Of a DNA stretch of 64,000 bases, positions 1 to 64,000 are shown piece after piece (positions within the stretch are counted from its first letter, which is position 1; every line of letters starts with the position of its first letter). Both the position numbers and the translations under genes were made by a program. The notes beneath the pieces are model-generated. The model had not been told where the DNA came from and did not search any database. It was given only the letters and a program-made list of their open reading frames with translations. The stretch is from the NCBI GenBank assembly GCA_944381555.1, contig CALWLL010000013.1, forward strand, positions 1 through 64,000, given 5' to 3'. This DNA is from an uncultured Agathobacter sp. (GTDB lineage: Bacteria > Bacillota > Clostridia > Lachnospirales > Lachnospiraceae).

Positions 1-22
1 GCAATGTCATTAAGATAAGAAA
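1..22. repeat. IS left terminal inverted repeat
   Basis: These 22 bases are the exact reverse complement of 1630-1651. The repeat could extend further left, outside the window, but the bases after 1651 do not help decide this. Confidence 0.85.
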
Positions 23-115
23 ATCTAAGTATTATCTTATCTCTAACTTTTCCAATATAGCTTAGGGATAGGATAATTTTGATTGTATTTTGAAATTTTT
101 GAAAACACAAATAGA

Positions 116-131
116 CAGATGTTTTCATCTG
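116..131 (-). terminator. Small hairpin after transposase gene
   Basis: CAGATG-TTTT-CATCTG forms a six-pair hairpin 30 bases beyond the transposase stop. There is no clean U-run after it on the minus strand, so termination is only possible, not shown. Confidence 0.35.
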
Positions 132-160
132 CCAGAAAAAGTAGTATATTATATTTGATG

Positions 161-1480
161 TTAGGCTACTCTGTAGAGGAAACTTACCGCTTTCTTGTGG
201 TCGACTTTGCGAGGGTCATGACGCCCAGGACGTACAGGTAAGATTTCTTTGCTTATCAAGGCTTCAACATCTGGCGGAGATTTCTCCGCCATTTTACTTA
301 TAAAATATCTGCATATATGAATTGCATAAGTATAGTTAACTTGATAGGTATGTTTTTTCGTACATTTTTCAATTGTGATATGAGTGGTAATAATCTCGCA
401 AAAATTATATAAGAGAAGTCGTGCCCATATCTCTTGAATAATATATTCTCTTTTTTTTGAATGAAAACTGGTTAATCCTACAGCGTATTTTAGCTCTCTA
501 AATGATGTTTCAATTCCCCATCTTAATGCGTAAAGTTTTTTTATTTCATCTATCGAAAATTCATCATCGGGAAGATTAGTTAAAATACATTCATAATCAT
601 TATCTGTAATCTGAAATCTTACAACTCTCAAATTCATGTTATAAAAAATATGTTCATCTAAATCTAAAAAATCAAAGGAATGTGCATTACGAAAATGTCT
701 GTATATATCACGATTATTCAATATTTCATTTGTCCATTTTCTAGTTAGTATGAGAGATAAACGGCAATCAAATATATCTGTTTTAGGCAATCTGTCTTTT
801 GAACCGGCAATGATACCATTGCTACATATATCTTTACATCTGAATAAAAAGTAACTTCCTTTTTCTATTACATGTGCAATGTTATTATATGATTCATATC
901 CGCGGTCTGTAATAAAGATTGTGTTTCTGTCACCATTATATCTATCAACCATATCACAAAAAGCCGTGTGCTCATTTTCGATTCGGCTTGGTTGAATAAC
1001 AATATCTGTGTATGTTCTATTTAGCAAATCATACATAGCATTCAGATGAAGTTGATTAAATCCTTTTGATTTACCACATTTAAAATATGTTTCTGTATCA
1101 GCAGGATTATGTGCAATATTAACATCAGAACCATCGCATGCAATAAGTCTATAGCCTCTGAATCTCTTATCAGATGCATTTTGGTAATGTTCTGTAAAAG
1201 TGTTAAAAAGATATTCAAATGCACTTGAACTAACCTGTGCTCTTCTTTGATTGAACGAAGCGTTTGAAGGACAATCAGTGGTGTAACCAAAATATTTGTG
1301 CAATTCGTTTTTTAAAGATTGACCTTCCATCGAAATAATAAACTTTACTAATGTAGCAAAATCCCACTTCTTTTTACGCGAGAAATCTTTCTCTGGATTA
1401 ACCGTATAATCAGAAACATTAATCCCCATTTCATCAATAATCTTCCATAATGTTGCTTTAACTTCTTCCGAAAAGTTCAT
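161..1480 (-). CDS. IS4-family DDE transposase
   Basis: Transposase of 439 residues expected to cut and rejoin the ends of the surrounding element. The RNase-H-like core is visible: first Asp in the CDGSD stretch (D116), second in ITDRGYE (D192), and the IS4 signature Y-(2)-R-(3)-E-(6)-K with Y317, R320, E324 and K331, where E324 is the third catalytic acid. The start at 1480 (protein MNFSEE) has an AGGAGG nine bases upstream (1490-1495); an ATG 48 bases further out has none. The frame is intact and all catalytic residues are present. Family assignment is firm; the subgroup is not determined. Confidence 0.93.
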   Translation of the reverse strand: MNFSEEVKATLWKIIDEMGINVSDYTVNPEKDFSRKKKWDFATLVKFIISMEGQSLKNELHKYFGYTTDCPSNASFNQRRAQVSSSAFEYLFNTFTEHYQNASDKRFRGYRLIACDGSDVNIAHNPADTETYFKCGKSKGFNQLHLNAMYDLLNRTYTDIVIQPSRIENEHTAFCDMVDRYNGDRNTIFITDRGYESYNNIAHVIEKGSYFLFRCKDICSNGIIAGSKDRLPKTDIFDCRLSLILTRKWTNEILNNRDIYRHFRNAHSFDFLDLDEHIFYNMNLRVVRFQITDNDYECILTNLPDDEFSIDEIKKLYALRWGIETSFRELKYAVGLTSFHSKKREYIIQEIWARLLLYNFCEIITTHITIEKCTKKHTYQVNYTYAIHICRYFISKMAEKSPPDVEALISKEILPVRPGRHDPRKVDHKKAVSFLYRVA

Positions 1481-1588
1481 AAGCGATAACCTCCTAAAAT
1501 GTAATACAATTAAGAGGCTTCGCCGCATTTTTTTAGCTATTTGTCAAGTGTTTTTTATATCTTTTTTCAAATCTCTTCTACAAAAAAA

Positions 1589-1619
1589 GAACAGACATAA
1601 TTAGTATTACATCTGTTCT
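1589..1619. other. Hairpin between IS end and transposase start
   Basis: AGAACAGA (1589-1596) pairs with TCTGTTCT (1612-1619). Insertion sequences often carry such a hairpin upstream of the transposase to blunt read-through transcription or translation; this is inference from position only. Confidence 0.35.
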
Positions 1620-1629
1620 AAAAAATAAA

Positions 1630-1651
1630 TTTCTTATCTTAATGACATTGC
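1630..1651. repeat. IS right terminal inverted repeat
   Basis: Exact 22-bp reverse complement of positions 1-22; marks the right boundary of the insertion sequence. Confidence 0.85.
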
Positions 1652-1678
1652 TCAAGATTGAGGGGCAGGGGAGTTGAG

Positions 1679-1697
1679 TAGGCGAAGCCTATTTTTT
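1679..1697 (+). terminator. Hairpin with T-run just right of the IS
   Basis: TAGGC-GAA-GCCTA followed by six T. Probably the terminator of a gene to the left that the IS now separates from it, or an insulator before ktrB. Confidence 0.5.
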
Positions 1698-1770
1698 ATG
1701 ATTTTTATGATAGGTAAGATTGTGATACAGTGTGATTTTTGCGTTATCTTCTAAAATTTTACCGTTGGCA

Positions 1771-1803
1771 TTTACTTTTTTTTATATCTATGTTATAACA
1801 TAG
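1771..1803 (+). promoter_or_regulatory. ktrB promoter with palindrome over the -10
   Basis: TTTACT (1771-1776), 17-base spacer, TATAAC (1794-1799). A perfect 16-bp palindrome, CTATGTTATAACATAG (1788-1803), covers the -10, the expected place for a repressor operator. The predicted mRNA has a leader of about 90 bases before the ktrB start. Confidence 0.5.
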
Positions 1804-1894
1804 TTTGTTGTAAAATACTAGTAACTGGAAATTGTGTAGTATAACTAAATGCATATCGGTATTCAGTTTAGAATGTTAAAGTGGAGTAATATAT

Positions 1895-3211
1895 ATGGTA
1901 CGGTTTTTTAAAAAGCAATCGTCTGCAAGAATTATAGCCTTCGGCTTTGCCGCTGTAATACTAATAGGATCGGTACTGCTCATACTTCCTTGCAGTGTCA
2001 ATGAAGGTGTAGATGTACGTTACATCGACGCTCTTTATACTGCTACAAGTGCGGTGTGTGTAACAGGACTAATCGCCATAGATGTGGGGACAGCCTTTAC
2101 GCCTATCGGACAGTTTTTCCTTGCTGCACTTATCCAAATAGGGGGATTGGGAGTTACGTCTGTAGGTGCGGGCATCATTCTCGCAATGGGGCGAAAAATC
2201 AATATACGAGGCCGTAATATCATTCGCGAAGCCTCTAACCTTGATTCGGGCAAAGGAACGGTTCGTTTTATCAAGAGTGTTTTTCTTACAACCATTACCT
2301 TTGAACTGATAGGGGCGGCTTTATCCTTTCTGGTTTTTATAAGGGATTATCCTCCGCTTAAAGCGCTTGGTATAAGTCTTTTCCATTCGGTTGCAGCCTT
2401 TAATAATTCCGGCTTTGACAATTTGGGATTGTCCGGAGAATTATATAACAATGTCAATCTTATTCCATATCAGGATAATGTACTGTTAAACCTTGTAACT
2501 TGCGGTTTGATTATTTTCGGAGGTATAGGTTTTCTTGTTATAAAAGAAGTAATCGACAAACGTTTCCGATGGAAGAAGTTTTCCATGCATACAAAAGTTG
2601 TAATTTCAGTTAGTGCGATGCTTATTGCGGCAGGTACAGTGCTTATAAAGCTGACAGAAGATGTAACCTGGCTGGGCGCATTTTTCCACAGCGTATCTGC
2701 AAGAACAGCAGGCTTTTCAACTTATCCTCTCGGCAATTTTTCAGATGCCGGATTATTAGTACTAATCGTGCTTATGTTTATCGGTGCATCTCCCGGCTCT
2801 ACCGGCGGCGGCATTAAGACAAGTACATTTTTTGTACTGCTACAGGGAATAAAATCGGCAGCAACCAACAAATCCGAAAAGGGCTTTCGCTATGCAATAC
2901 CGCAGGGGACATTTAAAAAGGCTGCCGTTATTACGGTGCTGGCTCTTGGCGTGGTTCTTACGGGAACATATCTGATGCTTGTAATGGAGCCGGAGCTTAT
3001 GTTTATTGACGCTTTGTTTGAAATAACAAGCGCCTTTGGCACAGTAGGTCTTTCTACCGGAATCACAGGAACGCTTTCTGACGGAAGCAAGCTGCTTTCC
3101 ATAATCATTATGTATATCGGCAGACTGGGACCTTTAACTATTGCAACACTTTGGTATTTTACCAGAGGCGAACGAGTTGAGTATCCAGACGGAAATATAG
3201 CAATCGGATAA
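1895..3211 (+). CDS. ktrB: Ktr/Trk-type potassium channel subunit KtrB
   Basis: Membrane subunit of a K+ uptake system, 438 residues, the normal KtrB length. It is hydrophobic throughout and shows the four pore-loop segments of the family, each with a filter glycine: SAVCVTGL (about residue 55), FNNSGF, ARTAGFS and FGTVGLS. KtrB dimers conduct K+, usually Na+-coupled, and are gated by a ring of KtrA on the cytoplasmic face. A GGAG sits eight bases before the ATG. The partner ktrA follows after 143 bases that hold three hairpins. Regulation may act at the palindrome overlapping the promoter. The Ktr assignment over TrkH rests on length and on the adjacent single-unit RCK subunit. Confidence 0.92.
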   Translation: MVRFFKKQSSARIIAFGFAAVILIGSVLLILPCSVNEGVDVRYIDALYTATSAVCVTGLIAIDVGTAFTPIGQFFLAALIQIGGLGVTSVGAGIILAMGRKINIRGRNIIREASNLDSGKGTVRFIKSVFLTTITFELIGAALSFLVFIRDYPPLKALGISLFHSVAAFNNSGFDNLGLSGELYNNVNLIPYQDNVLLNLVTCGLIIFGGIGFLVIKEVIDKRFRWKKFSMHTKVVISVSAMLIAAGTVLIKLTEDVTWLGAFFHSVSARTAGFSTYPLGNFSDAGLLVLIVLMFIGASPGSTGGGIKTSTFFVLLQGIKSAATNKSEKGFRYAIPQGTFKKAAVITVLALGVVLTGTYLMLVMEPELMFIDALFEITSAFGTVGLSTGITGTLSDGSKLLSIIIMYIGRLGPLTIATLWYFTRGERVEYPDGNIAIG

Positions 3212-3237
3212 CAGATATTAAGGCGTATAGATTAAAA

Positions 3238-3357
3238 AAGGCACACGGCTATTTGTTTCTGGGCGAAAACAAATAGCACTGATGGCAGAAGAAAATGCCT
3301 CTGCGGATTTTCTTCGCCGTCTTTACGGCAAGTCGCTCAGAAATGGGGATTATTATG
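3238..3357 (+). promoter_or_regulatory. Structured ktrB-ktrA spacer with three hairpins
   Basis: Three consecutive stems lie before ktrA: an 11-bp perfect stem (3248-3258 with 3267-3277), a stem of 9 plus 3 pairs (3284-3296 with 3307-3318), and GCCGT-CTTT-ACGGC (3316-3329). The 3' end, CGCTCAGAAATGGGGATTATTATG, resembles the ends of the repeats before niaR and rbfA, and the 5' CACACGGC is also shared. No U-run follows the stems, so it looks like an mRNA processing or translation-control element rather than a terminator. Confidence 0.5.
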
Positions 3358-4026
3358 TTTAATAAATCAAAGAGAGAAAAAAGCACATATGGCATCATAG
3401 GACTCGGAAGATTCGGAGAGGCTCTTGCACTTGAACTTGCGCAGTCAGGTGCAGACCTTATTGTTTTAGATCAGGACGAAGATAAAATTAAAGAGTTTAG
3501 GGAGTATACGGAAAGTGCGTTTGTGGTAAAAGGACTTGATAAAAAGACCTTATCTGAAACCGGTATTCAAAACTGCGATATAGCAGTAGTCTGTATCGGT
3601 GAGCATTTGGATTCATCCATACTTACTACGCTTAATCTTGTAAGTCTCGGAATCCCTCATGTTATCGCAAAAGCAACAAGCAGTGAACACGGGAAAATAC
3701 TGGAAAAGCTGGGCGCAGAAGTGGTTTATCCTGAACGAGATATTGCAATTCGCCTTGCACACCGTCTGGAAGTGTCCCGTGTGCTTGATTATATTCAGCT
3801 CAGTGAAAAACTGAATATTTCAAAATTGATGGTTCCAAAGCGTATTATTGATAAAAGTGTTTTGGAAGCGAATCTGCGCGGTAAGTTTGGTATAAATATT
3901 ATCGCTATCGAAAACGGTAAAACCATTATTGAAAATGTTAAGCCGGATTATATTTTTAAGCAGGGAGATATCCTTTTTGTATCTGGCAGTAAAGACAGCC
4001 TGAACCGTCTTTCTGAATGGGAGTAA
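3355..4026 (+). CDS. ktrA: Ktr potassium uptake gating subunit KtrA
   Basis: Cytoplasmic regulatory subunit that binds nucleotides and gates KtrB. 223 residues with an N-terminal Rossmann RCK_N domain (GIIGLGRFGE near residue 14, with the acidic end of beta-2 at VLDQDED) and a C-terminal RCK_C domain (about 140-220), a site for c-di-AMP in several Firmicutes. The start at 3355 is chosen because it gives the standard KtrA length and follows a GGGGA; an in-frame ATG 60 bases earlier would add an unrelated tail lying in the structured spacer. Part of the ktrB-ktrA-kinase cluster. Confidence 0.92.
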   Translation: MFNKSKREKSTYGIIGLGRFGEALALELAQSGADLIVLDQDEDKIKEFREYTESAFVVKGLDKKTLSETGIQNCDIAVVCIGEHLDSSILTTLNLVSLGIPHVIAKATSSEHGKILEKLGAEVVYPERDIAIRLAHRLEVSRVLDYIQLSEKLNISKLMVPKRIIDKSVLEANLRGKFGINIIAIENGKTIIENVKPDYIFKQGDILFVSGSKDSLNRLSEWE

Positions 4027-4051
4027 AAATGCTAAAAGGGGGAACCGGAGC

Positions 4052-4969
4052 ATGATTTACACAGTAACCTTTAATCCTTCGCTGGACTATATCGTATCGG
4101 TAGATGATTTTGTATGCGGAAAAGTAAACCGGACAACAAAAGAATATATTTTGCCGGGCGGAAAAGGAATCAATGTATCACAAGTGCTGACAAATCTTGG
4201 AGTTGACAATACGGCATTGGGGTTTGCGGCTGGTTTTACCGGAAAAATACTGGAAGAGCTTTTAAGAGAGCAAAAAATCATCTCTGATTTCATTCAGGTA
4301 CAGAACGGGATGACACGAATCAATGTAAAACTCTGTACAAAAGCAGGTGAAAATAAAGAAGAAACCGAAATCAATGGTCAGGGACCAATGGTTTCAGGAG
4401 AAGAACTCGAATGCTTGATGCATAAACTTGAGCAGTTGACCTGTGAGGATATACTGGTTGTTTCCGGCAGTATATGTAAAGGTGTGTCGGAATATATCTA
4501 TGCCGATATTATAAAACTGTGTAATGAGAATAATGTAAAAGTTGTGGTAGATGCATCCGGTATGCTTTTAAGGAATGCGGTAGAGTACGGACCATTTCTC
4601 ATTAAGCCGAATCATCACGAATTGGGGCATATCTTTGGTAAAAAGCTAAGTGACTATGATGAGGTTGTTTTTTATGCAAAGGAGTTACAGAATCGCGGGG
4701 CGCAGAACGTTCTGGTTTCTATGGGGGCAAAGGGTGCTGTACTTGTTGCAGAAGATGGTGAAGTATATGTATCTAAAGCGCCAACCGGAACGGTTATCAA
4801 CTCCGTTGGAGCAGGAGATTCTATGGTTGCAGGTTTTTTGACGGGCTACTTAGATACCAATGATTATGAGACAGCGCTTCAAATGGGAATATGCACAGGA
4901 AGTGCATCTGCATTCTCAGATGGACTTGCAACAAGAAGCATGGTTAGAAAGCTGCTTTTGGAGATATGA
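4052..4969 (+). CDS. PfkB-family sugar-phosphate kinase (1-phosphofructokinase type)
   Basis: ATP-dependent kinase of the ribokinase/PfkB superfamily, 305 residues. It has the FruK/LacC-type N-terminus (TVTFNPSLDY), the substrate-binding GGKGINVSQ (about 37-45), and the C-terminal ATP/anion-hole motif GAGDSMVAG with the catalytic Asp. Likely substrates are fructose-1-phosphate or tagatose-6-phosphate. The usual PTS transporter and DeoR regulator are not beside it; it follows ktrA by 25 bases, behind a purine-rich GGGGGAACCGGAG site, so it may be co-transcribed with potassium uptake. Substrate is not determined. Confidence 0.82.
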   Translation: MIYTVTFNPSLDYIVSVDDFVCGKVNRTTKEYILPGGKGINVSQVLTNLGVDNTALGFAAGFTGKILEELLREQKIISDFIQVQNGMTRINVKLCTKAGENKEETEINGQGPMVSGEELECLMHKLEQLTCEDILVVSGSICKGVSEYIYADIIKLCNENNVKVVVDASGMLLRNAVEYGPFLIKPNHHELGHIFGKKLSDYDEVVFYAKELQNRGAQNVLVSMGAKGAVLVAEDGEVYVSKAPTGTVINSVGAGDSMVAGFLTGYLDTNDYETALQMGICTGSASAFSDGLATRSMVRKLLLEI

Positions 4970-5001
4970 TATATTTATGCATATCCAAGTATCGGAAATT
5001 G

Positions 5002-5030
5002 TTGACAAAGTATTTTTTAATGAGTAAAAT
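5002..5030 (+). promoter_or_regulatory. leuS promoter
   Basis: TTGACA (5002-5007), 17-base spacer, TAAAAT (5025-5030), directly before the T-box leader. Confidence 0.75.
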
Positions 5031-5036
5031 TGTTGT

Positions 5037-5328
5037 GTTAATGAAATACAGCAAAAACTGCGAAGAGGAGTAGTAAGAGGGCTTGTTCTTTCAGAGAGTT
5101 GCCGTTTGGTGCGAGGCAATAGACGAAATCTCCCAACTCGCCTTGGAGTTTCCCGATTGAACATGTTTTTATATTCAGGCTGTTTGCGGCAGAAATAGAA
5201 TCAGTAGATAGGGACGGGAATTCCCGTTACAGAACCTTAAAGTGCTCATTTTAAGATGAGAATCAGAGTGGTACCACGGAGTAAATACAGCTTCGTCTCT
5301 TATTACGATAAGGGATGAAGCTTTTTTA
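5037..5328 (+). ncRNA. T-box leader (leucine) controlling leuS
   Basis: Leader RNA that senses uncharged tRNA-Leu. The hallmark T-box AGAGTGGTACCACGG is at 5265-5279, and the following terminator hairpin pairs AGCTTC (5289-5294) with GAAGCT (5317-5322) ahead of six T. A CTC triplet (5137-5139) sits in the context AACTCGCCTTGGAG typical of the specifier loop on the 3' side of stem I, which fits a Leu specifier and the downstream gene. When leucine is scarce, uncharged tRNA should stabilise the antiterminator. This leader fills the 398-base gap before leuS. Confidence 0.93.
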
Positions 5329-5367
5329 TTTAAGAATAATGCTTTTTGCTAAAAATAGGAGGAAAAT

Positions 5368-7785
5368 ATGGCAGAATTGTACAACCACAAAGTAGTGGAG
5401 AAGAAATGGCAGAAGGTCTGGGATGATGAAAAGGCTTTTGCTGCAACAAACGACTATTCTAAACCAAAGTTTTATGCATTGGTGGAGTTCCCATATCCAT
5501 CAGGACAGGGACTTCATGTAGGTCATCCAAGACCATACACAGCACTTGATATTGTTGCCAGAAAACGCAGAATGCAGGGGTATAACGTACTTTATCCAAT
5601 GGGATGGGATGCGTTCGGTCTTCCAACAGAGAATTATGCGATTAAGAACAATATCCATCCAAAGATTGTAACCAAAAATAACGTGGCTCGTTTTAAAGAC
5701 CAGCTTCATGCTCTTGGATATTCCTTTGACTGGGATAGGGAAATTAACACGACAGATCCGGAATATTATAAATGGACACAGTGGATTTTCCTTAAACTTT
5801 TTAAAGCAGGATTAGCATATAAAAAAGAAATGCCAATCAACTGGTGTCCATCCTGTAAAGTAGGTCTTGCAAACGAAGAAGTGGTTGGCGGATGCTGTGA
5901 GCGTTGCGGAGCAGAAGTCGTTCGTAAAGTAAAATCCGAATGGATGTTAAAGATTACGGAATATGCAGATAAGCTAATCGATGGTCTTGATAGTGTTGAC
6001 TATGTAGAACGGGTTAAGGTTTCCCAGAAAAACTGGATTGGACGTTCGAATGGTGCAGAGGTAGACTTCCCGCTTGCAGGAAAAGAAGATAAACTTCGCA
6101 TTTACACCACACGCTGCGACACATTATTTGGCGTAACTTACATGGTAGTAGCACCTGAGCATCCATATCTTGATAAATACCAGTCTGAAATCACAAACTG
6201 GGATGAAATTGTAGCATATCGTGAAGCTGCCGCTAAGAAATCGGATTTCGAACGTGCGGAGCTTGCAAAAGATAAGACAGGTGTCATGATTTCCGGCTTA
6301 AAAGCAGTAAATCCTGTGAACGGAGAAGAAGTGCCAATCTGGGTATCCGATTATGTACTTATGAGTTATGGCACGGGCGCGATCATGGCAGTACCGGGGC
6401 ATGATGACCGTGACTGGGAATTTGCAAAGAAATTTCATATGCCAATCATTCAGGTAGTGGCAAAAGACAAAGAAGAAGTAGACATTAATGCTGCTGCATT
6501 TACCGATGTGGCAACGGGTGTGCTAATCAATTCCGGATTTATTAATGGCTTGGAAGTAAAAGATGCACAGGCTAAGATGATTGCTTTCTTAGAAGAAAAC
6601 GGCATCGGTACAGCAAAAACAAATTATAAATTACGTGACTGGGTATTCTCACGCCAGCGTTACTGGGGCGAACCGATTCCAATCGTAGAATGTGAGAAAT
6701 GCGGATTTGTTCCAATTGATGAAAGCGAATTGCCATTACTGTTACCGGAAGTAGACAGCTATATGCCTACAGATAACGGGGAGTCACCACTTGCAGCTAT
6801 GACAGACTGGGTAAATACCACATGTCCATGCTGTGGAGGTCCGGCTAAGAGAGAAACAGATACCATGCCGCAGTGGGCAGGTTCTTCCTGGTATTTCTTA
6901 AGATACTGTGACCCGGCAAATAAAGAAGCGCTTGCAAGTAAAGAAGCACTAAACTACTGGATGCCGGTTGACTGGTATAATGGTGGCATGGAACATACAA
7001 CACTGCATTTGCTTTACTCCAGATTCTGGCACAAGTTCTTATATGACCAGAACGTAGTAACCTGTGAAGAACCATACAAGAAGAGAACTTCTCACGGCAT
7101 GATTCTTGGTGAAAACGGTGAAAAAATGTCAAAATCCCGAGGAAACGTAGTAAACCCGGATGATATTGTAAGAGAGTATGGCGCGGACACGCTTAGAACA
7201 TATGAAATGTTCATTGGTGCATTTGAACTTGCGGCATCCTGGTCTGAGGATGGTGTAAAGGGCTGCCGTCGTTTCTTAGACCGTGTCTGGAAACTTCAGG
7301 ATTTTGTGACAGACGAAGAAGGCTACTCAAAAGATCTTGAAACAAAAATGCATCAGACGATTAAGAAGGTATCAAATGACTTTGAAAATTTAAAATACAA
7401 TACAGGCATCGCGGCAATGATGGCGCTTATCAATGAGTTCTACAAGAAGAATTCCATCACAAAGGGCGAACTTAGAACATTTATCATTTTATTAAATCCG
7501 GTAGCGCCGCATATTACAGAAGAGATGTGGGAAAAACTCGGATGTAACGGAAGAGTGTACCAGCAGACATGGCCGGAATATGATGAAGCTAAGACGGTTG
7601 AATCAACGGTTGAAATCGCAGTCCAGATTAACGGCAGGATAAAAGCTACAATCGCAATTGATAAAGATGCGGATAAAGATTCCGTTATAGCAAAAGCAAA
7701 AGAAGAAATTGCAGATAAACTTACCGGAAATATTGTAAAAGAAATCTATGTTCCGGGACGTATTGTAAATATTGTAATGAAGTAA
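5368..7785 (+). CDS. leuS: Leucyl-tRNA synthetase
   Basis: Class I aminoacyl-tRNA synthetase that charges tRNA-Leu, 805 residues, as usual for bacterial LeuRS. The HIGH-type motif is HVGH (50-53) and the KMSKS loop is intact (586-590). Cys pairs (CPSC/CERC near 165-185 and CEKC/CPCC near 450-490) suggest zinc modules, and the editing domain (CP1) occupies the middle. An AGGAGG-type site precedes the ATG, and expression should be set by the T-box leader directly upstream. A glycosidase gene follows after 30 bases. Confidence 0.98.
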
Positions 7786-7815
7786 CATCAAAAGTAACTC
7801 GGAACGGAGTATGAT

Positions 7816-10077
7816 ATGAGAAGCGTAATAAATATTAATGAAAACTGGGCATTTTTAAAGGGGGCAAAAGAAATTCCGACTGCATTGCCGGAAGGCTGGG
7901 AAACAGTAAATGTACCACATTCATGGAATGCCCAGGATGGTATGGACGGGGGAGCAGACTATTTTCGCGGAACCTGTCATTATGCAAAGCGAATCAGCAA
8001 ATCCGGCTTGCCGCAAGCAGATTGTTATTACTTAGAAATCAACGGTGCAAATTCATCCGCAGACGTATATGTAAACGGTAAGAAACTGGCTCATCATGAC
8101 GGAGGTTATTCAACATGGAGAGTAGACTTGTCAGATGCGCTTGAGGATGAAGCATTGCTGGTTGTGGCGGTAGATAATGCAGCAAATGACAAGGTTTATC
8201 CGCAGGTTGCGGACTTTACTTTCTATGGCGGTATGTATCGTGATGTCAATATTATCTGTGTAAAAGAATCCCACTTTTCGCTTGATTACTTTGGCGGAAA
8301 AGGTCTTGCAGTTACACCGGTTATCGTAGGTTCTGATGCAAAGGTTAAGGTTGAAACCTATGTAACGAATAAGAAGGAGCATCAGCAGCTTCATGTGGTA
8401 TTAAAAGATGCAAAAGGAAATGTGGTTGCAGAACAAACATCGGCAGATAAAGAATTTGAAATGGAAATCAAAGATGTGCACCGCTGGCATGGACGCAAAG
8501 ATCCATATCTTTATACATGTGAAGCAGAATTGCTGGATGGGGAAACCATGATTGACATGGTAAGCAGCAGATTCGGCTGCCGTACATATGAAATTCATCC
8601 GCAAAGAGGATTTATCTTAAATGGAGAAGAATATCCCCTTCATGGTGTTTCCCGTCATCAGGACAGAATAGGATATGGCAATGCGCTGCGAAAAGAACAT
8701 CATAAAGAGGACATGGACTTAATCTGTGAAGTAGGTGCAACAACAATCCGTTTAGCACATTACCAGCATGACCAGTATTTCTATGACCTCTGCGATGAGA
8801 GAGGCATGGTAGTCTGGGCTGAAATACCGTATATTTCCAATCATATGCCCGGAGGCAGGGAAAATACCATTTCACAGATGAAGGAGCTGATTATTCAGAA
8901 TTATAATCATCCGTCTATCGTGGTTTGGGGAATTTCGAATGAAATTACTCTGGGAGGGCAGGATGATTCCGATCTTATCGGTAATCACCGGATTTTAAAT
9001 ACATTGATACATGATATGGATAAGACGCGTCTTACTACTATGGCAGTTTTATCCATGTGTCCAATGGATGCGGAATATATCCAGATTCCGGATACGGTTT
9101 CATGGAATCATTATTTCGGCTGGTACGGTGGAGATACAAGCATGAACGGCCCTTGGTTTGATGAGTTTCATGCTAAATATCCGAATATTCCGGTAGGCTG
9201 TTCGGAATACGGATGTGAAGCGCTCAACTGGCATACGTCCGAACCAAAACAAGGAGATTATACAGAAGAATATCAGGCATATTATCATGAAGAACTCATT
9301 AAGCAGCTTTTTACCAGAAAATATCTCTGGGCCACCCATGTATGGAATATGTTCGATTTCGGCGCGGATGCTCGTGGCGAAGGCGGTGAAAACGGACAGA
9401 ACCATAAAGGTCTTGTGACAATTGACAGAAAATACAAAAAGGATTCCTTCTATGCATACAAAGCATGGTTATCTGACGAACCATTTGTACATATCTGCGG
9501 CAAACGTTATATAAACCGTGTAGAGGATGTAACCAAGGTTACGGTATATTCAAACCTGCCGGAGGTAGAGCTTTTTGCAAACGGAGAGAGCCTTGGAAAA
9601 GTAAAAGCAGAGGACCATTTTTTCTATTTCGAGGTTCCGAATAAAGGGGAAACGACTTTAGTAGCGGTTGCAGGAGCGTGCAAAGATGAAAGTCATATCA
9701 ATAAGGTGGATACATTTGATGAAAGCTATCGTCTTGTAGAAAAGAATGCGGTTTTAAACTGGTTTGATATTACAGAAAAGGAAGGGTACTGTTCCTTAAA
9801 TACAACCATCAATGACATTATGGGGACGCTTCGCGGAAAACTGTTTATTACAAGTATGACAAGTTTACTCATGAAGCAGATGAAGAAAAACAAAGCATCC
9901 GGTGAAAAGAAGGGTGGCGGTTTTTCTCTTAACAAGGATATGATGAAAATGGTTGGAACATTTACCATTCTTCGTATTTCAAGCATGGGCGGTATGGTTG
10001 GTATTGAATTTACCAAAGAACAGCTTCTTGATATGAATGAGAAACTCAATAAGATTAAATTACCAAAAAAGAAATAA
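7816..10077 (+). CDS. Glycoside hydrolase family 2 (beta-galactosidase/glucuronidase type)
   Basis: Cytoplasmic beta-glycosidase of 753 residues with no signal peptide. Order: N-terminal sugar-binding jelly roll (about 10-150), Ig-like domain (150-260), TIM barrel (260-560), and beta-rich C-terminal domain (about 565-660). The acid/base Glu is E376 in WGISNE and the nucleophile E464 in CSEYG. After residue 680 comes a Lys- and Met-rich, mostly helical tail with no catalytic motif, not part of the GH2 core. The start has CGGAG upstream. Substrate cannot be fixed from sequence; galactosides or glucuronides are the main options. The next gene starts nine bases on, so the two are probably co-transcribed. 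Confidence 0.88.
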   Translation: MRSVININENWAFLKGAKEIPTALPEGWETVNVPHSWNAQDGMDGGADYFRGTCHYAKRISKSGLPQADCYYLEINGANSSADVYVNGKKLAHHDGGYSTWRVDLSDALEDEALLVVAVDNAANDKVYPQVADFTFYGGMYRDVNIICVKESHFSLDYFGGKGLAVTPVIVGSDAKVKVETYVTNKKEHQQLHVVLKDAKGNVVAEQTSADKEFEMEIKDVHRWHGRKDPYLYTCEAELLDGETMIDMVSSRFGCRTYEIHPQRGFILNGEEYPLHGVSRHQDRIGYGNALRKEHHKEDMDLICEVGATTIRLAHYQHDQYFYDLCDERGMVVWAEIPYISNHMPGGRENTISQMKELIIQNYNHPSIVVWGISNEITLGGQDDSDLIGNHRILNTLIHDMDKTRLTTMAVLSMCPMDAEYIQIPDTVSWNHYFGWYGGDTSMNGPWFDEFHAKYPNIPVGCSEYGCEALNWHTSEPKQGDYTEEYQAYYHEELIKQLFTRKYLWATHVWNMFDFGADARGEGGENGQNHKGLVTIDRKYKKDSFYAYKAWLSDEPFVHICGKRYINRVEDVTKVTVYSNLPEVELFANGESLGKVKAEDHFFYFEVPNKGETTLVAVAGACKDESHINKVDTFDESYRLVEKNAVLNWFDITEKEGYCSLNTTINDIMGTLRGKLFITSMTSLLMKQMKKNKASGEKKGGGFSLNKDMMKMVGTFTILRISSMGGMVGIEFTKEQLLDMNEKLNKIKLPKKK

Positions 10078-10086
10078 GAGGATTGC

Positions 10087-10611
10087 ATGTATTTAGTTTC
10101 TATTTATTTTGATGAAAAGACAAATAATAGAATAAAGAATTACATGAAAGAAGTGGTAAAAAGCAGCGGAAATGCATTTATGACGGAGAATCACGTTCCG
10201 CCGCATATTACCATTTCTGCATTTGAAACGCTTGAGGAAGAAAATGCCAAAAAGGCATTGGATGATACTGTTACAGGTATTTCACAGGGTGAAATTCAAT
10301 GGGTTACCGTAGGGACATTTCCTACGGTAATCTTTATTCAGCCTGTACTAAATGCGTATTTACATAAGATAAGTACAAAGGTTTATGAAGCAGTAAAAGT
10401 ATTGCCGGATACCTCTGTTCATAAGTATTACCGGCCATTTGCATGGCTTCCGCATGCAACTATTGGAAAACAGTTATCAAAAGAAGAACTTTTGCAGGCG
10501 TTTGATGCATTGCAAAAGTCCTTTGGTATCTTTGAAAGTAAAGTGGTTCGCATGGAACTGGCAAAGAAAAATCCTTACAGGGTAATCGCTGGCTGGGAAT
10601 TACAGGAATGA
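10087..10611 (+). CDS. LigT-like 2H phosphodiesterase family protein
   Basis: 174-residue protein of the 2H phosphoesterase superfamily (2'-5' RNA ligase/cyclic phosphodiesterase fold). Both signature His-x-Thr motifs are present: HIT at H40 and HAT at H123. The family acts on 2',3'-cyclic phosphates or 2'-5' bonds in RNA or nucleotides; the substrate here is unknown. It follows the GH2 gene by nine bases, and its stop directly abuts the end of the convergent gene at 10612, with no terminator in between. Confidence 0.75.
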   Translation: MYLVSIYFDEKTNNRIKNYMKEVVKSSGNAFMTENHVPPHITISAFETLEEENAKKALDDTVTGISQGEIQWVTVGTFPTVIFIQPVLNAYLHKISTKVYEAVKVLPDTSVHKYYRPFAWLPHATIGKQLSKEELLQAFDALQKSFGIFESKVVRMELAKKNPYRVIAGWELQE

Positions 10612-11367
10612 TTACTTTTTTATGACATGAGGCGGGAGTGACGGGTCACTGCCACGTAGTTTCTGCATGGTTCTTTGAATGGCGTCTTTGGAATCTTTCC
10701 AGTCGGCATCTTTATTCTTATAATCATATTTTTCAATAAACCAGGAGATATCTTCATAAACACGGTCAAAGTTTTCGGACATAAGCGATAAAACACAGTC
10801 GTAAAAATCTTCACGGATTTTACCTGTTAAATACTGGTCAGCTCCCTGACATACTACTTTAAAATGAGAAAGGCAGAAGCCCTTGGTATTAGCAACCTGT
10901 TTTCGGAAGTCCTCATTGTCTCGGTACATGGAAAAGAAGGTCTTCATATACGCGTGGAAAGTATTAGTAACACTCGTACAGATAAAACAGGTCGACTCAC
11001 GTTCTTCAATCCAGTCGACGATGGTGTTGTTGCTGCCTTTTTGAAAAAGTCCTTTTTTACCGGAAACAGAAGGGTTAAAGTTCTTAAAAGTCTTGGTCAT
11101 TTCGTTCATATGCCGAAGCATGAGAGTCTTTAAAATCCATGCATTTCCAAGAGAATTTCCATAATCAAACATTTTCTTAAAATGAGCGCGGCAGAATCCC
11201 TGCCGGTCGGTCATATCACGAATATCTGCTTCCATATAAGAAGCGCCATGTCCTAACACATAGTCCATGAAATGATTTTCTACCCGTCTTTCAATATAGC
11301 AGAATGGACATTCGCCAGCGTGTTCCATTGCATCAGAAATCGGGATGGTGTGTAATTGTTCTGCCAT
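10612..11367 (-). CDS. DUF6062-type cysteine-rich protein
   Basis: Soluble 251-residue protein of unknown function. It contains two similar halves, each with a Cys pair and a Cys/His motif: CPFC (about residue 20) with FCRAHF (about 58), and CFIC (about 125) with FCLSHF (about 160). This suggests a duplicated metal- or cofactor-binding unit. I recognise it as resembling DUF6062 proteins of Lachnospiraceae, but no function is established. It lies three bases downstream of the LysR gene on the same strand and could share its transcript. Confidence 0.6.
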   Translation of the reverse strand: MAEQLHTIPISDAMEHAGECPFCYIERRVENHFMDYVLGHGASYMEADIRDMTDRQGFCRAHFKKMFDYGNSLGNAWILKTLMLRHMNEMTKTFKNFNPSVSGKKGLFQKGSNNTIVDWIEERESTCFICTSVTNTFHAYMKTFFSMYRDNEDFRKQVANTKGFCLSHFKVVCQGADQYLTGKIREDFYDCVLSLMSENFDRVYEDISWFIEKYDYKNKDADWKDSKDAIQRTMQKLRGSDPSLPPHVIKK

Positions 11368-11369
11368 GC

Positions 11370-12272
11370 TTATTCCTCCGGTCTGTATGTTTTATAGAAT
11401 TGGATAAAGGATTCCAGCGAGTTAGAGGCTTTTGCGGTTTCTTTATAAGTAAAGCCTACCTCGCGCTTTGGAATTGGAATATCGAGTGGTATTTCAACCA
11501 GTTTTCCTTCTTCAAGCTCCTTTGCCACAAAGCTTTTAATAACGCAGGCAACGCCTACTCCGATTTTGGCGAAGTCGATAAGTAAGCCCATATCGGAGAT
11601 GTCGATAGTATCGGATGCAGTAATAAGGTTTGTCTGGAAATAGTTATCAATATATCTGCGTGTCATATTGTTTTTATCTAAAAGCATGAGAGTAGCGTTG
11701 GAAAGAAGCTCATTTTCCGCGATTCCACGTTCAGAAAGGTTGGAAATGTATTCCGGGCTTGCAACAAACGTATCTTCAATGTTATCAAGGAAATCAAAAT
11801 GAATCCCCTTTAAGTTCTCCGGCTTTCCAATCAGACCGATGTCAATTTTGTTTTCGTCTAACAAACGAAGGGTTTCATTTGTAGACTGGCAGCTTATCGA
11901 AATGCCTATATGGGGATTGCGGTGAATAAACTCCCTTAAGTACGGAAGCAGCATATATTTACATAAGGTTGAACTTACGCCGATAGAAATATGACCCACA
12001 CCCAGCTCGATGGAACGCTTCAATTTATCCTCGCCTGAATTTAAGGTTTCAAAGGCTTCCTTCACATGTCCATAGAGAAGGCTGCCTTCATCTGTTAGGA
12101 TAACGCCGCGCGAGCTTCTGGAGAACAGCTTGCAGTTTAGGCTTTCTTCCAGCTTCTGGATAGATTTGCTGATAGCAGGCTGGCTGATATACAGTTCTTT
12201 GGCAGCTTTTGAGATATTTCCTGCGTTTGCAACGGTATAAAATATCCAATAGGATGATAGATTTTGATTCAT
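11370..12272 (-). CDS. LysR-family regulator divergent from leuCD
   Basis: Transcriptional regulator, 300 residues, with an N-terminal winged helix (about 5-64, including NISKAAKELYISQPAISKSI) and a periplasmic-binding-like effector domain (about 90-295). It is divergent from leuC across 160 bases that contain a perfect inverted repeat suited to a LysR dimer, so leucine-pathway control (for example sensing isopropylmalate) is a reasonable inference. The effector is not known from sequence. The start at 12272 gives the standard LysR beginning (NLSSYWIFYTVANAGN). Confidence 0.88.
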   Translation of the reverse strand: MNQNLSSYWIFYTVANAGNISKAAKELYISQPAISKSIQKLEESLNCKLFSRSSRGVILTDEGSLLYGHVKEAFETLNSGEDKLKRSIELGVGHISIGVSSTLCKYMLLPYLREFIHRNPHIGISISCQSTNETLRLLDENKIDIGLIGKPENLKGIHFDFLDNIEDTFVASPEYISNLSERGIAENELLSNATLMLLDKNNMTRRYIDNYFQTNLITASDTIDISDMGLLIDFAKIGVGVACVIKSFVAKELEEGKLVEIPLDIPIPKREVGFTYKETAKASNSLESFIQFYKTYRPEE

Positions 12273-12318
12273 AAAGTTCCTCCATATTATAACATCTTCA
12301 AATGGTCTAAAGTGAGTA

Positions 12319-12372
12319 TACCATAAAAAAAGGTTATGGTAAATATGTATATTATGTATTTTCCATTATAAT
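12319..12372 (+). promoter_or_regulatory. leuC promoter with LysR-type operator
   Basis: TACCATAA (12319-12326) and TTATGGTA (12334-12341) form a perfect 8-bp inverted repeat around a 7-base spacer. It lies upstream of a good -10, TATAAT (12367-12372), with a poor -35 (TATGTA, 12344-12349). A weak -35 next to an upstream palindrome is the usual layout of a LysR-activated promoter. Confidence 0.6.
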
Positions 12373-12432
12373 ATGCTGTATGCTAGAATCACTTTAGAAA
12401 AAGAGAAATCAGAGAATCAGGAGGTTATTTTC

Positions 12433-13698
12433 ATGGGAATGACAATGACTCAAAAGATCCTTGCGGCACATGCAGGCTTAGAATCTGTAGCGGCAGGGCA
12501 GTTAATAGAAGCAGACTTGGATTTGGTATTGGGCAATGATATTACATCTCCGGTTGCAATTCATGAAATTGAGAAAATGAAGGTAGACGGGGTATTCCAT
12601 AAAGATAAGATTGCGTTGGTCATGGACCATTTTACACCAAATAAGGATATCAAATCTGCACAGCATTGCAAATGTGTGCGTGAATTTGCCTGCAAAAATG
12701 ATATTACGAACTATTATGATGTCGGGGAAATGGGAATTGAACATGCGCTGCTGCCGGAAAAAGGTTTGACAGTAGCGGGCGATATCATCATCGGCGCAGA
12801 TTCCCATACCTGTACTTATGGGGCTTTGGGCGCTTTTTCAACCGGTGTCGGAAGTACAGATATGGCAGCCGGAATGGCAACGGGAAAAGCATGGTTTAAA
12901 GTTCCGTCCGCTATTAAATTTACTTTGACCGGAAAGCCGGCAAAATGGGTAAGCGGGAAAGATATTATCCTGCATATTATCGGAATGATTGGGGTAGATG
13001 GCGCATTATATAAATCTATGGAATTTGTAGGAGATGGTATTGCGCATCTTTCTATGGACGACAGATTAACGATAGCGAATATGGCAATTGAAGCGGGTGG
13101 CAAAAACGGCATTTTCCCAGTAGATGATGTAGCAAGAGCGTATATGAAAGAACATTCTGACCGTTCATGGGTGGAATATGAAGCGGACGAAGATGCGGTA
13201 TATGATGAAGAGTATGTAATTGACCTTAGCCAGCTAAAGCCAACTGTTGCATTCCCGCATTTACCGGAGAATACGCATACCATTGACGAAATTGAAGCGA
13301 TGGAGGATATCAAGATTGATCAGGTAGTGATTGGCTCCTGTACGAATGGACGTATGGAGGACTTAAGGATTGCGGCTCAAATCATGAAGGGTAAAAAGAC
13401 CGCAAAGGGAGTTCGCGTAATTGTCATTCCGGGAACACAGAAGATATATCTGGATGCTGTCGAAGAAGGTCTGGTCCGCACATTTATTGAAGCGGGAGCG
13501 GTGGTTAGTACGCCTACCTGCGGACCGTGTCTTGGCGGATATATGGGTGTTCTTGCAGAAGGGGAACGCTGCGTATCAACCACAAACCGTAACTTTGTTG
13601 GACGTATGGGACATGTAGAATCGGAAGTATATCTTGCAAGTCCGGCAGTAGCTGCTGCGAGTGCAATTGCAGGTAAGATTTCCGGACCAAATGAATGA
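12433..13698 (+). CDS. leuC: 3-isopropylmalate dehydratase large subunit
   Basis: Catalytic half of the aconitase-family enzyme that isomerises 2- to 3-isopropylmalate in leucine synthesis. 421 residues, the short (HacA-like) form common in Clostridia and archaea. The three [4Fe-4S] ligands are present: C303 (in GSCTNG), C363 and C366 (CGPC). The start at 12433 follows AGGAGG (12419-12424) by eight bases; an earlier in-frame ATG has no ribosome site. The small subunit leuD follows after 15 bases. No leuA or leuB is nearby. Confidence 0.95.
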
Positions 13699-13713
13699 TA
13701 AGGAGATGTAAAT

Positions 13714-14202
13714 ATGAAAGCTGCAAAGGGTACTGTATTTAAATACGGAGATAATGTAGATACAGACGTTATTATCCCTGCAAGATATCTGAATTCCTCA
13801 GAACCAAAGGAGCTTGCAACACATTGTATGGAAGATATTGACAAAGAATTTGTAACAAAGGTAAAAGAAGGAGATATTATTGTAGCCAATAAGAATTTTG
13901 GCTGCGGTTCCTCCAGAGAACATGCGCCAATTGCAATCAAGGAGGCTGGTGTAAGCTGTGTCATTGCAGAAACATTCGCACGGATTTTCTATAGAAATGC
14001 AATTAACATCGGACTCCCGATTATTGAGTGTCCGGAGGCTGCAAAGGCAATCCATGCAGGAGATGAAGTTTTGGTAGATTTTGATTCCGGCGTAATCACA
14101 AATGTTACAACAGGACAATCATTTCAAGGCCAGGCATTTCCAGAATTTATGCAGAAGCTGATTGCCTGCGGTGGATTGGTAAATTATATCAATAGTAAGT
14201 AA
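13714..14202 (+). CDS. leuD: 3-isopropylmalate dehydratase small subunit
   Basis: Swivelling-domain subunit of isopropylmalate dehydratase, 162 residues, matching the short LeuD that pairs with the 420-residue LeuC. The conserved [12 protein letters not shown] loop (about residues 52-63) positions substrate next to the LeuC iron-sulfur cluster. It is preceded by AAGGAGATG and translated from the leuC transcript, which ends at a strong hairpin just after the stop. Confidence 0.95.
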
Positions 14203-14203
14203 A

Positions 14204-14235
14204 AATAAGTACCCAGTCAGGATTGGGTACTTATT
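14204..14235. terminator. Bidirectional terminator between leuD and AP2-like gene
   Basis: AATAAGTACCCA (14204-14215) pairs perfectly over 12 bases with 14224-14235. A TTATTT follows on the plus side, and a TTTTTAC on the minus side. The stem overlaps the last codons of the convergent gene. Confidence 0.8.
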
Positions 14236-15020
14236 TGCAGATATGCGATATATTTTGGCGAAATTTTTAGCTTAATGTAAATATCTGCATAATCTTTCGC
14301 GGACAGGGCTTCGATATAATTCTCGGGAAAGTTTTTACGGATGCCATAAGACTTTGCGAGATCGGCCGCTTTGTTGTAAGCAATTGCCGCTTTTGTTTCA
14401 GAGGAATAGGTTCCGATTGTGTAATTTCCGTTGATGTGTATTTTTACACGGTAACGTGTTTTCTGATGTCTGGTTGTATATTGGAAAACACCGTAATAGC
14501 GGTTGATTATGACAATGTTGGAATAGCGAAAGTCTGTGACATCGCCATTTGCAAAATAGTAATCGCGGCTGCATACGCTGTGACTACGGATTCCGTAGCG
14601 GGACAGGAGAGTGACCTGCATACCATAGTCATTTACATAGAGATGCCCCTTGCGGCGGAGAATCTTATGGCTGCTATAGTAAAACAGATCATCAATGTCG
14701 AATTTTAATTCTTCATTTTCAGACAAGTAGTAGCTGAAATAGTTTTTCCTAAGATAGATGGGGTTGCCGAAGTAAAGTCCGTTATCCCGGAAGTTGACAA
14801 GCATAACGATTTTCTCAAAAGGTACAGTTGGAGCAAGCAATCCTGCGTCTTCTAAAGGACAGGAAGTTCTAAGAAGGTGCGAGGCCTCTTCATAGACCTG
14901 CGAAGCAATATCCTCCGAGTCAAAGCTGCCTAAACTAATATGTTTATTTTTATAGGTGATGCTGGAGCGGTAATAAATAGTACCGTCCTTATGTATTGCA
15001 GTATATACTCCGGGTTTCAT
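14217..15020 (-). CDS. AP2-like domain protein, function unknown
   Basis: 267-residue protein with two AP2/ERF-like modules. The N-terminal one (about 1-55) contains ISLGSFDSEDIASQVYEEAS; the C-terminal one (about 190-250) contains TIGTYSSETKAAIAYNKAAD and the closing NFPENY. AP2 modules bind DNA and in bacteria usually accompany HNH homing endonucleases; no HNH or other nuclease motif is visible here. The middle is Tyr-rich and unrecognised. The start at 15020 is chosen because GAGGT lies nine bases upstream; earlier ATGs would add a hydrophobic, probably untranslated stretch. Isolated gene between leuD and thrC. Confidence 0.6.
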   Translation of the reverse strand: MKPGVYTAIHKDGTIYYRSSITYKNKHISLGSFDSEDIASQVYEEASHLLRTSCPLEDAGLLAPTVPFEKIVMLVNFRDNGLYFGNPIYLRKNYFSYYLSENEELKFDIDDLFYYSSHKILRRKGHLYVNDYGMQVTLLSRYGIRSHSVCSRDYYFANGDVTDFRYSNIVIINRYYGVFQYTTRHQKTRYRVKIHINGNYTIGTYSSETKAAIAYNKAADLAKSYGIRKNFPENYIEALSAKDYADIYIKLKISPKYIAYLQISTQS

Positions 15021-15113
15021 CTTAGGTACCTCATGAAAAATGGTTACTTTGCACGAATGTGTTACCATAAGAATATCACATTTTAAAATAAATGAAAAGA
15101 ATAAACGCATGTG

Positions 15114-15142
15114 TTGACACCAAAATTGGAAATCCCTATAAT
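15114..15142 (+). promoter_or_regulatory. thrC promoter
   Basis: TTGACA (15114-15119), 17-base spacer, TATAAT (15137-15142): a full consensus promoter about 40 bases before the thrC start. No leader or attenuator is seen. Confidence 0.8.
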
Positions 15143-15182
15143 TAGGTTTAATTTGAAAAATATAATGTAACGAGGTAGAGAA

Positions 15183-16673
15183 ATGGAATTAATGTATTCA
15201 AGTACCAGAAACAAAAATGAAAAGGTTACTGCTTCCGAAGCAATACTAAAAGGTCTTGCGGCAGACGGCGGTTTGTTTGTTCCGGATTGTATTCCAGCAT
15301 TGGATGTAAGCATAGATGAGCTTTCCAAGATGTCTTATCAGGAAACTGCTTATGCAGTTATGAAGCAGTTTTTAACAGACTTTACAGAAGAGGAATTAAA
15401 AACCTGCATTAACAGAGCATACGATTCTAAGTTTGACACCCCTGAAATTGCGCCTTTAGTAGAAGCAAATGGCGCTTACTATTTAGAATTATTTCACGGC
15501 TCTACCATTGCATTTAAAGATATGGCATTATCCATTCTGCCGCACTTGCTCATTACATCTGCCCGTAAGAATAACGTAAAAAATGAAATCGTTATCTTAA
15601 CGGCAACCTCGGGAGATACCGGAAAAGCTGCGCTTTCTGGTTTTGCTGATGTAGAAGGAACGAAGATTATTGTATTTTATCCAAAGAATGGCGTCAGTCC
15701 GATTCAGGAAAAACAGATGGTTACCCAGAAAGGCGCAAACACACATGTTGTGGGGATTCATGGTAACTTTGACCAGGCACAGAGCGGCGTAAAGGCAATG
15801 TTCTCGAATGCAGCCTTAAAAGAAGAATTAGAAAAAGCCGGATATCAATTCTCCTCTGCAAATTCAATCAATATTGGCCGTCTGGTACCACAGATTGTAT
15901 ATTATGTATATGCTTATGCAAAATTATATGAAAACGGTGTAATCGCAAAGGATGAAAAAGTAAACGTTGTAGTTCCGACAGGTAATTTTGGCAACATTCT
16001 TGCAGCATATTATGCAAAGAACATGGGACTTCCGATTGGAAAACTGATTTGTGCCTCAAACGAAAATAAAGTGCTCTATGATTTCTTTACAACCGGGGAA
16101 TATGATAAGAACAGAGAGTTTATTCTTACAAACTCTCCGTCTATGGATATTCTGATTTCTTCTAATCTGGAGAGACTTGTTTATCGTGTGGCAGGAAACG
16201 ATGCTGAAAAAAATGCAGAACTTATGAAATCTCTGAGCACAACAGGAAAATATGAGATAACAGACGCCATGAAAGAAAATTTGAAGGATTTTTATGGCAA
16301 TTATACAAGTGAAGAGGAAACTGCTGCGGTAATCAAAGCACTTTATGAGGATACCGGATATATTATTGATACACATACTGCGGTTGCTGCCGGTGTATAC
16401 GGTAAATACAAAGCAGATACGCAGGATACAGATACGAAGACGATCATTGTATCAACAGCCAGTCCGTTTAAGTTTACAAGAAGTGTCATGAACGCAATTG
16501 ACAGCAAGTATGATACATGGGAGGATTTTGAATTAGTGGACGAGTTGAGCAGGCTGGGCAATGTTGCAGTTCCAAATGCGATTGATGAAATCAGAAATGC
16601 GCCGGTATTGCACAAAACAGTTTGCGAAGCAGAAGATATGGAGAAAGTGGTAAAAGCATTCCTTTCCATCTGA
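15183..16673 (+). CDS. thrC: Threonine synthase
   Basis: PLP enzyme converting O-phosphohomoserine to threonine, 496 residues (the longer class). The N-terminal signature with MYSSTRN and GLAADGGLFVP is typical, and the PLP lysine is K112 in STIAFKDMA. The phosphate-binding loop is TATSGDTGKAA. It stands alone with its own consensus promoter and terminator; hom and thrB are not adjacent. The ribosome site is GAGGTAG, six bases before the ATG. Confidence 0.96.
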   Translation: MELMYSSTRNKNEKVTASEAILKGLAADGGLFVPDCIPALDVSIDELSKMSYQETAYAVMKQFLTDFTEEELKTCINRAYDSKFDTPEIAPLVEANGAYYLELFHGSTIAFKDMALSILPHLLITSARKNNVKNEIVILTATSGDTGKAALSGFADVEGTKIIVFYPKNGVSPIQEKQMVTQKGANTHVVGIHGNFDQAQSGVKAMFSNAALKEELEKAGYQFSSANSINIGRLVPQIVYYVYAYAKLYENGVIAKDEKVNVVVPTGNFGNILAAYYAKNMGLPIGKLICASNENKVLYDFFTTGEYDKNREFILTNSPSMDILISSNLERLVYRVAGNDAEKNAELMKSLSTTGKYEITDAMKENLKDFYGNYTSEEETAAVIKALYEDTGYIIDTHTAVAAGVYGKYKADTQDTDTKTIIVSTASPFKFTRSVMNAIDSKYDTWEDFELVDELSRLGNVAVPNAIDEIRNAPVLHKTVCEAEDMEKVVKAFLSI

Positions 16674-16699
16674 TATTCATTACGATAAGTTATTCAATA

Positions 16700-16734
16700 A
16701 AGAACCTCGAAGCAGTGTATGCATCGAGGTTCTT
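16700..16734 (+). terminator. thrC terminator
   Basis: AAGAACCTCGA (16700-16710) pairs perfectly with 16724-16734, followed by TTGCTCTT, a weak T-run. It also lies just beyond the 3' end of the convergent CheX-like gene and may serve both strands. Confidence 0.65.
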
Positions 16735-16744
16735 GCTCTTAATA

Positions 16745-17656
16745 TTAAAGAATAGCGGAATCTGTGATATTGCCGATTTCTATAACGAAGTGAACAATAC
16801 CAAAAGGGTAGCAGACCGGAAAATGATATGCACGGTTTGTAAAGCTGATTAACGAATTGTTCTCGGCTGACAATATACCAATGGTAAGTTCAATAGAATG
16901 ATCGTTAGAGGCATTCACAATAAAAAGTCCGTTATGAAGATTGATAAAGTCTTCAATGGAAGCGAAGACAAATTCGTTAAACTCCGTATATTCTTCGCCG
17001 GTGTATCGTTTGGCAAAAGCGATTGCAGTAGATTTTTCCATAGAGAGATAGGTGTTTATCCCATAGCTGCCGTTGATAGATTGCTTTACACAGCATTCTG
17101 TTGGAAATTCTTTGCACAAATCAGGCAAAAGGGCGGTAAAATCGTCCCCAATAAAACGGATAAAGTTATTAAACAGCAATTCCAGATAGGATTTACCAAA
17201 AGAGGAGAAGGAGGTTTCTGATAAGAGTGAAAAGTTATCAATCAAACTCTGGACTACATCTTTGCTGTTTGCGTTTAATTCCAATTCTAAAAATTCATTC
17301 TGTGAACGATAGTCAGCAAGAATATTAAAAAATTCCTCATAAGTGAATATGCCATTATCAATCAAAATCTGACCTAAGGTAAGAAATGCAGGGCATTCTG
17401 CGTCCAGAAGCTCAAGAACCTGATCCTGGGTGAGAAATCCTTTTTCTATAGCTAATTCACTGAATTTCTTTTCATCTTTTTTCAGTTGTAAATTTGTTAT
17501 GCTTTCAATCTCCTCAGGAGACATATAACCGGAGTAAAGCGCAAGCGTACTCACTCGCACGATTTCATCTTTTTGACGCATCAGAGCAGGGATAAGCTGT
17601 TCTTTGGTTACATATCCTTTGGAAAACAAGTAATTACCAAAAAATTGATTGTACAT
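16745..17656 (-). CDS. CheX-like protein with N-terminal repeat region
   Basis: 303-residue protein encoded right after a CheY-like receiver on the same strand. The first 120 residues hold about three copies of a short helical pattern (GNYLFSKGYVTKEQL, LAIEKGFLTQDQVL, LGQILIDNGIFTYEEF), reminiscent of the MshEN-type modules that bind c-di-GMP. The C-terminal half (about 145-300) resembles the CheC/CheX fold, whose members dephosphorylate CheY-P or act as localisation domains. I infer a partner role with the neighbouring receiver. The start at 17656 follows GAGGG; an upstream in-frame ATG would overlap the receiver gene. Confidence 0.5.
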   Translation of the reverse strand: MYNQFFGNYLFSKGYVTKEQLIPALMRQKDEIVRVSTLALYSGYMSPEEIESITNLQLKKDEKKFSELAIEKGFLTQDQVLELLDAECPAFLTLGQILIDNGIFTYEEFFNILADYRSQNEFLELELNANSKDVVQSLIDNFSLLSETSFSSFGKSYLELLFNNFIRFIGDDFTALLPDLCKEFPTECCVKQSINGSYGINTYLSMEKSTAIAFAKRYTGEEYTEFNEFVFASIEDFINLHNGLFIVNASNDHSIELTIGILSAENNSLISFTNRAYHFPVCYPFGIVHFVIEIGNITDSAIL

Positions 17657-17681
17657 ATAGTTACCCTCTATAGATGAATGA

Positions 17682-18053
17682 TCAGACCAGATATTTGTTA
17701 ATGACATCTACCATCTGCTCTTTACTGAATGGTTTTTGGATAAAGTCAGCAGCGCCGGCTTCTAAGGCACATTTTAACTGCGTATGTGTACCGACAGATG
17801 AAACAACCACGATGATGGCATCCTTATTAAAAGCCATGATTTCTTTAATAACAATATTTCCATCCTTTTTCGGCATAACAATATCTAAAAACACTAAATC
17901 GGGTTTCTGGGATTTGTAGATATCAATAGCAGTCTGTCCATCAAATGCCTCAAGAATGGTTAGGTCTCCAAATGCCGCAAGAATGTCCTTGATCTGCTTG
18001 CGTGCAAGGATTGAATCATCACAGATTAAAACTTTCCGATCGTTGATATTCAT
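17682..18053 (-). CDS. Single-domain response regulator (CheY-like)
   Basis: Stand-alone receiver domain of 123 residues without an output domain. Phospho-acceptor D57 lies in VFLDIVMP, with the acidic pair D12/D13 at the N-terminus and the conserved switch Ser/Thr and Lys in VVSSVGT and IQKPF. It is expressed from its own promoter (18094-18122) and followed after 25 bases by the CheX-like gene, so the two probably form a small signalling module. The cognate kinase is not in the window. Confidence 0.88.
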   Translation of the reverse strand: MNINDRKVLICDDSILARKQIKDILAAFGDLTILEAFDGQTAIDIYKSQKPDLVFLDIVMPKKDGNIVIKEIMAFNKDAIIVVVSSVGTHTQLKCALEAGAADFIQKPFSKEQMVDVINKYLV

Positions 18054-18093
18054 GAATCTAACGACTCCTTTTTCTTAATTAAAATATAGATTT

Positions 18094-18122
18094 ATTTTAC
18101 ACCTAAAAAGGGGGTAAAGCAA
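18094..18122 (-). promoter_or_regulatory. Promoter of the CheY-like operon
   Basis: On the minus strand: TTGCTT (18122-18117), 17-base spacer, TAAAAT (18099-18094). No flagellar sigma-28 motif is evident. Confidence 0.55.
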
Positions 18123-18258
18123 TGATAACATAAAAAAAATATAAATTGCTGGAATACAAGAAAAGATATGCTATAATGAGCGAAAGCAGGAAGAACGCAT
18201 TTATGTGTTCGGCGGGCGGAGAATTACAAAAGTCTATAGATAAGGAAGGTACTGTTTT

Positions 18259-18600
18259 ATGGAAATTAATACAATGTTTGTGATTGACGTGATTATTGTC
18301 ATTTTAGGAATATATCTGTTTTTTCTTTCACTGCGCATGAAGGCAAAAAAGAAAGTGGAGAAATTTATTCTTCCTGAAGAGGTTATAAGCAAATGCAAAA
18401 AGGAGGCGGAATTAGCGGAATATCTGTCGCTTCGTCTAATGTTTTTTTCAATTACTATAACAATCGGCGGAGTTGTAATGGCTTTAAACGAGTCAGTTAT
18501 TGATATGGGAAGATGGATTTATCCTGTTGTCGGAATCGTAACCGCAGCGTTTCTAATTTTCTACAAACAACTGACAGATGCAAGGACGAAATACTGTTAA
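18259..18600 (+). CDS. Small membrane protein, unknown
   Basis: 113-residue protein I do not recognise. Three hydrophobic segments are visible (about 7-26, 59-77 and 84-101), with a basic Lys-rich loop after the first (KAKKKVEK). GGAAGGT lies a few bases before the ATG, and a plausible -10 (TATAAT near 18172) lies upstream. It sits alone between the divergent CheY operon and pckA. Confidence 0.65.
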   Translation: MEINTMFVIDVIIVILGIYLFFLSLRMKAKKKVEKFILPEEVISKCKKEAELAEYLSLRLMFFSITITIGGVVMALNESVIDMGRWIYPVVGIVTAAFLIFYKQLTDARTKYC

Positions 18601-18617
18601 ATTTTAGAAAATTTTAA

Positions 18618-18650
18618 TTGACAAAAAAATGACATAGTGTATGATATAAT
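18618..18650 (+). promoter_or_regulatory. pckA promoter region
   Basis: TTGACA (18618-18623) and TATAAT (18645-18650) with TG one base upstream of the -10 (extended -10). The 21-base spacing is longer than ideal, so the extended -10 may carry most of the activity. Confidence 0.55.
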
Positions 18651-18705
18651 AGACGAAAAAGTTTGATTAAAAATTAAACATTTATAAACAAGGAGGACTT
18701 AATCT

Positions 18706-20430
18706 ATGGCAACAAAAGCGTTTTATCCGCTCAATGAAATCGGCGCTGGTAAAGTTGGTTTTTCAAAAACCCGTTCCATTATCGAAGCTGCTTTCTACGG
18801 AAATAATGTGGTAAAAGTAAACACCTTAAAAGAGGCTTATGAATTAGCGAAAAACTCTCCGGGAACTGTTGTAACAGATATGCCGGTTAAAGATGGTGAT
18901 ACATTTGGACTTGAAAAAGATGCAAAAGTATTGTTATTTAACGATGGTGCCGTAACAGGCCGTTATGCAGCCGCACGTCGTATCAAAGGCGAACCGGGAG
19001 TGGATGAAGTTAAATTGGATAAAGTGGTTATGGATGCCGTATATGAAGCTCGTTGGAAAACACTTTACCATGCAGAATGCTATATCGGTCTTGATCCGGA
19101 ATTTATGGTAAAAGCGCATCTTCTGATTCCGGAAGGAGAAGAAAACATTCTTTACAACTGGATGTTAAACTTCCAGTATATGTCTGATGAATATGTAAAA
19201 ATGTATAAAGAGTCTAAGCTTATCGGTGACGGTAATGAACCGGATGTTTACATCTTCTCAGATCCACAGTGGGCGCCGCACGAAGCACCGGATGTTGATT
19301 ATAGCTGCTTGAGCGACCCGCTTACACTTTGCTATTTTGATACAAATGCAAACTGTGCATGTATCCTTGGTATGAGATACTTCGGTGAACATAAGAAGGG
19401 AACTCTTACAATGGCATGGGCAATTGCTAACAGAAATGGTTATGCATCATGTCACGGCGGACAGAAAGAATACTCATTAGAAGGCGGAAAGAAATTCGTT
19501 GCATCTGTATACGGTTTATCAGGCTCCGGTAAGTCAACACTTACACATGCAAAACACAATGGTAAATATGACGCTTTCGGCGGAATCAAAGTTCTTCATG
19601 ATGATGCTTTTATTATCAACACAGATACCTGTGCATCTATCGCTTTAGAGCCAACTTATTTCGACAAAACATCCGATTATCCAACAGGATGTCCGGATAA
19701 TGAATATTTATTAACAGCTCAGAACTGCTCATGTACGATGGACAGCGAGGGCAAGATTCAGTTAGTAACAGAAGATATCCGTAACGGCAACGGACGTGCA
19801 ATCAAATCAAAACTTTGGTCACCAAACCGTGTAGATAAGATTGACGCTCCTGTAAATGCAATCTTTTGGATTATGAAAGACCCGGTAATCCCGCCGGTAG
19901 TTAAATTAAAAGGCGCAGCTTTAGCATCTGTTATGGGCGCTACACTTGCTACAAAGACATCTACTGCTGAGCGTGTTGCCGCAGGAACAGACCTTAATGC
20001 ATTAAGATTTGTTCCATATGCAAACCCATTCAGAACATATCCGTTAGTTAACGATTATGAGAAGTTCAAAAAGTTAGTAGAAGAAAAGAACGTAGATTGC
20101 TATATCGTTAATACGGGCGATTTCATGGGAACAAAATGCAAACCGGCCGATACATTAGGTATCCTTGAAACAATTGTTGAAGGAAAAGCAAACTTCGAAA
20201 AATGGGGACCATTCGATGATATCGAAATTATGTATGACTGGTCAGGAAAAACAGCAGACTTTACACCGGACTTAAAAGATGCTGATTATGTAGCTCAGTT
20301 AAAAGCTGCTATGGAAAGCCGTCTTAATGCAGTAAAAGACTTTGCTGTTAAGAAAGAAGGATATGACAAACTGCCGGATGAAGCGCAGGCTGCTATCCAG
20401 AAGCTGGTTGATGAAATCTCTGCTTTATAA
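18706..20430 (+). CDS. pckA: Phosphoenolpyruvate carboxykinase (ATP type)
   Basis: Catalyses ATP + oxaloacetate to PEP + CO2 + ADP, or the reverse as an ATP-yielding step in anaerobes. 574 residues, slightly longer than the usual 530-540. The kinase P-loop GLSGSGKST is at 270-278, followed by the metal-binding DDAF segment (VLHDDAFIIN). AGGAGG precedes the ATG. Single-gene transcript ending in a clean terminator. Oxaloacetate links it to the biotin-dependent decarboxylase operon at 49.6-55 kb. Confidence 0.93.
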   Translation: MATKAFYPLNEIGAGKVGFSKTRSIIEAAFYGNNVVKVNTLKEAYELAKNSPGTVVTDMPVKDGDTFGLEKDAKVLLFNDGAVTGRYAAARRIKGEPGVDEVKLDKVVMDAVYEARWKTLYHAECYIGLDPEFMVKAHLLIPEGEENILYNWMLNFQYMSDEYVKMYKESKLIGDGNEPDVYIFSDPQWAPHEAPDVDYSCLSDPLTLCYFDTNANCACILGMRYFGEHKKGTLTMAWAIANRNGYASCHGGQKEYSLEGGKKFVASVYGLSGSGKSTLTHAKHNGKYDAFGGIKVLHDDAFIINTDTCASIALEPTYFDKTSDYPTGCPDNEYLLTAQNCSCTMDSEGKIQLVTEDIRNGNGRAIKSKLWSPNRVDKIDAPVNAIFWIMKDPVIPPVVKLKGAALASVMGATLATKTSTAERVAAGTDLNALRFVPYANPFRTYPLVNDYEKFKKLVEEKNVDCYIVNTGDFMGTKCKPADTLGILETIVEGKANFEKWGPFDDIEIMYDWSGKTADFTPDLKDADYVAQLKAAMESRLNAVKDFAVKKEGYDKLPDEAQAAIQKLVDEISAL

Positions 20431-20446
20431 TTTATAATGATGATTT

Positions 20447-20480
20447 ACACCGAACGAAGAAATTTGTTCGGTGTATTTTA
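20447..20480 (+). terminator. pckA terminator
   Basis: ACACCGAAC (20447-20455) pairs with GTTCGGTGT (20466-20474), followed by ATTTTAT. The intergenic repeat starts immediately after it. Confidence 0.8.
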
Positions 20481-20522
20481 TATCATAGGAAAGACAGTAA
20501 TCGCTTTGCGATACCGTTCGGG
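20481..20522 (+). repeat. Terminator-linked repeat, short copy (B1)
   Basis: Begins TATCATAGGAAAG, then jumps to the distal part of the repeat (AGTAATCGCTTTGCGATACCG). It lacks the second inverted arm and the central segment seen at 25479-25606. It starts right after the pckA terminator. Confidence 0.65.
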
Positions 20523-20565
20523 CGCGTACTTCATTTTTAGAAATAAAAAAGTAATGAATTTCCTG

Positions 20566-20594
20566 TTGAATAAAATGATATACTAAAGTATAAT
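20566..20594 (+). promoter_or_regulatory. Promoter upstream of the 6S RNA
   Basis: TTGAAT (20566-20571), 17-base spacer, TATAAT (20589-20594). This would start RNA near 20601, about 90 bases before the predicted 6S 5' end. A weaker alternative, TTCACA-17-TACATA (20660-20688), would start near 20694. A 10-base direct repeat, ACAAGCTGCA (20624-20633, 20663-20672), lies between them. Confidence 0.5.
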
Positions 20595-20689
20595 TGATTT
20601 ATACAAATGACGAACGGGTTTTTACAAGCTGCAAAGGATAGCTTACGGAAGATAATGTATTCACAAGCTGCACAGGAAAACATACATAA

Positions 20690-20873
20690 GATGGCCTGAA
20701 ATGTGCGATAATCCTATATATTTAGAACCTACATCACTTTGAATGGGATTCCTATATGAGCTGCCGGATGTCAGGCCGCCTCGTATCAGTGGAAGGCAGA
20801 ACGCAGACTGCGGTTACCCACCTAGCATTTAGCTAGGCGTCTAAATTGTAGGAACCGGCATTTTGGGTTACAT
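20690..20873 (+). ncRNA. ssrS: 6S RNA
   Basis: About 180-nt structured RNA with 6S layout. The closing stem pairs 20694-20703 with 20859-20868 (three wobble pairs). An inner stem pairs CCTACA (20728-20733) with TGTAGG (20847-20852), and a terminal hairpin pairs CCTAGC (20821-20826) with GCTAGG (20832-20837). The stretches ATGGGATTCCTATATGAG and GTATCAGTGGAAGGCA and the CTAGGCGTCTAA end match what I recall of clostridial 6S RNAs. 6S RNA mimics an open promoter and sequesters housekeeping RNA polymerase. No good reading frame exists here, and a strong terminator follows. Confidence 0.75.
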
Positions 20874-20888
20874 AAAGAACGAAAGATA

Positions 20889-20922
20889 AAGAAGCTGCTT
20901 AGCAATAAGCGGCTTCTTTTTT
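20889..20922 (+). terminator. 6S RNA terminator
   Basis: A 13-bp stem (20889-20901 with 20906-20918, one wobble, loop GCAA) followed by a run of T to 20922. Confidence 0.88.
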
Positions 20923-20924
20923 AG

Positions 20925-21013
20925 TATCATAGGAAAGTCCGTGATGCATTAACGTGTGAAGAAAGCGGCTTTCCTATGATAAAATACTCCGCTAAGGATG
21001 TGTACCTCGCGGA
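20925..21013 (+). repeat. Terminator-linked repeat, copy B2
   Basis: Inverted arms ATCATAGGAAAG (20926-20937) and CTTTCCTATGAT (20969-20980) enclose CCGTGATGCATTAACGTGTGAA. They are followed by the shared tail CTCCGCTAAGGAT...ACCTCGCGGA, in which TCCGC can pair with GCGGA. Starts three bases after the T-run of the 6S terminator. Confidence 0.8.
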
Positions 21014-21041
21014 CATATTATGTTGAATGAAGGTAAAGGGT

Positions 21042-22691
21042 ATGAAAGAGAAGTGGAAATATAAAAAGCTATTTTATTTAATGCTTATCATAGTGGCGTT
21101 TTCTTTAGGAGTTACAGCAATCATTATATCGGGAATGATTAATGAAACGGATGGGAAAGAGGCAAAATACTGGTTTTTTGAAGAATCTATGCAGACTGGA
21201 AAAACTGTGAAGCTGGAAAATGTCTATATATACAGCGCCGAAAATAATCAGATTGAATTTTTGTACGACAATATACACTATGCAGTAGAGGGAACGCTGG
21301 CACAATCCTTTCAGGGAGTTGCCGATATTGTGATAAGCGGTGACCAAATCTCTAAGGTGCGTATTAAGCCGGATGGGGCAAGTGGTGTTCTATATTCTTA
21401 TGATGACGATTCTGTTACAGTAATCTGCGAGCCGGAGGATATAGAAACGGGTACCGACGGTGATAAAAATAAGAGCGCTGACAGTATAGAAGAATTGACA
21501 AGGGATACGGCTATTCCGATATATAAAGCAGAAGACGGCCAAATCGCTCAGGCAAACTGGAATCATATGATTGTAGGGACTTCCGAGATTTGCTGCATTA
21601 TGGAAAACGGACAGGTATGTGCAGTTATCATAGAAGAATCGCTTCCTACAGATATTCGTGTGGTGATAAAAAACGGCAGCTCTATATTTTATACTGAATT
21701 ATATGTAAAAAAACAGTCGGAGGGGACATTGGTAAATGTTTCTTCTTATATGACAGAACAAGAACTTGAGGTATTAGAACTGGATGATGATAAAGGGCTT
21801 ATATTATGTGATAAAGTTGGAAATGCACTGGGAGAAGCATATGAGGGCAGTTTTCGCATAATAAAAACAGGAAGTGGAATGGTGTTGGTAAATGAACTTC
21901 CGATTGAAACCTATGTAAAATACGTTCTTCCGTCAGAGATGCCCAAAACATTCCATGAGGAAGCACTAAAAGCACAGGCGGTATGCGCCAGAACGTTTGC
22001 TTATGATCAAATGAGCAATCAGTCATATGCCATGTATGGGGCAAATTTAGATGACAGTACTTCTTTTCAGGTATATCACGCAACAGGGCGCTTTGCCGAG
22101 ACGGATGCTGCGGTAGATGCTACAGAAGGAGAGGTTATCACCTGCAATGGCGAACTGATTACATGCTATTATTTTTCGACCAGTGCCGGCATGACCAACG
22201 ATATGAGCGTATGGGGTTCAAAAACACCAGAGTATATTAAAATATGCAGTTCAGAGGATACAGAATCGCCGTTTTACCGTTGGAAAGCGTATCTGGATAT
22301 TTCATCTGTCTGTGAAGAAGAACGTGGGAAACTAAAATCAGTGGAGGTAACGGGAAGTAATTCATCGGGTTATGTGACAGAGTTAAAACTTATATTTGAT
22401 AAAGAAACGCAGATATTAACCAAAGAAAATGACATCCGAAGAGCCTTAGGCACATATTTACAGGAAACAGTCCTGAATAATGGAAAAATCCGAACGGATT
22501 TTTCTATGATTCCAAGTGCAAATTTTACGGTAGCAGAGATTACGGATACACAGATTGTGTTAGAAGGGGGCGGATTCGGGCATGGAATTGGGATGAGCCA
22601 GTATGGCGCGAATCAAATGGCACAGAATAATTTTGGTTACAAAGCTATAATTGAGCATTATTATCATAATGTTGTTGTGAAAAATATATAA
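21042..22691 (+). CDS. SpoIID/LytB-domain protein
   Basis: 549-residue membrane-anchored protein with one N-terminal transmembrane segment (about 9-31) and an extracytoplasmic remainder. The C-terminal third is the SpoIID/LytB domain, with the conserved EALKAQAVCARTFA and the final GFGHGIGMSQYGANQMA block. SpoIID is a lytic transglycosylase acting on stripped glycan strands during engulfment; LytB-type relatives act in wall remodelling. The long N-terminal region is not in short SpoIID proteins, and no spoIIQ/spoIIID neighbours are present, so this may be a paralogue rather than spoIID itself. Start 21042 is preferred (AAGG upstream); 21027 is possible. Confidence 0.8.
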   Translation: MKEKWKYKKLFYLMLIIVAFSLGVTAIIISGMINETDGKEAKYWFFEESMQTGKTVKLENVYIYSAENNQIEFLYDNIHYAVEGTLAQSFQGVADIVISGDQISKVRIKPDGASGVLYSYDDDSVTVICEPEDIETGTDGDKNKSADSIEELTRDTAIPIYKAEDGQIAQANWNHMIVGTSEICCIMENGQVCAVIIEESLPTDIRVVIKNGSSIFYTELYVKKQSEGTLVNVSSYMTEQELEVLELDDDKGLILCDKVGNALGEAYEGSFRIIKTGSGMVLVNELPIETYVKYVLPSEMPKTFHEEALKAQAVCARTFAYDQMSNQSYAMYGANLDDSTSFQVYHATGRFAETDAAVDATEGEVITCNGELITCYYFSTSAGMTNDMSVWGSKTPEYIKICSSEDTESPFYRWKAYLDISSVCEEERGKLKSVEVTGSNSSGYVTELKLIFDKETQILTKENDIRRALGTYLQETVLNNGKIRTDFSMIPSANFTVAEITDTQIVLEGGGFGHGIGMSQYGANQMAQNNFGYKAIIEHYYHNVVVKNI

Positions 22692-22814
22692 AAAACAATA
22701 CTATTTTTTAGTAACTTTTTAAATCACTTTTTCGTTTATTTTCGGTACCGGTTGCGCTATAATGGAATAGTAAAAAAACAGCGTTTCATAGGGGAAGCGC
22801 AAGGAGGGAAAAGA

Positions 22815-24074
22815 ATGAAGAAAAGTATTATGAAAGTATTAGCTTCGATGTTAGTACTCGCAATGGCAATTACTGCATTGGTAATTCCGAATGCATCAGC
22901 AAAAGCTGCTGAGAACTATTATATTGCTGGAAGTATGCAGGGGTGGGACAATGGTAATGATGCATGGAAGATGACCCAGTCAGGTGATAATTATGTATAT
23001 ACACTTACCAGATTAGAGGCAGATGTTATTTATGAGTTTAAAGTAACAGATGGAACATGGGATAATGCTTGGCCGAGCAGTAATTATACTTTTAAGCTTG
23101 AGACAGTATCGGATGTTGTTGTTACATTTAATTCAACTTCAAAGGAAATCACTATTGCAGGTGAAGGTCTTCCGAAAACTGCTGAATATTATGTGTGTGG
23201 TAGTATGAATGAATGGGCTTTAATGCATGCTGATTATGCGATGACCAAAGTTGAGGGAAATTATGTATTAACAATCAAAGATCTTGAGGTTGGTACATAT
23301 ATGTATAAGGTTAATAATGGTACATGGAATGAAGCGTATCCGGAAAAAGATGCTGAGTTTGAGGTAAAACAGGCTGGAGAAGTTGTTATTACTTTAAATG
23401 GAACAACACATGAGGTTACAGCAACCGGCTCTGCGCTTGAAGAAATAGAAACAGAAACACCAACAGAAACTGAAACAGAAACACCAACAGAAACTGAAAC
23501 AGAAACTGAAACAGAAACATCAACTGAATCACAGACACCAACTGACACTCAGAATCCAGATGATTCAGAGGAAGAAGAAAAGAGTGATTACACTCCGGTT
23601 TACAAAGCTGCAACAATCGTAGGTGATTTCTCAAAACTTACAAATCCAAGCATTACAGCAAGCTGGGATGTGGCAAATACCGCAGCAAACATGAAACATC
23701 TTGGAAATGGTATCTATGTATATGAACTTACTTTTGATAAAACAACAGAAGAGATAACCGTTAACTACAAAGTAGCATTTGACAATTCATGGGATACAGC
23801 AATTGGTTATGACTATGAAGGAAAGAAGTTTACAACAGCCGATGGTTCAGATAACCTCTACATCACAATTCCGGCAGGAACAACATCTGTTAAGATTTAT
23901 GCAGATGAAAATGGACTGGTAGCATATAATACAATCCAGAATCCGGATGAAGCAGCCGCATTATTGGCAATTGTTTCTAAGGGTGATGCAAATATCGCAG
24001 TAATCGGTATGTTGATTTTAGCTGGCGCTGCATTAGTAGCAGTTGGTGTAATCAGCAAAAAGAAAGCTGCTTAA
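22815..24074 (+). CDS. Membrane-anchored surface protein with carbohydrate-binding-like modules
   Basis: 419 residues: a signal peptide (about 1-30, ending ASAKAA), two similar modules of about 80 residues starting YYIAGSMQGW and YYVCGSMNEW (the pattern of X25/pullulanase-type and starch-binding modules), a Thr/Glu-repeat linker (about 212-250), a third beta-rich module (about 260-375), and a C-terminal transmembrane helix followed by KKKAA. There is no LPXTG, so it should be held in the membrane with modules reaching through the wall. A role in holding starch or a similar glucan is inferred. Start 22815 follows AAGGAGG by seven bases. Confidence 0.7.
   Translation: MKKSIMKVLASMLVLAMAITALVIPNASAKAAENYYIAGSMQGWDNGNDAWKMTQSGDNYVYTLTRLEADVIYEFKVTDGTWDNAWPSSNYTFKLETVSDVVVTFNSTSKEITIAGEGLPKTAEYYVCGSMNEWALMHADYAMTKVEGNYVLTIKDLEVGTYMYKVNNGTWNEAYPEKDAEFEVKQAGEVVITLNGTTHEVTATGSALEEIETETPTETETETPTETETETETETSTESQTPTDTQNPDDSEEEEKSDYTPVYKAATIVGDFSKLTNPSITASWDVANTAANMKHLGNGIYVYELTFDKTTEEITVNYKVAFDNSWDTAIGYDYEGKKFTTADGSDNLYITIPAGTTSVKIYADENGLVAYNTIQNPDEAAALLAIVSKGDANIAVIGMLILAGAALVAVGVISKKKAA
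23447..23545 (+). repeat. Tandem repeat encoding the Thr/Glu linker
   Basis: Short imperfect units of the type ACAGAAAC(W)CCAACAGAAACTGA are repeated in-frame within the surface-protein gene. Such coding repeats are prone to slippage and length variation. Confidence 0.75.
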
Positions 24075-24098
24075 TTACATAGTAAATTAACGATACTT

Positions 24099-24128
24099 AA
24101 TCGGAGGAAGCATATGCTTTCTCCGATT
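24099..24128 (+). terminator. Surface-protein terminator
   Basis: AATCGGAG (24099-24106) pairs with CTCCGATT (24121-24128), with an inner AAGCAT/ATGCTT stem. Only a short T-rich stretch follows. Confidence 0.6.
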
Positions 24129-24154
24129 GATTTCTAATACATGTGAAAAAGTTG

Positions 24155-24319
24155 TTGACAGCAGAATAAAACTATGTTATTTTGTATGAGTTGATAACAA
24201 ACAAGTAGAGTATCCACTCTCACCTAAGCGTAATTGAGCGACTTAGAGTTCATATTTCCAACATGTATTTTTGTGTTAGAGATTTTTAGTGGATAGTCTG
24301 CCTATCCACTATTTTTTTT
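24155..24319 (+). promoter_or_regulatory. infC-rpmI-rplT leader with attenuator
   Basis: Promoter TTGACA (24155-24160), 17-base spacer, TATTTT. The leader ends in an intrinsic terminator, AGTGGATAG (24288-24296) pairing with CTATCCACT (24302-24310) before eight T. An upstream TATCCACT (24211-24218) is complementary to the terminator's 5' arm and can form the competing antiterminator. This fits the known Firmicutes L20 leader, where excess L20 favours termination. Confidence 0.8.
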
Positions 24320-24333
24320 GGAGGTACAAAGCC

Positions 24334-24840
24334 ATTAGCGAATTACAGATTAATGAACAAATCAGAGACAAAGAAGTTCGTCTTATCGGAACTGACGGAG
24401 AACAGCTTGGTATCGTTTCTGCGAAAGAAGCACAGAGACTTGCTGAGGAAGCTGGTCTTGACCTTGTAAAGATTGCTCCAACTGCGAAACCGCCTGTGTG
24501 TAAGATTATCGATTACGGTAAATATCGTTATGAACAGGCCCGTAAAGAAAAAGAAGCTAAGAAGAAGCAGAAAACTGTGGAACTTAAGGAAATTCGTTTG
24601 TCTCCAAATATTGAAGCTAACGATTTGAATACCAAAGTAAATTCTGCAAAGAAATTCATTGAAAAAGGAGACAAGGTAAAAGTTACACTTCGTTTCCGTG
24701 GCCGTGAGATGGCTCATATGAATCAGAGCAAACACATCTTAGATGATTTTGCCGAGGCACTTGCAGATATTGCAATAGTGGAGAAAGCGCCGAAGGTAGA
24801 AGGTAGAAGTATCGGAATGGTGCTGGCAGAAAAGAGATAA
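24334..24840 (+). CDS. infC: Translation initiation factor IF-3, ATT start
   Basis: IF-3 (168 residues) binds the 30S subunit and polices start-codon choice. The protein begins ISELQINEQI at an ATT codon (24334) with GGAGGT eight bases upstream (24320-24325). An in-frame ATG at 24289 lies inside the attenuator hairpin and has no ribosome site. AUU starts are a known conserved feature of infC, letting IF-3 repress its own translation. The N-domain, the Lys-rich linker (EKEAKKKQKTVELKEIRLS) and the C-domain are all present. First gene of infC-rpmI-rplT. Confidence 0.95.
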   Translation: MSELQINEQIRDKEVRLIGTDGEQLGIVSAKEAQRLAEEAGLDLVKIAPTAKPPVCKIIDYGKYRYEQARKEKEAKKKQKTVELKEIRLSPNIEANDLNTKVNSAKKFIEKGDKVKVTLRFRGREMAHMNQSKHILDDFAEALADIAIVEKAPKVEGRSIGMVLAEKR

Positions 24841-24861
24841 TACATTAAGGAGGATTTTATC

Positions 24862-25059
24862 ATGCCAAAAATTAAAACAAAAAGAGCAGCCGCAAAACGT
24901 TTCAAAGCAACAGGAACAGGAAAATTAAAAAGAAGTAAAGCGTATAAGAGACATATCTTAACTAAGAAAACAACAAAAACCAAGAGAAATCTTAGAAAAG
25001 CAGCATTGGTTGATTCAACAAATGTTAAGACAATGAAGAAGATTTTACCATATATGTAA
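24862..25059 (+). CDS. rpmI: 50S ribosomal protein L35
   Basis: 65-residue, strongly basic protein of the large subunit, with the family start [14 protein letters not shown] and the HILTKKTTK segment. AAGGAGG lies upstream. It sits 21 bases after infC and 23 before rplT, the conserved order. Confidence 0.98.
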
Positions 25060-25082
25060 GATTGTAGTAGGAGGAAAATAAC

Positions 25083-25439
25083 ATGGCAAGAATTAAAGGC
25101 GGCATGAACGCCAGAAAGAAACACAATAGAGTATTAAAATTAGCAAAAGGCTACAGAGGCGCTCGTTCTAAACAGTACAGAGTAGCAAAACAGTCAGTTA
25201 TGAGAGCTCTTACAAGTTCTTACGCTGGACGTAAAGAAAGAAAGAGACAGTTCCGTCAGTTATGGATTGCCCGTATCAACGCTGCGGCAAGATTAAACGG
25301 ACTTTCATACAGCCAGTTCATGCATGGTCTTAAATTAGCAGGAGTTGATTTAAACCGTAAAGTTTTAGCTGACATGGCAGTTACAGATGCTGTTGGATTT
25401 GCTTCTTTAGTAGAAGTTGCAAAGAGTAAATTAAACTAA
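25083..25439 (+). CDS. rplT: 50S ribosomal protein L20
   Basis: 118-residue basic protein needed early in 50S assembly. The N-terminal [15 protein letters not shown] and the [11 protein letters not shown] segment are diagnostic. In Firmicutes L20 also represses this operon by acting on its leader, which is visible upstream of infC. AGGAGG precedes the ATG and a terminator follows the stop. Confidence 0.98.
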
Positions 25440-25452
25440 TTGGAATACATCA

Positions 25453-25478
25453 GAGTCACCCGATGGGTGGCTCTTTTT
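25453..25478 (+). terminator. rplT terminator
   Basis: GAGTCACCC (25453-25461) pairs with GGGTGGCTC (25465-25473), then five T. Repeat copy B3 starts at the end of this T-run. Confidence 0.85.
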
Positions 25479-25606
25479 ATATCATAGGAAAGAACATGAC
25501 TTTCCTATGATATAAAAACGCTCTGCGAAGGATGCGCACCTCGCGGAAAGGAAGTAATCGCTTTGCGATACCGCTCGGCGCGAAAGTGTGCCGCAGGCAC
25601 ACACTT
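25479..25606 (+). repeat. Terminator-linked repeat, longest copy (B3)
   Basis: Perfect 14-bp inverted arms ATATCATAGGAAAG (25479-25492) and CTTTCCTATGATAT (25500-25513) enclose only 7 bases. Then come the tail CTGCGAAGGATGCGCACCTCGCGGA, the segment AAGGAAGTAATCGCTTTGCGATACCGCTCGG shared with B1, and a GTGTGCC-GCA-GGCACAC hairpin (25586-25602). Confidence 0.82.
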
Positions 25607-25629
25607 TTATAAAAAATATTTTTACTGTC

Positions 25630-25658
25630 TTGTCAGTTGTAAAGACATCTGTTATACT
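25630..25658 (+). promoter_or_regulatory. nadA promoter with NiaR-type operator
   Basis: TTGTCA (25630-25635), 17-base spacer, TATACT (25653-25658). Inside the spacer is an imperfect palindrome, CAGTTGT-AAAG-ACATCTG (25634-25651), i.e. CAGnTGT-n4-ACAnCTG. With niaR at the end of this gene cluster, repression by NiaR in the presence of nicotinate is the likely control. Confidence 0.65.
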
Positions 25659-25709
25659 ACTGTAGGTCAATTCAGATAAAGTATGAAAATTGACAGAAGG
25701 GAATCATAT

Positions 25710-26612
25710 ATGTCAATAGAAGAAATATTAAAGCTCAAAAAAGAGAAAAATGCAGTAATTCTGGCGCATTACTATGTTTCAGATGAGGTGCAGGAGATTG
25801 CGGATTATATCGGAGATTCGTATTACCTGAGCAAAAAAGCAAAGGAATTAGAAGAAAATGTCATAGTGTTTTGCGGTGTGTCATTTATGGGTGAAAGCGC
25901 GAAAATCTTAAATCCCCAAAAGAAGGTGCTTATGCCGGATAGGAATGCAGATTGTGCGATGGCACATATGGTAGACATAGAAAATATCAAGCGCATCCGT
26001 CAGGAATATGAAGATGTTGCGGTAGTTTGTTATATCAATTCTACTGCAAAGATAAAAGCGCATGCAGATGTGTGCGTAACCTCAGCTAATGCAGTTAAAA
26101 TTGTGCAGAGACTTTCAAATAAGAATATATTTTTTATTCCCGACGGGAACTTAGGACGTTATGTGGCAGAACAGGTACCACAAAAGAATGTAATTTTAAA
26201 TTCCGGTTACTGTCCAATCCATCATGCACTTACCCTTGAGGAGGTTTTAAAAGCCAAGAAGAAATATCCAAATGCACAATTTGTCGTACACCCGGAATGT
26301 GTCAAGGAGCTGCTTGATGAGGCAGATTATATCGGAAGTACTTCCGGTATCATCAGTTATGTGAAAAAAAGTGTGTGCAAAGAGTTTATCGTCGGAACGG
26401 AGGAAGGTGTTTTGTATGAACTTAAGAAACAAAATCCGGATAAGAAGTTCTATGTGATAAATGAGCAACAGATTTGTCAGGATATGAAGTCTATCACTTT
26501 GGATAAAATATATGATGTGCTGAAAAATGAAACCAATCAGGTTGAAATAGATGAGGGTCTCCGGCAGGCTGCGTTAAAGCCGTTGGATAAAATGCTGGAG
26601 TTAGCAAAATAG
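25710..26612 (+). CDS. nadA: Quinolinate synthase
   Basis: Condenses iminoaspartate with dihydroxyacetone phosphate to quinolinate, the second step of de novo NAD synthesis. 300 residues. The AVILAHYY start of the fold and the C-terminal iron-sulfur motif CQDMKSITLDKI are present, with further Cys in NADCAMAH and GYCPIHH. Start 25710 follows an AAGGGAA; an in-frame ATG 27 bases earlier would add a basic tail absent from the family. First gene of nadABC-niaR. Confidence 0.96.
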   Translation: MSIEEILKLKKEKNAVILAHYYVSDEVQEIADYIGDSYYLSKKAKELEENVIVFCGVSFMGESAKILNPQKKVLMPDRNADCAMAHMVDIENIKRIRQEYEDVAVVCYINSTAKIKAHADVCVTSANAVKIVQRLSNKNIFFIPDGNLGRYVAEQVPQKNVILNSGYCPIHHALTLEEVLKAKKKYPNAQFVVHPECVKELLDEADYIGSTSGIISYVKKSVCKEFIVGTEEGVLYELKKQNPDKKFYVINEQQICQDMKSITLDKIYDVLKNETNQVEIDEGLRQAALKPLDKMLELAK

Positions 26613-26621
26613 GATACCGTT

Positions 26622-27944
26622 ATGAATACAGACATATTGATAATTGGCAGTGGCTGTGCAGGATTGTACTGTGCATTACAACTGCCGGAAGAAAAAAAGA
26701 TAACAATTATTACAAAGTCAGATTTAGAAAGCAGTGATTCTTTTCTTGCGCAGGGTGGTATGTGTGTACAGAGAGATGAATCAGATTATGAAAGCTTTAT
26801 GGAGGATACGTTAAAGGCAGGACATTATGAGAATGACCGTCATGCAGTAGATGTCATGATTCGTTCCTCAAAGGATGTATTGGCAGATTTGCTTTCTTAT
26901 GACGTGGAGTTTAATAGGGATGAGGATGGAGAACTTCTTTATACGAGAGAAGGTGCGCATTCAAACAAGAGAATCCTGTTTCATGCAGATATTACCGGAA
27001 AAGAGATTACAAGTAAACTTTTAGCTGCTGTAAAAAAATTATCGAATGTAACAATCTATGAACATACAGCTATGATTGACCTGCTGGTGAAAGAAAATCG
27101 GTGCTATGGAGCAGTTATAGAGAATGCGGATAGTGAGATAGAGCTTATTACAGCAGAAACTACCGTTCTTGCTACCGGTGGAATTGGCGGTTTGTATGCA
27201 CATTCTACAAATTTCAGGCATTTGACAGGTGATGCATTGGCTCTTGCTGTGAAATATGGCATTGCGCTGAAGGATATTGATTACATACAGATACATCCGA
27301 CTACCTTTTATACCAAGGATAAAACAGAGAGAAGTTTTTTGATATCGGAATCTGTTCGTGGAGAGGGAGCAAAGCTTCGTGATAAGAATGGAAACCGTTT
27401 TGTTAATGAACTTCTGCCGCGCGATTTGCTTACGAAAGCAATCCTAGAGCAGATGGAAAAAGACAATACGGAGTTTGTCTGGGAGGATCTTAGAGAGATT
27501 CCGGAGGAGGAACTAAACAGCCATTTCCCGAATATTGTAAAGCATTGCAAAGAGCATGGCTATGATGTCAGAAAGGAATGTATCCCGGTAGTTCCGGCCC
27601 AGCACTATTTTATGGGCGGAATCAAGGTGAATGATGTAAGTAAAACTTCTATGGAAGCATTATATGCAGTTGGAGAAACTGCCTGCAATGGCGTACATGG
27701 GAAGAACCGTCTTGCCAGCAATTCATTATTAGAAAGTCTGGTATTTGCAAAACGTGCCGCAAAGGATATTAGCAAAGAAAATACGGGACTTGAAAAAACG
27801 AAGCCTGCGGATATATATACGGAAGAGTACTGGCAGATGTTTCTGCGGAAAAATATGCAGGCCTATAAAGAAGAACAGGCATTGAAAGAAAACTATAAAG
27901 AATTAGTATTAAATGAAATAGAGAAAGCAAAAGAAGCGAGGTAA
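26622..27944 (+). CDS. nadB: L-aspartate oxidase
   Basis: FAD enzyme oxidising L-aspartate to iminoaspartate, the substrate of NadA. 440 residues, shorter than the 510-540 of many homologues because the C-terminal helical region is reduced; this short form is usual in Clostridia. The FAD-binding GSGCAGLYCA (about 8-17), the QGGMC segment and the HPTTFY active-site stretch are present. In anaerobes fumarate is the expected electron acceptor. It starts nine bases after nadA. Confidence 0.95.
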   Translation: MNTDILIIGSGCAGLYCALQLPEEKKITIITKSDLESSDSFLAQGGMCVQRDESDYESFMEDTLKAGHYENDRHAVDVMIRSSKDVLADLLSYDVEFNRDEDGELLYTREGAHSNKRILFHADITGKEITSKLLAAVKKLSNVTIYEHTAMIDLLVKENRCYGAVIENADSEIELITAETTVLATGGIGGLYAHSTNFRHLTGDALALAVKYGIALKDIDYIQIHPTTFYTKDKTERSFLISESVRGEGAKLRDKNGNRFVNELLPRDLLTKAILEQMEKDNTEFVWEDLREIPEEELNSHFPNIVKHCKEHGYDVRKECIPVVPAQHYFMGGIKVNDVSKTSMEALYAVGETACNGVHGKNRLASNSLLESLVFAKRAAKDISKENTGLEKTKPADIYTEEYWQMFLRKNMQAYKEEQALKENYKELVLNEIEKAKEAR

Positions 27945-27947
27945 ACG

Positions 27948-28811
27948 ATGCGATTTGATGAAATTACTTTAAAACTAAATGCGGACCCTCTGATTCAATC
28001 GGCAATTCGTGAGGATATTACGAGTGAGGATGTATCTGCAAACAGTGTTATGCCGGCAGCTATGCAGGGGGAGGTAGACCTTATTTGTAAACAGGATGGT
28101 ATTATTTGTGGTCTTCTGGTTTTTGAACGTGTGTTTAAGCTTTTGGATGAAAAGACAGAGGTGGAATTTTATGTAAAAGATGGAGATGCAGTAACAAAAG
28201 GACAGTTAATGGCAAAGGTTCGGGGCGACATCCGTGTGCTTCTCGGCGGAGAGAGAACGGCGCTTAATTACCTTCAGAGAATGAGCGGGATTGCGACATA
28301 TACCCGTTCTGTTGCAGACTTGTTAAAGGGAACAAAGACGAAGCTGTTAGATACCAGAAAAACAACTCCAAATAACCGTATTTTTGAAAAATATGCAGTA
28401 ACAGTCGGTGGGGGAAATAACCACAGATATAACCTTTCAGACGGTGTATTGTTAAAGGATAACCATATCGGAGCTGCCGGCAGTGTAAAAAGAGCCATTG
28501 AGATGGCGAAGGAATACGCGCCGTTTGTCCGAAAAATTGAAATAGAAGTAGAGACCTTAGAGATGGTAAAAGAAGCTGTAGATGCGGGAGCGGATATTAT
28601 CATGTTAGATAATATGACGCATGAACAGATGAAAGAAGCCATTCGCATTATTGACGGAAAAGCTGAAATTGAAGTGTCCGGTAATGTTACAAAAGAAAAT
28701 ATAGAAAGATTAACCGATCTTGGTGTGGACTACATTTCCAGCGGTGCATTGACACACTCAGCACCGATTCTGGATATTTCCTTAAAGAATCTTCATGCAG
28801 CAGAAGCATAG
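27948..28811 (+). CDS. nadC: Nicotinate-nucleotide pyrophosphorylase
   Basis: Converts quinolinate and PRPP to nicotinate mononucleotide, CO2 and PPi. 287 residues. Active-site signatures are GERTALNYLQRMSGIAT, DTRKTTP and GGGNNHRYNLSD with the downstream KDNH. It starts three bases after the nadB stop, so translation is probably coupled. Its stop codon touches the structured repeat that leads into niaR. Confidence 0.97.
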   Translation: MRFDEITLKLNADPLIQSAIREDITSEDVSANSVMPAAMQGEVDLICKQDGIICGLLVFERVFKLLDEKTEVEFYVKDGDAVTKGQLMAKVRGDIRVLLGGERTALNYLQRMSGIATYTRSVADLLKGTKTKLLDTRKTTPNNRIFEKYAVTVGGGNNHRYNLSDGVLLKDNHIGAAGSVKRAIEMAKEYAPFVRKIEIEVETLEMVKEAVDAGADIIMLDNMTHEQMKEAIRIIDGKAEIEVSGNVTKENIERLTDLGVDYISSGALTHSAPILDISLKNLHAAEA

Positions 28812-28912
28812 TGTGAAAAATAAATTTCTCAAACGGCAATGTACGTCGGCACGCTGCTTGGCTTAAAGCTGCATATATGAAAAAAAGCGGCGCAGAAATG
28901 GAGATTAATATG
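28811..28912 (+). repeat. Structured intergenic repeat ending in a start region (A2)
   Basis: Runs from the nadC stop to an ATG at 28910 and aligns along its whole length with 38167-38266. The GTGTGAAAAATA start, the ACGGCAAT block and the GCGCAGAAATGGAGATTAA end are shared. GCTGCTT (about 28852) can pair with AAGCGGC (about 28886), leaving the GGAG ribosome site just beyond the stem. Confidence 0.7.
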
Positions 28913-28933
28913 AATTGGAAAGGGCAGGTATGA
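28910..28933 (+). other. Possible seven-codon mini-ORF coupled to niaR
   Basis: The ATG supplied by the repeat (GGAG six bases upstream) opens a seven-codon frame (MNWKGQV) whose TGA overlaps the niaR ATG in an ATGA arrangement. It may couple niaR translation to ribosomes loaded at the repeat. Translation is not demonstrated. Confidence 0.3.
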
Positions 28934-29478
28934 ACGGAGAACAGCGCAGGGAACAAATTGTTTGGATAATTAAAAATAGTGCAGAACCCGTATCCGGTAC
29001 GGCGTTGGCAAAACAGGTAAATGTCAGCCGGCAGGTCATCGTGCAGGACATTGCCCTGTTACGCGCAAATGGAGTGGATATTATTTCTACAAACCGGGGT
29101 TATATTATTGGAAAACATGGCAAAGCAAGCCGTGTGTTTAAGGTGATTCATACACCGGAACAGGTAGAAGAGGAATTGAATCTGTTTGTGGATTTTGGCG
29201 GATATGTTAAGGATGTATTTGTATATCACAAGGTATACAATGTGCTGAAAGCAGATATGAATCTGAAATCCCGTGCAGATGTCCGCAGATATATCAGTGA
29301 ACTTGCGGCAGGTAAATCCAGCCTTCTTATGAATGTAACTTCGGGCTATCATTATCATACGATTTTGGCAGATGATGAAGAAACGCTCGACATTATTCAG
29401 GAAAAGCTATGGGAAAAAGGTTTTCTCGCTAAGCTTAAGGAATATGAACCGGTAGAATTTGGAAAAAGAAATATGTAA
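28930..29478 (+). CDS. niaR: NiaR transcriptional repressor (HTH_11 and 3H domains)
   Basis: Niacin-responsive repressor of NAD synthesis and salvage genes, 182 residues. The N-terminal winged helix (about 5-60, SGTALAKQVNVSRQVIVQDI) is followed by the 3H ligand domain with His residues in VYHKVYN and SGYHYHT that bind metal and nicotinate in this family. It closes the nadABC cluster it should control, making an autoregulated operon. Start 28930 gives the normal length and has AAAGGG upstream; a TTG at 28915 is a less likely alternative. Confidence 0.93.
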   Translation: MNGEQRREQIVWIIKNSAEPVSGTALAKQVNVSRQVIVQDIALLRANGVDIISTNRGYIIGKHGKASRVFKVIHTPEQVEEELNLFVDFGGYVKDVFVYHKVYNVLKADMNLKSRADVRRYISELAAGKSSLLMNVTSGYHYHTILADDEETLDIIQEKLWEKGFLAKLKEYEPVEFGKRNM

Positions 29479-29483
29479 ATGAC

Positions 29484-29515
29484 GAAAGGGGCATCAATTC
29501 TGTGATGCCTCTTTC
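29484..29515. terminator. Bidirectional terminator between niaR and AraC gene
   Basis: A 13-bp stem (29484-29496 with 29503-29515, one wobble) followed by TTTGCG on the plus side. It includes the last codons of the convergent AraC-family gene. Confidence 0.75.
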
Positions 29516-30336
29516 TTTGCGTTGCGGTATTCTTTTGGTGACATTCCTTTTTCCTTATGGAAAGCCTTGGAGAAATATAAGCTGTTGTCAAAGCCGATAG
29601 AATTGGCAATGGCTGTAATGGATAGATCCGAGCGTTCCAGTAAAAGGCAGGACTGCTTGATGCGAAAATCCGTCAGGTATTCTTTTGGGGATACACCTAG
29701 AACTGTTTGAAAGGAGCGGAACAGGTGGCTGCGGCTTAATCCGACATAGGAGGCGATGTCTTCTACCGTAATCGGATAGGAGTAGTTCGCTGTGATGTAT
29801 TCAATTCCTTTTTGAACATAGCTTTGCGCAGTATTAGAATGGGTCTGCTTTTTGGCATTGTGCATCAGGATCGCAAGCGTAGTGTAGAGGCGTCCGGTCA
29901 TTTCTACCGCGTGTTCAAATTCATTGCCGCGAGCATCATATATTTTTAATATTTGATTTTGAAGAGCCTTGCCTTCCGGTGTGTTTTGAATCACAGGTGA
30001 GGTTTTTGAGAAATCCGTTGCCTGTAGGATAATGGCCGCATCACTCCCGGCAAAACCTACCCATGCATATTCCCAGGGATTTTGTTCGGCGGCGTAATAA
30101 GTGACTTCTGTATTAGGGTATACCAGAAAACAATCGCCGGCCCGCAGATGGAATTTTATTCCGTTTACATGATAATAGCCTTCGCCTGCAATAATATAAT
30201 GGATCAGATAATGGTCCCGGATACCCGGTCCCCACTGATAGAGAGGGTCGCATTTTTGAAAACCGACATTATATACAGAAAGTGATATAAGCTCTTTTTC
30301 CGATACGATATAAGAGTTTTTATAGTTTTGAATCAT
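29494..30336 (-). CDS. AraC-family transcriptional regulator
   Basis: 280-residue regulator with an N-terminal cupin sensor (about 20-140; the HYHVNG/GDCFLVYP pattern typical of sugar-responsive members) and a C-terminal double helix-turn-helix (about 180-275; IASYVGLSRSHLFRSF and IANSIGFDNSLYFSKAF). Divergent from galE across about 190 bases, so it may control galactose or other sugar use; the ligand is unknown. The start at 30336 has AAAGGA seven bases upstream; two earlier in-frame ATGs lack this. Confidence 0.88.
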   Translation of the reverse strand: MIQNYKNSYIVSEKELISLSVYNVGFQKCDPLYQWGPGIRDHYLIHYIIAGEGYYHVNGIKFHLRAGDCFLVYPNTEVTYYAAEQNPWEYAWVGFAGSDAAIILQATDFSKTSPVIQNTPEGKALQNQILKIYDARGNEFEHAVEMTGRLYTTLAILMHNAKKQTHSNTAQSYVQKGIEYITANYSYPITVEDIASYVGLSRSHLFRSFQTVLGVSPKEYLTDFRIKQSCLLLERSDLSITAIANSIGFDNSLYFSKAFHKEKGMSPKEYRNAKKEASQN

Positions 30337-30522
30337 GGCAATCCTTTCCGGAAACTTTTTCATAAAGGTCAATAATGGTCTATATATTTATTATATAGTA
30401 AAAACAACTTTATGCAACATTTTTACATATAATTCATACATTTATGGATATACATTTACAGAAGTTTGAGATATGATTAGTTCAAAGAAAACAAAAAAGA
30501 TGCAAAGGAAAGGAGATAAAAT

Positions 30523-31539
30523 ATGGCTATTTTAGTTACAGGCGGAGCAGGTTACATTGGAAGTCATACATGTGTAGAGCTGTTAGACGCAGGATATGAT
30601 GTCGTTGTTTTGGATAATTTAAGCAATTCGTCAGAAAAATCATTGGAGAGAGTGGAAGCCTTAACCGGGAAGAAGGTAAAATTCTACAAAGGTAACATTT
30701 TAGACAGAGATATCCTGAATACGATTTTTACAAAAGAAAGCATTGAAAGCTGTATCCACTTTGCAGGCTTAAAGGCAGTGGGCGAATCCGTTGCAAAGCC
30801 TTGGGAATACTACGAAAATAACATTGCGGGAACATTGACGCTTGTAGATGTTATGCGGCAGAATGATTGTAAAAACATCATTTTCTCATCATCCGCTACT
30901 GTTTACGGAGACCCGGCCGAGATTCCGATTACAGAAGAATGTCCAAAAGGACAGTGTACCAATCCATACGGCTGGACAAAGTCTATGTTAGAGCAGATTC
31001 TTATGGACATCCAGAAGGCAGACAAGGAGTGGAATGTGATTCTGCTTCGTTATTTCAACCCAATCGGGGCGCATAAGAGTGGCATTATGGGTGAAAATCC
31101 AAATGGTATTCCAAATAATCTGATGCCTTATATAACACAGGTTGCAGTCGGAAAATTAAAAGAACTCGGAGTATTCGGCAATGACTATGATACGCCGGAC
31201 GGAACCGGAGTACGCGACTATATCCATGTCGTTGACCTTGCAAACGGACATGTGAAAGCATTAAAGAAATTAGAAGAGAATGTCGGGCTTGGCATCTATA
31301 ATCTTGGAACCGGACGCGGATGCAGTGTTATGGAGCTTGTAAAGAACTTTGAAGAGGCTAACGGCATAAAAATTCCTTATGTAATAAAAGAAAGAAGACC
31401 GGGAGATATCGCAACCTGCTATTGTGACCCTGCAAAAGCAAAAAGGGAACTCGGCTGGGAAGCACAGTATGGAATCCGTGAAATGTGTGAAGATTCCTGG
31501 AGATGGCAGAAGAACAACCCGAATGGCTATGAGGAATAG
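30523..31539 (+). CDS. galE: UDP-glucose 4-epimerase
   Basis: Interconverts UDP-glucose and UDP-galactose for the Leloir pathway and for envelope glycans. 338 residues. NAD-binding GGAGYIGSH (about 6-14), the SSSATVYG segment and the catalytic Tyr/Lys pair in NPYGWTKS are intact. AAAGGAG lies upstream. galK and galT are not present; a membrane protein gene follows after about 40 bases. Confidence 0.97.
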
Positions 31540-31582
31540 AAACATACTGGTAAATGTGTGTTTATCCATAGGAAGTAGAAAA

Positions 31583-32359
31583 ATGCAAAAATTTATATGT
31601 AGATGTGTAATAGCCTGGATATTCCCAATCGCTTATTTCTGGCTTTTCAAAAGTGATGCAATGTTTTATTCTATTGTATTCCTGCATGGCTGGTATAATG
31701 TTTTTGCAGTAGTGACGGCATTTCTCATTGGTAAGCGTAATTATTTTGGGATTTTCAAATGGATTGCACCACTCGTAATAGGTGTTATGAATGTAATGAC
31801 CTATCCTGTAACCTTTGGTCTGTTACACGACATAAACTATGGTAAATTTGAGTTTTTTGATATAGATATTAGAACACTGATTCATCATGTTGTTTTGTCT
31901 TTTGTAGGGTTAGTGGCAGGTGTTATCATCGGTTTCATAGTGAATCGTGCAAAAGAACAGGAATCCAAAAGCGTTCTTTTTAATATTCCGGGTTGGATGT
32001 GGGGTGTTTTCATTGCATGGATATTTCCCATTATTAAATTTTGGGTTTTTGATTTTGATACCATATTCTTTTCTGTGTTTTTGTATATTTGGTATATGCT
32101 GCTGGCTTTTTTGGCATCCGCTCTCATTGGAAGAAGAGGCTCTCCTGGGGTGCATAAATGGTTACAGGCGGTTATTCTGCTTCTTATGAATATGGTTGTA
32201 TATCCTCTGACTGTTGGGCTGGTTGAAATGCAAAAAGGCAGTATGAAAGACCTGATTGATATCAAATATATTGTGGCGCAAGTGATAATTGTTGCGGTCG
32301 GTTTTCTTATGGGGATGTCCGTTTGTTATATTTGTAATAGAAAAGCCATAAAAGAATAG
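31583..32359 (+). CDS. Internally duplicated membrane protein, unknown
   Basis: 258-residue membrane protein built from two tandem copies of about 130 residues. Each copy holds AWIFPIxxFW, then a segment ending in ALIG/FLIG with a basic RxxxGxxKW, then MNxxxYPxTxGL, followed by a hydrophobic segment ending in an Asn/Arg turn. About four membrane helices per half are likely. I do not recognise the family. Start 31583 (AGGAAGT upstream) removes a long frame overlapping galE. It ends in its own terminator. Confidence 0.7.
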   Translation: MQKFICRCVIAWIFPIAYFWLFKSDAMFYSIVFLHGWYNVFAVVTAFLIGKRNYFGIFKWIAPLVIGVMNVMTYPVTFGLLHDINYGKFEFFDIDIRTLIHHVVLSFVGLVAGVIIGFIVNRAKEQESKSVLFNIPGWMWGVFIAWIFPIIKFWVFDFDTIFFSVFLYIWYMLLAFLASALIGRRGSPGVHKWLQAVILLLMNMVVYPLTVGLVEMQKGSMKDLIDIKYIVAQVIIVAVGFLMGMSVCYICNRKAIKE

Positions 32360-32363
32360 ATTT

Positions 32364-32395
32364 CAGGGTCAGCGTTTGCTGACTCTGGAATTTTT
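32364..32395 (+). terminator. Terminator after the duplicated membrane protein
   Basis: CAGGGTCAGC (32364-32373) pairs with GCTGACTCTG (32378-32387), loop GTTT, followed by GAATTTTT. Confidence 0.75.
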
Positions 32396-32417
32396 GCTAA
32401 AATTTTATAAAAAACAC

Positions 32418-32446
32418 TTGTATTTTTTCTTTTAACATGGTATAGT
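32418..32446 (+). promoter_or_regulatory. tRNA-Glu promoter
   Basis: TTGTAT (32418-32423), 17-base spacer, TATAGT (32441-32446), ten bases before the tRNA 5' end. Confidence 0.65.
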
Positions 32447-32456
32447 ACTCAAGCAT

Positions 32457-32528
32457 GGTTCGTTGGTCAAGCGGTTAAGACGTCGCCCTCTCACGGCGAA
32501 AACACGGGTTCGAGTCCCGTACGAACTG
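32457..32528 (+). tRNA. tRNA-Glu (anticodon CTC)
   Basis: 72-nt cloverleaf. The acceptor stem GGTTCGT pairs with ACGAACT (G-T at the first pair), the discriminator base is G, and the anticodon stem TCGCC/GGCGA encloses CTCTCAC, giving anticodon CTC for GAG. The T-arm ACGGGTTCGAGTCCCGT is standard. CCA is not encoded. It is a single-gene transcript with its own promoter and terminator. CTC is the less common Glu anticodon; a TTC isoacceptor presumably exists elsewhere. Confidence 0.95.
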
Positions 32529-32533
32529 CTAAG

Positions 32534-32560
32534 AACTACTTCGGTTGAAGTGGTTTTTTT
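32534..32560 (+). terminator. tRNA-Glu terminator
   Basis: AACTACTTC (32534-32542) pairs with GAAGTGGTT (32547-32555) around GGTT, followed by a T-run. Repeat copy B4 begins at its end. Confidence 0.8.
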
Positions 32561-32561
32561 T

Positions 32562-32663
32562 ATGTCATAGGAAAGACCGTGATACATTAAAGTGTGAAAG
32601 AGAACAACTTTCCTACGATATAAAAAAGCTCCGCTAAGGATACGCACCTCGCGGAAAGGAAGT
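32562..32663 (+). repeat. Terminator-linked repeat, copy B4
   Basis: TCATAGGAAAG and the imperfect arm CTTTCCTACGATA enclose CCGTGATACATTAAAGTGTGAA (compare B2). The shared tail CTCCGCTAAGGATACGCACCTCGCGGA and AAGGAAGT follow. It starts at the end of the tRNA terminator's T-run. Confidence 0.8.
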
Positions 32664-32835
32664 ACTTGCATTTGACAGTGTTTCTGCCCATGAGATGCTT
32701 TTATCTACTCTATGGTAAGAAAAATGTCTATGTTTTGGAATAATTTTCTGCCCATATGCAGTTGTGTCATCGCTTGTGGTTAGAAACACAGGGTATTTTG
32801 CTGCAAGTGTCAGTACCGATATGTAAAGAAAAAAC
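32664..32835. other. Unexplained spacer with direct repeats
   Basis: No gene or known RNA recognised. It holds TTTCTGCCCAT twice (32681-32691, 32745-32755). ACTTGCATTTG at its left edge (32664-32674) is repeated at 32835-32845, where it contains the -35 of the rimP promoter. An inverted GTGTTTCT/AGAAACAC pair is also present. It may be a decayed or duplicated promoter region. Confidence 0.4.
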
Positions 32836-32919
32836 TTGCATTTGTTGATTATGAGTGGTATTATGATTAAGACGATATAGAGAAGCTAGATTGAGAGAGG
32901 GCAAAAGTCCTCTCTCAAT
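32836..32919 (+). promoter_or_regulatory. rimP-nusA-infB operon promoter and leader hairpin
   Basis: TTGCAT (32836-32841), 17-base spacer, TATTAT (32859-32864). The leader contains a perfect hairpin, TTGAGAGAGG (32891-32900) with CCTCTCTCAA (32909-32918), without a U-run. It probably stabilises or processes the long mRNA rather than terminating it. Confidence 0.6.
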
Positions 32920-32981
32920 TCACGTTTAGAAATGGGAATACGTTATATTCCTGCAAAATAAGAAAGAGAGGTGTGTTTCAG

Positions 32982-33446
32982 GTGTCAAAAGCAAGTGACT
33001 ACGAAGCAAAGACAGAAAGCCTCATTCAGCCGATTTTAGCGCGGATGAATTTTGAACTGGTTGACATAGAATATGTCAAAGAAGGCAGTGTCTTTTATCT
33101 TCGGGCTTACATTGACAAAGAAGGCGGCATCACGGTAAATGACTGTGAAGCAGTTGCCAGAGAAATGAACATTTTGTTGGATGAGAAAGATTTTATTCCG
33201 GAATCCTACACATTTGAGGTGAGTTCCCCTGGACTTGGACGTCCGCTGAAAAAAGAAAAGGACTATGTCCGTAATATGGGTAAGGAAGTAGAGATTCGCA
33301 CCTATCGTGCAATAAACAGAAACAAAGAATTTTACGGATTACTTACTGCATATGACAAAGATAGTGTAACAATTGATGCAGAGGGAGAAGAGATTCGTTT
33401 TGAACGAGCTGACATCGCATTGATCCGTCAGGCGGTACATTTTTAG
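32982..33446 (+). CDS. rimP: Ribosome maturation factor RimP
   Basis: Assists 30S maturation. 154 residues with the N-terminal alpha/beta domain (FELVDIEYVKEGS) and the SPGLGRPL segment leading into an SH3-like C-terminal domain. The GTG at 32982 is chosen because AGAGAGG lies ten bases upstream; a GTG nine bases earlier is too close to that site. First gene of the rimP-nusA-ylxR-ylxQ-infB-rbfA-truB-ribF cluster. Confidence 0.93.
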   Translation: MSKASDYEAKTESLIQPILARMNFELVDIEYVKEGSVFYLRAYIDKEGGITVNDCEAVAREMNILLDEKDFIPESYTFEVSSPGLGRPLKKEKDYVRNMGKEVEIRTYRAINRNKEFYGLLTAYDKDSVTIDAEGEEIRFERADIALIRQAVHF

Positions 33447-33487
33447 ATTTTAGCGTAAGGTAACAGAATATAGGAGGATAAAATAAA

Positions 33488-34645
33488 ATGAATAATGAGT
33501 TATTAGAAGCGTTAAATATATTAGAGCAGGAGAAAAATATCAGCAAAGAAACATTGCTTGAAGCCATTGAAAACTCTCTTGTAACAGCATGTAAAAACCA
33601 CTTTGGCAAATCGGACAATGTAAAGGTTGTCATTGATCCGGACACATGTGAATTCCGTTGTTATCAGGAAAAGAAAGTTGTAGAAGAAGTAACGGATCTT
33701 GTGGAAGAAATTTCTCTTGTAAATGCGCAGATGATTGACCCAAAATATGAAGTAGGCGATGTCGTACAGATTGAAGTAAAATCAAAAGAATTTGGACGTA
33801 TTGCAACACAGAATGCAAAGAACGTTATTTTACAGAAAATTCGTGAAGAAGAAAGAAAAGTAATCTTCGATGAATACAACAGCAAAGAAAAAGATGTTGT
33901 AACTGGTGTCGTACAGCGTTATATTGGTAAAAATGTAAGTATTAACCTTGGTAAAGCAGACGCACTCCTGACAGAAAGCGAGCAGATTAAGGGTGAAACA
34001 TTTATGCCGACAGAACGTATCAAAGTATACATTCTTGAAGTTAAAGCAACTTCAAAAGGGCCAAAGATTCTTGTTTCAAGAACACATCCGGAACTTGTTA
34101 AGAGATTATTCGAGTCCGAAGTTACGGAGGTTAAGGATGGCATTGTAGAAATAAAATCCATTTCCCGTGAAGCAGGGAGCAGAACGAAGATTGCAGTCTG
34201 GTCTAATGATCCGGACGTGGACCCGGTTGGCGCATGTGTTGGTTTGAACGGTGCGCGTGTCAATGCAATCGTTAATGAACTTCGCGGAGAAAAGATAGAT
34301 ATTGTAACATGGGATGAAAATCCTGCCATTTTGATTCAGAATGCATTAAGTCCTGCCAAAGTTATCTCTGTTATCGCAGATGGTGATGAAAAGACAGCTA
34401 AAGTAGTAGTTCCGGATTATCAGTTATCGCTTGCGATTGGCAAAGAGGGACAGAATGCCCGCCTTGCAGCCCGCTTAACAGGATTTAAGATTGATATTAA
34501 GAGTGAAACCCAGGCGCGTGAAGCAGGCGATTTCTTAGATTATGAAAACGACTACTTAGACGATGAATACTATGATGAAGAATATTACGAAGACGGGTAT
34601 GAGGAAGGCTACGAAGCAGGTTACGAGGAAGGAATCGAGGAATAA
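33488..34645 (+). CDS. nusA: Transcription termination/antitermination factor NusA
   Basis: Binds RNA polymerase and modulates pausing, termination and antitermination. 385 residues: an N-terminal polymerase-binding domain (1-125), an S1 domain (about 135-200) and two KH domains (about 205-345; GACVGLNGARVNAI and AIGKEGQNARLAARL). It ends in a very acidic, Tyr- and Glu-rich tail (last 35 residues), a common but variable feature of Firmicutes NusA. AGGAGG precedes the ATG. Its stop overlaps the ylxR start by one base. Confidence 0.97.
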   Translation: MNNELLEALNILEQEKNISKETLLEAIENSLVTACKNHFGKSDNVKVVIDPDTCEFRCYQEKKVVEEVTDLVEEISLVNAQMIDPKYEVGDVVQIEVKSKEFGRIATQNAKNVILQKIREEERKVIFDEYNSKEKDVVTGVVQRYIGKNVSINLGKADALLTESEQIKGETFMPTERIKVYILEVKATSKGPKILVSRTHPELVKRLFESEVTEVKDGIVEIKSISREAGSRTKIAVWSNDPDVDPVGACVGLNGARVNAIVNELRGEKIDIVTWDENPAILIQNALSPAKVISVIADGDEKTAKVVVPDYQLSLAIGKEGQNARLAARLTGFKIDIKSETQAREAGDFLDYENDYLDDEYYDEEYYEDGYEEGYEAGYEEGIEE

Positions 34646-34917
34646 TGGTTATGAAAAAAGTTCCGATGCGTCAATGCGTTGGCTGTGCAGAAATGAAATC
34701 AAAAAAAGATTTACTGCGTGTGATTAGAACGCCGGAAGAAGAAATTGTTCTTGATGCAACAGGCCGTAAAAATGGACGTGGTGCTTATATCTGCGCTAAC
34801 ATGGAATGCTTGAAGGCTGCACGAAAGCGCAAAGGGCTGGAGCGTTCCTTAAAAGTTGCAATATCGGATGATGTTTATGAGTCTTTAGAACAGGAGATGA
34901 GCAAGGTTGCGAAATAG
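34645..34917 (+). CDS. ylxR: YlxR/RnpM family RNA-binding protein
   Basis: 90-residue basic protein of the YlxR (DUF448) family, described as an RNase P modulator (RnpM) in Bacillus. The diagnostic RQCVGC motif (about 8-13), GRKNGRGAYIC and the KRKGLERSL segment are present. The ATG overlaps the nusA stop, giving translational coupling. Always found between nusA and the L7Ae-like gene in this cluster. Confidence 0.93.
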   Translation: MVMKKVPMRQCVGCAEMKSKKDLLRVIRTPEEEIVLDATGRKNGRGAYICANMECLKAARKRKGLERSLKVAISDDVYESLEQEMSKVAK

Positions 34918-35221
34918 AGTGTTTCAGATGCTTGGAATAGCGGCAAAATCCGGAAATGTTGTAAGCGGTGAATTTTCTACTGAAAAAGCGGTAAAAACAG
35001 GTCATGCATATTTGGTAATTGTTTCTGAGGAAGCATCTTTTAATACAAAAAAGATGTTTACCAATATGACAGATTTTTATGGGGTTCCAATGTATGCATT
35101 TGGAACAAAAGAAGAGTTAGGCAGATGTATCGGCAAAGAGTTTCGGGCATCTTTGGCAGTTACAGATGAAAATCTGGCAAATGCGGTGGAAGCCAAGCTT
35201 AAATTATGCAAAACTGAATAA
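34907..35221 (+). CDS. ylxQ: L7Ae-family ribosomal protein YlxQ
   Basis: 104-residue L7Ae/L30e-fold RNA-binding protein that recognises kink-turns; its exact role is unsettled. The pattern [15 protein letters not shown] is diagnostic. The start is TTG at 34907, with GGAG about ten bases upstream, overlapping the end of ylxR by 11 bases. The stop overlaps an ATG at 35221 next to the infB ribosome site. Confidence 0.88.
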
Positions 35222-35238
35222 TGGAGGAAAACAAATAT

Positions 35239-38139
35239 ATGGCAAAAATGAGAGTCCATGAACTTGCAAGAGAGTTAGATATAGAATCAAAAAGCATTGT
35301 AGAGTTCTTAAAAGGAACGGAATACGAAGTAAAGACGGCACAGAGCGGTATCGAGGAGAACGCTCAGGATATGGTGCGCAATAAATTCGCAAAGAAGACA
35401 GTACAGGCAGCAAAGCCGGAAACTGCACCGAAGGAAGATAAAACGCCAAAAACAGAAACAGCAGCAAAAGGAGAAAGAATAGCTGCGGAAGGGGAAGTAA
35501 AAGAACGTCCTAAGAAAAAGTCAAGCATTACGGCAGTGTTTAATGCACAGTACAGTAAACAGCAGAGGCGTCCAAATCCAAACGGACAAAGACGTGAAGG
35601 TGCTCCAAACCGTGAAGGCACCCAAGGTGCGCAAAGACGTGAGGGAACCCGTCCGGCACAAGGTGTAAAAGGAACACAGGGCAGTCATGGAGTACAGAGA
35701 GTTTCAGGACGTGATGGACATGGTATGCAGTCGGCACCAAAGCAGGAAACACATACGATTATTCGTCCGCGTCCGATTGGAGAACGTGCAATGCGCCCAA
35801 TCAGCGAAAGAACCCCTTCACCAACAGCCGACCTTGTAATGACGAGTACATCGGCTGCTGAAGAAAAAGCAAAACCACAGAGCGAACAGCGTCAGGAACG
35901 TCAGGAAAGAAATGAGCGTCCGCAGCAGCCACGTCAGGAGAAGAGCGAGCGTCAGGAACGAAACAACCGCTCGCCGCGTCCGGAAAGAATGGATAAATCA
36001 GACAGATCGGAAAGACCGGAGCGTGGAGAACGTCCGCAGGGAGACAGAAATAATTTCCGTCAGGATAACCGCCAGCCTCGTCAGGAAAAAGGCGATAAAT
36101 TCGATAAGGGCGATAAAAACAATTTCCGTAACAGCGATAGAAATGGCGGAAAAGGCCGTTTTGACCGTGAAATGGATAAATTCAATAAAGAAGCTGCTCC
36201 GGCAGAAGAAATTCGCGGCAAAGAGAGCCGTGAACGCGGAAATAGCGACCGCCGCAGCAACAGACATCAGGATCATGATAAGTTAGGAAGCAAACGTCAG
36301 GAAAACTATGTAAATCTTGAAAAACATGGCGGCAAGAAGAAACCGCAGCAGCAGCCGCAGAAACCAAAGGAAGATGAAGATACCATCAAGACATTAACGC
36401 TTCCGGCAAAACTTACCATCAAGGATTTTGCAGACAGAATGAAAGTTCAGCCTTCTGTTATTATTAAAAATCTATTCATGAAAGGAACAATGGTAACGGT
36501 AAACCATGAAGTAGATTTCGATACAGCTTCTGAAATTGCGTTAGAGTTTAACTATATCTGTGAAGAAGAAGAAAAAGTTGACGTGATTGCAGAACTGTTA
36601 AAGGAAGAGGAAGAAAACGAAGCAGACATGGTTGCACGTCCTCCGGTTGTCTGCGTAATGGGTCATGTTGATCATGGTAAAACATCACTCCTTGATGCAA
36701 TTCGTTCCACAAAGGTAACGGCAAGGGAAGCCGGTGGTATTACACAGCACATTGGCGCATCAGTTGTATCTATCAACAACCAGAATATTACATTCTTAGA
36801 TACGCCGGGTCATGAAGCGTTTACAGCAATGCGTATGCGCGGCGCAAATTCAACAGACATTGCTATCTTAGTTGTAGCGGCAGATGATGGCGTAATGCCT
36901 CAGACGGTAGAAGCAATCAATCATGCAAAGGCTGCGGGGGTTGAAATTATCGTTGCGATTAACAAGATTGATAAGCCAACTGCAAATATAGACCGCGTAA
37001 AACAGGAGCTTTCTGAATATCAGCTGATTCCGGAAGATTGGGGCGGCAGCACTGTATTTTGTCCGGTTTCTGCGCATACGAAGGAAGGTATTGATAATCT
37101 TCTGGAAATGATTCTTTTGACAGCAGAAGTGCTTGAGTTAAAGGCAAATCCAAAGCGTCAGGCACGCGGACTTGTTATAGAAGCACAGCTTGATAAAGGA
37201 CGTGGTGCGGTTGCAACTGTTCTTGTACAAAAAGGTACGCTTCATGTAGGTGATCCAATCGCCTGCGGAAGCAGCTATGGCAAGGTTCGTGCCATGATTG
37301 ATGATAACGGACGCAGAGTAAAAGAAGCAGGACCATCTACACCGGTAGAAATTTTAGGTCTTAACAGTGTTCCGACGGCTGGTGAAACATTTGTAAGCAC
37401 CAGTTCAGAAAAAGAAGCAAAGACATTTGCAGAAACTTATATTGCAGAAGAAAAGAACAGGCTTCTGGAGGAAACAAAAGCAAGAATGTCACTGGATGAC
37501 TTATTCTCACAGATTCAGTCCGGCAATATGAAAGAATTGAACCTGATTGTAAAAGCAGATGTCCAGGGTTCTGTAGAAGCAGTAAAACAGAGCCTTGTAA
37601 AGCTTTCAAATGAAGAAGTTGTAGTTAAGGTTATTCATGGCGGTGTTGGCGCAATCAACGAATCTGACGTAACCCTTGCAACCGCATCAAATGCAATTAT
37701 CATTGGATTTAACATCCGTATTGACCCACTGGCAAAAGCTACAGCGGAAAGGGAAGGTGTTGACGTAAGACTTTACAAAGTAATTTATCAGGCAATTGAG
37801 GACGTTGAAGCGGCCATGAAGGGTATGCTTGACCCAATATTTGAAGAAAAAGTACTCGGTCATGCAGAAGTCCGCCAAATCTTTAAGGCTTCCGGTGTTG
37901 GTAACATCGCAGGTTCTTATGTCCTTGACGGTACCCTCGAACGAGGATGTAAAGTCCGCATTACCCGTGAAGGTTCCCTTATTTTTGAAGGTGACCTTGC
38001 ATCACTTAAGAGATTTAAGGATGACGTAAAAGAAGTTAGGACAGGATATGAATGTGGTCTTGTATTTGACGGATTTAATGACATTCAGGAATTTGATATT
38101 GTAGAGGCTTATAAGATGGTAGAGGTTCCTCGTAAGTAG
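35239..38139 (+). CDS. infB: Translation initiation factor IF-2
   Basis: GTPase that delivers initiator tRNA to the 30S subunit. 966 residues, long because of a charged linker (about 60-385) rich in Arg, Glu, Gln and Asn with repeats such as RQERQER and [10 protein letters not shown]. An IF2_N module ([23 protein letters not shown]-like, from residue 3) precedes it. The G domain starts at G475 (GHVDHGKTS), with DTPGHEAF and NKIDKP motifs. Start 35239 is chosen because GGAGG (35223-35227) lies 11 bases upstream; the ATG at 35221 contains that site. Confidence 0.96.
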
Positions 38140-38166
38140 GCGCCCAAAACAGCAAAGAAAGGCTTG

Positions 38167-38266
38167 GTGTGAAAAATAGATTTTTCACACGGCAATTTGA
38201 GTCTGCGCGCTGCCCGGCCCAAATTGCGTATGCGCAAAAAGCAGCGCAGAAATGGATATTAAAATG
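38167..38266 (+). repeat. Structured intergenic repeat ending in the rbfA start (A3)
   Basis: Best-preserved copy. GTGTGAAAAA-TAGA-TTTTTCACAC (38167-38190) is a perfect 10-bp hairpin. GCAATTTG (38192-38199) is complementary to CAAATTGC (38220-38227), and CTGCGCGCTGC (38203-38213) nearly matches GCAGCGCAG (38241-38249). The last two pairings interleave, so they are either alternatives or a pseudoknot. The element ends AGAAATGGATATTAAAATG, the rbfA start. Confidence 0.75.
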
Positions 38267-38629
38267 AGAAAAAATAGTATCAAAAATATTCGTATTAACG
38301 AAGAGGTTATGAGAGAGCTTTCCAATATTATACGCGGGGAAATCAAAGACCCGCGTATAAATCCGATGACCAGCGTTATTGCGGTGGAGGTTGCTCCTGA
38401 TTTAAAAACAGCAAAAGCATATATCAGCGTACTCGGTGATGAAGAATCGCAGAAGGATACCATTGCAGGTTTGAAAAGTGCAGAAGGATTTATCCGTGTG
38501 AAGCTGGCGAAAGCTATTAATTTGCGTAATACACCGCAGATTACATTTGTACCAGACCAGTCTATTGAATATGGCATCGCTATGTCAAAGAAGATTGATG
38601 AAGTGATAAAAAAGGAAGATACGGAATAA
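38264..38629 (+). CDS. rbfA: Ribosome-binding factor A
   Basis: 121-residue KH-fold factor that matures the 30S subunit, especially the 5' end of 16S rRNA. Diagnostic segments are RINEEVMRELS and KDPRINPMTSVIAVEV. The ATG at 38264 is preferred over one 12 bases earlier because the same AGAAATGG-n-ATTA-n-ATG arrangement marks the start regions of niaR and ktrA. It is unusual that rbfA runs directly into truB without the DHH-family nrnA gene often found between them. Confidence 0.94.
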   Translation: MRKNSIKNIRINEEVMRELSNIIRGEIKDPRINPMTSVIAVEVAPDLKTAKAYISVLGDEESQKDTIAGLKSAEGFIRVKLAKAINLRNTPQITFVPDQSIEYGIAMSKKIDEVIKKEDTE

Positions 38630-38631
38630 TT

Positions 38632-39534
38632 ATGGTTAACGGAATCATAAATGTATACAAGGAAAAGGGATTTACCTCCTTTGATGTTGTTGCAAAAATG
38701 AGAGGGATTTTTCACCAAAAGAAGATAGGGCATACAGGTACGCTCGACCCGGACGCAGAGGGCGTGTTACCTGTATGTTTAGGGAAAGCAACCAAAGTCT
38801 GCGGGCTTTTAACAGATAAGGACAAGGAATACAAAGCGGTACTTCTTCTTGGTTTTGAAACAGACACGCAGGACATATCAGGGGAAATTTTAAATCAAAA
38901 ACAGGTAAATCTAACAGAAGAAGAGGTAAGACAGGCAATTCTTTCTTTTGTTGGTTCTTATGAACAGATACCTCCTATGTATTCTGCTTTGAAGGTAAAT
39001 GGTCAGAAATTATGTGACCTTGCGCGTAAAGGGCTTACAGTTGAGCGTAAGGCAAGACAGGTAACCATTTACCAGATAGAAATTACAGATATTAACCTTC
39101 CTGAAGTGGAGATGATAGTATCATGCTCGAAAGGAACTTATATTCGTACGCTTTGTGATGACATTGGGAAAAAGTTAGGCTGTTATGGCTGTATGAAATC
39201 ACTGCTTCGGACCAGAGCAGGCAGGTTTGTAGTGGGAAATTCGTACAAACTCTCCGAATTGCAGGAATTAGCGAAACTGCCGCAGAAGGAATGGATTTTT
39301 TTGGAGTCTGTTGACAGTGTTTTTGAAACATATGATTCAGTGCAAACGAAAGAAGAGGCAGAGAAACTTGTGATAAACGGAAATTGTATTCCATCCGCTA
39401 TGCTGTATGATTTTTCAGAAGAAAAGCAGCAGGAATTTATCAGATTATATGACTATAATAAAAAATTTATCGGTATTTATACATATCTGGAGGATAGTGA
39501 TGAATATAAACCGGTAAAATTGTTTATGGATTAA
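38632..39534 (+). CDS. truB: tRNA pseudouridine-55 synthase
   Basis: Makes pseudouridine 55 in the T-loop of tRNAs. 300 residues. The catalytic Asp is D39 in GHTGTLDPDAEG; KVNGQKL and SCSKGTYIRTLCDD are further family blocks. It begins two bases after the rbfA stop and ends three bases before ribF, indicating tight translational coupling. Confidence 0.97.
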   Translation: MVNGIINVYKEKGFTSFDVVAKMRGIFHQKKIGHTGTLDPDAEGVLPVCLGKATKVCGLLTDKDKEYKAVLLLGFETDTQDISGEILNQKQVNLTEEEVRQAILSFVGSYEQIPPMYSALKVNGQKLCDLARKGLTVERKARQVTIYQIEITDINLPEVEMIVSCSKGTYIRTLCDDIGKKLGCYGCMKSLLRTRAGRFVVGNSYKLSELQELAKLPQKEWIFLESVDSVFETYDSVQTKEEAEKLVINGNCIPSAMLYDFSEEKQQEFIRLYDYNKKFIGIYTYLEDSDEYKPVKLFMD

Positions 39535-39537
39535 AAT

Positions 39538-40464
39538 ATGAAATATATCAAACAAACATTAGATTTTCAAATAAAAGAACCTACGGCGGTTACCTTGGGA
39601 AAATTCGATGGTTTACATAGAGGCCATGAGAAGCTTATGAAAGCTCTGATGGAATACAGCAGACAGCACGAGCTTGCAGCCGTTGCGTTTACCTTTGACA
39701 TTCCGCCCCGCAACAGATTAGAAGATATTACATCAAAGGTTCTTACTACGAATGAAGAAAAAGAATATATATTCAACACAACGGGGATTGATTATCTGAT
39801 TGAATGTCCGTTTACGACAGAAGTGATGTCTATGGAGCCAAAGGATTTTATAGCATGGATGGTAAAATCCTTAAATATGAAATGCGTGGTAGTCGGAGAG
39901 GACTTTCATTTCGGACATAGGCGGGCAGGCGATTATCATACTTTAATGCAGTGCGAGGCAGAATTTGGCTATCAGACAATTGTTGTAGATAAGATAAAAG
40001 ATAACAACAGAGATATCAGCAGCACTTATGTAAGAGAAGAGATTACCGCAGGGAATCTGCAAAAAGCAAATGAACTGTTGGGATATCACTATTTTATTAA
40101 AAGCGATGTTGTACATGGAAAGAAATTTGGAAGAACCATAGGAATTCCGACTATAAATATGGTGCTTCCCTCCCATAAACTTCTGCCGCCGAAGGGCGTA
40201 TATGTGACGGAGGTCATTGCTGATGATAAAAAGTATATCGGTGTAACCAATGTGGGCTGTAAGCCAACAGTTTCTGATTCTGATATGATTGGAGTCGAAA
40301 CTTATATCATAAATTTTAATCAGACCGTTTATGGTGACAGTATTCTGGTTTCCTTCCTCATGTATGTGCGGCCCGAAATAAAGTTTCATTCTGTGGATGA
40401 ATTAAAGACTCAAATGGAAGCGGATATTGATTTTGCTAAAAAATATTACAAAAATATTACATAA
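39538..40464 (+). CDS. ribF: Bifunctional riboflavin kinase/FAD synthetase
   Basis: Makes FMN and then FAD from riboflavin. 308 residues: an N-terminal nucleotidyltransferase (about 1-180; LGKFDGLHRGHEKL) and a C-terminal flavokinase (about 185-305; GKKFGRTIGIPTINM). Last gene of the rimP-to-ribF cluster; no hairpin terminator follows before the next promoter. Confidence 0.96.
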   Translation: MKYIKQTLDFQIKEPTAVTLGKFDGLHRGHEKLMKALMEYSRQHELAAVAFTFDIPPRNRLEDITSKVLTTNEEKEYIFNTTGIDYLIECPFTTEVMSMEPKDFIAWMVKSLNMKCVVVGEDFHFGHRRAGDYHTLMQCEAEFGYQTIVVDKIKDNNRDISSTYVREEITAGNLQKANELLGYHYFIKSDVVHGKKFGRTIGIPTINMVLPSHKLLPPKGVYVTEVIADDKKYIGVTNVGCKPTVSDSDMIGVETYIINFNQTVYGDSILVSFLMYVRPEIKFHSVDELKTQMEADIDFAKKYYKNIT

Positions 40465-40469
40465 TTGTG

Positions 40470-40498
40470 TTGACACTGTAAAAGAGTCTTGGTATACT
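40470..40498 (+). promoter_or_regulatory. Promoter of the NlpC/P60 gene
   Basis: TTGACA (40470-40475), 17-base spacer, TATACT (40493-40498), just after the ribF stop. Confidence 0.75.
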
Positions 40499-40536
40499 TT
40501 TTAAGATGTTAAGTTTACACAGTTATGGAGGGTTAT

Positions 40537-41697
40537 ATGAACTTTAATAATATAAATAGAGAAATTATTGCAGGAGTAACAACAGCATTGACAGCCTGTG
40601 TTCTGATTACAAGTATTTCGTGGGACTTTTCGGACCAGACAGCAGAAGATGTAAAAACAGAGATTGTTAGTTTTCAGTCATCTGCCGGAGCAAGTGCTGC
40701 TATCACTGATGCAGAAGACAATACAATAGCAGGCGCGTCAGAAGCGGTATCCGGTGATACGGTTGGTGTTGTGGATGTAGAGAATAATACCGTTGGACAA
40801 CCTTTAGAGGGGGAAACGAGTGAGAATACAGAAGAACCGGAGGTTGTATATGAAACTTTCGGTTATACGAATTTAGGTTTGGCAGACGTAGAGGGCAATC
40901 TGAATGTCCGTAAGAAAGCCAGCACCGGCAGCTCTGTTGTCGGTAAACTTACTAAGTATGCCGCATGTGAGATTTTAGGCGAAGAAGACGGCTGGTATAA
41001 GATTGAGTCTGGCAATGTAGAAGGGTATGTAAGCGCTGATTACATCATTACCGGTGAGGAAGCCCTTATTATTGCCCAGACAGAAGCAAGGCTGATGGCT
41101 ACCGTTACCACAAATTCACTTCGGGTGCGTAAGGAGCCGTCTACGGACGCAAAGAAACTTTCAAACGTGGCGAAGGGTGAAGAGTTAAATGTAATAGAAG
41201 TTCTTAATGGCTGGGTAAAAGTAGAGTTTGACGGTTATGAAGAAGCTTATGTTTCATCGGACTATGTTACTGTCGAGAAAAAACTGAAAACGGGCAATAC
41301 GCTGGACGAGCTAAGATATGGCGGTGAAATATCCGACGTTCGGATTGATCTTGTAAATTATGCATTGCAGTTCGTTGGTAACAGATATGTCTGGGGTGGA
41401 AACAGTCTTACAAACGGTGTTGACTGTTCCGGTTTTACCAAACAGGTTTACAAGAAATTCGGCATTACATTGCCGCGTACCTCATATACGCAGCCAAGTG
41501 CAGGAAAGAAGATTAAAGCGTCTGCTGCAAAGCCGGGAGATTTATTCTTTTATGGCGATAGTGACGGAATTAACCATGTGGCTATTTACATTGGTAATGG
41601 CAAGGTGGTGCATGCGGCGAACAAACGTGACGGCATTAAGATTTCCAATGCTTATTACCGTACCCCGATTTGCGTAGTCACATATTTTAATGACTAA
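40537..41697 (+). CDS. Secreted SH3b-NlpC/P60 peptidoglycan endopeptidase
   Basis: 386-residue exported wall hydrolase. A hydrophobic N-terminal segment (about 12-30) acts as signal or anchor, followed by an acidic spacer. Two bacterial SH3 domains follow (about 110-170, NLNVRKKASTGSSVVGKL; about 185-245, SLRVRKEPSTDAKKL). The C-terminal NlpC/P60 domain has catalytic C297 in DCSGF and the His in NHVAIYIG. The family cleaves stem peptides between D-Glu and the diamino acid. Start 40537 follows GGAGGG by a few bases. Confidence 0.92.
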   Translation: MNFNNINREIIAGVTTALTACVLITSISWDFSDQTAEDVKTEIVSFQSSAGASAAITDAEDNTIAGASEAVSGDTVGVVDVENNTVGQPLEGETSENTEEPEVVYETFGYTNLGLADVEGNLNVRKKASTGSSVVGKLTKYAACEILGEEDGWYKIESGNVEGYVSADYIITGEEALIIAQTEARLMATVTTNSLRVRKEPSTDAKKLSNVAKGEELNVIEVLNGWVKVEFDGYEEAYVSSDYVTVEKKLKTGNTLDELRYGGEISDVRIDLVNYALQFVGNRYVWGGNSLTNGVDCSGFTKQVYKKFGITLPRTSYTQPSAGKKIKASAAKPGDLFFYGDSDGINHVAIYIGNGKVVHAANKRDGIKISNAYYRTPICVVTYFND

Positions 41698-41729
41698 TTT
41701 ATCCTGCTGCATTTATCTGCAAAAAAGTA

Positions 41730-41858
41730 TTTACAACCGAAAGGTTGTATGATATAGTATCAAAGTGTGGTTAGCCCATGCTCGGTAGCCGGACACTCCG
41801 ACCGCTGCTGAGTATCCAGTCGAAAGGGCGTTATTATTAAGAAAAGGAGGATCAAAGC
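41730..41858 (+). promoter_or_regulatory. rpsO promoter and S15-type leader
   Basis: TTTACA (41730-41735), 17-base spacer, TATAGT (41753-41758). The leader of about 95 bases (GGTTAGCCCATGCTCGGTAG..., with a GTCGAAAGGGCG near its end) is structured and is the expected place for S15 autoregulation by mimicry of its 16S rRNA site. Assignment as an S15 leader is by position and base pattern only. Confidence 0.5.
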
Positions 41859-42125
41859 ATGATCGCAAAAGAAAAGAAACAGGCTATTATCGCTGAATAC
41901 GGCAGAACACCAAATGACACCGGATCACCGGAGGTACAGATTGCTATTCTTTCAGCAAGAATCTCTGAATTAACAGAGCACTTAAAAGCAAATCCAAAGG
42001 ATCATCACTCAAGAAGAGGTATGTTAAAGATGATCGGTCAGAGAAAAGGATTACTTTCTTACTTAAAGAATCTTGATATCGAAAGATATCGTTCATTAAT
42101 CGAACGTTTAGGATTAAGAAAATAG
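41859..42125 (+). CDS. rpsO: 30S ribosomal protein S15
   Basis: 88-residue primary 16S rRNA-binding protein. Diagnostic segments are [28 protein letters not shown] and the LGLRK end. AAGGAGG precedes the ATG. A strong terminator separates it from pnp, so the two genes, though adjacent as in many bacteria, are transcribed at least partly independently. Confidence 0.98.
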
Positions 42126-42136
42126 TTTTAGCAAAT

Positions 42137-42165
42137 AGGGCGGAGTATAGATTCCGCCCTTTTTT
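42137..42165 (+). terminator. rpsO terminator
   Basis: AGGGCGGA (42137-42144) pairs with TCCGCCCT (42153-42160), followed by six T. Confidence 0.88.
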
Positions 42166-42181
42166 GTAATGTAAGGATTTA

Positions 42182-42259
42182 AGCAGAAGACATACACCGA
42201 GACCACTGAAGAATCTATGGTATCCGTAGACTGTTCAGTTGTTTCGGATAACTTCTGCT
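42182..42259 (+). promoter_or_regulatory. Long hairpin in the pnp leader
   Basis: Four stacked stems form one nearly continuous 78-base hairpin: AGCAGAAG (42182-42189) with CTTCTGCT (42252-42259), CCGAGAC with GTTTCGG (42241-42247), ACTGAA with TTCAGT (42234-42239), and CTATGG with CCGTAG around TAT. There is no U-run. It is the sort of structure RNase III cuts in the E. coli pnp leader to permit autoregulation by PNPase. Confidence 0.7.
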
Positions 42260-42312
42260 GAATAATATAAAAGTGGACAAGTCCGCTTGGTAGAAGAAAA
42301 AGGAGAAAAAAT

Positions 42313-44409
42313 ATGTACAAGAGTTATTCATTAGAACTTGCAGGCAGAACGCTTACCGTAGACATTGGAAGAGTATGTGCACAGGCAAATGGGGCCGCTA
42401 TCTTAAGATACGGTGATACAACCGTATTATCTACAGCAACAGCAGCGGATAAGCCGCGTGATGGCGTAGATTTCTTTCCGCTTAGCGTTGAGTATGAAGA
42501 AAAGATGTATTCCGTAGGTAAAATTCCGGGAGGATTTAACAAGCGTGAAGGAAAAGCATCTGAAAATGCAATTCTTACTTCCCGTGTCATTGACCGTCCG
42601 ATGAGACCGTTGTTTCCAAAGGATTACCGTAATGATGTTACCTTAAACAACATGGTAATGTCAGTAGATCCGGAGTGCCGTCCGGAATTGGTAGCAATGA
42701 TTGGCGCTGCCTTGGTAACAACCATCTCAGACATTCCGTTTGATGGTCCATGTGCAACCACACAGATGGGTATGGTTGACGGAGAATTTGTGATTAATCC
42801 GTCACAGAAGATTTGGGATGACGGAGATTTGCAGTTGACAGTAGCTTCCACAGCGGAAAAGGTTATCATGATTGAAGCCGGAGCTAACGAGATTCCGGAA
42901 GATAAAATGATTGAGGCAATTTATAAATGTCATGATGTAAACCAGACAATCATTGCGTTTATCAATCAGATTTGTGCAGAAGCAGGAAAGCCAAAGCATG
43001 AATATGCAAGCTGTGCGATTCCGGAAGAGCTGTTCGCAGCAATCAAAGAGATTGTTACACCGGAAGAAATGGAAGAAGCTGTATTCACAGATGAAAAACA
43101 AAAGCGTGAAGAAAACATTAAGAACATTACTGCTAAATTAGAAGAAGCATTTGCAGATAACGAAGAGTGGCTAGCAATTCTTGGCGAGGCAATTTACCAG
43201 TATCAGAAGAAGACTGTTCGCAAGATGATTTTAAAAGACCACAAACGTCCGGACGGCCGTGCAGTCGATCAGATTCGTCCGCTTGCTTCAGAAGTGGACC
43301 TGATTCCGAGAGTACACGGTTCTGCTATGTTTACTCGTGGACAGACTCAGATTTGTGATGTTGTAACACTTGCTCCATTATCAGAAGTACAGAAGCTGGA
43401 TGGTTTAGATGACAACGTTACAGCTAAGAGATATATGCATCACTATAACTTCCCTGCATATTCTGTTGGTGAAACAAAAGTATCCAGAGGACCGGGACGC
43501 CGCGAAATCGGACATGGCGCTCTTGCAGAGAAGGCTCTCGTTGCGGTGCTTCCGACGGAAGAAGAATTTCCATATGCAATTCGCGCCGTTTCTGAAACGT
43601 TTGAATCAAACGGTTCAACATCTATGGCTTCTACATGTGCTTCCTGTATGGCGCTTATGGCAGCCGGTGTTCCGATTAAGGCAATGGTGGCAGGCATCTC
43701 CTGCGGTCTTGTAACAGGAGATACAGATGATGATTATATTGTACTGACGGATATTCAGGGACTTGAGGATTTCTTCGGAGACATGGACTTTAAGGTAACA
43801 GGTACTCATAAAGGTATCACAGCTATCCAGATGGACATTAAAATTCACGGTTTAACACGTCCAATCGTAGAAGAGGCTATCCGCAGAACACGCGAAGCAA
43901 GAATATATATCATGGATGAAGTTATGAGCAAAGCAATTGCAGAGCCTCGTAAAGAAGTAAGCAAGTGGGCTCCGAAGATTGAACAGATAGTGATTGATCC
44001 GGCTAAGATTGGTGATGTTGTGGGTCAGAAGGGCAAGACAATCAATGAAATCATTGCCCGTACCGGTGTTAAAATTGATATTACTGATGATGGCGCTGTT
44101 TCTGTATGCGGAACAGACAAGGATATGATTGCAAAAGCAATCGAGATGATTCAGATTATTACAACAGATTTTGAAGAAGGCCAGATTTTTACCGGCGTTG
44201 TAACAAGCATAAAGGAATTTGGCGCATTTATTGAATTTGCTCCTGGAAAAGAAGGAATGGTTCATATTTCCAAGATTGCAAAAGAAAGAATCAATCATGT
44301 AGAAGACGTTCTTACACTTGGAGATAAAGTAAAATGCATCTGCATCGGAAAAGATAAAATGGGAAGAATCAGCTTCTCAATCAAAGATGTTCCGGCAGAA
44401 AACGAATAA
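42313..44409 (+). CDS. pnp: Polyribonucleotide nucleotidyltransferase (PNPase)
   Basis: 3'-to-5' phosphorolytic exoribonuclease of mRNA decay. 698 residues, normal length: two RNase PH domains (about 10-225 and 310-540) separated by a helical domain, then a KH domain (about 555-615; GDVVGQKGKTINEI) and an S1 domain (about 620-690). RGQTQICDV and the catalytic region with DIQGLEDFFGDMDFKVTGT are intact. AAGGAG precedes the ATG; the leader carries a long hairpin. Confidence 0.98.
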   Translation: MYKSYSLELAGRTLTVDIGRVCAQANGAAILRYGDTTVLSTATAADKPRDGVDFFPLSVEYEEKMYSVGKIPGGFNKREGKASENAILTSRVIDRPMRPLFPKDYRNDVTLNNMVMSVDPECRPELVAMIGAALVTTISDIPFDGPCATTQMGMVDGEFVINPSQKIWDDGDLQLTVASTAEKVIMIEAGANEIPEDKMIEAIYKCHDVNQTIIAFINQICAEAGKPKHEYASCAIPEELFAAIKEIVTPEEMEEAVFTDEKQKREENIKNITAKLEEAFADNEEWLAILGEAIYQYQKKTVRKMILKDHKRPDGRAVDQIRPLASEVDLIPRVHGSAMFTRGQTQICDVVTLAPLSEVQKLDGLDDNVTAKRYMHHYNFPAYSVGETKVSRGPGRREIGHGALAEKALVAVLPTEEEFPYAIRAVSETFESNGSTSMASTCASCMALMAAGVPIKAMVAGISCGLVTGDTDDDYIVLTDIQGLEDFFGDMDFKVTGTHKGITAIQMDIKIHGLTRPIVEEAIRRTREARIYIMDEVMSKAIAEPRKEVSKWAPKIEQIVIDPAKIGDVVGQKGKTINEIIARTGVKIDITDDGAVSVCGTDKDMIAKAIEMIQIITTDFEEGQIFTGVVTSIKEFGAFIEFAPGKEGMVHISKIAKERINHVEDVLTLGDKVKCICIGKDKMGRISFSIKDVPAENE

Positions 44410-44417
44410 GAATCCGT

Positions 44418-44449
44418 AAGAGACTGCACAAAATGCGGTCTCTTTTTCG
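44418..44449 (+). terminator. pnp terminator
   Basis: AAGAGACTGC (44418-44427) pairs with 44435-44444 (one wobble), followed by TTTTTCG. Confidence 0.8.
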
Positions 44450-44473
44450 TATCAGAACACGCAAAGGTTTCTT

Positions 44474-45373
44474 GTGGAATATTCTAGAATAAGAAGTTTT
44501 CGAAATGGCAGTGAGATGGATAGAGTAAAGCAGCTTGTAAATGCAAATATGGTTTACCGTAATGGTTATACGGGAAGAGGCGTCAGAATAGCCCTCTTAG
44601 ATACAGGAGTATTTCAGCATAGAGAATTAGAACAAAAAATTATTTTTTTTAAAGATTACGTTAATAATAAAGAAAAGTGTTATGATGATAATGGGCATGG
44701 AACACATATTGCCGGAATCATATGCGCAAAAGAATGCGGCATGGCGCCTGGCGCAGAACTGCTTGTTTTTAAAATTCTTGACAAAAAGGGAAATGGAAAC
44801 ACGCAGGATGCATTAAAGGCATTGGACTGGATACATCAGAATCACAGAATATACAATATTAAAATCCTGAATTTTTCTATGGGTTATATGCCTAATGCAA
44901 ATATAAAATTACAAAATCAATTAATCGAAAAGCTGGATATGATTTGGGATGAAGGGGTTATTGTAGTAACTGCCGCAGGCAACAACGGACCGCAGGAAAA
45001 TTCCATTACAGTTCCGGGAATCTCAAGAAAAGTGATTACCGTTGGTGTTAGCGATGAAGATAATACTGATTCAAAGAAGGAACAAGGATATGGCGGAAGA
45101 GGGCCTACCTCCTGCTGCATTGTAAAACCGGAAATCCTTGCACCCGGAACGAACGTTTTAAGTCTCTCTAATATAGAAAATAAATATGTTAAAAAGAGCG
45201 GTACTTCTATGGCTGCGCCTGTTGTAAGCGGAGCGCTGGCTTTGGCATTGGAAAAGAAAAAGAATATAGAGCCTGCGGAAATGAAATTACTTTTATATGA
45301 TACCGTAAAAAACAGGAAAAAAAATCAGGCATGGGGAGTTCTTGATGTTGATAATCTGATGAAAATGCTATAG
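44474..45373 (+). CDS. Subtilisin-family (S8) serine protease without signal peptide
   Basis: 299-residue peptidase with a complete catalytic triad: D43 (LLDTGV), H75 (NGHGTHIAG) and S245 (GTSMAAP), plus the oxyanion Asn in AAGNNGP. There is no signal peptide or large propeptide, which suggests an intracellular (ISP-like) protease. The GTG start at 44474 has AAAGG six bases upstream; an internal ATG at 44516 is a fallback. It lies 64 bases after pnp and runs into cls with minimal spacing. The substrate is unknown. Confidence 0.87.
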   Translation: MEYSRIRSFRNGSEMDRVKQLVNANMVYRNGYTGRGVRIALLDTGVFQHRELEQKIIFFKDYVNNKEKCYDDNGHGTHIAGIICAKECGMAPGAELLVFKILDKKGNGNTQDALKALDWIHQNHRIYNIKILNFSMGYMPNANIKLQNQLIEKLDMIWDEGVIVVTAAGNNGPQENSITVPGISRKVITVGVSDEDNTDSKKEQGYGGRGPTSCCIVKPEILAPGTNVLSLSNIENKYVKKSGTSMAAPVVSGALALALEKKKNIEPAEMKLLLYDTVKNRKKNQAWGVLDVDNLMKML

Positions 45374-45397
45374 AATGTGTTCTGGAGGCACTTTAAG

Positions 45398-46939
45398 ATG
45401 AAAAAGGTTTTGAAAAAATTGACGAGCAGATTAGTTATAACAGCATTTATTATATTGATACAGTTTGGATGGATTGCCTATACGTTATACACAGCATCAG
45501 AAGTCAATCCTCTGATTAAGTTGGGCTTGCGTGTGATTTCCGTAATTTTCGCGCTGTATGTGGTATATAAGCATATCAAGAGTTCCAATAAGCTCTCATG
45601 GGTTTTCTTGATTTTGTTTGCCCCGATCATTGGTGTGCCATGCTATTTCCTGTTCGGACGCTCAGAAATGACCAAGAATTTCCGTGAGAGAATGAATGCT
45701 GTTGTCGATATGGTTGCTCCGCTTCGCATCAGACAGGAGCAGGTGGAAGAGCATCTTCTGGCAACAGACCGGATTGCATCAAAGCAGTCTTCCTATATTC
45801 GAAATGTGGGCAATTATCCGGTTTATATGGAGCAAGATTCCAAATACTATAAAACAGGAGAAGAAGTTTTTCCTGATATGTTAGAAGATTTGAAGAATGC
45901 GAAGAATTTCATTTTTATTGAATTTTTCATTATGGAAAAAGGTATAATGTTTGATTCGATAGTGGATGTACTGGAAGAAAAGGCGAGGGAAGGCGTACAG
46001 GTCCGTTTGATTTATGATGATATGGGATGTGTGGATAAACTGCCCCCGCGCTATTACCATATTCTTCAGAAGTGTGGTATTCATTGTGCATGCTTTAATC
46101 CATTTCGTCCGTTTTTATCAATTGTAATGAATAACCGTGACCATCGTAAAATTATGGTGATTGACGGGAAAATTGCATATACCGGAGGGATTAATCTTGC
46201 AGATGAGTATATCAATGAGATAGAACGTTTTGGATATTGGAAGGATGCGGCCGTTCGTATAACAGGTGATTGTGTATGGAACTTTACCTCCATGTTTCTT
46301 GAAATGTGGAGTTATATCACAAAGGGAACGGAAGATTATAATAAATTTAAGGTGGTTTCCAATGATAATACTGCATTGATAGATGCTCAAAAAGGGTTTA
46401 TTCAGCCATATGGAGACAGTCCGCTGGATAAAAAGTGTATCGGAGAAGCGGTATATTTGAACCTGATTAATAATGCCTGCAAATATGTATATATTTTCAC
46501 TCCATATCTGATTATCGGCGAAGAATTAACGACGTCTTTGGTAAATGCGGCGCAGAGTGGGGTGGATGTTCGTATTGTAACACCTGCAATTCCGGACAAG
46601 AAGATGGTTTTTCTGGTTACACAGGCAAACTATGAGAATTTAATTCGCGGCGGAGTAAGAATTTATCAGTATACACCGGGTTTTATTCATTCCAAATGTT
46701 TTGTTGTAGATGATGAGTATGCTTCTGTGGGAACGGTAAATCTCGATTTCCGAAGTCTGTATTTACATTTTGAGTGCGGAACATGGATGTATAAAACGGA
46801 TTGCGTTATGCAGGTAAAAGAAGATGCTCTTGAAACCTTTGCAGTCAGCAGAGAGATTACTTTGAAGGAATGTGAGAATAATAATGTTTTCTTCCAATTG
46901 GTGCTTAGCGTGCTTCGTCTGTTTGCACCTTTACTCTAG
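45398..46939 (+). CDS. cls: Cardiolipin synthase
   Basis: Membrane phospholipase-D-family enzyme making cardiolipin from two phosphatidylglycerols. 513 residues with two N-terminal transmembrane segments (about 10-60) and two HKD motifs, HRKIMVIDGKIAYTGG (about 250) and HSKCFVVDDEYASVG (about 430). Start 45398 has GGAGG nine bases upstream; the in-frame GTG at 45377 precedes that site. Probably co-transcribed with the protease gene. Confidence 0.93.
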   Translation: MKKVLKKLTSRLVITAFIILIQFGWIAYTLYTASEVNPLIKLGLRVISVIFALYVVYKHIKSSNKLSWVFLILFAPIIGVPCYFLFGRSEMTKNFRERMNAVVDMVAPLRIRQEQVEEHLLATDRIASKQSSYIRNVGNYPVYMEQDSKYYKTGEEVFPDMLEDLKNAKNFIFIEFFIMEKGIMFDSIVDVLEEKAREGVQVRLIYDDMGCVDKLPPRYYHILQKCGIHCACFNPFRPFLSIVMNNRDHRKIMVIDGKIAYTGGINLADEYINEIERFGYWKDAAVRITGDCVWNFTSMFLEMWSYITKGTEDYNKFKVVSNDNTALIDAQKGFIQPYGDSPLDKKCIGEAVYLNLINNACKYVYIFTPYLIIGEELTTSLVNAAQSGVDVRIVTPAIPDKKMVFLVTQANYENLIRGGVRIYQYTPGFIHSKCFVVDDEYASVGTVNLDFRSLYLHFECGTWMYKTDCVMQVKEDALETFAVSREITLKECENNNVFFQLVLSVLRLFAPLL

Positions 46940-47023
46940 AAAACGTAAGAAGAGAAGGCTTGAATTTTTGGATATGGCAAGGTATACTAACCTAGCGGCA
47001 AAAATTGAGTGAAGGATTAAGAC

Positions 47024-47767
47024 ATGGATATGACAGTAAAACTGCAGGTGTTTGAAGGCCCGTTGGACCTGTTGCTGCATCTGCTTGATAAGAATAAAGT
47101 TAATATTTATGATATTCCAATCGTAGAGATTACCAATCAGTATATGGAATATATCGCTGAGATGAAGCGGCGTGATTTAAATATACTAAGTGAATTTCTG
47201 GTGATGGCTGCGACGTTAATCGATATTAAGTCAAAAATGCTTCTGCCTTCTACCGGAGAGGAGGAGGAAGAGGAAGAAGATCCTAGAAATGAACTGGTCC
47301 AGCAGTTATTGGAATATAAGATGTACAAATGTATGGCTTATGAATTAAAAGACCGGCAGATGGATGCCTCCCGCATTTTATTTAAAGAGCCGACTATTCC
47401 CAAAGAAGTTCTGGCATACGAAGAGCCAATCAATATGGAGGAACTGATTTCGGATGTAACCCTTGCAAAATTAAATGAGATTTTCAAGAGTATCATGAAG
47501 AAGCAGGTGGATAAAATTGACCCTGTTCGTTCAAAGTTTGGCAAAATTCAGAAGGAAGAAGTATCTTTAGAAGAAAAGATGGCGTATCTGGAGGATTATG
47601 CTGCGCATCATAAGTACTTTAGCTTCCGCAATTTGTTAGAAGCACAGAGCGGCAAGGTTGAGATTATTGTGACATTCCTTGCGGTTTTAGAGTTGATGAA
47701 GATGGGCAGAATCTATATTTCTCAGGAACGTATTTTTGATGATATAAAGATTGAATCGAGGATATAG
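47024..47767 (+). CDS. scpA: Segregation and condensation protein A
   Basis: Kleisin of the SMC-ScpAB condensin, bridging the SMC heads. 247 residues with the family start VFEGPLDLLLHLLDKNKVNIYDIPI, an acidic stretch (EEEEEEED near 80) and a C-terminal winged helix (about 170-245). The ribosome site AAGGA is seven bases upstream. scpB follows after two bases. Confidence 0.94.
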   Translation: MDMTVKLQVFEGPLDLLLHLLDKNKVNIYDIPIVEITNQYMEYIAEMKRRDLNILSEFLVMAATLIDIKSKMLLPSTGEEEEEEEDPRNELVQQLLEYKMYKCMAYELKDRQMDASRILFKEPTIPKEVLAYEEPINMEELISDVTLAKLNEIFKSIMKKQVDKIDPVRSKFGKIQKEEVSLEEKMAYLEDYAAHHKYFSFRNLLEAQSGKVEIIVTFLAVLELMKMGRIYISQERIFDDIKIESRI

Positions 47768-47769
47768 AA

Positions 47770-48336
47770 ATGGAAAAAAAATATCATGCAATTATAGAAG
47801 CAATTTTGTTTGCTATGGGGGAATCGGTAGAACTTGGCAAAATTGCCGAAGTAATTGAATTGGATAAAAAAGAAACAAAAAGAATCATTGATGAGATGAT
47901 GGAAGAATGGAATCATTCAGACAGAGGAATTACTATCATGGAATTCGATGGTGCATATCAGATGTGTACCAAATCCGAAATGTATGAGTACCTGATTAAG
48001 ATTGCAAAACAGCCAAAGCATCGCGTGCTTACTGATGTTTTGTTAGAGACTTTATCCATAATTGCCTACAAGCAGCCGGTCACGAAGGCTGAAATTGAGA
48101 AAATCAGGGGTGTGTCCTGCGACCATGCAGTAAACAAGCTGGTAGAATATAACCTTGTATGCGAGCTTGGACGTTTAGACGCACCGGGAAGGCCGTTATT
48201 ATTTGGTACAACAGAAGAATTTTTAAGAAACTTTGGCGTAAATTCAATCGATAACCTCCCGGTCCTTAATCCTGTACAGATAGAAGAATTCAAACAAGAA
48301 GCGGAAGCCGAAATGAATGTAACATTAGATGTTTAA
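47770..48336 (+). CDS. scpB: Segregation and condensation protein B
   Basis: Winged-helix partner that dimerises and stabilises ScpA in the condensin complex. 188 residues. Blocks IIEAILFAMGESVEL, ETLSIIAYKQPVTKAEIEKIRGVS and LGRLDAPGRPLLFGTTEEFL are typical. It is translationally coupled to scpA and leads directly into the carboxypeptidase gene. Confidence 0.95.
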   Translation: MEKKYHAIIEAILFAMGESVELGKIAEVIELDKKETKRIIDEMMEEWNHSDRGITIMEFDGAYQMCTKSEMYEYLIKIAKQPKHRVLTDVLLETLSIIAYKQPVTKAEIEKIRGVSCDHAVNKLVEYNLVCELGRLDAPGRPLLFGTTEEFLRNFGVNSIDNLPVLNPVQIEEFKQEAEAEMNVTLDV

Positions 48337-48393
48337 ATGTTTCATAGAAACAAGCTGGATAATCATATATATTTCATGAAAGGTGGGATATGT

Positions 48394-49596
48394 ATGGTTA
48401 TTTTTTTATGTAGAAAACGAATTTTAATAGTGGCTGTAGTGTGTACGGTTTTATTGGGAGGACTTTTTCCGGCAGAAATCTATGGAGATAACGGGCTTTC
48501 TATGTATTCTGGAAGTTATGCTTTAACAGATGCTGCAACAGGACGTGTGCTGACAGGAAAAAATGAAACAAATCCTATGGCAAATGCCAGTACTACCAAG
48601 ATTCTGACATGCATTATAGCGTTAGAAAACTGCGATATGAATGAAACAGTTACAATATCTGACAATGCGGCCGCACAGCCAAGGGTGCGGCTTGGTGTGC
48701 AAAAGGGAGAGACATATCCTTTGAAGGATATGTTGTATGCATTGATGTTAGAATCCTATAACGATTGTGCGGTGGCAATTGCAGAGCATGTAGCAGGAAG
48801 CGTGGAAGATTTCGCTGGGATGATGAATGAAAAAGCGCTCGAAATTGGTTGTAAGGATACGAATTTTATTACGCCAAATGGTTTGGACGCAGAAACGGAA
48901 AGTGATTTTCATCATACAACAGCAGAAGATTTATGTAAAATTATGGCGTACTGTGTATGGGAATCTCCAAAGAAAGACCTCTTTCTGGAAATTACGCAGA
49001 CAAGAAGCTACAATGGGTTTGTGAACCGTAATAGTTTTCTGGATCAGATGGATGGAGTGTTATCGGGAAAAACAGGCTTTACTTCAAAGGCAGGGTATTG
49101 TTATGTTGCGGCATTTGAAAGAGATGGGGAGAAGTACTGTATCGCGTTGTTGGCGTGCGGCTGGCCGAACAATAAGAATTATAAGTGGAAGGATGCTGCC
49201 AATTTACTAAATTACGGAATGGAAAACTATGCGCTCAAGAAGATAGAAGCAGAAGAAATCGTGGAAGGAATACGAATGGATGGATATGTGGGAGAGATGG
49301 ACTTTCAAAATATCAATCAGGATATGACCTTGCAGGTAAGCGGAGTAAGTGATGTGTTAGAGGTTCTTTTGGCAGAGGATGAATCTGTTCAAAGGGAAAT
49401 CGTGTTGTATACAGATGCAGAGCTTCCGATTGAAAACGGGCAGGTTATGGGCATCTGTAACTACTATATAGAAGACATTCTGCTTGACAGTGTATACCTT
49501 GTGGCGGAGGCTGATTCCGGACAATGGACGCTTCAAAAAGTAATAAAAATGATAATAATGGAATTTTTGACATTTTCTTCACAAAGCGGCTTGTAA
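48394..49596 (+). CDS. D-alanyl-D-alanine carboxypeptidase (PBP5/DacF type)
   Basis: Low-molecular-weight penicillin-binding protein that trims the terminal D-Ala of peptidoglycan. 400 residues with a signal peptide (about 1-28). The active-site motifs are STTK (ANASTTKILT), SYN (ESYNDC) and KTG (SGKTGFTSKAG), followed by a C-terminal beta domain and a hydrophobic end that could anchor it. Start 48394 has AAAGGTGGGA upstream; the frame is open further back but without a signal-like start. Its stop overlaps the -35 of the next operon's promoter. Confidence 0.92.
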   Translation: MVIFLCRKRILIVAVVCTVLLGGLFPAEIYGDNGLSMYSGSYALTDAATGRVLTGKNETNPMANASTTKILTCIIALENCDMNETVTISDNAAAQPRVRLGVQKGETYPLKDMLYALMLESYNDCAVAIAEHVAGSVEDFAGMMNEKALEIGCKDTNFITPNGLDAETESDFHHTTAEDLCKIMAYCVWESPKKDLFLEITQTRSYNGFVNRNSFLDQMDGVLSGKTGFTSKAGYCYVAAFERDGEKYCIALLACGWPNNKNYKWKDAANLLNYGMENYALKKIEAEEIVEGIRMDGYVGEMDFQNINQDMTLQVSGVSDVLEVLLAEDESVQREIVLYTDAELPIENGQVMGICNYYIEDILLDSVYLVAEADSGQWTLQKVIKMIIMEFLTFSSQSGL

Positions 49597-49619
49597 ATAA
49601 ATCATGCTTGTACTATAAT
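49591..49619 (+). promoter_or_regulatory. Promoter of the carboxyltransferase/Na+ pump operon
   Basis: TTGTAA (49591-49596), 17-base spacer, TATAAT (49614-49619), about 45 bases before the first gene. Confidence 0.75.
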
Positions 49620-49663
49620 GTATTTAGTGAAATTTGTGATTTTTTTAAGATGGAGGTCGTAAG

Positions 49664-51034
49664 ATGAGTACTAATAATCTAAGCTTGGCAATGCAGCGCA
49701 TTACCAAGTTAGTCGATGAGAACAGTTTCATGGAAATCGGTTCTCTCGTAACAGCACGCAGCACAGATTTTAATCTTGCTTCAAAAAAAGCACCTTCCGA
49801 TGGTGTAATTACCGGACACGGATTGGTAAATGGCAGCCTCGTTTTTGTTTACAGTCAGGATGCATCCGTATTAAACGGTACAATCGGAGAAATGCACGCT
49901 AAGAAAATTGCTAATGTATATGATATGGCAATGAAAATGGGCGCTCCGGTTATCGGACTTATTGATTGCGGTGGAATCCGCCTTCAGGAGTCTGTTGATG
50001 CCTTAGAAGGCTTCGGACAGATTTACTCAAAGCAGGTGGAGGCTTTTGGCCTTGTTCCACAGATTTGTGGTATCTTCGGAAACTGTGGAGGCGGACTTTC
50101 AGTAGTTCCTGCTCTTTGCGACTTTGCTTTCATTGAGAATAAAGGCAAAATGTTTATCAATTCACCGGATGCCGTAGCAGGCAACCGGGTGGAGAAGTGC
50201 GATACAGCCTGCGCTTCATTCCAGGCAGAAGAAAATGGTTGTATCGATATGGTGGGAAGTGAAGATGAAATCATTGCAAGCATGCGTGATCTTATCTCTA
50301 TGCTGCCGCTAAATTGCGAAAGTGATATATATACAGATGACTGCGAAGATGATTTGAATCGTGTATGTCAGGGTTTAAGCGCAGCAGAACCAAGATATAC
50401 ATTGTCTGAGATTTCTGACAGCAATGTATTTTTTGAAACAAAGACCGGTTATGCAAAAGATATGGTAACAGGCTTTATCAAACTAAATGGTATGACAGTT
50501 GGCGCGGTAGCAAATGCTCAAAGAGAAAACGGGGAATTTGTTCTTACTGCAAAAGGCTGTGAGAAAGCGGCTGAGTTCGTTCATTTCTGTGATGCGTTCG
50601 GAATTCCGGTACTTACACTTACCAATGTAAATGGATTCTGCAACTGCAAGTGTGCAGAAAAGAAGCTTGCAAAAGCTCTTGCAGCCTATACATATGCGCT
50701 TTCCAGCGCGACATGTGCTAAAGTAAACCTTATTACAGGACAAGCATTCGGAAGTGCTTATACAATCATGAATTCAAAATCTTTAGGCGCTGACTTTGTT
50801 TATGCATGGTCCGATGCTAAGGTTGGTATGATGGAAGCTTCTATGGCTGCTAAGATTATGTATCCGGATGCTGATGCAGAAGAACTGAAAGTAAAGGCTT
50901 CTGAATATGACAGCTTACAGTCAAATATCATGTCTGCCGCCGCCAGAGGCTATGTTGACTTAGTAATGGATCCGGCAGATACCAGAAAATACTTGGTTGC
51001 CGCATTTGAAATGCTGTACACTAAATGCGTATAA
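49664..51034 (+). CDS. Carboxyltransferase, acyl-CoA type (12S/MmdA-like)
   Basis: 456-residue crotonase-fold carboxyltransferase that moves CO2 between biotin and an acyl-CoA (methylmalonyl-, malonyl- or propionyl-CoA in relatives). Both halves are visible: an N-terminal half with DGVITGHGLVNG, IDCGGIRLQES and FGNCGGGLSVVP, and a C-terminal half with GFCNCKCAEKKLAKALAAY and GQAFGSAYTIMNSKSLGAD. It is shorter than the 500-520 usual for MmdA. First gene of an operon with gamma, biotin carrier, beta and a 5S-type carboxyltransferase. The acyl-CoA substrate is not determined. Confidence 0.85.
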   Translation: MSTNNLSLAMQRITKLVDENSFMEIGSLVTARSTDFNLASKKAPSDGVITGHGLVNGSLVFVYSQDASVLNGTIGEMHAKKIANVYDMAMKMGAPVIGLIDCGGIRLQESVDALEGFGQIYSKQVEAFGLVPQICGIFGNCGGGLSVVPALCDFAFIENKGKMFINSPDAVAGNRVEKCDTACASFQAEENGCIDMVGSEDEIIASMRDLISMLPLNCESDIYTDDCEDDLNRVCQGLSAAEPRYTLSEISDSNVFFETKTGYAKDMVTGFIKLNGMTVGAVANAQRENGEFVLTAKGCEKAAEFVHFCDAFGIPVLTLTNVNGFCNCKCAEKKLAKALAAYTYALSSATCAKVNLITGQAFGSAYTIMNSKSLGADFVYAWSDAKVGMMEASMAAKIMYPDADAEELKVKASEYDSLQSNIMSAAARGYVDLVMDPADTRKYLVAAFEMLYTKCV

Positions 51035-51052
51035 GATAGAAAGGTGATGTTT

Positions 51053-51796
51053 ATGAAGAAAAAAATAGCTTTATTTTTAAGCGTTCTTTCTGTCGTGATG
51101 ATGCTTGGAGCATGTGGAACGGAAGATTCTGCTGCGGCAGATTACAACGGTGTCACATATGAGGAATTAGAAACACAAGCAGAAAGCTTCGGTACAGCAT
51201 TAAAGGGAGCTACCGCAGAGGAAGTTCAGGAAGCTCTTGAATACTACGAGAGTTATGGTGATGAAGGTGCAGTCTATGTTGATTTATGCGAACAGTGGGT
51301 TGCGGCTATGGAAGTTGCGGGTGACTTTGTAGAAATAAAAGAAGACAGCTTTAAGGTTGAAAAATCCGGTAAGACATTAACCACAGATATAACGCTTGTA
51401 TTTGAAGAAAGAGATGTTACATTTCGTTTGGTATACAAATATCATGATATGACTCTGACCGGTGTTACCGTTGAACCAGTATACACCTTGTCCGAGAAAA
51501 TGGTTAAGGCAGCCTTAAATACCGTTATTTGTATGAGTATTGTATTCGCAGTGCTTATCTTTATCAGTCTGATTATTAGCTGCTTTAAGATTTTCCCATA
51601 CTTAGAAGCTAAGAAAAAAGGTAATACTGCTAAGAATACAGAAGCAAAAAATGAAATTGTGACACAGACAGAACCAAGAACAGAACAGCAGAATACAGCA
51701 GATGCAGAACTGGTTGCTGTTATTGCTGCTGCAATCGCAGCATATGAAGGAACTTCTACAAGCGGCTTTGTAGTACGTTCTATCAGAAGAAGATAA
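51053..51796 (+). CDS. OadG-like gamma subunit with lipoprotein signal
   Basis: 247-residue membrane-attached protein. A lipobox (VMMLGACG, Cys about 21) suggests a lipidated N-terminus and an exported domain of about 120 residues. A single transmembrane helix (about 155-180) and a Lys-rich cytoplasmic stretch follow. The final block VAVIAAAIAAYEG...FVVRSIRRR is the C-terminal signature of gamma subunits of sodium-pump decarboxylases, which hold the complex together. The extracytoplasmic domain is an addition absent from short OadG proteins. Confidence 0.75.
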   Translation: MKKKIALFLSVLSVVMMLGACGTEDSAAADYNGVTYEELETQAESFGTALKGATAEEVQEALEYYESYGDEGAVYVDLCEQWVAAMEVAGDFVEIKEDSFKVEKSGKTLTTDITLVFEERDVTFRLVYKYHDMTLTGVTVEPVYTLSEKMVKAALNTVICMSIVFAVLIFISLIISCFKIFPYLEAKKKGNTAKNTEAKNEIVTQTEPRTEQQNTADAELVAVIAAAIAAYEGTSTSGFVVRSIRRR

Positions 51797-51813
51797 TTCA
51801 GGAGGAAATTGAA

Positions 51814-52272
51814 ATGAAAAATTATACAATTACAGTGAATGGAAACGTTTATGATGTTACTGTAGAAGAAAATGGGAGCGTAGCTACACCTGCTGTGGCT
51901 CCAAGAAGAGCAGCAGCTCCGGCACCAGCTCCAGCTCCGGCACCAGCTCCAGTTCCGGCAGCAGCGCCAGCTCCGGCACCAGCACCAGCACCGGCAGCAG
52001 CACCAGCGCCAACGCCAGCAGCTCCGGCACCAGCTCCGGCTGCAAGCACAGGAGCAGGAAGCATTAAAATCGAAGCAGGCGCTGCAGGTAAAATCTTTAA
52101 GCTTGAAAAGAAAGTGGGAGAGCAGGTGTCCAGAGGAGAGGCTGTTCTTATACTTGAAGCAATGAAGATGGAAATTCCGGTCGTTGCTCCGGAAGACGGA
52201 ACAGTAGCAAGCATCAATGTAGCTGTAGGTGATATGGTTGAAGCAGGTGCATTACTTGCAACATTAAACTAA
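51814..52272 (+). CDS. Biotin carboxyl carrier protein
   Basis: 152-residue carrier with a short N-terminal beta segment (KNYTITVNGNVYDV), a flexible Ala/Pro linker (about 28-78) and a C-terminal biotinyl domain (about 82-152). The biotinylated lysine is K118 in EAMKME. It shuttles carboxyl groups between the carboxyltransferase subunit(s) and the beta pump. Its place between gamma and beta matches the family order (MmdC/OadA-C equivalents). Confidence 0.93.
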   Translation: MKNYTITVNGNVYDVTVEENGSVATPAVAPRRAAAPAPAPAPAPAPVPAAAPAPAPAPAPAAAPAPTPAAPAPAPAASTGAGSIKIEAGAAGKIFKLEKKVGEQVSRGEAVLILEAMKMEIPVVAPEDGTVASINVAVGDMVEAGALLATLN

Positions 52273-52293
52273 TCTCCGGGGAGGGAATTTATT

Positions 52294-53445
52294 GTGGATT
52301 ACATATTTGACACACTTACGAACCTCCTTCAGCAGACAGCATTTTTCAATCTGACATGGGGAAACTATGTAATGATTGTTGTTGCATGCGTTTTCTTATA
52401 TCTGGCTATTGCAAAAGGCTATGAACCATTACTGTTATTACCAATCGCATTTGGTATGCTGCTTGTTAATATCTATCCTGATATTATGGCAAGCCCGGAA
52501 GAAACAGATAATGGTGTTGGCGGTTTATTATATTATTTCTATTTGATGGATGAATGGTCTATCTTACCTTCTCTGATATTCCTCGGAGTAGGTGCAATGA
52601 CAGACTTTGGTCCGCTGATTGCAAATCCGATCAGCTTTTTACTTGGTGCAGCGGCACAGTTTGGTATTTTTGCGGCATACTTTATTGCAATTGCACTTGG
52701 CTTTAATGATAAAGAGGCTGCTTCTATTTCTATTATCGGCGGTGCAGACGGTCCGACTTCCATTTTCCTTGCAGGAAAATTAGGACAGACCGGACTATTA
52801 GGTCCTATCGCAGTTGCGGCATATTCTTATATGGCATTAGTTCCGATTATTCAGCCGCCGTTTATGAAACTATTTACAACAAAAGAAGAGAGAAGTATCA
52901 AAATGGAAAACTTAAGACCGGTTAGCCGTTTAGAGAAAATTCTCTTCCCTATTATTGTTACGATTGTTGTATGTACGATTCTTCCTACAACAGCACCACT
53001 TGTTGGTATGCTGATGTTAGGAAATCTGTTCCGTGAGTCAGGGGTTGTACGTCAGTTGACAGATACCGCATCAAATGCTCTTATGTATATTGTTGTTATC
53101 TTACTTGGAACCTCCGTAGGCGCTACAACAAGTGCAGAAGCATTTATTAACTGGAACACACTTAAGATTGTTCTCTTAGGTCTTATTGCCTTCGTGGTTG
53201 GTACCAGTGCAGGCGTTATTTTCGGTAAATTATTATGTAAGATTACCAAGGGCAAGATTAATCCGCTGATTGGTTCTGCAGGCGTATCTGCGGTTCCTAT
53301 GGCCGCCCGTGTATCTCAAAAAGTCGGCGCGGAAGAAGACCCGACAAACTTCCTTCTTATGCACGCAATGGGACCAAACGTTGCGGGTGTTATCGGCACA
53401 GCAGTAGCCGCCGGATGTTTCATGGCAATCTTCGGTATTTCATAA
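52294..53445 (+). CDS. Na+-pumping decarboxylase beta subunit
   Basis: Integral membrane subunit (383 residues, about nine to eleven helices) that decarboxylates carboxybiotin and exports Na+. The signature [10 protein letters not shown] places the Na+/CO2-site Asp at D152. A second conserved region, [14 protein letters not shown], is near residue 330. The start is GTG (52294) with GGGAGGG nine bases upstream. Beta subunits of oxaloacetate, methylmalonyl-CoA and glutaconyl-CoA decarboxylases are interchangeable by sequence, so this subunit does not settle the substrate. Confidence 0.93.
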
Positions 53446-53524
53446 GCCGTACAGCACATAGAACATTTTGTGCTTCAGGTGGACAAGCGGTTTTTATATA
53501 GAATAATTATAAGGAGAAATTATC

Positions 53525-54943
53525 ATGTCAGATGTGGTTAAAAAACCTTTAAAGATTACAGAAACAGTCCTGCGTGACGCGCATCAGTCGTTGATTGCTA
53601 CACGTATGACAACAGAGCAGATGCTTCCAATTGTTGATAAAATGGATAAGATCGGCTACCACGCAGTAGAATGCTGGGGCGGAGCTACTTTTGATGCATC
53701 ACTTCGTTTCTTAAAAGAAGATCCATGGGAGCGTCTTAGAAAATTAAGAGATGGATTCAAAAATACAAAATTACAGATGCTGTTTCGTGGACAGAACATC
53801 TTAGGATATCGTCCATATGCAGACGACGTTGTAGAATATTTTGTTCAGAAGTCCATCGCAAATGGTATTGATATTATTCGTATTTTCGACTGTTTAAATG
53901 ACGTTCGTAATTTAAAGACAGCAGTAAGTGCATGTAACAAAGAAAAGGGACATGCCCAGGTTGCATTGTCCTATACATTAGGTGATGCATATACTTTGGA
54001 TTACTGGATGGAAACGGCCAAAAAAGTAGAAGAAATGGGCGCAGATTCTTTATGTATTAAAGATATGGCTGGTCTTTTGGTTCCGGCAAAAGCAACAGAA
54101 TTGGTTCAGGCATTAAAGAGCGCTACATCACTTCCAATCGAGCTTCATACACACTATACTTCAGGTGTTGCTTCTATGACTTATATGAAAGCGGTAGAGG
54201 CAGGCTGTGATATTATCGACACAGCAATCTCGCCATTTGCACTTGGAACAAGCCAGCCTGCAACAGAAGTTATGGTTGAAGCATTTAAGGGAACAGAATT
54301 TGATACAGGCTTAGATAACAACCAATTAGCAGAAATCGCTGATTACTTCCGTCCGATGAGAGAGGAAGCAATTGCCAGCGGATTACTTAATCCAAAGGTT
54401 CTTGGCGTAGATATTCAGACATTGTTGTATCAGGTACCGGGCGGTATGTTATCCAATATGGTATCCCAGCTTAAGGAACAGAACGCGGAAGATAAATATG
54501 AAGAAGTATTAAAAGAAATTCCTCGCGTGCGTAAAGACCTCGGTGAACCACCGCTTGTAACACCTTCTTCCCAGATTGTCGGAACACAGGCCGTATTCAA
54601 CGTACTTATGGGAGAACGTTATAAAGTTGCCACCAAAGAAACCAAAGACGTATTGCTTGGAAAATATGGTCAGACAGTAAAACCATTCAATCCGGAAGTA
54701 GTAGATAAGGTTCTTGGCGAAGAAAAGAAAAATGCTATTACATGCAGATATGCCGACTTGCTGGAGCCGGAGCTGGATAAGCTGGAAGCAGAAATGGCTC
54801 AGTACAAACAGCAGGATGAGGACGTGCTTTCATATGCTTTATTCCCACAGGTAGCTATGGATTTCTTCAAATACCGTGAAGCCCAGCAGACAAAAATTGA
54901 TGCAAAAGTAGCTGATACAAAAAACGGGGCTTATCCTGTTTAA
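53525..54943 (+). CDS. 5S-type carboxyltransferase (oxaloacetate decarboxylase alpha/PycB core)
   Basis: 472-residue TIM-barrel carboxyltransferase acting between biotin and pyruvate/oxaloacetate. Metal and substrate residues are present: D18 (LRDAHQS), carboxylated lysine K179 (CIKDMAG), H208 and H210 (HTHYTSG). It stops before the biotin domain that full OadA proteins carry, matching the separate carrier in this operon and the 5S subunit of transcarboxylase. Together with the 12S-like gene at the operon's start, it gives two different carboxyltransferases sharing one carrier and one pump. Confidence 0.92.
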   Translation: MSDVVKKPLKITETVLRDAHQSLIATRMTTEQMLPIVDKMDKIGYHAVECWGGATFDASLRFLKEDPWERLRKLRDGFKNTKLQMLFRGQNILGYRPYADDVVEYFVQKSIANGIDIIRIFDCLNDVRNLKTAVSACNKEKGHAQVALSYTLGDAYTLDYWMETAKKVEEMGADSLCIKDMAGLLVPAKATELVQALKSATSLPIELHTHYTSGVASMTYMKAVEAGCDIIDTAISPFALGTSQPATEVMVEAFKGTEFDTGLDNNQLAEIADYFRPMREEAIASGLLNPKVLGVDIQTLLYQVPGGMLSNMVSQLKEQNAEDKYEEVLKEIPRVRKDLGEPPLVTPSSQIVGTQAVFNVLMGERYKVATKETKDVLLGKYGQTVKPFNPEVVDKVLGEEKKNAITCRYADLLEPELDKLEAEMAQYKQQDEDVLSYALFPQVAMDFFKYREAQQTKIDAKVADTKNGAYPV

Positions 54944-54998
54944 TAAGTTTTCTTTAAAAAATTGAAAGTTGTAAAATCAATATATTGGTGTGTGTGTG

Positions 54999-55035
54999 AT
55001 TGTCCCCTACAAGTCATTGTGGGGGACAATTTTAT
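54999..55035 (+). terminator. Terminator of the Na+ pump operon
   Basis: ATTGTCCCC (54999-55007) pairs perfectly with GGGGACAAT (55022-55030), followed by TTTTA. Confidence 0.8.
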
Positions 55036-55153
55036 GCTTTCCTGATTGGAAAAAAATGCAGGAAATTATGCAAGTTTCTCATTGTAAAAAGCAAAAGGTC
55101 TGATATAATAATTCTTGTTTGGTTTTTACAAGTATTTAATTAGGGGTAACATT

Positions 55154-56071
55154 ATGGCAAATACAAATGACTTACTAAATCGTATTAACAGCAAGTACAG
55201 TTCTATGAGTAAGGGACAGAAATTACTTGCAACATACATAACAGATAACTATGATAAGGCAGTATTCCTTACAGCAGCAAAAATGGGTAAAATTGTTGGC
55301 GTCAGTGAATCAACGGTAGTGCGTTTTGCAATGAGTCTGGGATATAAAGGGTATCCGGAATTTCAGAAAGCACTTGAAGAACTGGTGCGCAATAAATTAA
55401 ATTCCGTGCAGAGAATGGAAGTTACTTATGGAAGAATCAGCCAGTCTAAGATTTTGGAATCTGTGTTACAATCAGATGCGGACAAGCTGAAGACGACGTT
55501 GGAAAAAATTGACCATAATGCATTTGAATTGGCAGTCGATACCATTTTATCGGCAAAGCACATATATATTGTGGGGATTAGAAGCTGTGCGCCACTAGCG
55601 AGTTTTCTTGCCTTTTATCTTAATTTGATGTTTGATAATGTAAGACTGCTTCATACAAATAGCTCCAGCGAAATTTTTGAGCAGATGGTCCGAATTGATG
55701 AAGATGATGTTATTATCGGAATCAGTTTTCCGAGATATTCGATGCGTACATTAAAAGCGTTAGAATTTGCAAATAACAGAAGTGCAAAGGTTATTACAAT
55801 TACAGATAGCGTTCATTCTCCGATGAATCTGTATTCTTCCTGCAATCTGATTGCAGACAGTGACATGGCGTCGATTGTAGATTCCCTTGTAGCGCCTCTT
55901 AGCGTTATCAATGCTTTAATTGTTGCGTTATGTATGAAAAAACAGAAGGAAGTGGCAAAAACGCTTACGATGCTGGAAGAAATCTGGGATGAGTACCAGG
56001 TATATGAAAATGATGAAATTGATTATATTGATGATTCCATTAAGATTCATTATGCAAAATTAGAGGAGTAA
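55154..56071 (+). CDS. MurR/RpiR-family regulator
   Basis: 305-residue regulator with an N-terminal helix-turn-helix (about 1-77; AAKMGKIVGVSESTVVRFAMSLGYKGYPEF) and a C-terminal SIS sugar-phosphate domain (about 125-260; IVGIRSCAPLASFLAFY). Ligands of the family are sugar phosphates or amino-sugar derivatives; none can be named here. A likely promoter is TTGTAA-16-TATAAT ending near 55108. The start at 55154 has AGGGGT upstream. It leads a run of closely spaced genes up to the S1-domain gene. Confidence 0.88.
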   Translation: MANTNDLLNRINSKYSSMSKGQKLLATYITDNYDKAVFLTAAKMGKIVGVSESTVVRFAMSLGYKGYPEFQKALEELVRNKLNSVQRMEVTYGRISQSKILESVLQSDADKLKTTLEKIDHNAFELAVDTILSAKHIYIVGIRSCAPLASFLAFYLNLMFDNVRLLHTNSSSEIFEQMVRIDEDDVIIGISFPRYSMRTLKALEFANNRSAKVITITDSVHSPMNLYSSCNLIADSDMASIVDSLVAPLSVINALIVALCMKKQKEVAKTLTMLEEIWDEYQVYENDEIDYIDDSIKIHYAKLEE

Positions 56072-56074
56072 ACA

Positions 56075-57340
56075 GTGAGTAAAGTTATTGTTGTCGGCGG
56101 CGGACCGGCAGGTATGTTTGCGGCGTATTTTGCGGCAAAAAACGGTCATAAGGTCACGCTGCTGGAGCAGAATGAAAAATTAGGAAAAAAACTCTACATT
56201 ACAGGAAAAGGCCGGTGCAATATTACAAATGCCTGTAACATGGAAGAAGTGTTTAAAAATGTATGCAGTAATCCCAAATTCTTATATAGTGCATTTTATT
56301 CTTATACCAATGAACAGGTGGTGGATTTTTTTGAAAGCTATGGACTCCGTACGAAGGTGGAACGTGGAAACAGGGTATTTCCAATGTCAGACCACTCTTC
56401 GGATGTGATAGCGGCACTGGGCAAAGCCTTAAAGGATGCCGGGGTACAGATAAGATTACATACGAAGGTAAAAGATTTGCTTACGCATGTTGTGCCGGAT
56501 GAAAACAGCGCCGGAATGGAGCCGCAAAAGATGATTTCCGGTGTATTATTGGAAAATGGGGAACAAATGCTGGCAGATGCTGTAGTACTGGCAACGGGCG
56601 GAAAATCTTATCCGTCTACCGGTGCAACAGGCGATGGATACCGGTTTGCTGAAAAATTAAATCATAAAATCATAGAACCAACGCCATCCTTAGTTCCGTT
56701 TGAAGCAAAAGAGGCCTGGGTACGCCAGTTACAGGGGCTTTCTTTAAAAAATGTATCTGTCAGGATTGTGGATGGGAAAAAGATTCTCTATGAAGATTTC
56801 GGAGAAATGCTGTTTACGCATTTTGGTGTAAGCGGACCTCTGATATTGTCGGCAAGTGCTGCAATAAAGCCGGACAGCTTTAAAAAGCATCCGGTGGTTT
56901 ATATTGATTTAAAGCCTGCTCTTGATATGGAAACATTAGATAAGCGTATACTGCGCGAATTTGACGAGGCAAAAAATAAACAATATAAAAATTCCCTTCA
57001 AAAACTTCTTCCGGGCAAGATGGTTCCCGTAATAATTGGACTTAGCGGAATCGACCCGGATAAGAAAGTGAACGAAATATCCAAAGAGGAACGCAAAAAT
57101 CTGGTAAATTTGCTAAAAGCATTGCCGGTTACCATCACAGGACTTCGGGGCTGGAACGAGGCAATTATTACCAAAGGCGGAATTTCCGTAAAAGATGTGA
57201 ATCCATCTACGATGGAATCAAAAAAAATAAAAAACCTCTATATATGTGGTGAAGTATTGGATTTGGATGCAATGACGGGCGGATTTAATCTGCAAATTGC
57301 ATGGTCAACGGGATATTTGGCCGGAAATAGTATAGAATAA
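56075..57340 (+). CDS. HI0933/BaiN-like FAD flavoprotein
   Basis: 421-residue NAD(P)/FAD-dependent oxidoreductase of the HI0933/YhiN family. The FAD-binding GGGPAGMFAAYFAA (about 7-20) is followed by GKGRCNITNAC, and the C-terminal FAD contact is TGGFNLQIAWSTGYLAG. The cellular role is unknown; a distant relative, BaiN, is implicated in bile acid reduction, but that function cannot be inferred here. GTG start with GAGGAG seven bases upstream, three bases after the RpiR gene. Confidence 0.85.
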   Translation: MSKVIVVGGGPAGMFAAYFAAKNGHKVTLLEQNEKLGKKLYITGKGRCNITNACNMEEVFKNVCSNPKFLYSAFYSYTNEQVVDFFESYGLRTKVERGNRVFPMSDHSSDVIAALGKALKDAGVQIRLHTKVKDLLTHVVPDENSAGMEPQKMISGVLLENGEQMLADAVVLATGGKSYPSTGATGDGYRFAEKLNHKIIEPTPSLVPFEAKEAWVRQLQGLSLKNVSVRIVDGKKILYEDFGEMLFTHFGVSGPLILSASAAIKPDSFKKHPVVYIDLKPALDMETLDKRILREFDEAKNKQYKNSLQKLLPGKMVPVIIGLSGIDPDKKVNEISKEERKNLVNLLKALPVTITGLRGWNEAIITKGGISVKDVNPSTMESKKIKNLYICGEVLDLDAMTGGFNLQIAWSTGYLAGNSIE

Positions 57341-57354
57341 AGAGAGGACATGTT

Positions 57355-58020
57355 ATGAGTTTTAATATTGCAATTGATGGACCGGCGGGAGCAGGAAAAA
57401 GTACAATCGCAAAACAACTGGCAAAGAGCTTAGGAGTGATATACGTTGATACGGGTGCAATGTACCGTGCAATGGCATATTATTTTATAACAAATGGGAT
57501 TGCCCCGCAGGATATTGAAAAGATTGCAGAAGCATGCGGACAGGTTGATATAACGCTTACTTATGAAAATGGTGTACAGAATGTATGGCTAAACGGAGAA
57601 AATGTTTCAGATAAAATCCGTACAGAAGAAGTAGGTAAAATGGCTTCTGCAACAAGCGTATATCCGGTAGTAAGAAATAAACTGGTAGAATTGCAGCAGC
57701 AGCTCGCAAAGAAAGCAGACGTTATTATGGATGGGCGTGACATCGGAACGGTAGTGCTTCCGGATGCAGATGTAAAAATATACATGACGGCAAGTCCTGC
57801 AATCCGTGCAAAACGCAGATATGATGAGTTGACTGCCAAGGGAATGGAATGTGACCTTGAGGAAATTGAAAAAGATATTATTGAGCGTGATTACCGTGAT
57901 ATGAACAGGGAAAACTCACCGCTTAAGAAGGCAGATGACGCGGTAGAGCTGGATACATCAGACTTAGATATTGATGGTGTGGTAAAAGCAATGAAAGAGA
58001 TTATTGAAAGAGTAAAATAG
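57355..58020 (+). CDS. cmk: Cytidylate kinase
   Basis: Phosphorylates CMP and dCMP with ATP. 221 residues. P-loop GPAGAGKST (about 8-16), YVDTGAMYRA, DGRDIGTVV and RDYRDMNREN are all standard. It is part of the cmk-ispH-S1 run common in Clostridia, one base before ispH. Confidence 0.97.
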   Translation: MSFNIAIDGPAGAGKSTIAKQLAKSLGVIYVDTGAMYRAMAYYFITNGIAPQDIEKIAEACGQVDITLTYENGVQNVWLNGENVSDKIRTEEVGKMASATSVYPVVRNKLVELQQQLAKKADVIMDGRDIGTVVLPDADVKIYMTASPAIRAKRRYDELTAKGMECDLEEIEKDIIERDYRDMNRENSPLKKADDAVELDTSDLDIDGVVKAMKEIIERVK

Positions 58021-58021
58021 T

Positions 58022-58876
58022 ATGAAGGTTGTATTAGCAAAGAGTGCAGGGTTTTGTTTTGGGGTAAAAAGAGCCGTAAATATGGTATATGGTGAAGTGG
58101 AAAAGTCAGGCGGGCCAATCTATACGTACGGACCGATTATCCATAACGATGAAGTAGTAAAAGATTTTGAGAGTAAGGGAGTAAAGCTCGTAAAAGAAAT
58201 CAAAGATTTTGCAAAACTTCCAAAGGGAAAAATTGTCATTCGTTCGCATGGGATCAGCCGGACAGAATATGAAGAGATGGAGGCCTATGGCTTTACCATT
58301 ATTGATGCAACTTGTCCGTTTGTGCGCAAAATCCACAGGCTTGTAGATGAACACAGCGCTGCCGGGGAGTATATCGTTATCATCGGAAATCCAAAGCATC
58401 CGGAGGTCTGCGGAATACGCGGATGGGTAAATGGAGAAAATGTATCAATCATTGAATCCGCAGAAGAAGCGGGGGCTCTTACTATTCCGAAAGATAAAAA
58501 GGTGTGTATCGTTTCACAAACGACATTTAATTACAATAAATTTCAAGAATTAGTTGAAATTGTCTGTGAAAAAGGGTATGATATAATTGTTTTAAATACT
58601 ATCTGTAATGCGACTGAAGAACGGCAGACAGAAGCACGGCAGATTGCAAAAGATGTTGATGCTATGATTGTGATTGGCGACAAAAACAGTTCAAATACGC
58701 AGAAGTTATTTGAAATATGTAATAAAGAATGTGCAAATACTTACTACATACAAACGAGTAGGGATATGGATTACAGCTTATTGGAGTCCATCAATAACGT
58801 AGGTATTACCGCAGGGGCTTCAACCCCAAATAATATTATTGAGGAGGTTTCAAAGAATGTCAGAAATGAGCTTTGA
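58022..58876 (+). CDS. ispH: 4-hydroxy-3-methylbut-2-enyl diphosphate reductase
   Basis: Iron-sulfur enzyme making IPP and DMAPP in the last step of the MEP isoprenoid pathway. 284 residues. Cluster Cys are in AGFCFGVKRAV (about 12), DATCPFV (about 97) and TICNATEERQ (about 190). In many Clostridia IspH is fused to ribosomal protein S1. Here ispH has its own stop, and the S1 gene begins 20 bases inside it in another frame. Confidence 0.97.
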   Translation: MKVVLAKSAGFCFGVKRAVNMVYGEVEKSGGPIYTYGPIIHNDEVVKDFESKGVKLVKEIKDFAKLPKGKIVIRSHGISRTEYEEMEAYGFTIIDATCPFVRKIHRLVDEHSAAGEYIVIIGNPKHPEVCGIRGWVNGENVSIIESAEEAGALTIPKDKKVCIVSQTTFNYNKFQELVEIVCEKGYDIIVLNTICNATEERQTEARQIAKDVDAMIVIGDKNSSNTQKLFEICNKECANTYYIQTSRDMDYSLLESINNVGITAGASTPNNIIEEVSKNVRNEL

Positions 58877-59993
58877 ACAGATGCTTGAAGAATCTTTAAA
58901 AACAATAAGAAATGGAGAAGTGGTAGAAGGTACCGTTATTGATGTGAAACCAGACGAGATAATCCTTAATATCGGATACAAATCAGACGGAATCATTACT
59001 CGTAATGAATATACAAACGAACCTAATGTGGATCTTACTACAGTTGTTAAAGTCGGCGATACCTTATCTGCTAAGGTCATTAAAGTAAACGATGGAGAAG
59101 GACAGGTGGTTCTTTCTTACAAGCGTCTTGCAGCCGAAAAAGGAAGCAAGAGATTAGAAGAAGCTTACGAAAACAAAGAAGTGTTAAAAGCAAAAGTTTC
59201 ACAGGTGTTAGCCGGCGGCGTATGTGTAATTATTGACGAAACAAGAATCTTTATTCCGGCAAGCCTTATTTCGGATTCTTATGAGAAGGATCTTGCTAAA
59301 TTTAAGGATCAGGAAATTGAATTTGTGATTACAGAATTTGATCCAAAGAAAAGAAGAATTATCGGCAACAGAAAAACGCTTCTTGTTTCTCAGAAAGAAG
59401 AGGCCCAGAGAGAATTATTTGACAAAATCGCCGTTGGTGATGTTGTAGAAGGAACTGTCAAGAATGTTACGGATTTTGGTGCGTTTATTGATTTAGGCGG
59501 AGTAGACGGATTGCTTCACATTTCAGAAATGTCATGGGGAAGAGTAGAGAATCCTAAGAAAGTATTTACGGTCGGACAGGCTGTAAAAGTTTATATCAAG
59601 AGCATTAGCGATACAAAGATTGCGCTTTCCATGAAATTTGATGATGAAAATCCATGGAAGGATGCTGCGGTAAAATATGCAGTTGGTAATGTCGTAACCG
59701 GTAAGGTTGCCCGTATGACTGATTTTGGCGCATTTGTTGAGCTGGCTCCTGGTGTTGATGCATTACTTCATGTATCCCAGATTTCCAAAGAACACGTTGA
59801 AAAACCGGCAGATGCTTTAACTGTCGGACAGGAGGTAGAAGCAAAAGTCGTTGATTTCAACGAGGAAGAAAAGAAAATCAGCTTAAGTATCAAAGCTTTA
59901 TATGCTCCGGAAGAAGCAGAAGAAGCAGATGAAGAAGATACAGATGTAGCTGACGTTAATATCGAGGAAGTAGCTTCTGCAATTGAAGAATAG
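58857..59993 (+). CDS. rpsA: S1-domain protein (ribosomal protein S1 type)
   Basis: 378-residue RNA-binding protein with four S1 domains (about 15-85, 100-165, 182-250 and 267-336). The last two are the best conserved (GTVKNVTDFGAFIDLGG, KVARMTDFGAFVELAPG). An acidic tail follows. Four-domain S1 proteins in Firmicutes are thought to help mRNA binding but differ from the six-domain E. coli S1. Start 58857 has GAGGAGG nine bases upstream, lying inside the ispH 3' end, so the two are coupled by overlap. Confidence 0.9.
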   Translation: MSEMSFEQMLEESLKTIRNGEVVEGTVIDVKPDEIILNIGYKSDGIITRNEYTNEPNVDLTTVVKVGDTLSAKVIKVNDGEGQVVLSYKRLAAEKGSKRLEEAYENKEVLKAKVSQVLAGGVCVIIDETRIFIPASLISDSYEKDLAKFKDQEIEFVITEFDPKKRRIIGNRKTLLVSQKEEAQRELFDKIAVGDVVEGTVKNVTDFGAFIDLGGVDGLLHISEMSWGRVENPKKVFTVGQAVKVYIKSISDTKIALSMKFDDENPWKDAAVKYAVGNVVTGKVARMTDFGAFVELAPGVDALLHVSQISKEHVEKPADALTVGQEVEAKVVDFNEEEKKISLSIKALYAPEEAEEADEEDTDVADVNIEEVASAIEE

Positions 59994-60002
59994 GATTTTT
60001 AT

Positions 60003-60034
60003 AAGGGGCTGTCGGATATGGCAGGCCCTTTTTG
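60003..60034 (+). terminator. S1-gene terminator
   Basis: AAGGGGCTG (60003-60011) pairs with CAGGCCCTT (60022-60030) with one mismatch, followed by TTTG. Confidence 0.7.
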
Positions 60035-60079
60035 TAAATGGGATTATATATGAATGGAGATAATAAGGGGGACGTACAT

Positions 60080-60856
60080 ATGCTTGATAATTATGAGTGG
60101 TTTAAGACGGAGATTCTCAAGCTTACGAAAATTGATCTGAATTTTTATAAAGAAAAACAGATGCGCCGGCGTATTAATGCGCTGGTAACCAAAAATAGCG
60201 CCAAGAGTTATGAAGAATACGTTGCATTGATCAAAAAAGATAAAGTATTGTTTGAACAGTTTGTTAATTTCCTTACGATTAACGTATCAGAGTTTTATCG
60301 GAATCCGGATCAGTGGAGACTGATGGATGAAATGGTAATTCCGAAGATTCTGGAAAATAACAGACGACAGATTAGAATCTGGAGTGCTGCATGTTCCACA
60401 GGGGATGAACCGTATTCGCTTGCTATGGTATTTTCCAAACATGTACCGTTATCTAACATCAGGATTCTTGCAACGGATATTGATAAAAGAGTCCTTGAGC
60501 ATGCGCAGGTAGGACTCTATAATGAAAAGAGTATCGCGGGCGTTCCGGCAGATATGAAAAAGAAATATTTTACGCAAGTGGGTGCATCTTATCAGATTGC
60601 AGATGAAATCAAAAGATGTGTAGAATTTAAGGAGCATAACCTGTTAAAGGATATTTATCCAAAGGATTTTGACCTCATTCTTTGCCGGAATGTAGTTATC
60701 TATTTTACAGATGAAGCAAAAGACATGATTTATGCAAAATTCTTTGAATCATTAAAGAAAAATGGTGTTCTTTTTATTGGTAGTACGGAACAGATTAGTA
60801 ACTATAAAGACATCGGATTTGACAGATTAAGCAGTTTCTATTTTCAGAAACCATAA
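60080..60856 (+). CDS. cheR: Chemotaxis protein methyltransferase CheR
   Basis: SAM-dependent enzyme that methylates glutamates of chemoreceptors. 258 residues: an N-terminal helical domain (about 1-80; RRRINALVTKNSAKSYEEY) and a Rossmann methyltransferase with IWSAACSTGDEPYSLAMVF (about 105-123) and LILCRNVVIYF. Start 60080 has AGGGGGA eight bases upstream; earlier in-frame ATGs lack a site. No other chemotaxis genes are adjacent, though a CheY/CheX-like pair is at 16.7-18.1 kb. Confidence 0.94.
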   Translation: MLDNYEWFKTEILKLTKIDLNFYKEKQMRRRINALVTKNSAKSYEEYVALIKKDKVLFEQFVNFLTINVSEFYRNPDQWRLMDEMVIPKILENNRRQIRIWSAACSTGDEPYSLAMVFSKHVPLSNIRILATDIDKRVLEHAQVGLYNEKSIAGVPADMKKKYFTQVGASYQIADEIKRCVEFKEHNLLKDIYPKDFDLILCRNVVIYFTDEAKDMIYAKFFESLKKNGVLFIGSTEQISNYKDIGFDRLSSFYFQKP

Positions 60857-60950
60857 TGGGAAATGATAAACAGAGGTCTTTAAGGACATCGGTTTTTCTA
60901 TTTTTGATAGCATAATTTCTTTTTTACGAAGAGATAAAGGGGGAGGGTAT

Positions 60951-63900
60951 ATGAATAAAAAGAGTTATAAACGTATTCTTGCAGGGTTGATTGCACTTCT
61001 ATTACTCTTTGTATCTGTTGATGCAAATACTTTCACAATGCTTGCAGGCGATATGCAAAGCGCAGGGAAGGAGAAAAGTGCAGTAACAGATAGCAGCGAT
61101 ATTGGAATTGGTACGACAGGGAATGCAACCGGATATATTGACATTGGTTTTGAAGCAGGGCGTATTGAAGATAAGAATATCATTTCCGGAACTCTGCCGC
61201 TTAATCAGTCAACGGAGATTCCAGCTCATTACAGTTCTGTAGAAAAAGGATATGTAACCTCAGTTAAGAATCAAAATCCACTGGGAAGCTGCTGGGCATT
61301 TGCGGCATGTGCAGCAATGGAATCTTATGCGCTTAAGCATGGATATGCAGATGATCCGAATGATATCGATTTTTCAGAATATGGTCTTGTGTACATGACA
61401 TATAAAGATGAAGTACTAAAGGATCAGACAAAAGATTATACAGAAGCATATGTAGATATGTCAGAATTATTTAATGTGGGTGGAAATGATGAGTATGCAT
61501 TTAAGGCATTAACCAAAGGGGTTGGTATCTTTAATCAGGGAGATGAAACCTATTATGATGATGCTTGTCAAGGCACTTATTCTGATTATGTTATAAATGA
61601 AGAAAATATGGACTATGTTCTTACCGGACAAAAGTATATTAACATGACGGATAGCGCTCAGGTAAAAGCTGCTGTCATGGAGTATGGTGCGGTAACAGTC
61701 AGTTATTATTCCCATGCTTTTTATGAAATGGAAAATAGTTTATACATCTATAATCATGAGAAAGCAAGCAGTAACCATGCCGTTACGCTTGTAGGTTGGG
61801 ATGATACCATTTCAAAAGATTATTTTACAAATAACTATGGCCAGACACCGGCACAAGATGGAGCATGGCTGATTAAGAATAGCTGGGGAACAGATGCCGG
61901 TAATGGAGGATATTGCTGGATTTCCTATGATGATGTAGCAGTTTCATCAAGTCAGGCTGTTGTTTATGAAATCGCGCCAAAGGATGACTACGAGAATATT
62001 TACCAGCATGATGGTGCAACAGCATTTGTTTCTCGTTTGCCGGTTACGAAAACGGCAACGTTATTTACAGTAACAGGAGAGTGCAACCAGTTGGTAAATG
62101 CGGTATCCTTTGCGCTTTATTCAACAGAGGCAGAGTACACAATTGAAATATTCGGAAAGGCATTTGATGATAATGATCAATTTAATCCTAAGGAGTTACT
62201 TGCAACCATCTCAGGTGCTACATCTTACGCGGGCTATTATACAGCTAAGCTGGATACACCGATAGAAGTAACGCCGGGTGATGCGTTGGCGATTGTTATT
62301 ACCTTTGCTGAGGAAGAAGAAATTGTCTTAGGTATTGATGATTTTATCTTAATCGGTGAAAATCTTTTTGATGGTGACGATACAAATGATATTTCATATT
62401 CAACGCTGTATTCAAGCTGTGAAGAAAAGCAAAATTATGATTATTATATGGCTTATTGGTGTGATGTGTATGAGTATGATTATGATAATTTCTGCGTGAA
62501 ACTGTTTACTTCAGATGTTGAGACAGCTTTGGCGCCTACGGTTTCTGATATTTCAAATCAGGAGTACACAGGAAGTGCAATTGAGCCTGAGATTACGGTA
62601 TCGTTTGGGGAGACAATTCTTAAAAAGAATACAGACTATACAGTTACATATAACAATAACATAAATGCCGGAACGGCGACAGCAGTTATCTCATTTATTG
62701 GTTCTTATGAAAAGTATAATGACATAGAGAAAAATTTTACAATCGAACCAATTACTGCGGAAGATGTTACAGTAGGTAAGATTTTAGATCAAACCTATAC
62801 CGGAACTTATATTATACCGGAGTTAGAAGTTAATTCTAAGCTGAATATACCTCTTATTGAAGGAACAGATTACACGGTTTCTTATGTGAAGAATGTAGAC
62901 GTTGGAACAGCAACAGCAATCTTATCTTTAAAAGGAAACTACAGCGGAACCAAAGAAGTGACATTTAGTATTATTCCTAAGCAGGGAAATGAAATCGTAA
63001 TTGAGTCGATTGAAAACCAGATATATACCGGTAAGGAAATAACACCTCAAGTGGTAGTATGGGACGGCAGTACGATACTTGTAAAAGACATAGATTATAC
63101 GGTTTCGTATAGGAACAATATTAATGCAGGAAATGCAAATATTGATATTACATTTTTAGGAAACTATTCAGGCTCAACGACAATAGAGTTTGAGATTCTT
63201 CCAATTCAAATTGCACCACAAGATTTAGTCTTAAGCGATATTGAAGATATCGTTTTTACGGGATATGAGATTATTCCGAATGTGAAAATTTCGTATGGCG
63301 AGATGATTTTTACAAATGAAGGAGAGGATACGGGGGTAATCATTGAATTTGCAGAAGGCGTTGACCATACGAATGTGGGGGAAGAGATACCGTTTACAGC
63401 AAAACTGACAGGAAATTATGAAGGAACGATAAGCGGAACATTTTCGATTGTGCCAATGTCTGCTGATGAACTTATTATCGGAAGCATTGCTAACCAGAAA
63501 TATACAGGAGAGGCTATTACACCGGATGTTATTATCAAAAATGGTTCGATTACCTTAGAAGAAGGAAATGATAAGGATTACACGGTAACATATGAAAATA
63601 ATGTGCAAATCGGCAGAGCGACAGTAAAGATTACGTTCCATGGAAATTATAGCGGTAATAGAACCGTGTATTTTGAAATTATAAATCCTGTTCCGGATCA
63701 GATTACTTCAGACTATGTGACGGTAGACCAAAATACCGGATATATCAGCAAAATATCTGTTGGAACCACAATCAAGAATTTAAAAGACCGGCTGAATGAA
63801 AGAGAGTACATAACTGTATTCAAAGACAACAAGAAAGTTGGGGAAAATGACCTGCTTGGAACCGGTATGTTTGCTAAAATCATGGATAATGATAAGGTTG

Positions 63901-64000
63901 TAAAAGAATATACGGTAATTGTCACAGGTGATACAAATGGTGATGGTAAGATTAGCATTACAGATATGCTTGCTGTCAAGGCAAATGTATTGAAGAAATC
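60951..64000 (+). CDS. Secreted papain-family cysteine protease with repeats and dockerin, partial
   Basis: The frame is open from the ATG at 60951 (AAAGGGGGAGGG upstream) to the window end, over 1016 codons, so the 3' end is missing. It has a signal peptide (about 1-30) and a C1A peptidase domain (about 85-330) with catalytic C114 (GSCWAF), H276 (NHAVTLVGW) and N310 (IKNSWG). A beta domain (about 340-525) and five repeats of about 75 residues follow (about 530-915, each with a (N/D)Q-(K/E/T)YTG start and an NYSG/GNY end), then a short domain. At 992 onward is the first Ca2+-binding half of a type I dockerin (GDTNGDGKISITDMLAVKANV). It should be exported and docked to a cohesin. Confidence 0.88.
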   Translation, partial: MNKKSYKRILAGLIALLLLFVSVDANTFTMLAGDMQSAGKEKSAVTDSSDIGIGTTGNATGYIDIGFEAGRIEDKNIISGTLPLNQSTEIPAHYSSVEKGYVTSVKNQNPLGSCWAFAACAAMESYALKHGYADDPNDIDFSEYGLVYMTYKDEVLKDQTKDYTEAYVDMSELFNVGGNDEYAFKALTKGVGIFNQGDETYYDDACQGTYSDYVINEENMDYVLTGQKYINMTDSAQVKAAVMEYGAVTVSYYSHAFYEMENSLYIYNHEKASSNHAVTLVGWDDTISKDYFTNNYGQTPAQDGAWLIKNSWGTDAGNGGYCWISYDDVAVSSSQAVVYEIAPKDDYENIYQHDGATAFVSRLPVTKTATLFTVTGECNQLVNAVSFALYSTEAEYTIEIFGKAFDDNDQFNPKELLATISGATSYAGYYTAKLDTPIEVTPGDALAIVITFAEEEEIVLGIDDFILIGENLFDGDDTNDISYSTLYSSCEEKQNYDYYMAYWCDVYEYDYDNFCVKLFTSDVETALAPTVSDISNQEYTGSAIEPEITVSFGETILKKNTDYTVTYNNNINAGTATAVISFIGSYEKYNDIEKNFTIEPITAEDVTVGKILDQTYTGTYIIPELEVNSKLNIPLIEGTDYTVSYVKNVDVGTATAILSLKGNYSGTKEVTFSIIPKQGNEIVIESIENQIYTGKEITPQVVVWDGSTILVKDIDYTVSYRNNINAGNANIDITFLGNYSGSTTIEFEILPIQIAPQDLVLSDIEDIVFTGYEIIPNVKISYGEMIFTNEGEDTGVIIEFAEGVDHTNVGEEIPFTAKLTGNYEGTISGTFSIVPMSADELIIGSIANQKYTGEAITPDVIIKNGSITLEEGNDKDYTVTYENNVQIGRATVKITFHGNYSGNRTVYFEIINPVPDQITSDYVTVDQNTGYISKISVGTTIKNLKDRLNEREYITVFKDNKKVGENDLLGTGMFAKIMDNDKVVKEYTVIVTGDTNGDGKISITDMLAVKANVLKK

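Follow-up and report, generated by a model that had tools for sequence, protein, structure and literature searches.

Insertion behind terminators as a safe-haven strategy is, to our knowledge, a feature of the group IIC introns alone. The placement of these introns behind terminators is described in PMC4424553. Further systems that invite comparison are the bcr1 sequences, which are presented in PMC6542083 as 100-400 bp multi-copy repeats of Bacillus cereus with movement linked to a TTTAT motif, and the REP sequences, which PMC3733652 treats as dispersed high-copy palindromes associated with RAYT transposases and a GTAG/CGTC tag. The pneumococcal MITEs SPRITE, BOX and RUP are also relevant, as SPRITE is described as terminator-like and these elements as nesting in each other (PMC10969869).

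The window, by which we mean the entire 64,000-nucleotide stretch of DNA analysed here, belongs to a genome of 2.31 Mb (G000) and carries four copies of a repeat, which is probably a non-autonomous, terminator-targeting mobile element of the Lachnospiraceae, of about 100-200 bp and in the same orientation as its terminator. The support for this reading comes from the anatomy of the element, its dispersed copies in many species, its position and orientation, and the presence of the same terminators without the element in a close relative.

An alignment of copies places a palindrome, P1, with the core ATAGGAAA/TTTCCTAT, directly 3' of the T-run of the host terminator, in the form ATATCATAGGAAAG, a loop of 7 or about 32 bases, and CTTTCCTATGATAT. 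This is followed by an A-run and a conserved tail, P2-P4, comprising a small hairpin (P2), the string AGGATGCGCAC, and a two-part stem with a lopsided internal loop (P3/P4; GGA..GAA). The element closes with the hairpin P5 and the string TTTGTT, and P5 together with its T's is terminator-like. The P1 arms adjoin each other at the left end and enclose P1 only, rather than lying at both outer ends. Copies from other genera show the same order of parts with different bases, and in tandem copies the next P1 begins at the P5 T-tract of the preceding element. The element in its full form extends beyond what the first-pass annotation described.

In the window, the arm ATCATAGGAAAG has exact occurrences at 20482, 20926 and 25481 and a fourth, differing at one base, at 32564; its inverted partners are at 20969, 25500 and 32608 (with a single mismatch in the partner at 32608), in agreement with the four copies, arms and partners initially reported. 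Chance repeats can be ruled out, given that 24 arm matches with up to two mismatches were observed against a mean of 8.5 in shuffles (sd 2.9, maximum 16), and that the backwards-read pattern occurs 0 times in the genome, where the exact arm occurs 67 times. All features given here are on the forward strand. Copy B1 (20480..20550, 3' end approximate) consists of the first arm followed by the P4 block and the right half of P3, with no middle, and lies behind an intrinsic terminator (20446..20475, terminator scan) 3' of a pckA-type gene, whose carboxykinase match has an E-value of 4e-37, yet is below the curated cut-off. Copy B2 (20924..21013) lies behind the terminator of 6S RNA (20888..20919, Rfam and terminator scan) and copy B4 (32562..32660) behind that of tRNA-Glu (32531..32558, Rfam/tRNA match and terminator scan); both have P1 with the long loop, the A-run, P2 and the start of P3, with the remainder absent from B2 and no 3' part in B4. 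Copy B3 (25479..25612), behind the rplT-nadA intergenic terminator (25452..25474, terminator scan and gene search), has a 7-base P1 loop and a complete tail, matches the covariance model at 115.7 bits, and is the only one of the four to retain the closing terminator hairpin (P5 at 25586..25602, terminator scan). The tail CTCCGCTAAGGAT..ACCTCGCGGA is present in B2, B3 and B4, with B3 and B4 showing 82-85% identity to B2. As the first-pass annotation had it, the second arm is missing from B1, and a distal block, TAATCGCTTTGCGATACCG, is common to B1 and B3. It had also assigned the copies to the terminators of pckA, 6S RNA, rplT and tRNA-Glu; a separate terminator scan, which found 19 sites against 8.1 in shuffles, recovered the stems at all four copies with a spacing of 5-6 bases from stem to arm, and L20 (rplT) with NadA downstream, 6S RNA and tRNA-Glu were confirmed as neighbours.

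The same placement is seen throughout the genome. A covariance model built from eight copies matches 69 places in G000 at E-values up to 0.1, some of which represent one palindrome on both strands. Joining the model matches with the arm matches and keeping those with a readable upstream flank gives 57 distinct copies (four copies cut by contig ends, the model matches C15:17805 and C3:29844, both judged to be due to chance, and one of two readings of L167 being left out). As many as 49 of these 57 are directly 3' of an intrinsic terminator, with a distance from stem end to element of 5-7 nt in 43 of the 49, and the element has the orientation of its terminator. The enrichment proposed as a check in the first-pass annotation is thus evident: only 367 of 20,000 random window positions have a terminator (128 of 8,000 in a previous sampling), as do 39 of 397 T-runs at least five bases long. 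Among the eight copies without a called terminator, C30:15761 and L172 follow weak hairpins with T-runs, C7:95305 and L016 have a T-run alone, C4:6263 has the terminator inside the model match with the tail directly behind it, and at C56:155418, C61:113648 and C58:3443 no terminator was called. The bases before the arm in the 57 copies are TTAT (21), TCAT (8), TTCT (8), TTTT (4), TTGT (4) or others (12). Terminators are also found upstream of the element in 27 of the 28 other genera, each with one representative, and in 22 of 25 congeners (L258-L261 of the genus and L317 of G340 not entered, and L233 and L239 being the same copies as L266 and L280). Likewise, they precede 11 of the 14 copies listed for the one-contig genome G034, which has 22 copies in all, and 15 of 20 copies of G475, which has 41, a count from which a tandem neighbour and two places close to contig ends were left out. 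Copies are also found at the contig ends of draft assemblies.

Many gut bacteria of the Lachnospiraceae carry the element: the model recovers it in 39 of the 60 genus genomes, with that of the window included, and in 90 of 299 from the family. Terminator-adjacent insertion by this element, far smaller than a group IIC intron, is seen in 89 of 298 sampled genera of a single bacterial family. Of 147 genomes drawn across the class, just two matched, one being that of the window and the second belonging to the same family. Copy numbers by the model are uneven, with 43 in G000, 41 in G475 and 22 in G034, while 21 of the 60 genus genomes have none and 33 have two or fewer; those from the family survey, in which 9 candidates were scored per genome, are lower bounds. 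Exact arms proved misleading as a measure of spread because the arms differ by species: they give 0-4 matches per congener, and exact palindromes occur in only 5 of 397 family genomes, one of which is that of the window, against the 39 and 90 carriers found by the model. Nevertheless, G425, from another genus, has 54 exact palindromes, and such palindromes occur in 68 stretches of the species collection. The carriers are Roseburia, Blautia, Lachnoclostridium and Eubacterium, as well as bins assigned to Lachnospiraceae, Clostridiales or Eubacteriales. Matches in a Clostridium bin (L116) and in Sphingobacterium (L136) have neither an upstream terminator nor a tail and were judged to be due to chance. 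A phage or plasmid origin was rejected, as there was no match in viral contigs (exact palindrome), plasmids or phages. No Rfam 15 family reaches the gathering score at the element in the window or at 49 element loci, and at E-values up to 1 the matches at four loci consisted of a tRNA and two weak hits to L20_leader, all beside the element. A literature search returned no title describing the element. A 12-mer string from it also occurs in two unrelated papers.

Comparison with relatives bears on the order of events at these sites. In G461, the nearest relative seen (94% at rplT), no element was scored (84% complete genome, strict filters). Its 6S locus (L335) has the homologous terminator and downstream gene and no element, and both the terminator before nadA (L262) and the tRNA-Glu terminator (L263) are likewise present without it. 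Hence three of the four window terminators, those of B2, B3 and B4, lack the element in G461, as the search for empty sites suggested in the first-pass annotation had anticipated. About 2.2 kb of other DNA separates rplT from nadA in G461, at the pckA site synteny is lost in the stretch compared, and at the tRNA-Glu site the window's genome has about 165 further bases beyond the element. The 3' flanks have diverged at the empty sites, which fix neither an exact 3' boundary nor a target duplication. In the genus, rplT was matched in 52 of 60 genomes and the element is absent behind it in 28 of 29 congener loci compared, G464 having a decayed P1 there; the 6S terminator is readable in 11 of 14 congeners compared, with the element in none, and the stretches of G003, G035 and G466 stop short. 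The occurrence of these terminators without the element in relatives indicates that the terminator preceded the element at these sites, and that the element was most likely gained in the window's lineage. Together with the enrichment, the empty sites are best accommodated by the first guess of the initial annotation, that of a small mobile element targeting terminators.

The pairing in the individual stems helps to distinguish features maintained in RNA from those maintained in DNA, given that a stem kept as RNA tolerates G-U but not A-C, whereas one kept as DNA treats both as mismatches. RNAalifold on a 27-sequence core recovered P5, with 8 pairs, and otherwise only two pairs close to P2, a poor recovery due to slippage of the MAFFT alignment in P2-P4, and the stems were therefore counted sequence by sequence. 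A symmetric stem finder, into which 182 copies were entered, found the host terminator stem in 153 and P1 in 179; L116, L136 and L130 were left out of the host-terminator and P1 pair counts and of the P1-foot counts. The ratio of G-T to A-C is 195 to 25 in host terminators, 63 to 9 in P5 (18 versus 8 when only different stems are considered) and 27 to 40 in P1, in counts that are not independent, as copies within a genome are related. With one copy per genome (n=53) the figures are 53 to 6, 11 to 1 and 8 to 10, respectively. Those for P2 (16 to 21; 5 to 11 with one copy per genome) and P4 (32 to 34; 10 to 8) are rough, since the automatic windows often took a neighbouring stem, as also happened with one P1 (L254). 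In the 53 representatives, 722 of 748 pairs in P1 are Watson-Crick, and there are 52 different P1 arms, a figure that includes differences in stem length. In the 40 of these with the TAGGA..TCCTA core (the other 13, most of them palindromic by eye, being excluded), the outer hexamers are of 28 kinds and complementary at 238 of 240 bases, compared with 126 for shuffled partners (maximum 146).

As the imperfect pairs of P1 show no G-U excess, unlike those of host terminators and P5, P1, which covaries strongly, appears to do so as a DNA palindrome rather than as RNA, whereas the G-U pairs of P5 suggest that at least some closing hairpins are working terminators. The earlier proposal that the inverted arms serve as back-up RNA hairpins is accordingly not supported by the P1 counts when set against those of host terminators; a back-up role in termination, where it exists, falls to P5 instead. 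Template-switch correction of near-palindromes can keep them perfect with no need for an element-specific enzyme, and the perfection of P1 could also stem from this process. These observations also bear on the alternative that the sequence is a host-selected 3' regulatory element, such as a back-up terminator, a protector of RNA 3' ends or an antisense terminator, which spread through its usefulness. The retention of G-U pairs in P5 would be expected under it, and P2 in the backwards reading, with the A-run, resembles a short terminator; however, P1 is not conserved as RNA, many copies are decayed, 33 of the 60 genus genomes have few copies or none, and copies are present downstream of riboswitch and T-box terminators, with coding genes following. 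We accordingly consider host selection to be improbable as the source of the family.

Rfam matches in G000 document this last placement, with the copies L023, L161 and L025 directly following a T-box leader, a SAM riboswitch and an FMN riboswitch, respectively; a Roseburia MAG also has a copy behind a T-box (L125). Further T-box matches at L166 (88.8 bits, E 4e-19) and L060 (65.7 bits, E 3e-13) are below the curated 93 bits, and a SAM riboswitch match in Blautia (L108, 43.3 bits) is just under the cut-off of 44.4. In G000, where L166 and L060 bring the leader copies noted to five, only L023 keeps P3-P5; the leader copies fit insertion regardless of use, with the tail subsequently lost where harmful, although five cases prove nothing. 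The leader of metK, named by eye, carries a copy both in Blautia and in G000, and this, together with the decayed P1 behind rplT in G464, indicates that some sites are common to species, through descent or repeat insertion. The element enters riboswitch and T-box leaders and supplies host genes with additional downstream hairpins, often including a second terminator.

Among 20 copies of G475, 6 have A/T and 10 have G/C as the outermost pair of P1, and 4 have bases there that are not complementary (Fisher test on the 19 copies with A or G, p=0.006); the identity of this pair is unlinked to likeness of the loops (mean loop distance 5.29 within and 5.39 between). Across several genomes, positions -2/+2 are complementary in 71 of 109 copies versus 59 in shuffles, an excess carried by genomes other than the window's (53 of 81 versus 42.6), as G000 alone shows no significant excess (18 of 28 versus 16.4, p 0.18). 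Positions -3/+3 give 86 versus 81 (p 0.04), and the other five foot positions show no significant excess of complements. These patterns hint that one arm takes its junction bases from its partner, either during insertion or afterwards.

A mobilising enzyme was not found among the two families searched, namely the Y1 transposases and the reverse transcriptases, neither of which shows a consistent link with element copies. In the first case the element would be of the Y1 (HUH) type, like REP/RAYT or IS200/IS605, and would move as single-stranded DNA hairpins, a possibility favored by the DNA-hairpin behavior of P1, by its fixed orientation, by inverted arms that are not at the outer ends, by the abutment of the hairpin on a T-rich target, and by 7 Y1 matches in G034. 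Across the genomes searched, however, the distribution of Y1 is at odds with that of the element: it is present in 8 of 20, including the element-free G004 and G470, and as a single broken copy in G425, while Y1_Tnp has 0 matches in G000, G475, G481, G466 and G031, the last four of which have 20-41 copies each and are 69-94% complete. On this distribution we regard a Y1 origin as quite unlikely. Retro-type movement, in which a read-through RNA ending at P5 would be reverse-transcribed and inserted behind terminators, would involve the same kind of target as that described for group IIC introns (PMC4424553) and would account for the retention of P5 as an RNA terminator; one reverse transcriptase is indeed encoded in G000, and RVT_1 is found in 6 of 8 genomes. 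We still hold it to be unlikely, since RVT_1 is lacking from G425 (98% complete), with its 54 exact palindromes, there is no G-U excess in P1, P2 or P4, and no Rfam intron match was obtained at the copies scanned; G350 (91% complete) also has no RVT_1. The genomes named as lacking Y1 or RVT_1 span 69-98% completeness, and it is possible that the enzyme has been lost or belongs to another family.

Under the preferred reading, that of a terminator-targeting mobile element, insertion would occur into the T-tract just behind an intrinsic terminator, with movement presumably effected in trans through an enzyme. This enzyme, or the intermediate, may recognise P1 (and conceivably P2-P4) in the form of DNA hairpins and not of RNA, and the target would be the terminator hairpin together with the T-tract, possibly as folded single-stranded DNA. 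After insertion P5 could act as a second terminator, and the remainder would decay. We offer more tentatively the narrower proposal of a mobile class of folded DNA hairpins, which would read terminators as folded DNA targets and copy junction bases into the other arm. If true, terminator recognition would have arisen outside the group II introns as well. Identification of the enzyme that moves the element would provide a terminator-reading system, which might act on DNA.

Set against the described systems, the element resembles the group IIC introns in being placed just behind intrinsic terminators, and differs from them in its size of 100-200 bp and its abundance in G425, a genome without RVT_1; a ribozyme core with domain V was likewise not apparent, as no intron family matched at the gathering score in the window and 49 loci, nor at E-values up to 1 in four loci. 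It recalls bcr1 in that the string before its arm is often TTAT, but bcr1 is from Bacillus, which belongs to another class, and, going by its description, is set apart by the fact that in our element the flank varies and the terminator is constant. Like REP sequences, it forms dispersed high-copy palindromes; however, its feet are a T-run and an A-run in the copies examined, with no GTAG/CGTC, and several high-copy genomes have no Y1. With the MITEs it shares a short, structured, dispersed and multi-copy nature (57 distinct copies in one genome), whereas both of its inverted arms are at the left end and no parent insertion sequence was found for it, the comparison with SPRITE being by description. 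Thus, the element targets like the group IIC introns and yet does not conform to a group IIC intron, a REP/RAYT element or a classic MITE. The family is real, widespread and small, and most likely mobile, the mechanism beyond targeting being our inference, and its placement behind terminators suggests recognition of a kind not yet described.

In the draft genome that contains the window, copies of the terminator-adjacent element lie in, or directly adjoin, the start or end of contigs C10, C13, C23, C25, C27, C30 and C45, and hence the copy number in this draft is probably an underestimate.

Several copies have further repetitive sequence beside them. Blocks of the TTTCTGCCCATATGCAG...TGGTTAGAAA type are found 3' of element copies both in the window (32670-32830) and at another locus, L181, and might represent another repeat. 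At the tRNA-Glu site, the nearest relative seen (G461) lacks the approximately 165 bases that the window carries at 32670-32830. In a Roseburia MAG, repeated GGAAGCTGCCGGTGGCAGGTTCCGTAAGT-like blocks adjoin element copies at three loci (L117, L121 and L122), at none of which Rfam scored a T-box at these blocks; one such block precedes an IleRS-like start, named by eye. The window also contains a distinct interspersed repeat of about 105 bp (28806-28913 and 38162-38267; repeat families D8 and D9), laid out as CGCGCTGC..GGC..AAA followed by GCGCAGAAATGGA, a portion of which adjoins an element copy at locus L044.

Downstream of 6S RNA, several congeners (loci L330, L331 and L337-L343) display spaced ACAAAAGA/ACGAAAGA motifs in series, which are situated between the RNA and its terminator.

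The left edge of the window bears a perfect 22-bp inverted repeat (I11), whose arms (1-22 and 1630-1651), spaced 1.6 kb apart, are possibly the ends of an insertion sequence.

Follow-up and report, generated by a model that had tools for sequence, protein, structure and literature searches.

Gain of a gene-less repeat behind intrinsic terminators in Lachnospiraceae and its likeness to PATEs

Among the closest described systems, the PATEs of Haloquadratum walsbyi cause no target duplication, give rise to terminal-only versions by core deletion, and have made new insertions even though all IS200-type genes of one strain are pseudogenes (PMC3119063; this and the other papers cited are drawn on for the portions available). 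Elements of the IS200/IS605 family insert 3' of a short motif, and they have no inverted repeats and produce no duplication (PMC7290912, PMC8266576). In the Bacillus cereus group, the BCRs measure 100-400 bp; one of them, bcr1, has a mean of 39 copies per strain, is restricted to one group, and has its mobility tied to a TTTAT motif (PMC6542083). Finally, for group IIC introns, insertion takes place downstream of a Rho-independent terminator or an attC hairpin, by means of a short pairing with the upstream exon (PMC7923331).

The window, a 64,000-nt stretch from an uncultured Agathobacter sp., holds four copies (B1 to B4) of a repeat to be compared with these systems. An arm search of the window placed their arms at 20482, 20926, 25481, and 32564, and the arm pattern, with at most 2 mismatches, gave 24 window matches versus 8.5 expected. 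A covariance model recovered B1-B4 with E-values of 4e-25 to 3e-5, B1 being the sole independent test because B2, B3, and B4 are part of the model's alignment. Four copies with a common arm, as an earlier note on this DNA had claimed, are therefore present above chance in the window and in the genome, and the note's further statement that copies begin within about four bases of a T-run holds for all four, which start 2-3 nt past it. The 6S RNA and tRNA-Glu that it named as hosts were confirmed by Rfam and ARAGORN; pckA, rplT, and the other gene names used here come from translations read by eye rather than from a protein-family search. The features are as follows.

20447..20481, + strand: terminator behind pckA, target site of B1 (from sequence, acaccgaac..gttcggtgt followed by tatttt)
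20482..20526, + strand: copy B1, an internally deleted element with the left arm fused to the distal block (covariance model; a right-half query matches 20488-20526)
20690..20873, + strand: 6S RNA (Rfam RF00013, 67.3 bits)
20889..20925, + strand: 6S RNA terminator, target site of B2 (from sequence)
20926..21013, + strand: copy B2, both arms with the core hairpin but no longer the right end (BLAST E 1.2e-20; covariance model)
25452..25480, + strand: terminator behind rplT, target site of B3 (from sequence and fold)
25481..25610, + strand: copy B3, 7-nt short loop, core hairpin, distal block, and right-end hairpin (E 1.7e-30; covariance model; right-half query)
32457..32529, + strand: tRNA-Glu(ctc) (ARAGORN, Rfam)
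32533..32563, + strand: tRNA-Glu terminator, target site of B4 (from sequence)
32564..32672, + strand: copy B4, both arms with the core hairpin but no longer the right end (E 5.2e-32; covariance model)

The inverted partner arm ascribed to three copies is present, but B4 reads GTCATAGGAAAG and CTTTCCTACGAT, with 1 mismatch per arm. Likewise, the supposedly common tail, CCGCTAAGGAT..ACCTCGCGGA, is found in B2 and B4, but B3 has CTGCGAAGGAT and B1 has none, while the distal block TAATCGCTTTGCGATACCG is indeed common to B1 and B3.

In the 2.31-Mb host genome, the family was found at 42 places by BLAST (E<1e-6), and the arm pattern, with at most 1 mismatch, matched 129 times versus 10 for a reversed control pattern. 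A full copy there is 157 nt long, too short for a transposase gene, and the element carries no gene; nine copies fit the 157-nt consensus end to end at unchanged length, and near-identical copies coexist within one genome. Across the family, full copies run to about 130-160 nt, with longer variants at L209 and L225. Outward from the terminator, the host T-tract is followed by arm 1, a loop, arm 2, an A-tract, a GC hairpin (CGCTCCGCG..CGCGG), a small hairpin, and a last hairpin with CTTTNTT behind it. The element's left end reads T-tract, then NNNATAGGAAA..TTTCCTAT..AAAAACGCTCCGC, and its right end hairpin-CTTTGTT, with palindromes near both ends (the arm and core hairpins on the left, GTGTGCG..CGCACAC on the right). 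Terminal inverted repeats are absent (6/20 identities between the left end and the reverse-complemented right end), and no target duplication is visible at thrS, most other junctions being unreadable because the relatives are too diverged. Many copies have shrunk to 12-40 nt; 17 keep the left end and have lost the right, versus 3 of the reverse kind, and tandem copies are found behind the element's own terminal hairpin. The RNAalifold structure of alignment A1 was poor, probably owing to truncated copies in it, and model R1 was used for the covariance search. At a relaxed threshold, Rfam gave nothing for the element in five element-bearing loci, only chance-level matches nearby. Plasmids held no match to it, phages two weak matches, and viral contigs one.

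The genome-wide search with distances to terminators that the earlier note had proposed showed strong enrichment rather than random placement. In the host genome, a strict intrinsic terminator lies upstream of 31/37 better copies and 9/12 exact solo arms, versus 57/4000 positions drawn at random and 183/3000 at T-runs. Elsewhere, 83/116 elements lie behind a terminator (control, 32/3000), as do 11/14 in a set made up of G183 copies and a single G585 copy. The median distance from terminator stem to insertion is 6 nt, and the element is inserted in one orientation, 3' of the T-tract. The claim that copies always begin at a terminator was nevertheless slightly too strong: by eye, L037 and L016 come after a T-run that lacks a clear hairpin, and L123 has no T-run before it. 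Of the scored copies, 17/18 point in the direction of replication (12/13 in G183, where 13 of 34 first-look candidates were scored, and 5/5 in G576), and this bias hardly exceeds that of genes (347/400 ORFs).

The same architecture recurs across Lachnospiraceae in many species, with covarying arms: 54 distinct arm cores occur among 79, and among elements with a stem score of at least 20, the score is 33.0 for an element's own arms versus 21.9 for arms swapped between loci. The exact core did not turn up in any of 375 genomes sampled from the rest of the class. Among the titles and abstracts that searches of the open-access literature brought up, a body that mostly excludes subscription journals, there was no description of the element family or of terminator targeting by IS200.

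Orthologous loci, which the earlier note had also suggested comparing, proved to be empty. In G187, the nearest relative found, all four window sites are empty at the orthologous terminators, with caveats at rplT and pckA, and none of 19 relatives has a copy at thrS (read by eye). The thrS, valS, plsX, yigZ, and L041 sites are empty in G187 or other relatives, and by eye the T-tracts of occupied sites appear no longer than those of empty ones. On this sequence comparison, presence at orthologous terminators represents lineage-specific gain.

The hairpins likelier act at the level of DNA than of RNA, because neither stem mismatches nor folding energy favors the sense RNA. The difference MFE(+)-MFE(-) is 0.10 +- 0.47 for the element versus -2.46 +- 0.33 for host terminators, and stem mismatches have no sense-strand preference in the element, whereas host terminators do favor the sense RNA. 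In the arms, A-C mismatches outnumber G-T by 48 to 17. Of the two readings first offered, action on the 3' ends of RNA is not supported, given this absence of strand preference; a small mobile element with terminators as its target is supported by the enrichment, the empty sites, the tandem copies, and the existence of IS200 elements with a like target.

Some IS200 (Y1) elements of Lachnospiraceae also insert directly behind terminators. In multi-copy sets whose boundaries were judged by eye to a few nt (by analogy in the case of G005), 5/5 copies lie behind terminators in G127, 3/3 in G046, and 2/2 in G005 (control, 49/3000), and the Y1 sets of G026 and G077 yielded 0/6. In G183, 4/4 copies do so, one of them with no T-tract. 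Apart from G183, these counts cover 16/20 fetched Y1 regions, since L416, L419, L420, and L421 gave no alignment to their set; the G183 copies L505-L507 gave none to the first copy and were likewise unscored, and L099 and L102 were left out because they had been chosen from a by-eye reading of upstream regions. The terminator-associated IS200 insert 5-11 nt from the stem, versus the median of 6 for the element, and have an A-rich stretch directly 5' of their left hairpin. In L502, an IS200 copy sits exactly between the T-run and the left part of an element (arm 1, loop, arm 2, A-tract). The element's own A-tract lies 5' of its core hairpin and its target is a T-tract, an arrangement that is guide-like by layout alone.

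We slightly prefer to see it as a non-autonomous element of PATE-like character that targets terminators and that an IS200-type TnpA probably moves in trans. This reading builds on the target preference, the single orientation, the lineage-specific gain, the covarying arms, the hairpins with no sense preference, and the tandem copies. A trans-acting, single-strand (Y1/HUH) transposase would excise and insert the element: the A-tract, which precedes the first GC hairpin on its 5' side, would pair as a guide with the T-tract, and cleavage would fall where the T-tract ends on its 3' side and past the terminal CTTTGTT. The element's own terminator-like hairpin would keep the host gene terminated and create a fresh target, and such renewal at each insertion would explain the tandem arrays.

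Several observations count against it. Y1_Tnp (PF01797) has no match in the host genome (G000, 97.79% complete), and no insertion sequence with the same ends was found: a motif scan of 28 IS200/RAYT loci gave nothing beyond isolated 7-9-nt matches, and no Y1 gene lies inside any fetched element, so these loci were rejected as hidden full-length versions. The element does not flank any of eight RAYT-type loci; a RAYT-like gene is located 3 kb from a copy at L216. Among 62 genomes of the genus, 30 have the element, 22 a Y1 gene, and 14 both (Fisher p = 0.11). The 17-to-3 left-only excess is unexplained and not predicted by a two-ended transposon, and the 0/6 result in G026 and G077, the excess of A-C over G-T mismatches, the replication orientation barely above that of genes, and L123 with no T-run likewise run against the preferred reading.

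The missing Y1 match, together with the lack of a cis tie to Y1 (from Y1-locus queries only), could instead suggest another DNA recombinase, DDE or site-specific, for which the T-tract is a mere AT-rich docking site; Tn916 demonstrates that a recombinase preference for T-run/A-run sites is possible (PMC11838328). We regard this as unlikely. A classical DDE-type MITE does not fit, because there are no terminal inverted repeats and no duplication is seen at thrS; the element enters in a single direction with respect to the terminator, whereas Tn916 goes in both orientations (PMC11838328), and some IS200 of Lachnospiraceae have the same target.

The left-end excess and the complementarity of A-tract and T-tract would suit a retroposon, in which an antisense transcript with the A-tract at its end would be reverse transcribed, the T-tract serving as primer (target-primed reverse transcription), and left-end-only copies would be truncated products; the A-C excess is also what antisense RNA wobble would leave. 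This appears improbable. On the antisense strand, a terminator-like hairpin plus TTTTT would come before the left end, folding energy has no strand preference, and several short copies (L050, L114, L138) are internal deletions retaining right-end sequence, while the T-tracts look no longer than at empty sites. RVT_1 matches the host genome only once, at a group II intron protein of D1D4-5 type, apparently inside a gene, and a group IIC intron or other reverse transcriptase was accordingly rejected as mover.

A conserved functional RNA or 3' UTR structure, serving as back-up terminator or RNA 3'-end stabilizer under selection, would account for the location behind terminators, and copy L035 with its host terminator folds very stably (z -9.4 on one strand, -7.0 on the other). 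Its prospects are similarly poor: orthologous terminators carry the element lineage-specifically, near-identical copies occur in one genome, many copies have just 12-40 nt, and there is neither sense-strand wobble nor an Rfam match in the five loci. Vertical inheritance of degenerate intergenic sequence, with the repeat family as a by-product of recombination, could draw on what may be a relic at G187's pckA site and on a remnant resembling the left end that lies behind the 6S terminator in a different species (L189), and is very improbable given the empty sites (4/4 window loci in G187, 19/19 at thrS) and tandem copies bearing their own terminators.

Terminators are usually viewed as signals for RNA polymerase. 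In Lachnospiraceae, a major bacterial family, they appear also as landing sites for DNA elements, both some autonomous IS200 and gene-less satellites. It is tempting, though the odds seem to us somewhat short of even, to propose termination-coupled transposition, whereby certain transposases of the IS200 type, together with the small elements that they mobilize, would locate their target via the terminator itself. The T-tract would be exposed as single strand by extrusion of the terminator hairpin or by the terminating transcription complex and would pair with the A-rich guide; the terminator at the far end would rebuild the target, and arrays would extend outward from the gene's 3' end, leaving the gene unharmed. 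If terminators are indeed such landing sites, selfish DNA has a way to spread without disrupting genes; a terminator-addressed insertion system is then also suggested, as is a definite source of the family's intergenic repeats and draft-assembly breaks.

Compared with known systems, the element differs from group IIC introns, which consist of a ribozyme and a reverse transcriptase (PMC7923331), in having no Rfam group II match in five element-bearing loci. For bcr1, compared by description only, a mechanism like site-specific recombination has been proposed, and terminator targeting is not mentioned in the available part of PMC6542083. REP/BIME sequences, thought to be Y1-moved by TnpA_REP, are likewise small, extragenic, palindromic repeats in many copies; REPs, however, have 20-50 nt and a mostly GTAG tag (PMC8266576), whereas the element has 130-160 nt, several hairpins, terminator specificity, and a host with no Y1 match. 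Identity with REPs was rejected on size and sequence, the missing Y1 match in G000, and the RAYT-type loci that it does not flank. Like IS200/IS605, the element inserts in a single orientation 3' of a fixed motif and has hairpins near its ends. IS200/IS605 have a guide 5' of the hairpin, the position in which the element has its A-tract as a putative guide. IS200/IS605 code for TnpA (PMC7290912, PMC8266576), whereas the element is gene-less and has an extra left arm pair that extends the T-tract/A-tract pairing. Like PATEs, it is short, with no transposase, no terminal inverted repeats, and palindromes near its ends, but PATE palindromes are related to IS605-type transposons (PMC3119063), and no such partner was found here. 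It is called PATE-like rather than a PATE because no IS605/IS200-type transposon with related ends was found in the 28 loci, a motif search that was not exhaustive. The available text of PMC3119063 does not mention a terminator target for PATEs, and the present element occurs throughout an entire bacterial family and ends in its own terminator-like hairpin.

The earlier note had placed four copies of the repeat at terminators, and all four proved to be so sited, with each arm starting 2-3 nt past the T-run:

20482, arm of B1, behind the pckA terminator
20926, arm of B2, behind the 6S RNA terminator
25481, arm of B3, behind the rplT terminator
32564, arm of B4, behind the tRNA-Glu terminator

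Names of protein genes, here and below, were assigned by reading translations. The right end is missing in B2 and B4, B3 has a short loop, and the left arm of B1 is joined onto the distal block. In the host genome, nine copies follow the 157-nt consensus over its whole length without any change of length, and another five span almost all of it, with small indels. Outward from the terminator, the element consists of ATCATAGGAAAG, a 32-nt loop, CTTTCCTATGAT, an A-tract, CGCTCCGCGAAGGATGCGCACCTCGCGG, GGAA with a small ATCGC..GCGAT hairpin, CGCTCGGGCGCG, and AAAGTGTGCGTCAAGCGCACACTTTGTT; comparison of its two ends found no inverted-repeat relation. Longer variants are present in some other species. 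The arm, allowing one mismatch, has 129 matches in the 2.31-Mb genome (67 of them exact) versus 10 for the reversed pattern, and a 123-nt consensus query located 42 places at E below 1e-6. Seven host contigs (C10, C13, C23, C25, C27, C30, and C45) start or finish in or beside copies, and the element thus seems to have broken the assembly of this draft genome. Other features were encountered in passing. Window positions 1-1651 hold a 455-aa ORF (161-1528, minus strand) flanked by perfect 22-nt inverted repeats (1-22, 1630-1651), presumably resembling an IS4-type insertion sequence; a T-box leader lies at 5051-5303 (RF00230, 126.9 bits); and host contig C32 (locus L328, 544-3114) carries a D1D4-5 type group II intron with a 605-aa protein, between two host ORFs and apparently within a gene.

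Loci fetched from the host genome gave 103 distinct arm readings, of which 30 were set aside as the second arm read from the other strand, a filter that also removed at least one true solo copy behind a terminator (L012). The remaining 73 were subjected to a strict hairpin-plus-T scan, success being a terminator ending within 16 nt. The strong enrichment anticipated for a genome-wide search was found, with success for 31 of 37 better copies and 9 of 12 exact solo arms, versus 57 of 4000 random positions and 183 of 3000 positions after a T-run; one-mismatch arms, a group that includes chance matches inside genes, succeeded in 5 of 24. The stem lies 4-8 nt from the element in 36 of the 40 terminator-positive copies. 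The nine misses among better copies and exact solo arms were sorted by eye from printed sequence into large-loop terminators (L034, L126, L113), a copy behind the degenerate right end of another element (L051), second-arm readings (L026, L118), and true exceptions (L037, L016, L123), which reduce the earlier "always" to nearly all copies. Among elements from other loci, 83 of 116 stand behind a strict terminator versus 32 of 3000 random positions; elements sharing a genome do not count as independent cases. Units also occur in tandem, three in L227 and two in L278, each unit after the first having as its terminator the closing hairpin and T-run of the unit before it; likewise, copies in L513, L516, and L517 of genome G183 lie behind apparent right-end hairpins.

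As the earlier note had hoped, orthologous sites were empty: G187, the closest relative identified, has a terminator but no element at each of the four window sites, with a different next gene at rplT and a possible short relic at pckA. In another species (L189), the 6S terminator is followed by a remnant resembling the left end, and a third (L172) has a diverged element near rplT. Seven further host loci were queried, and empty sites were readable in relatives at thrS, valS, plsX, yigZ, and L041; the terminators at L034 are different in the relatives, and no left flank was readable at L122. At thrS, the element is missing from all 19 relatives inspected by eye, G187 and G156 included, and among the matches listed the thrS copy had none in other genomes of the genus (62 in all). 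Judged by these comparisons, the copies represent lineage-specific gain rather than descent.

The alternative that the element acts on RNA 3' ends was not borne out. The 116 elements of other loci had been retained on condition of a stem score of at least 20; their arms form 2071 Watson-Crick pairs versus 91 mismatches and 52 gaps, and the mean stem score falls from 33.0 to 21.9 when arms are swapped between loci. The 79 readable arms comprise 54 different cores, the same layout being spelled in other letters across loci. A G-T excess would be expected if sense RNA mattered, yet G-T pairs number 17 versus 48 A-C mismatches. The element folds equally well on its two strands (sense minus antisense, 0.10 ± 0.47 kcal/mol), and for the host terminators immediately upstream of it the sense strand is the more stable one (-2.46 ± 0.33); on either strand, the L035 copy taken together with its host terminator is far more stable than shuffled sequence. 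The A-C excess runs against the simplest DNA reading and could hint at antisense RNA. Overall, pairing and folding suggest that the hairpins work as DNA rather than RNA.

The DNA query matched 19 of 150 family genomes (E≤1e-5, host counted) and 30 of 62 genus genomes (E≤1e-4). The exact core pattern, which diverged cores would escape, occurred in 3 of 391 class genomes, all within the 16 of the host's own family (host counted), and in none of the 375 outside it. A scan of named genomes gave at least 116 matching stretches; most of the 80 titles among the matches listed are Lachnospiraceae or its genera, including Coprococcus comes, Ruminococcus faecis, Butyrivibrio, Blautia, and Hungatella, and one is Anaerolineaceae. 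The contig so binned (L204) is perhaps misbinned Lachnospiraceae. Viral contigs also match (L329 from IMG/VR, MT835472.1, and MT836815.1), and in L329 the element adjoins an ORF that by eye resembles a phage-type repressor. No earlier description of the family was seen among the titles and abstracts retrieved from the open-access literature.

Enrichment and empty sites together make it very probable that the element is mobile and terminator-targeted, the first of the two readings proposed in the earlier note. No insertion sequence bearing the element's ends was found among the IS200/RAYT and Y1 loci scanned. We lean slightly toward mobilization in trans by a single-strand IS200-type transposase. 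Y1 had no match in the host genome, and its association with the element in the genus is weak (14 genomes with both, 16 with the element only, 8 with Y1 only, 24 with neither; Fisher p = 0.11). Y1 insertion sequences were fetched as multi-copy sets before flanks were read, in 20 regions; four, which failed to align with their set, were left unscored. Copies lay directly behind terminators in G127 (5/5), G046 (3/3), and G005 (2/2), versus 49 of 3000 random positions, and in none of six cases in G026 and G077. G183, a complete genome, has four related IS200 copies that score as terminator-flanked, one (L503) without a T-tract, three other Y1 copies being left unscored; element copies stand behind a terminator in 11 of 14 cases (13 of G183, one of G585), L509 having been missed by the pattern. 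At L502, an IS200 copy has a T-run on one side and an element's left part on the other, and the two thus used the same position. The IS200-type insertion sequences with TnpA that stand directly behind terminators in genomes of the family (L402-L409, L417-L418, L501-L504) share a single orientation.

The ends are unequally retained. With left-plus-middle and right-half queries, both at E below 1e-6, the left end is kept without the right in 17 places and the reverse holds in three (binomial p = 0.003), one of which has a possible loop remnant. The conserved loop block ends at position 38, and several of the left-only copies break off near that point; solo left ends stop at 38-41 by alignment in L001, L115, L116, and L127, and near the block's end by eye in L122 and C30:68883 of the host genome. 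The stretch from left end to loop block thus looks like a separate unit. The excess may reflect truncation during insertion, deletion, or some role of the left end.

In these IS200 copies, an A-rich stretch immediately precedes the first hairpin of the left end on its 5' side, the place of the guide sequence in the IS200/IS605 family (PMC8266576, PMC7290912). The element's A-tract lies just 5' of its core hairpin, a likeness of layout only. The element works like the palindrome-associated gene-less elements (PATEs) of Haloquadratum walsbyi, but it was not filed among them because their defining kinship of ends with a known transposon was sought and not found among the IS200/RAYT and Y1 loci scanned.
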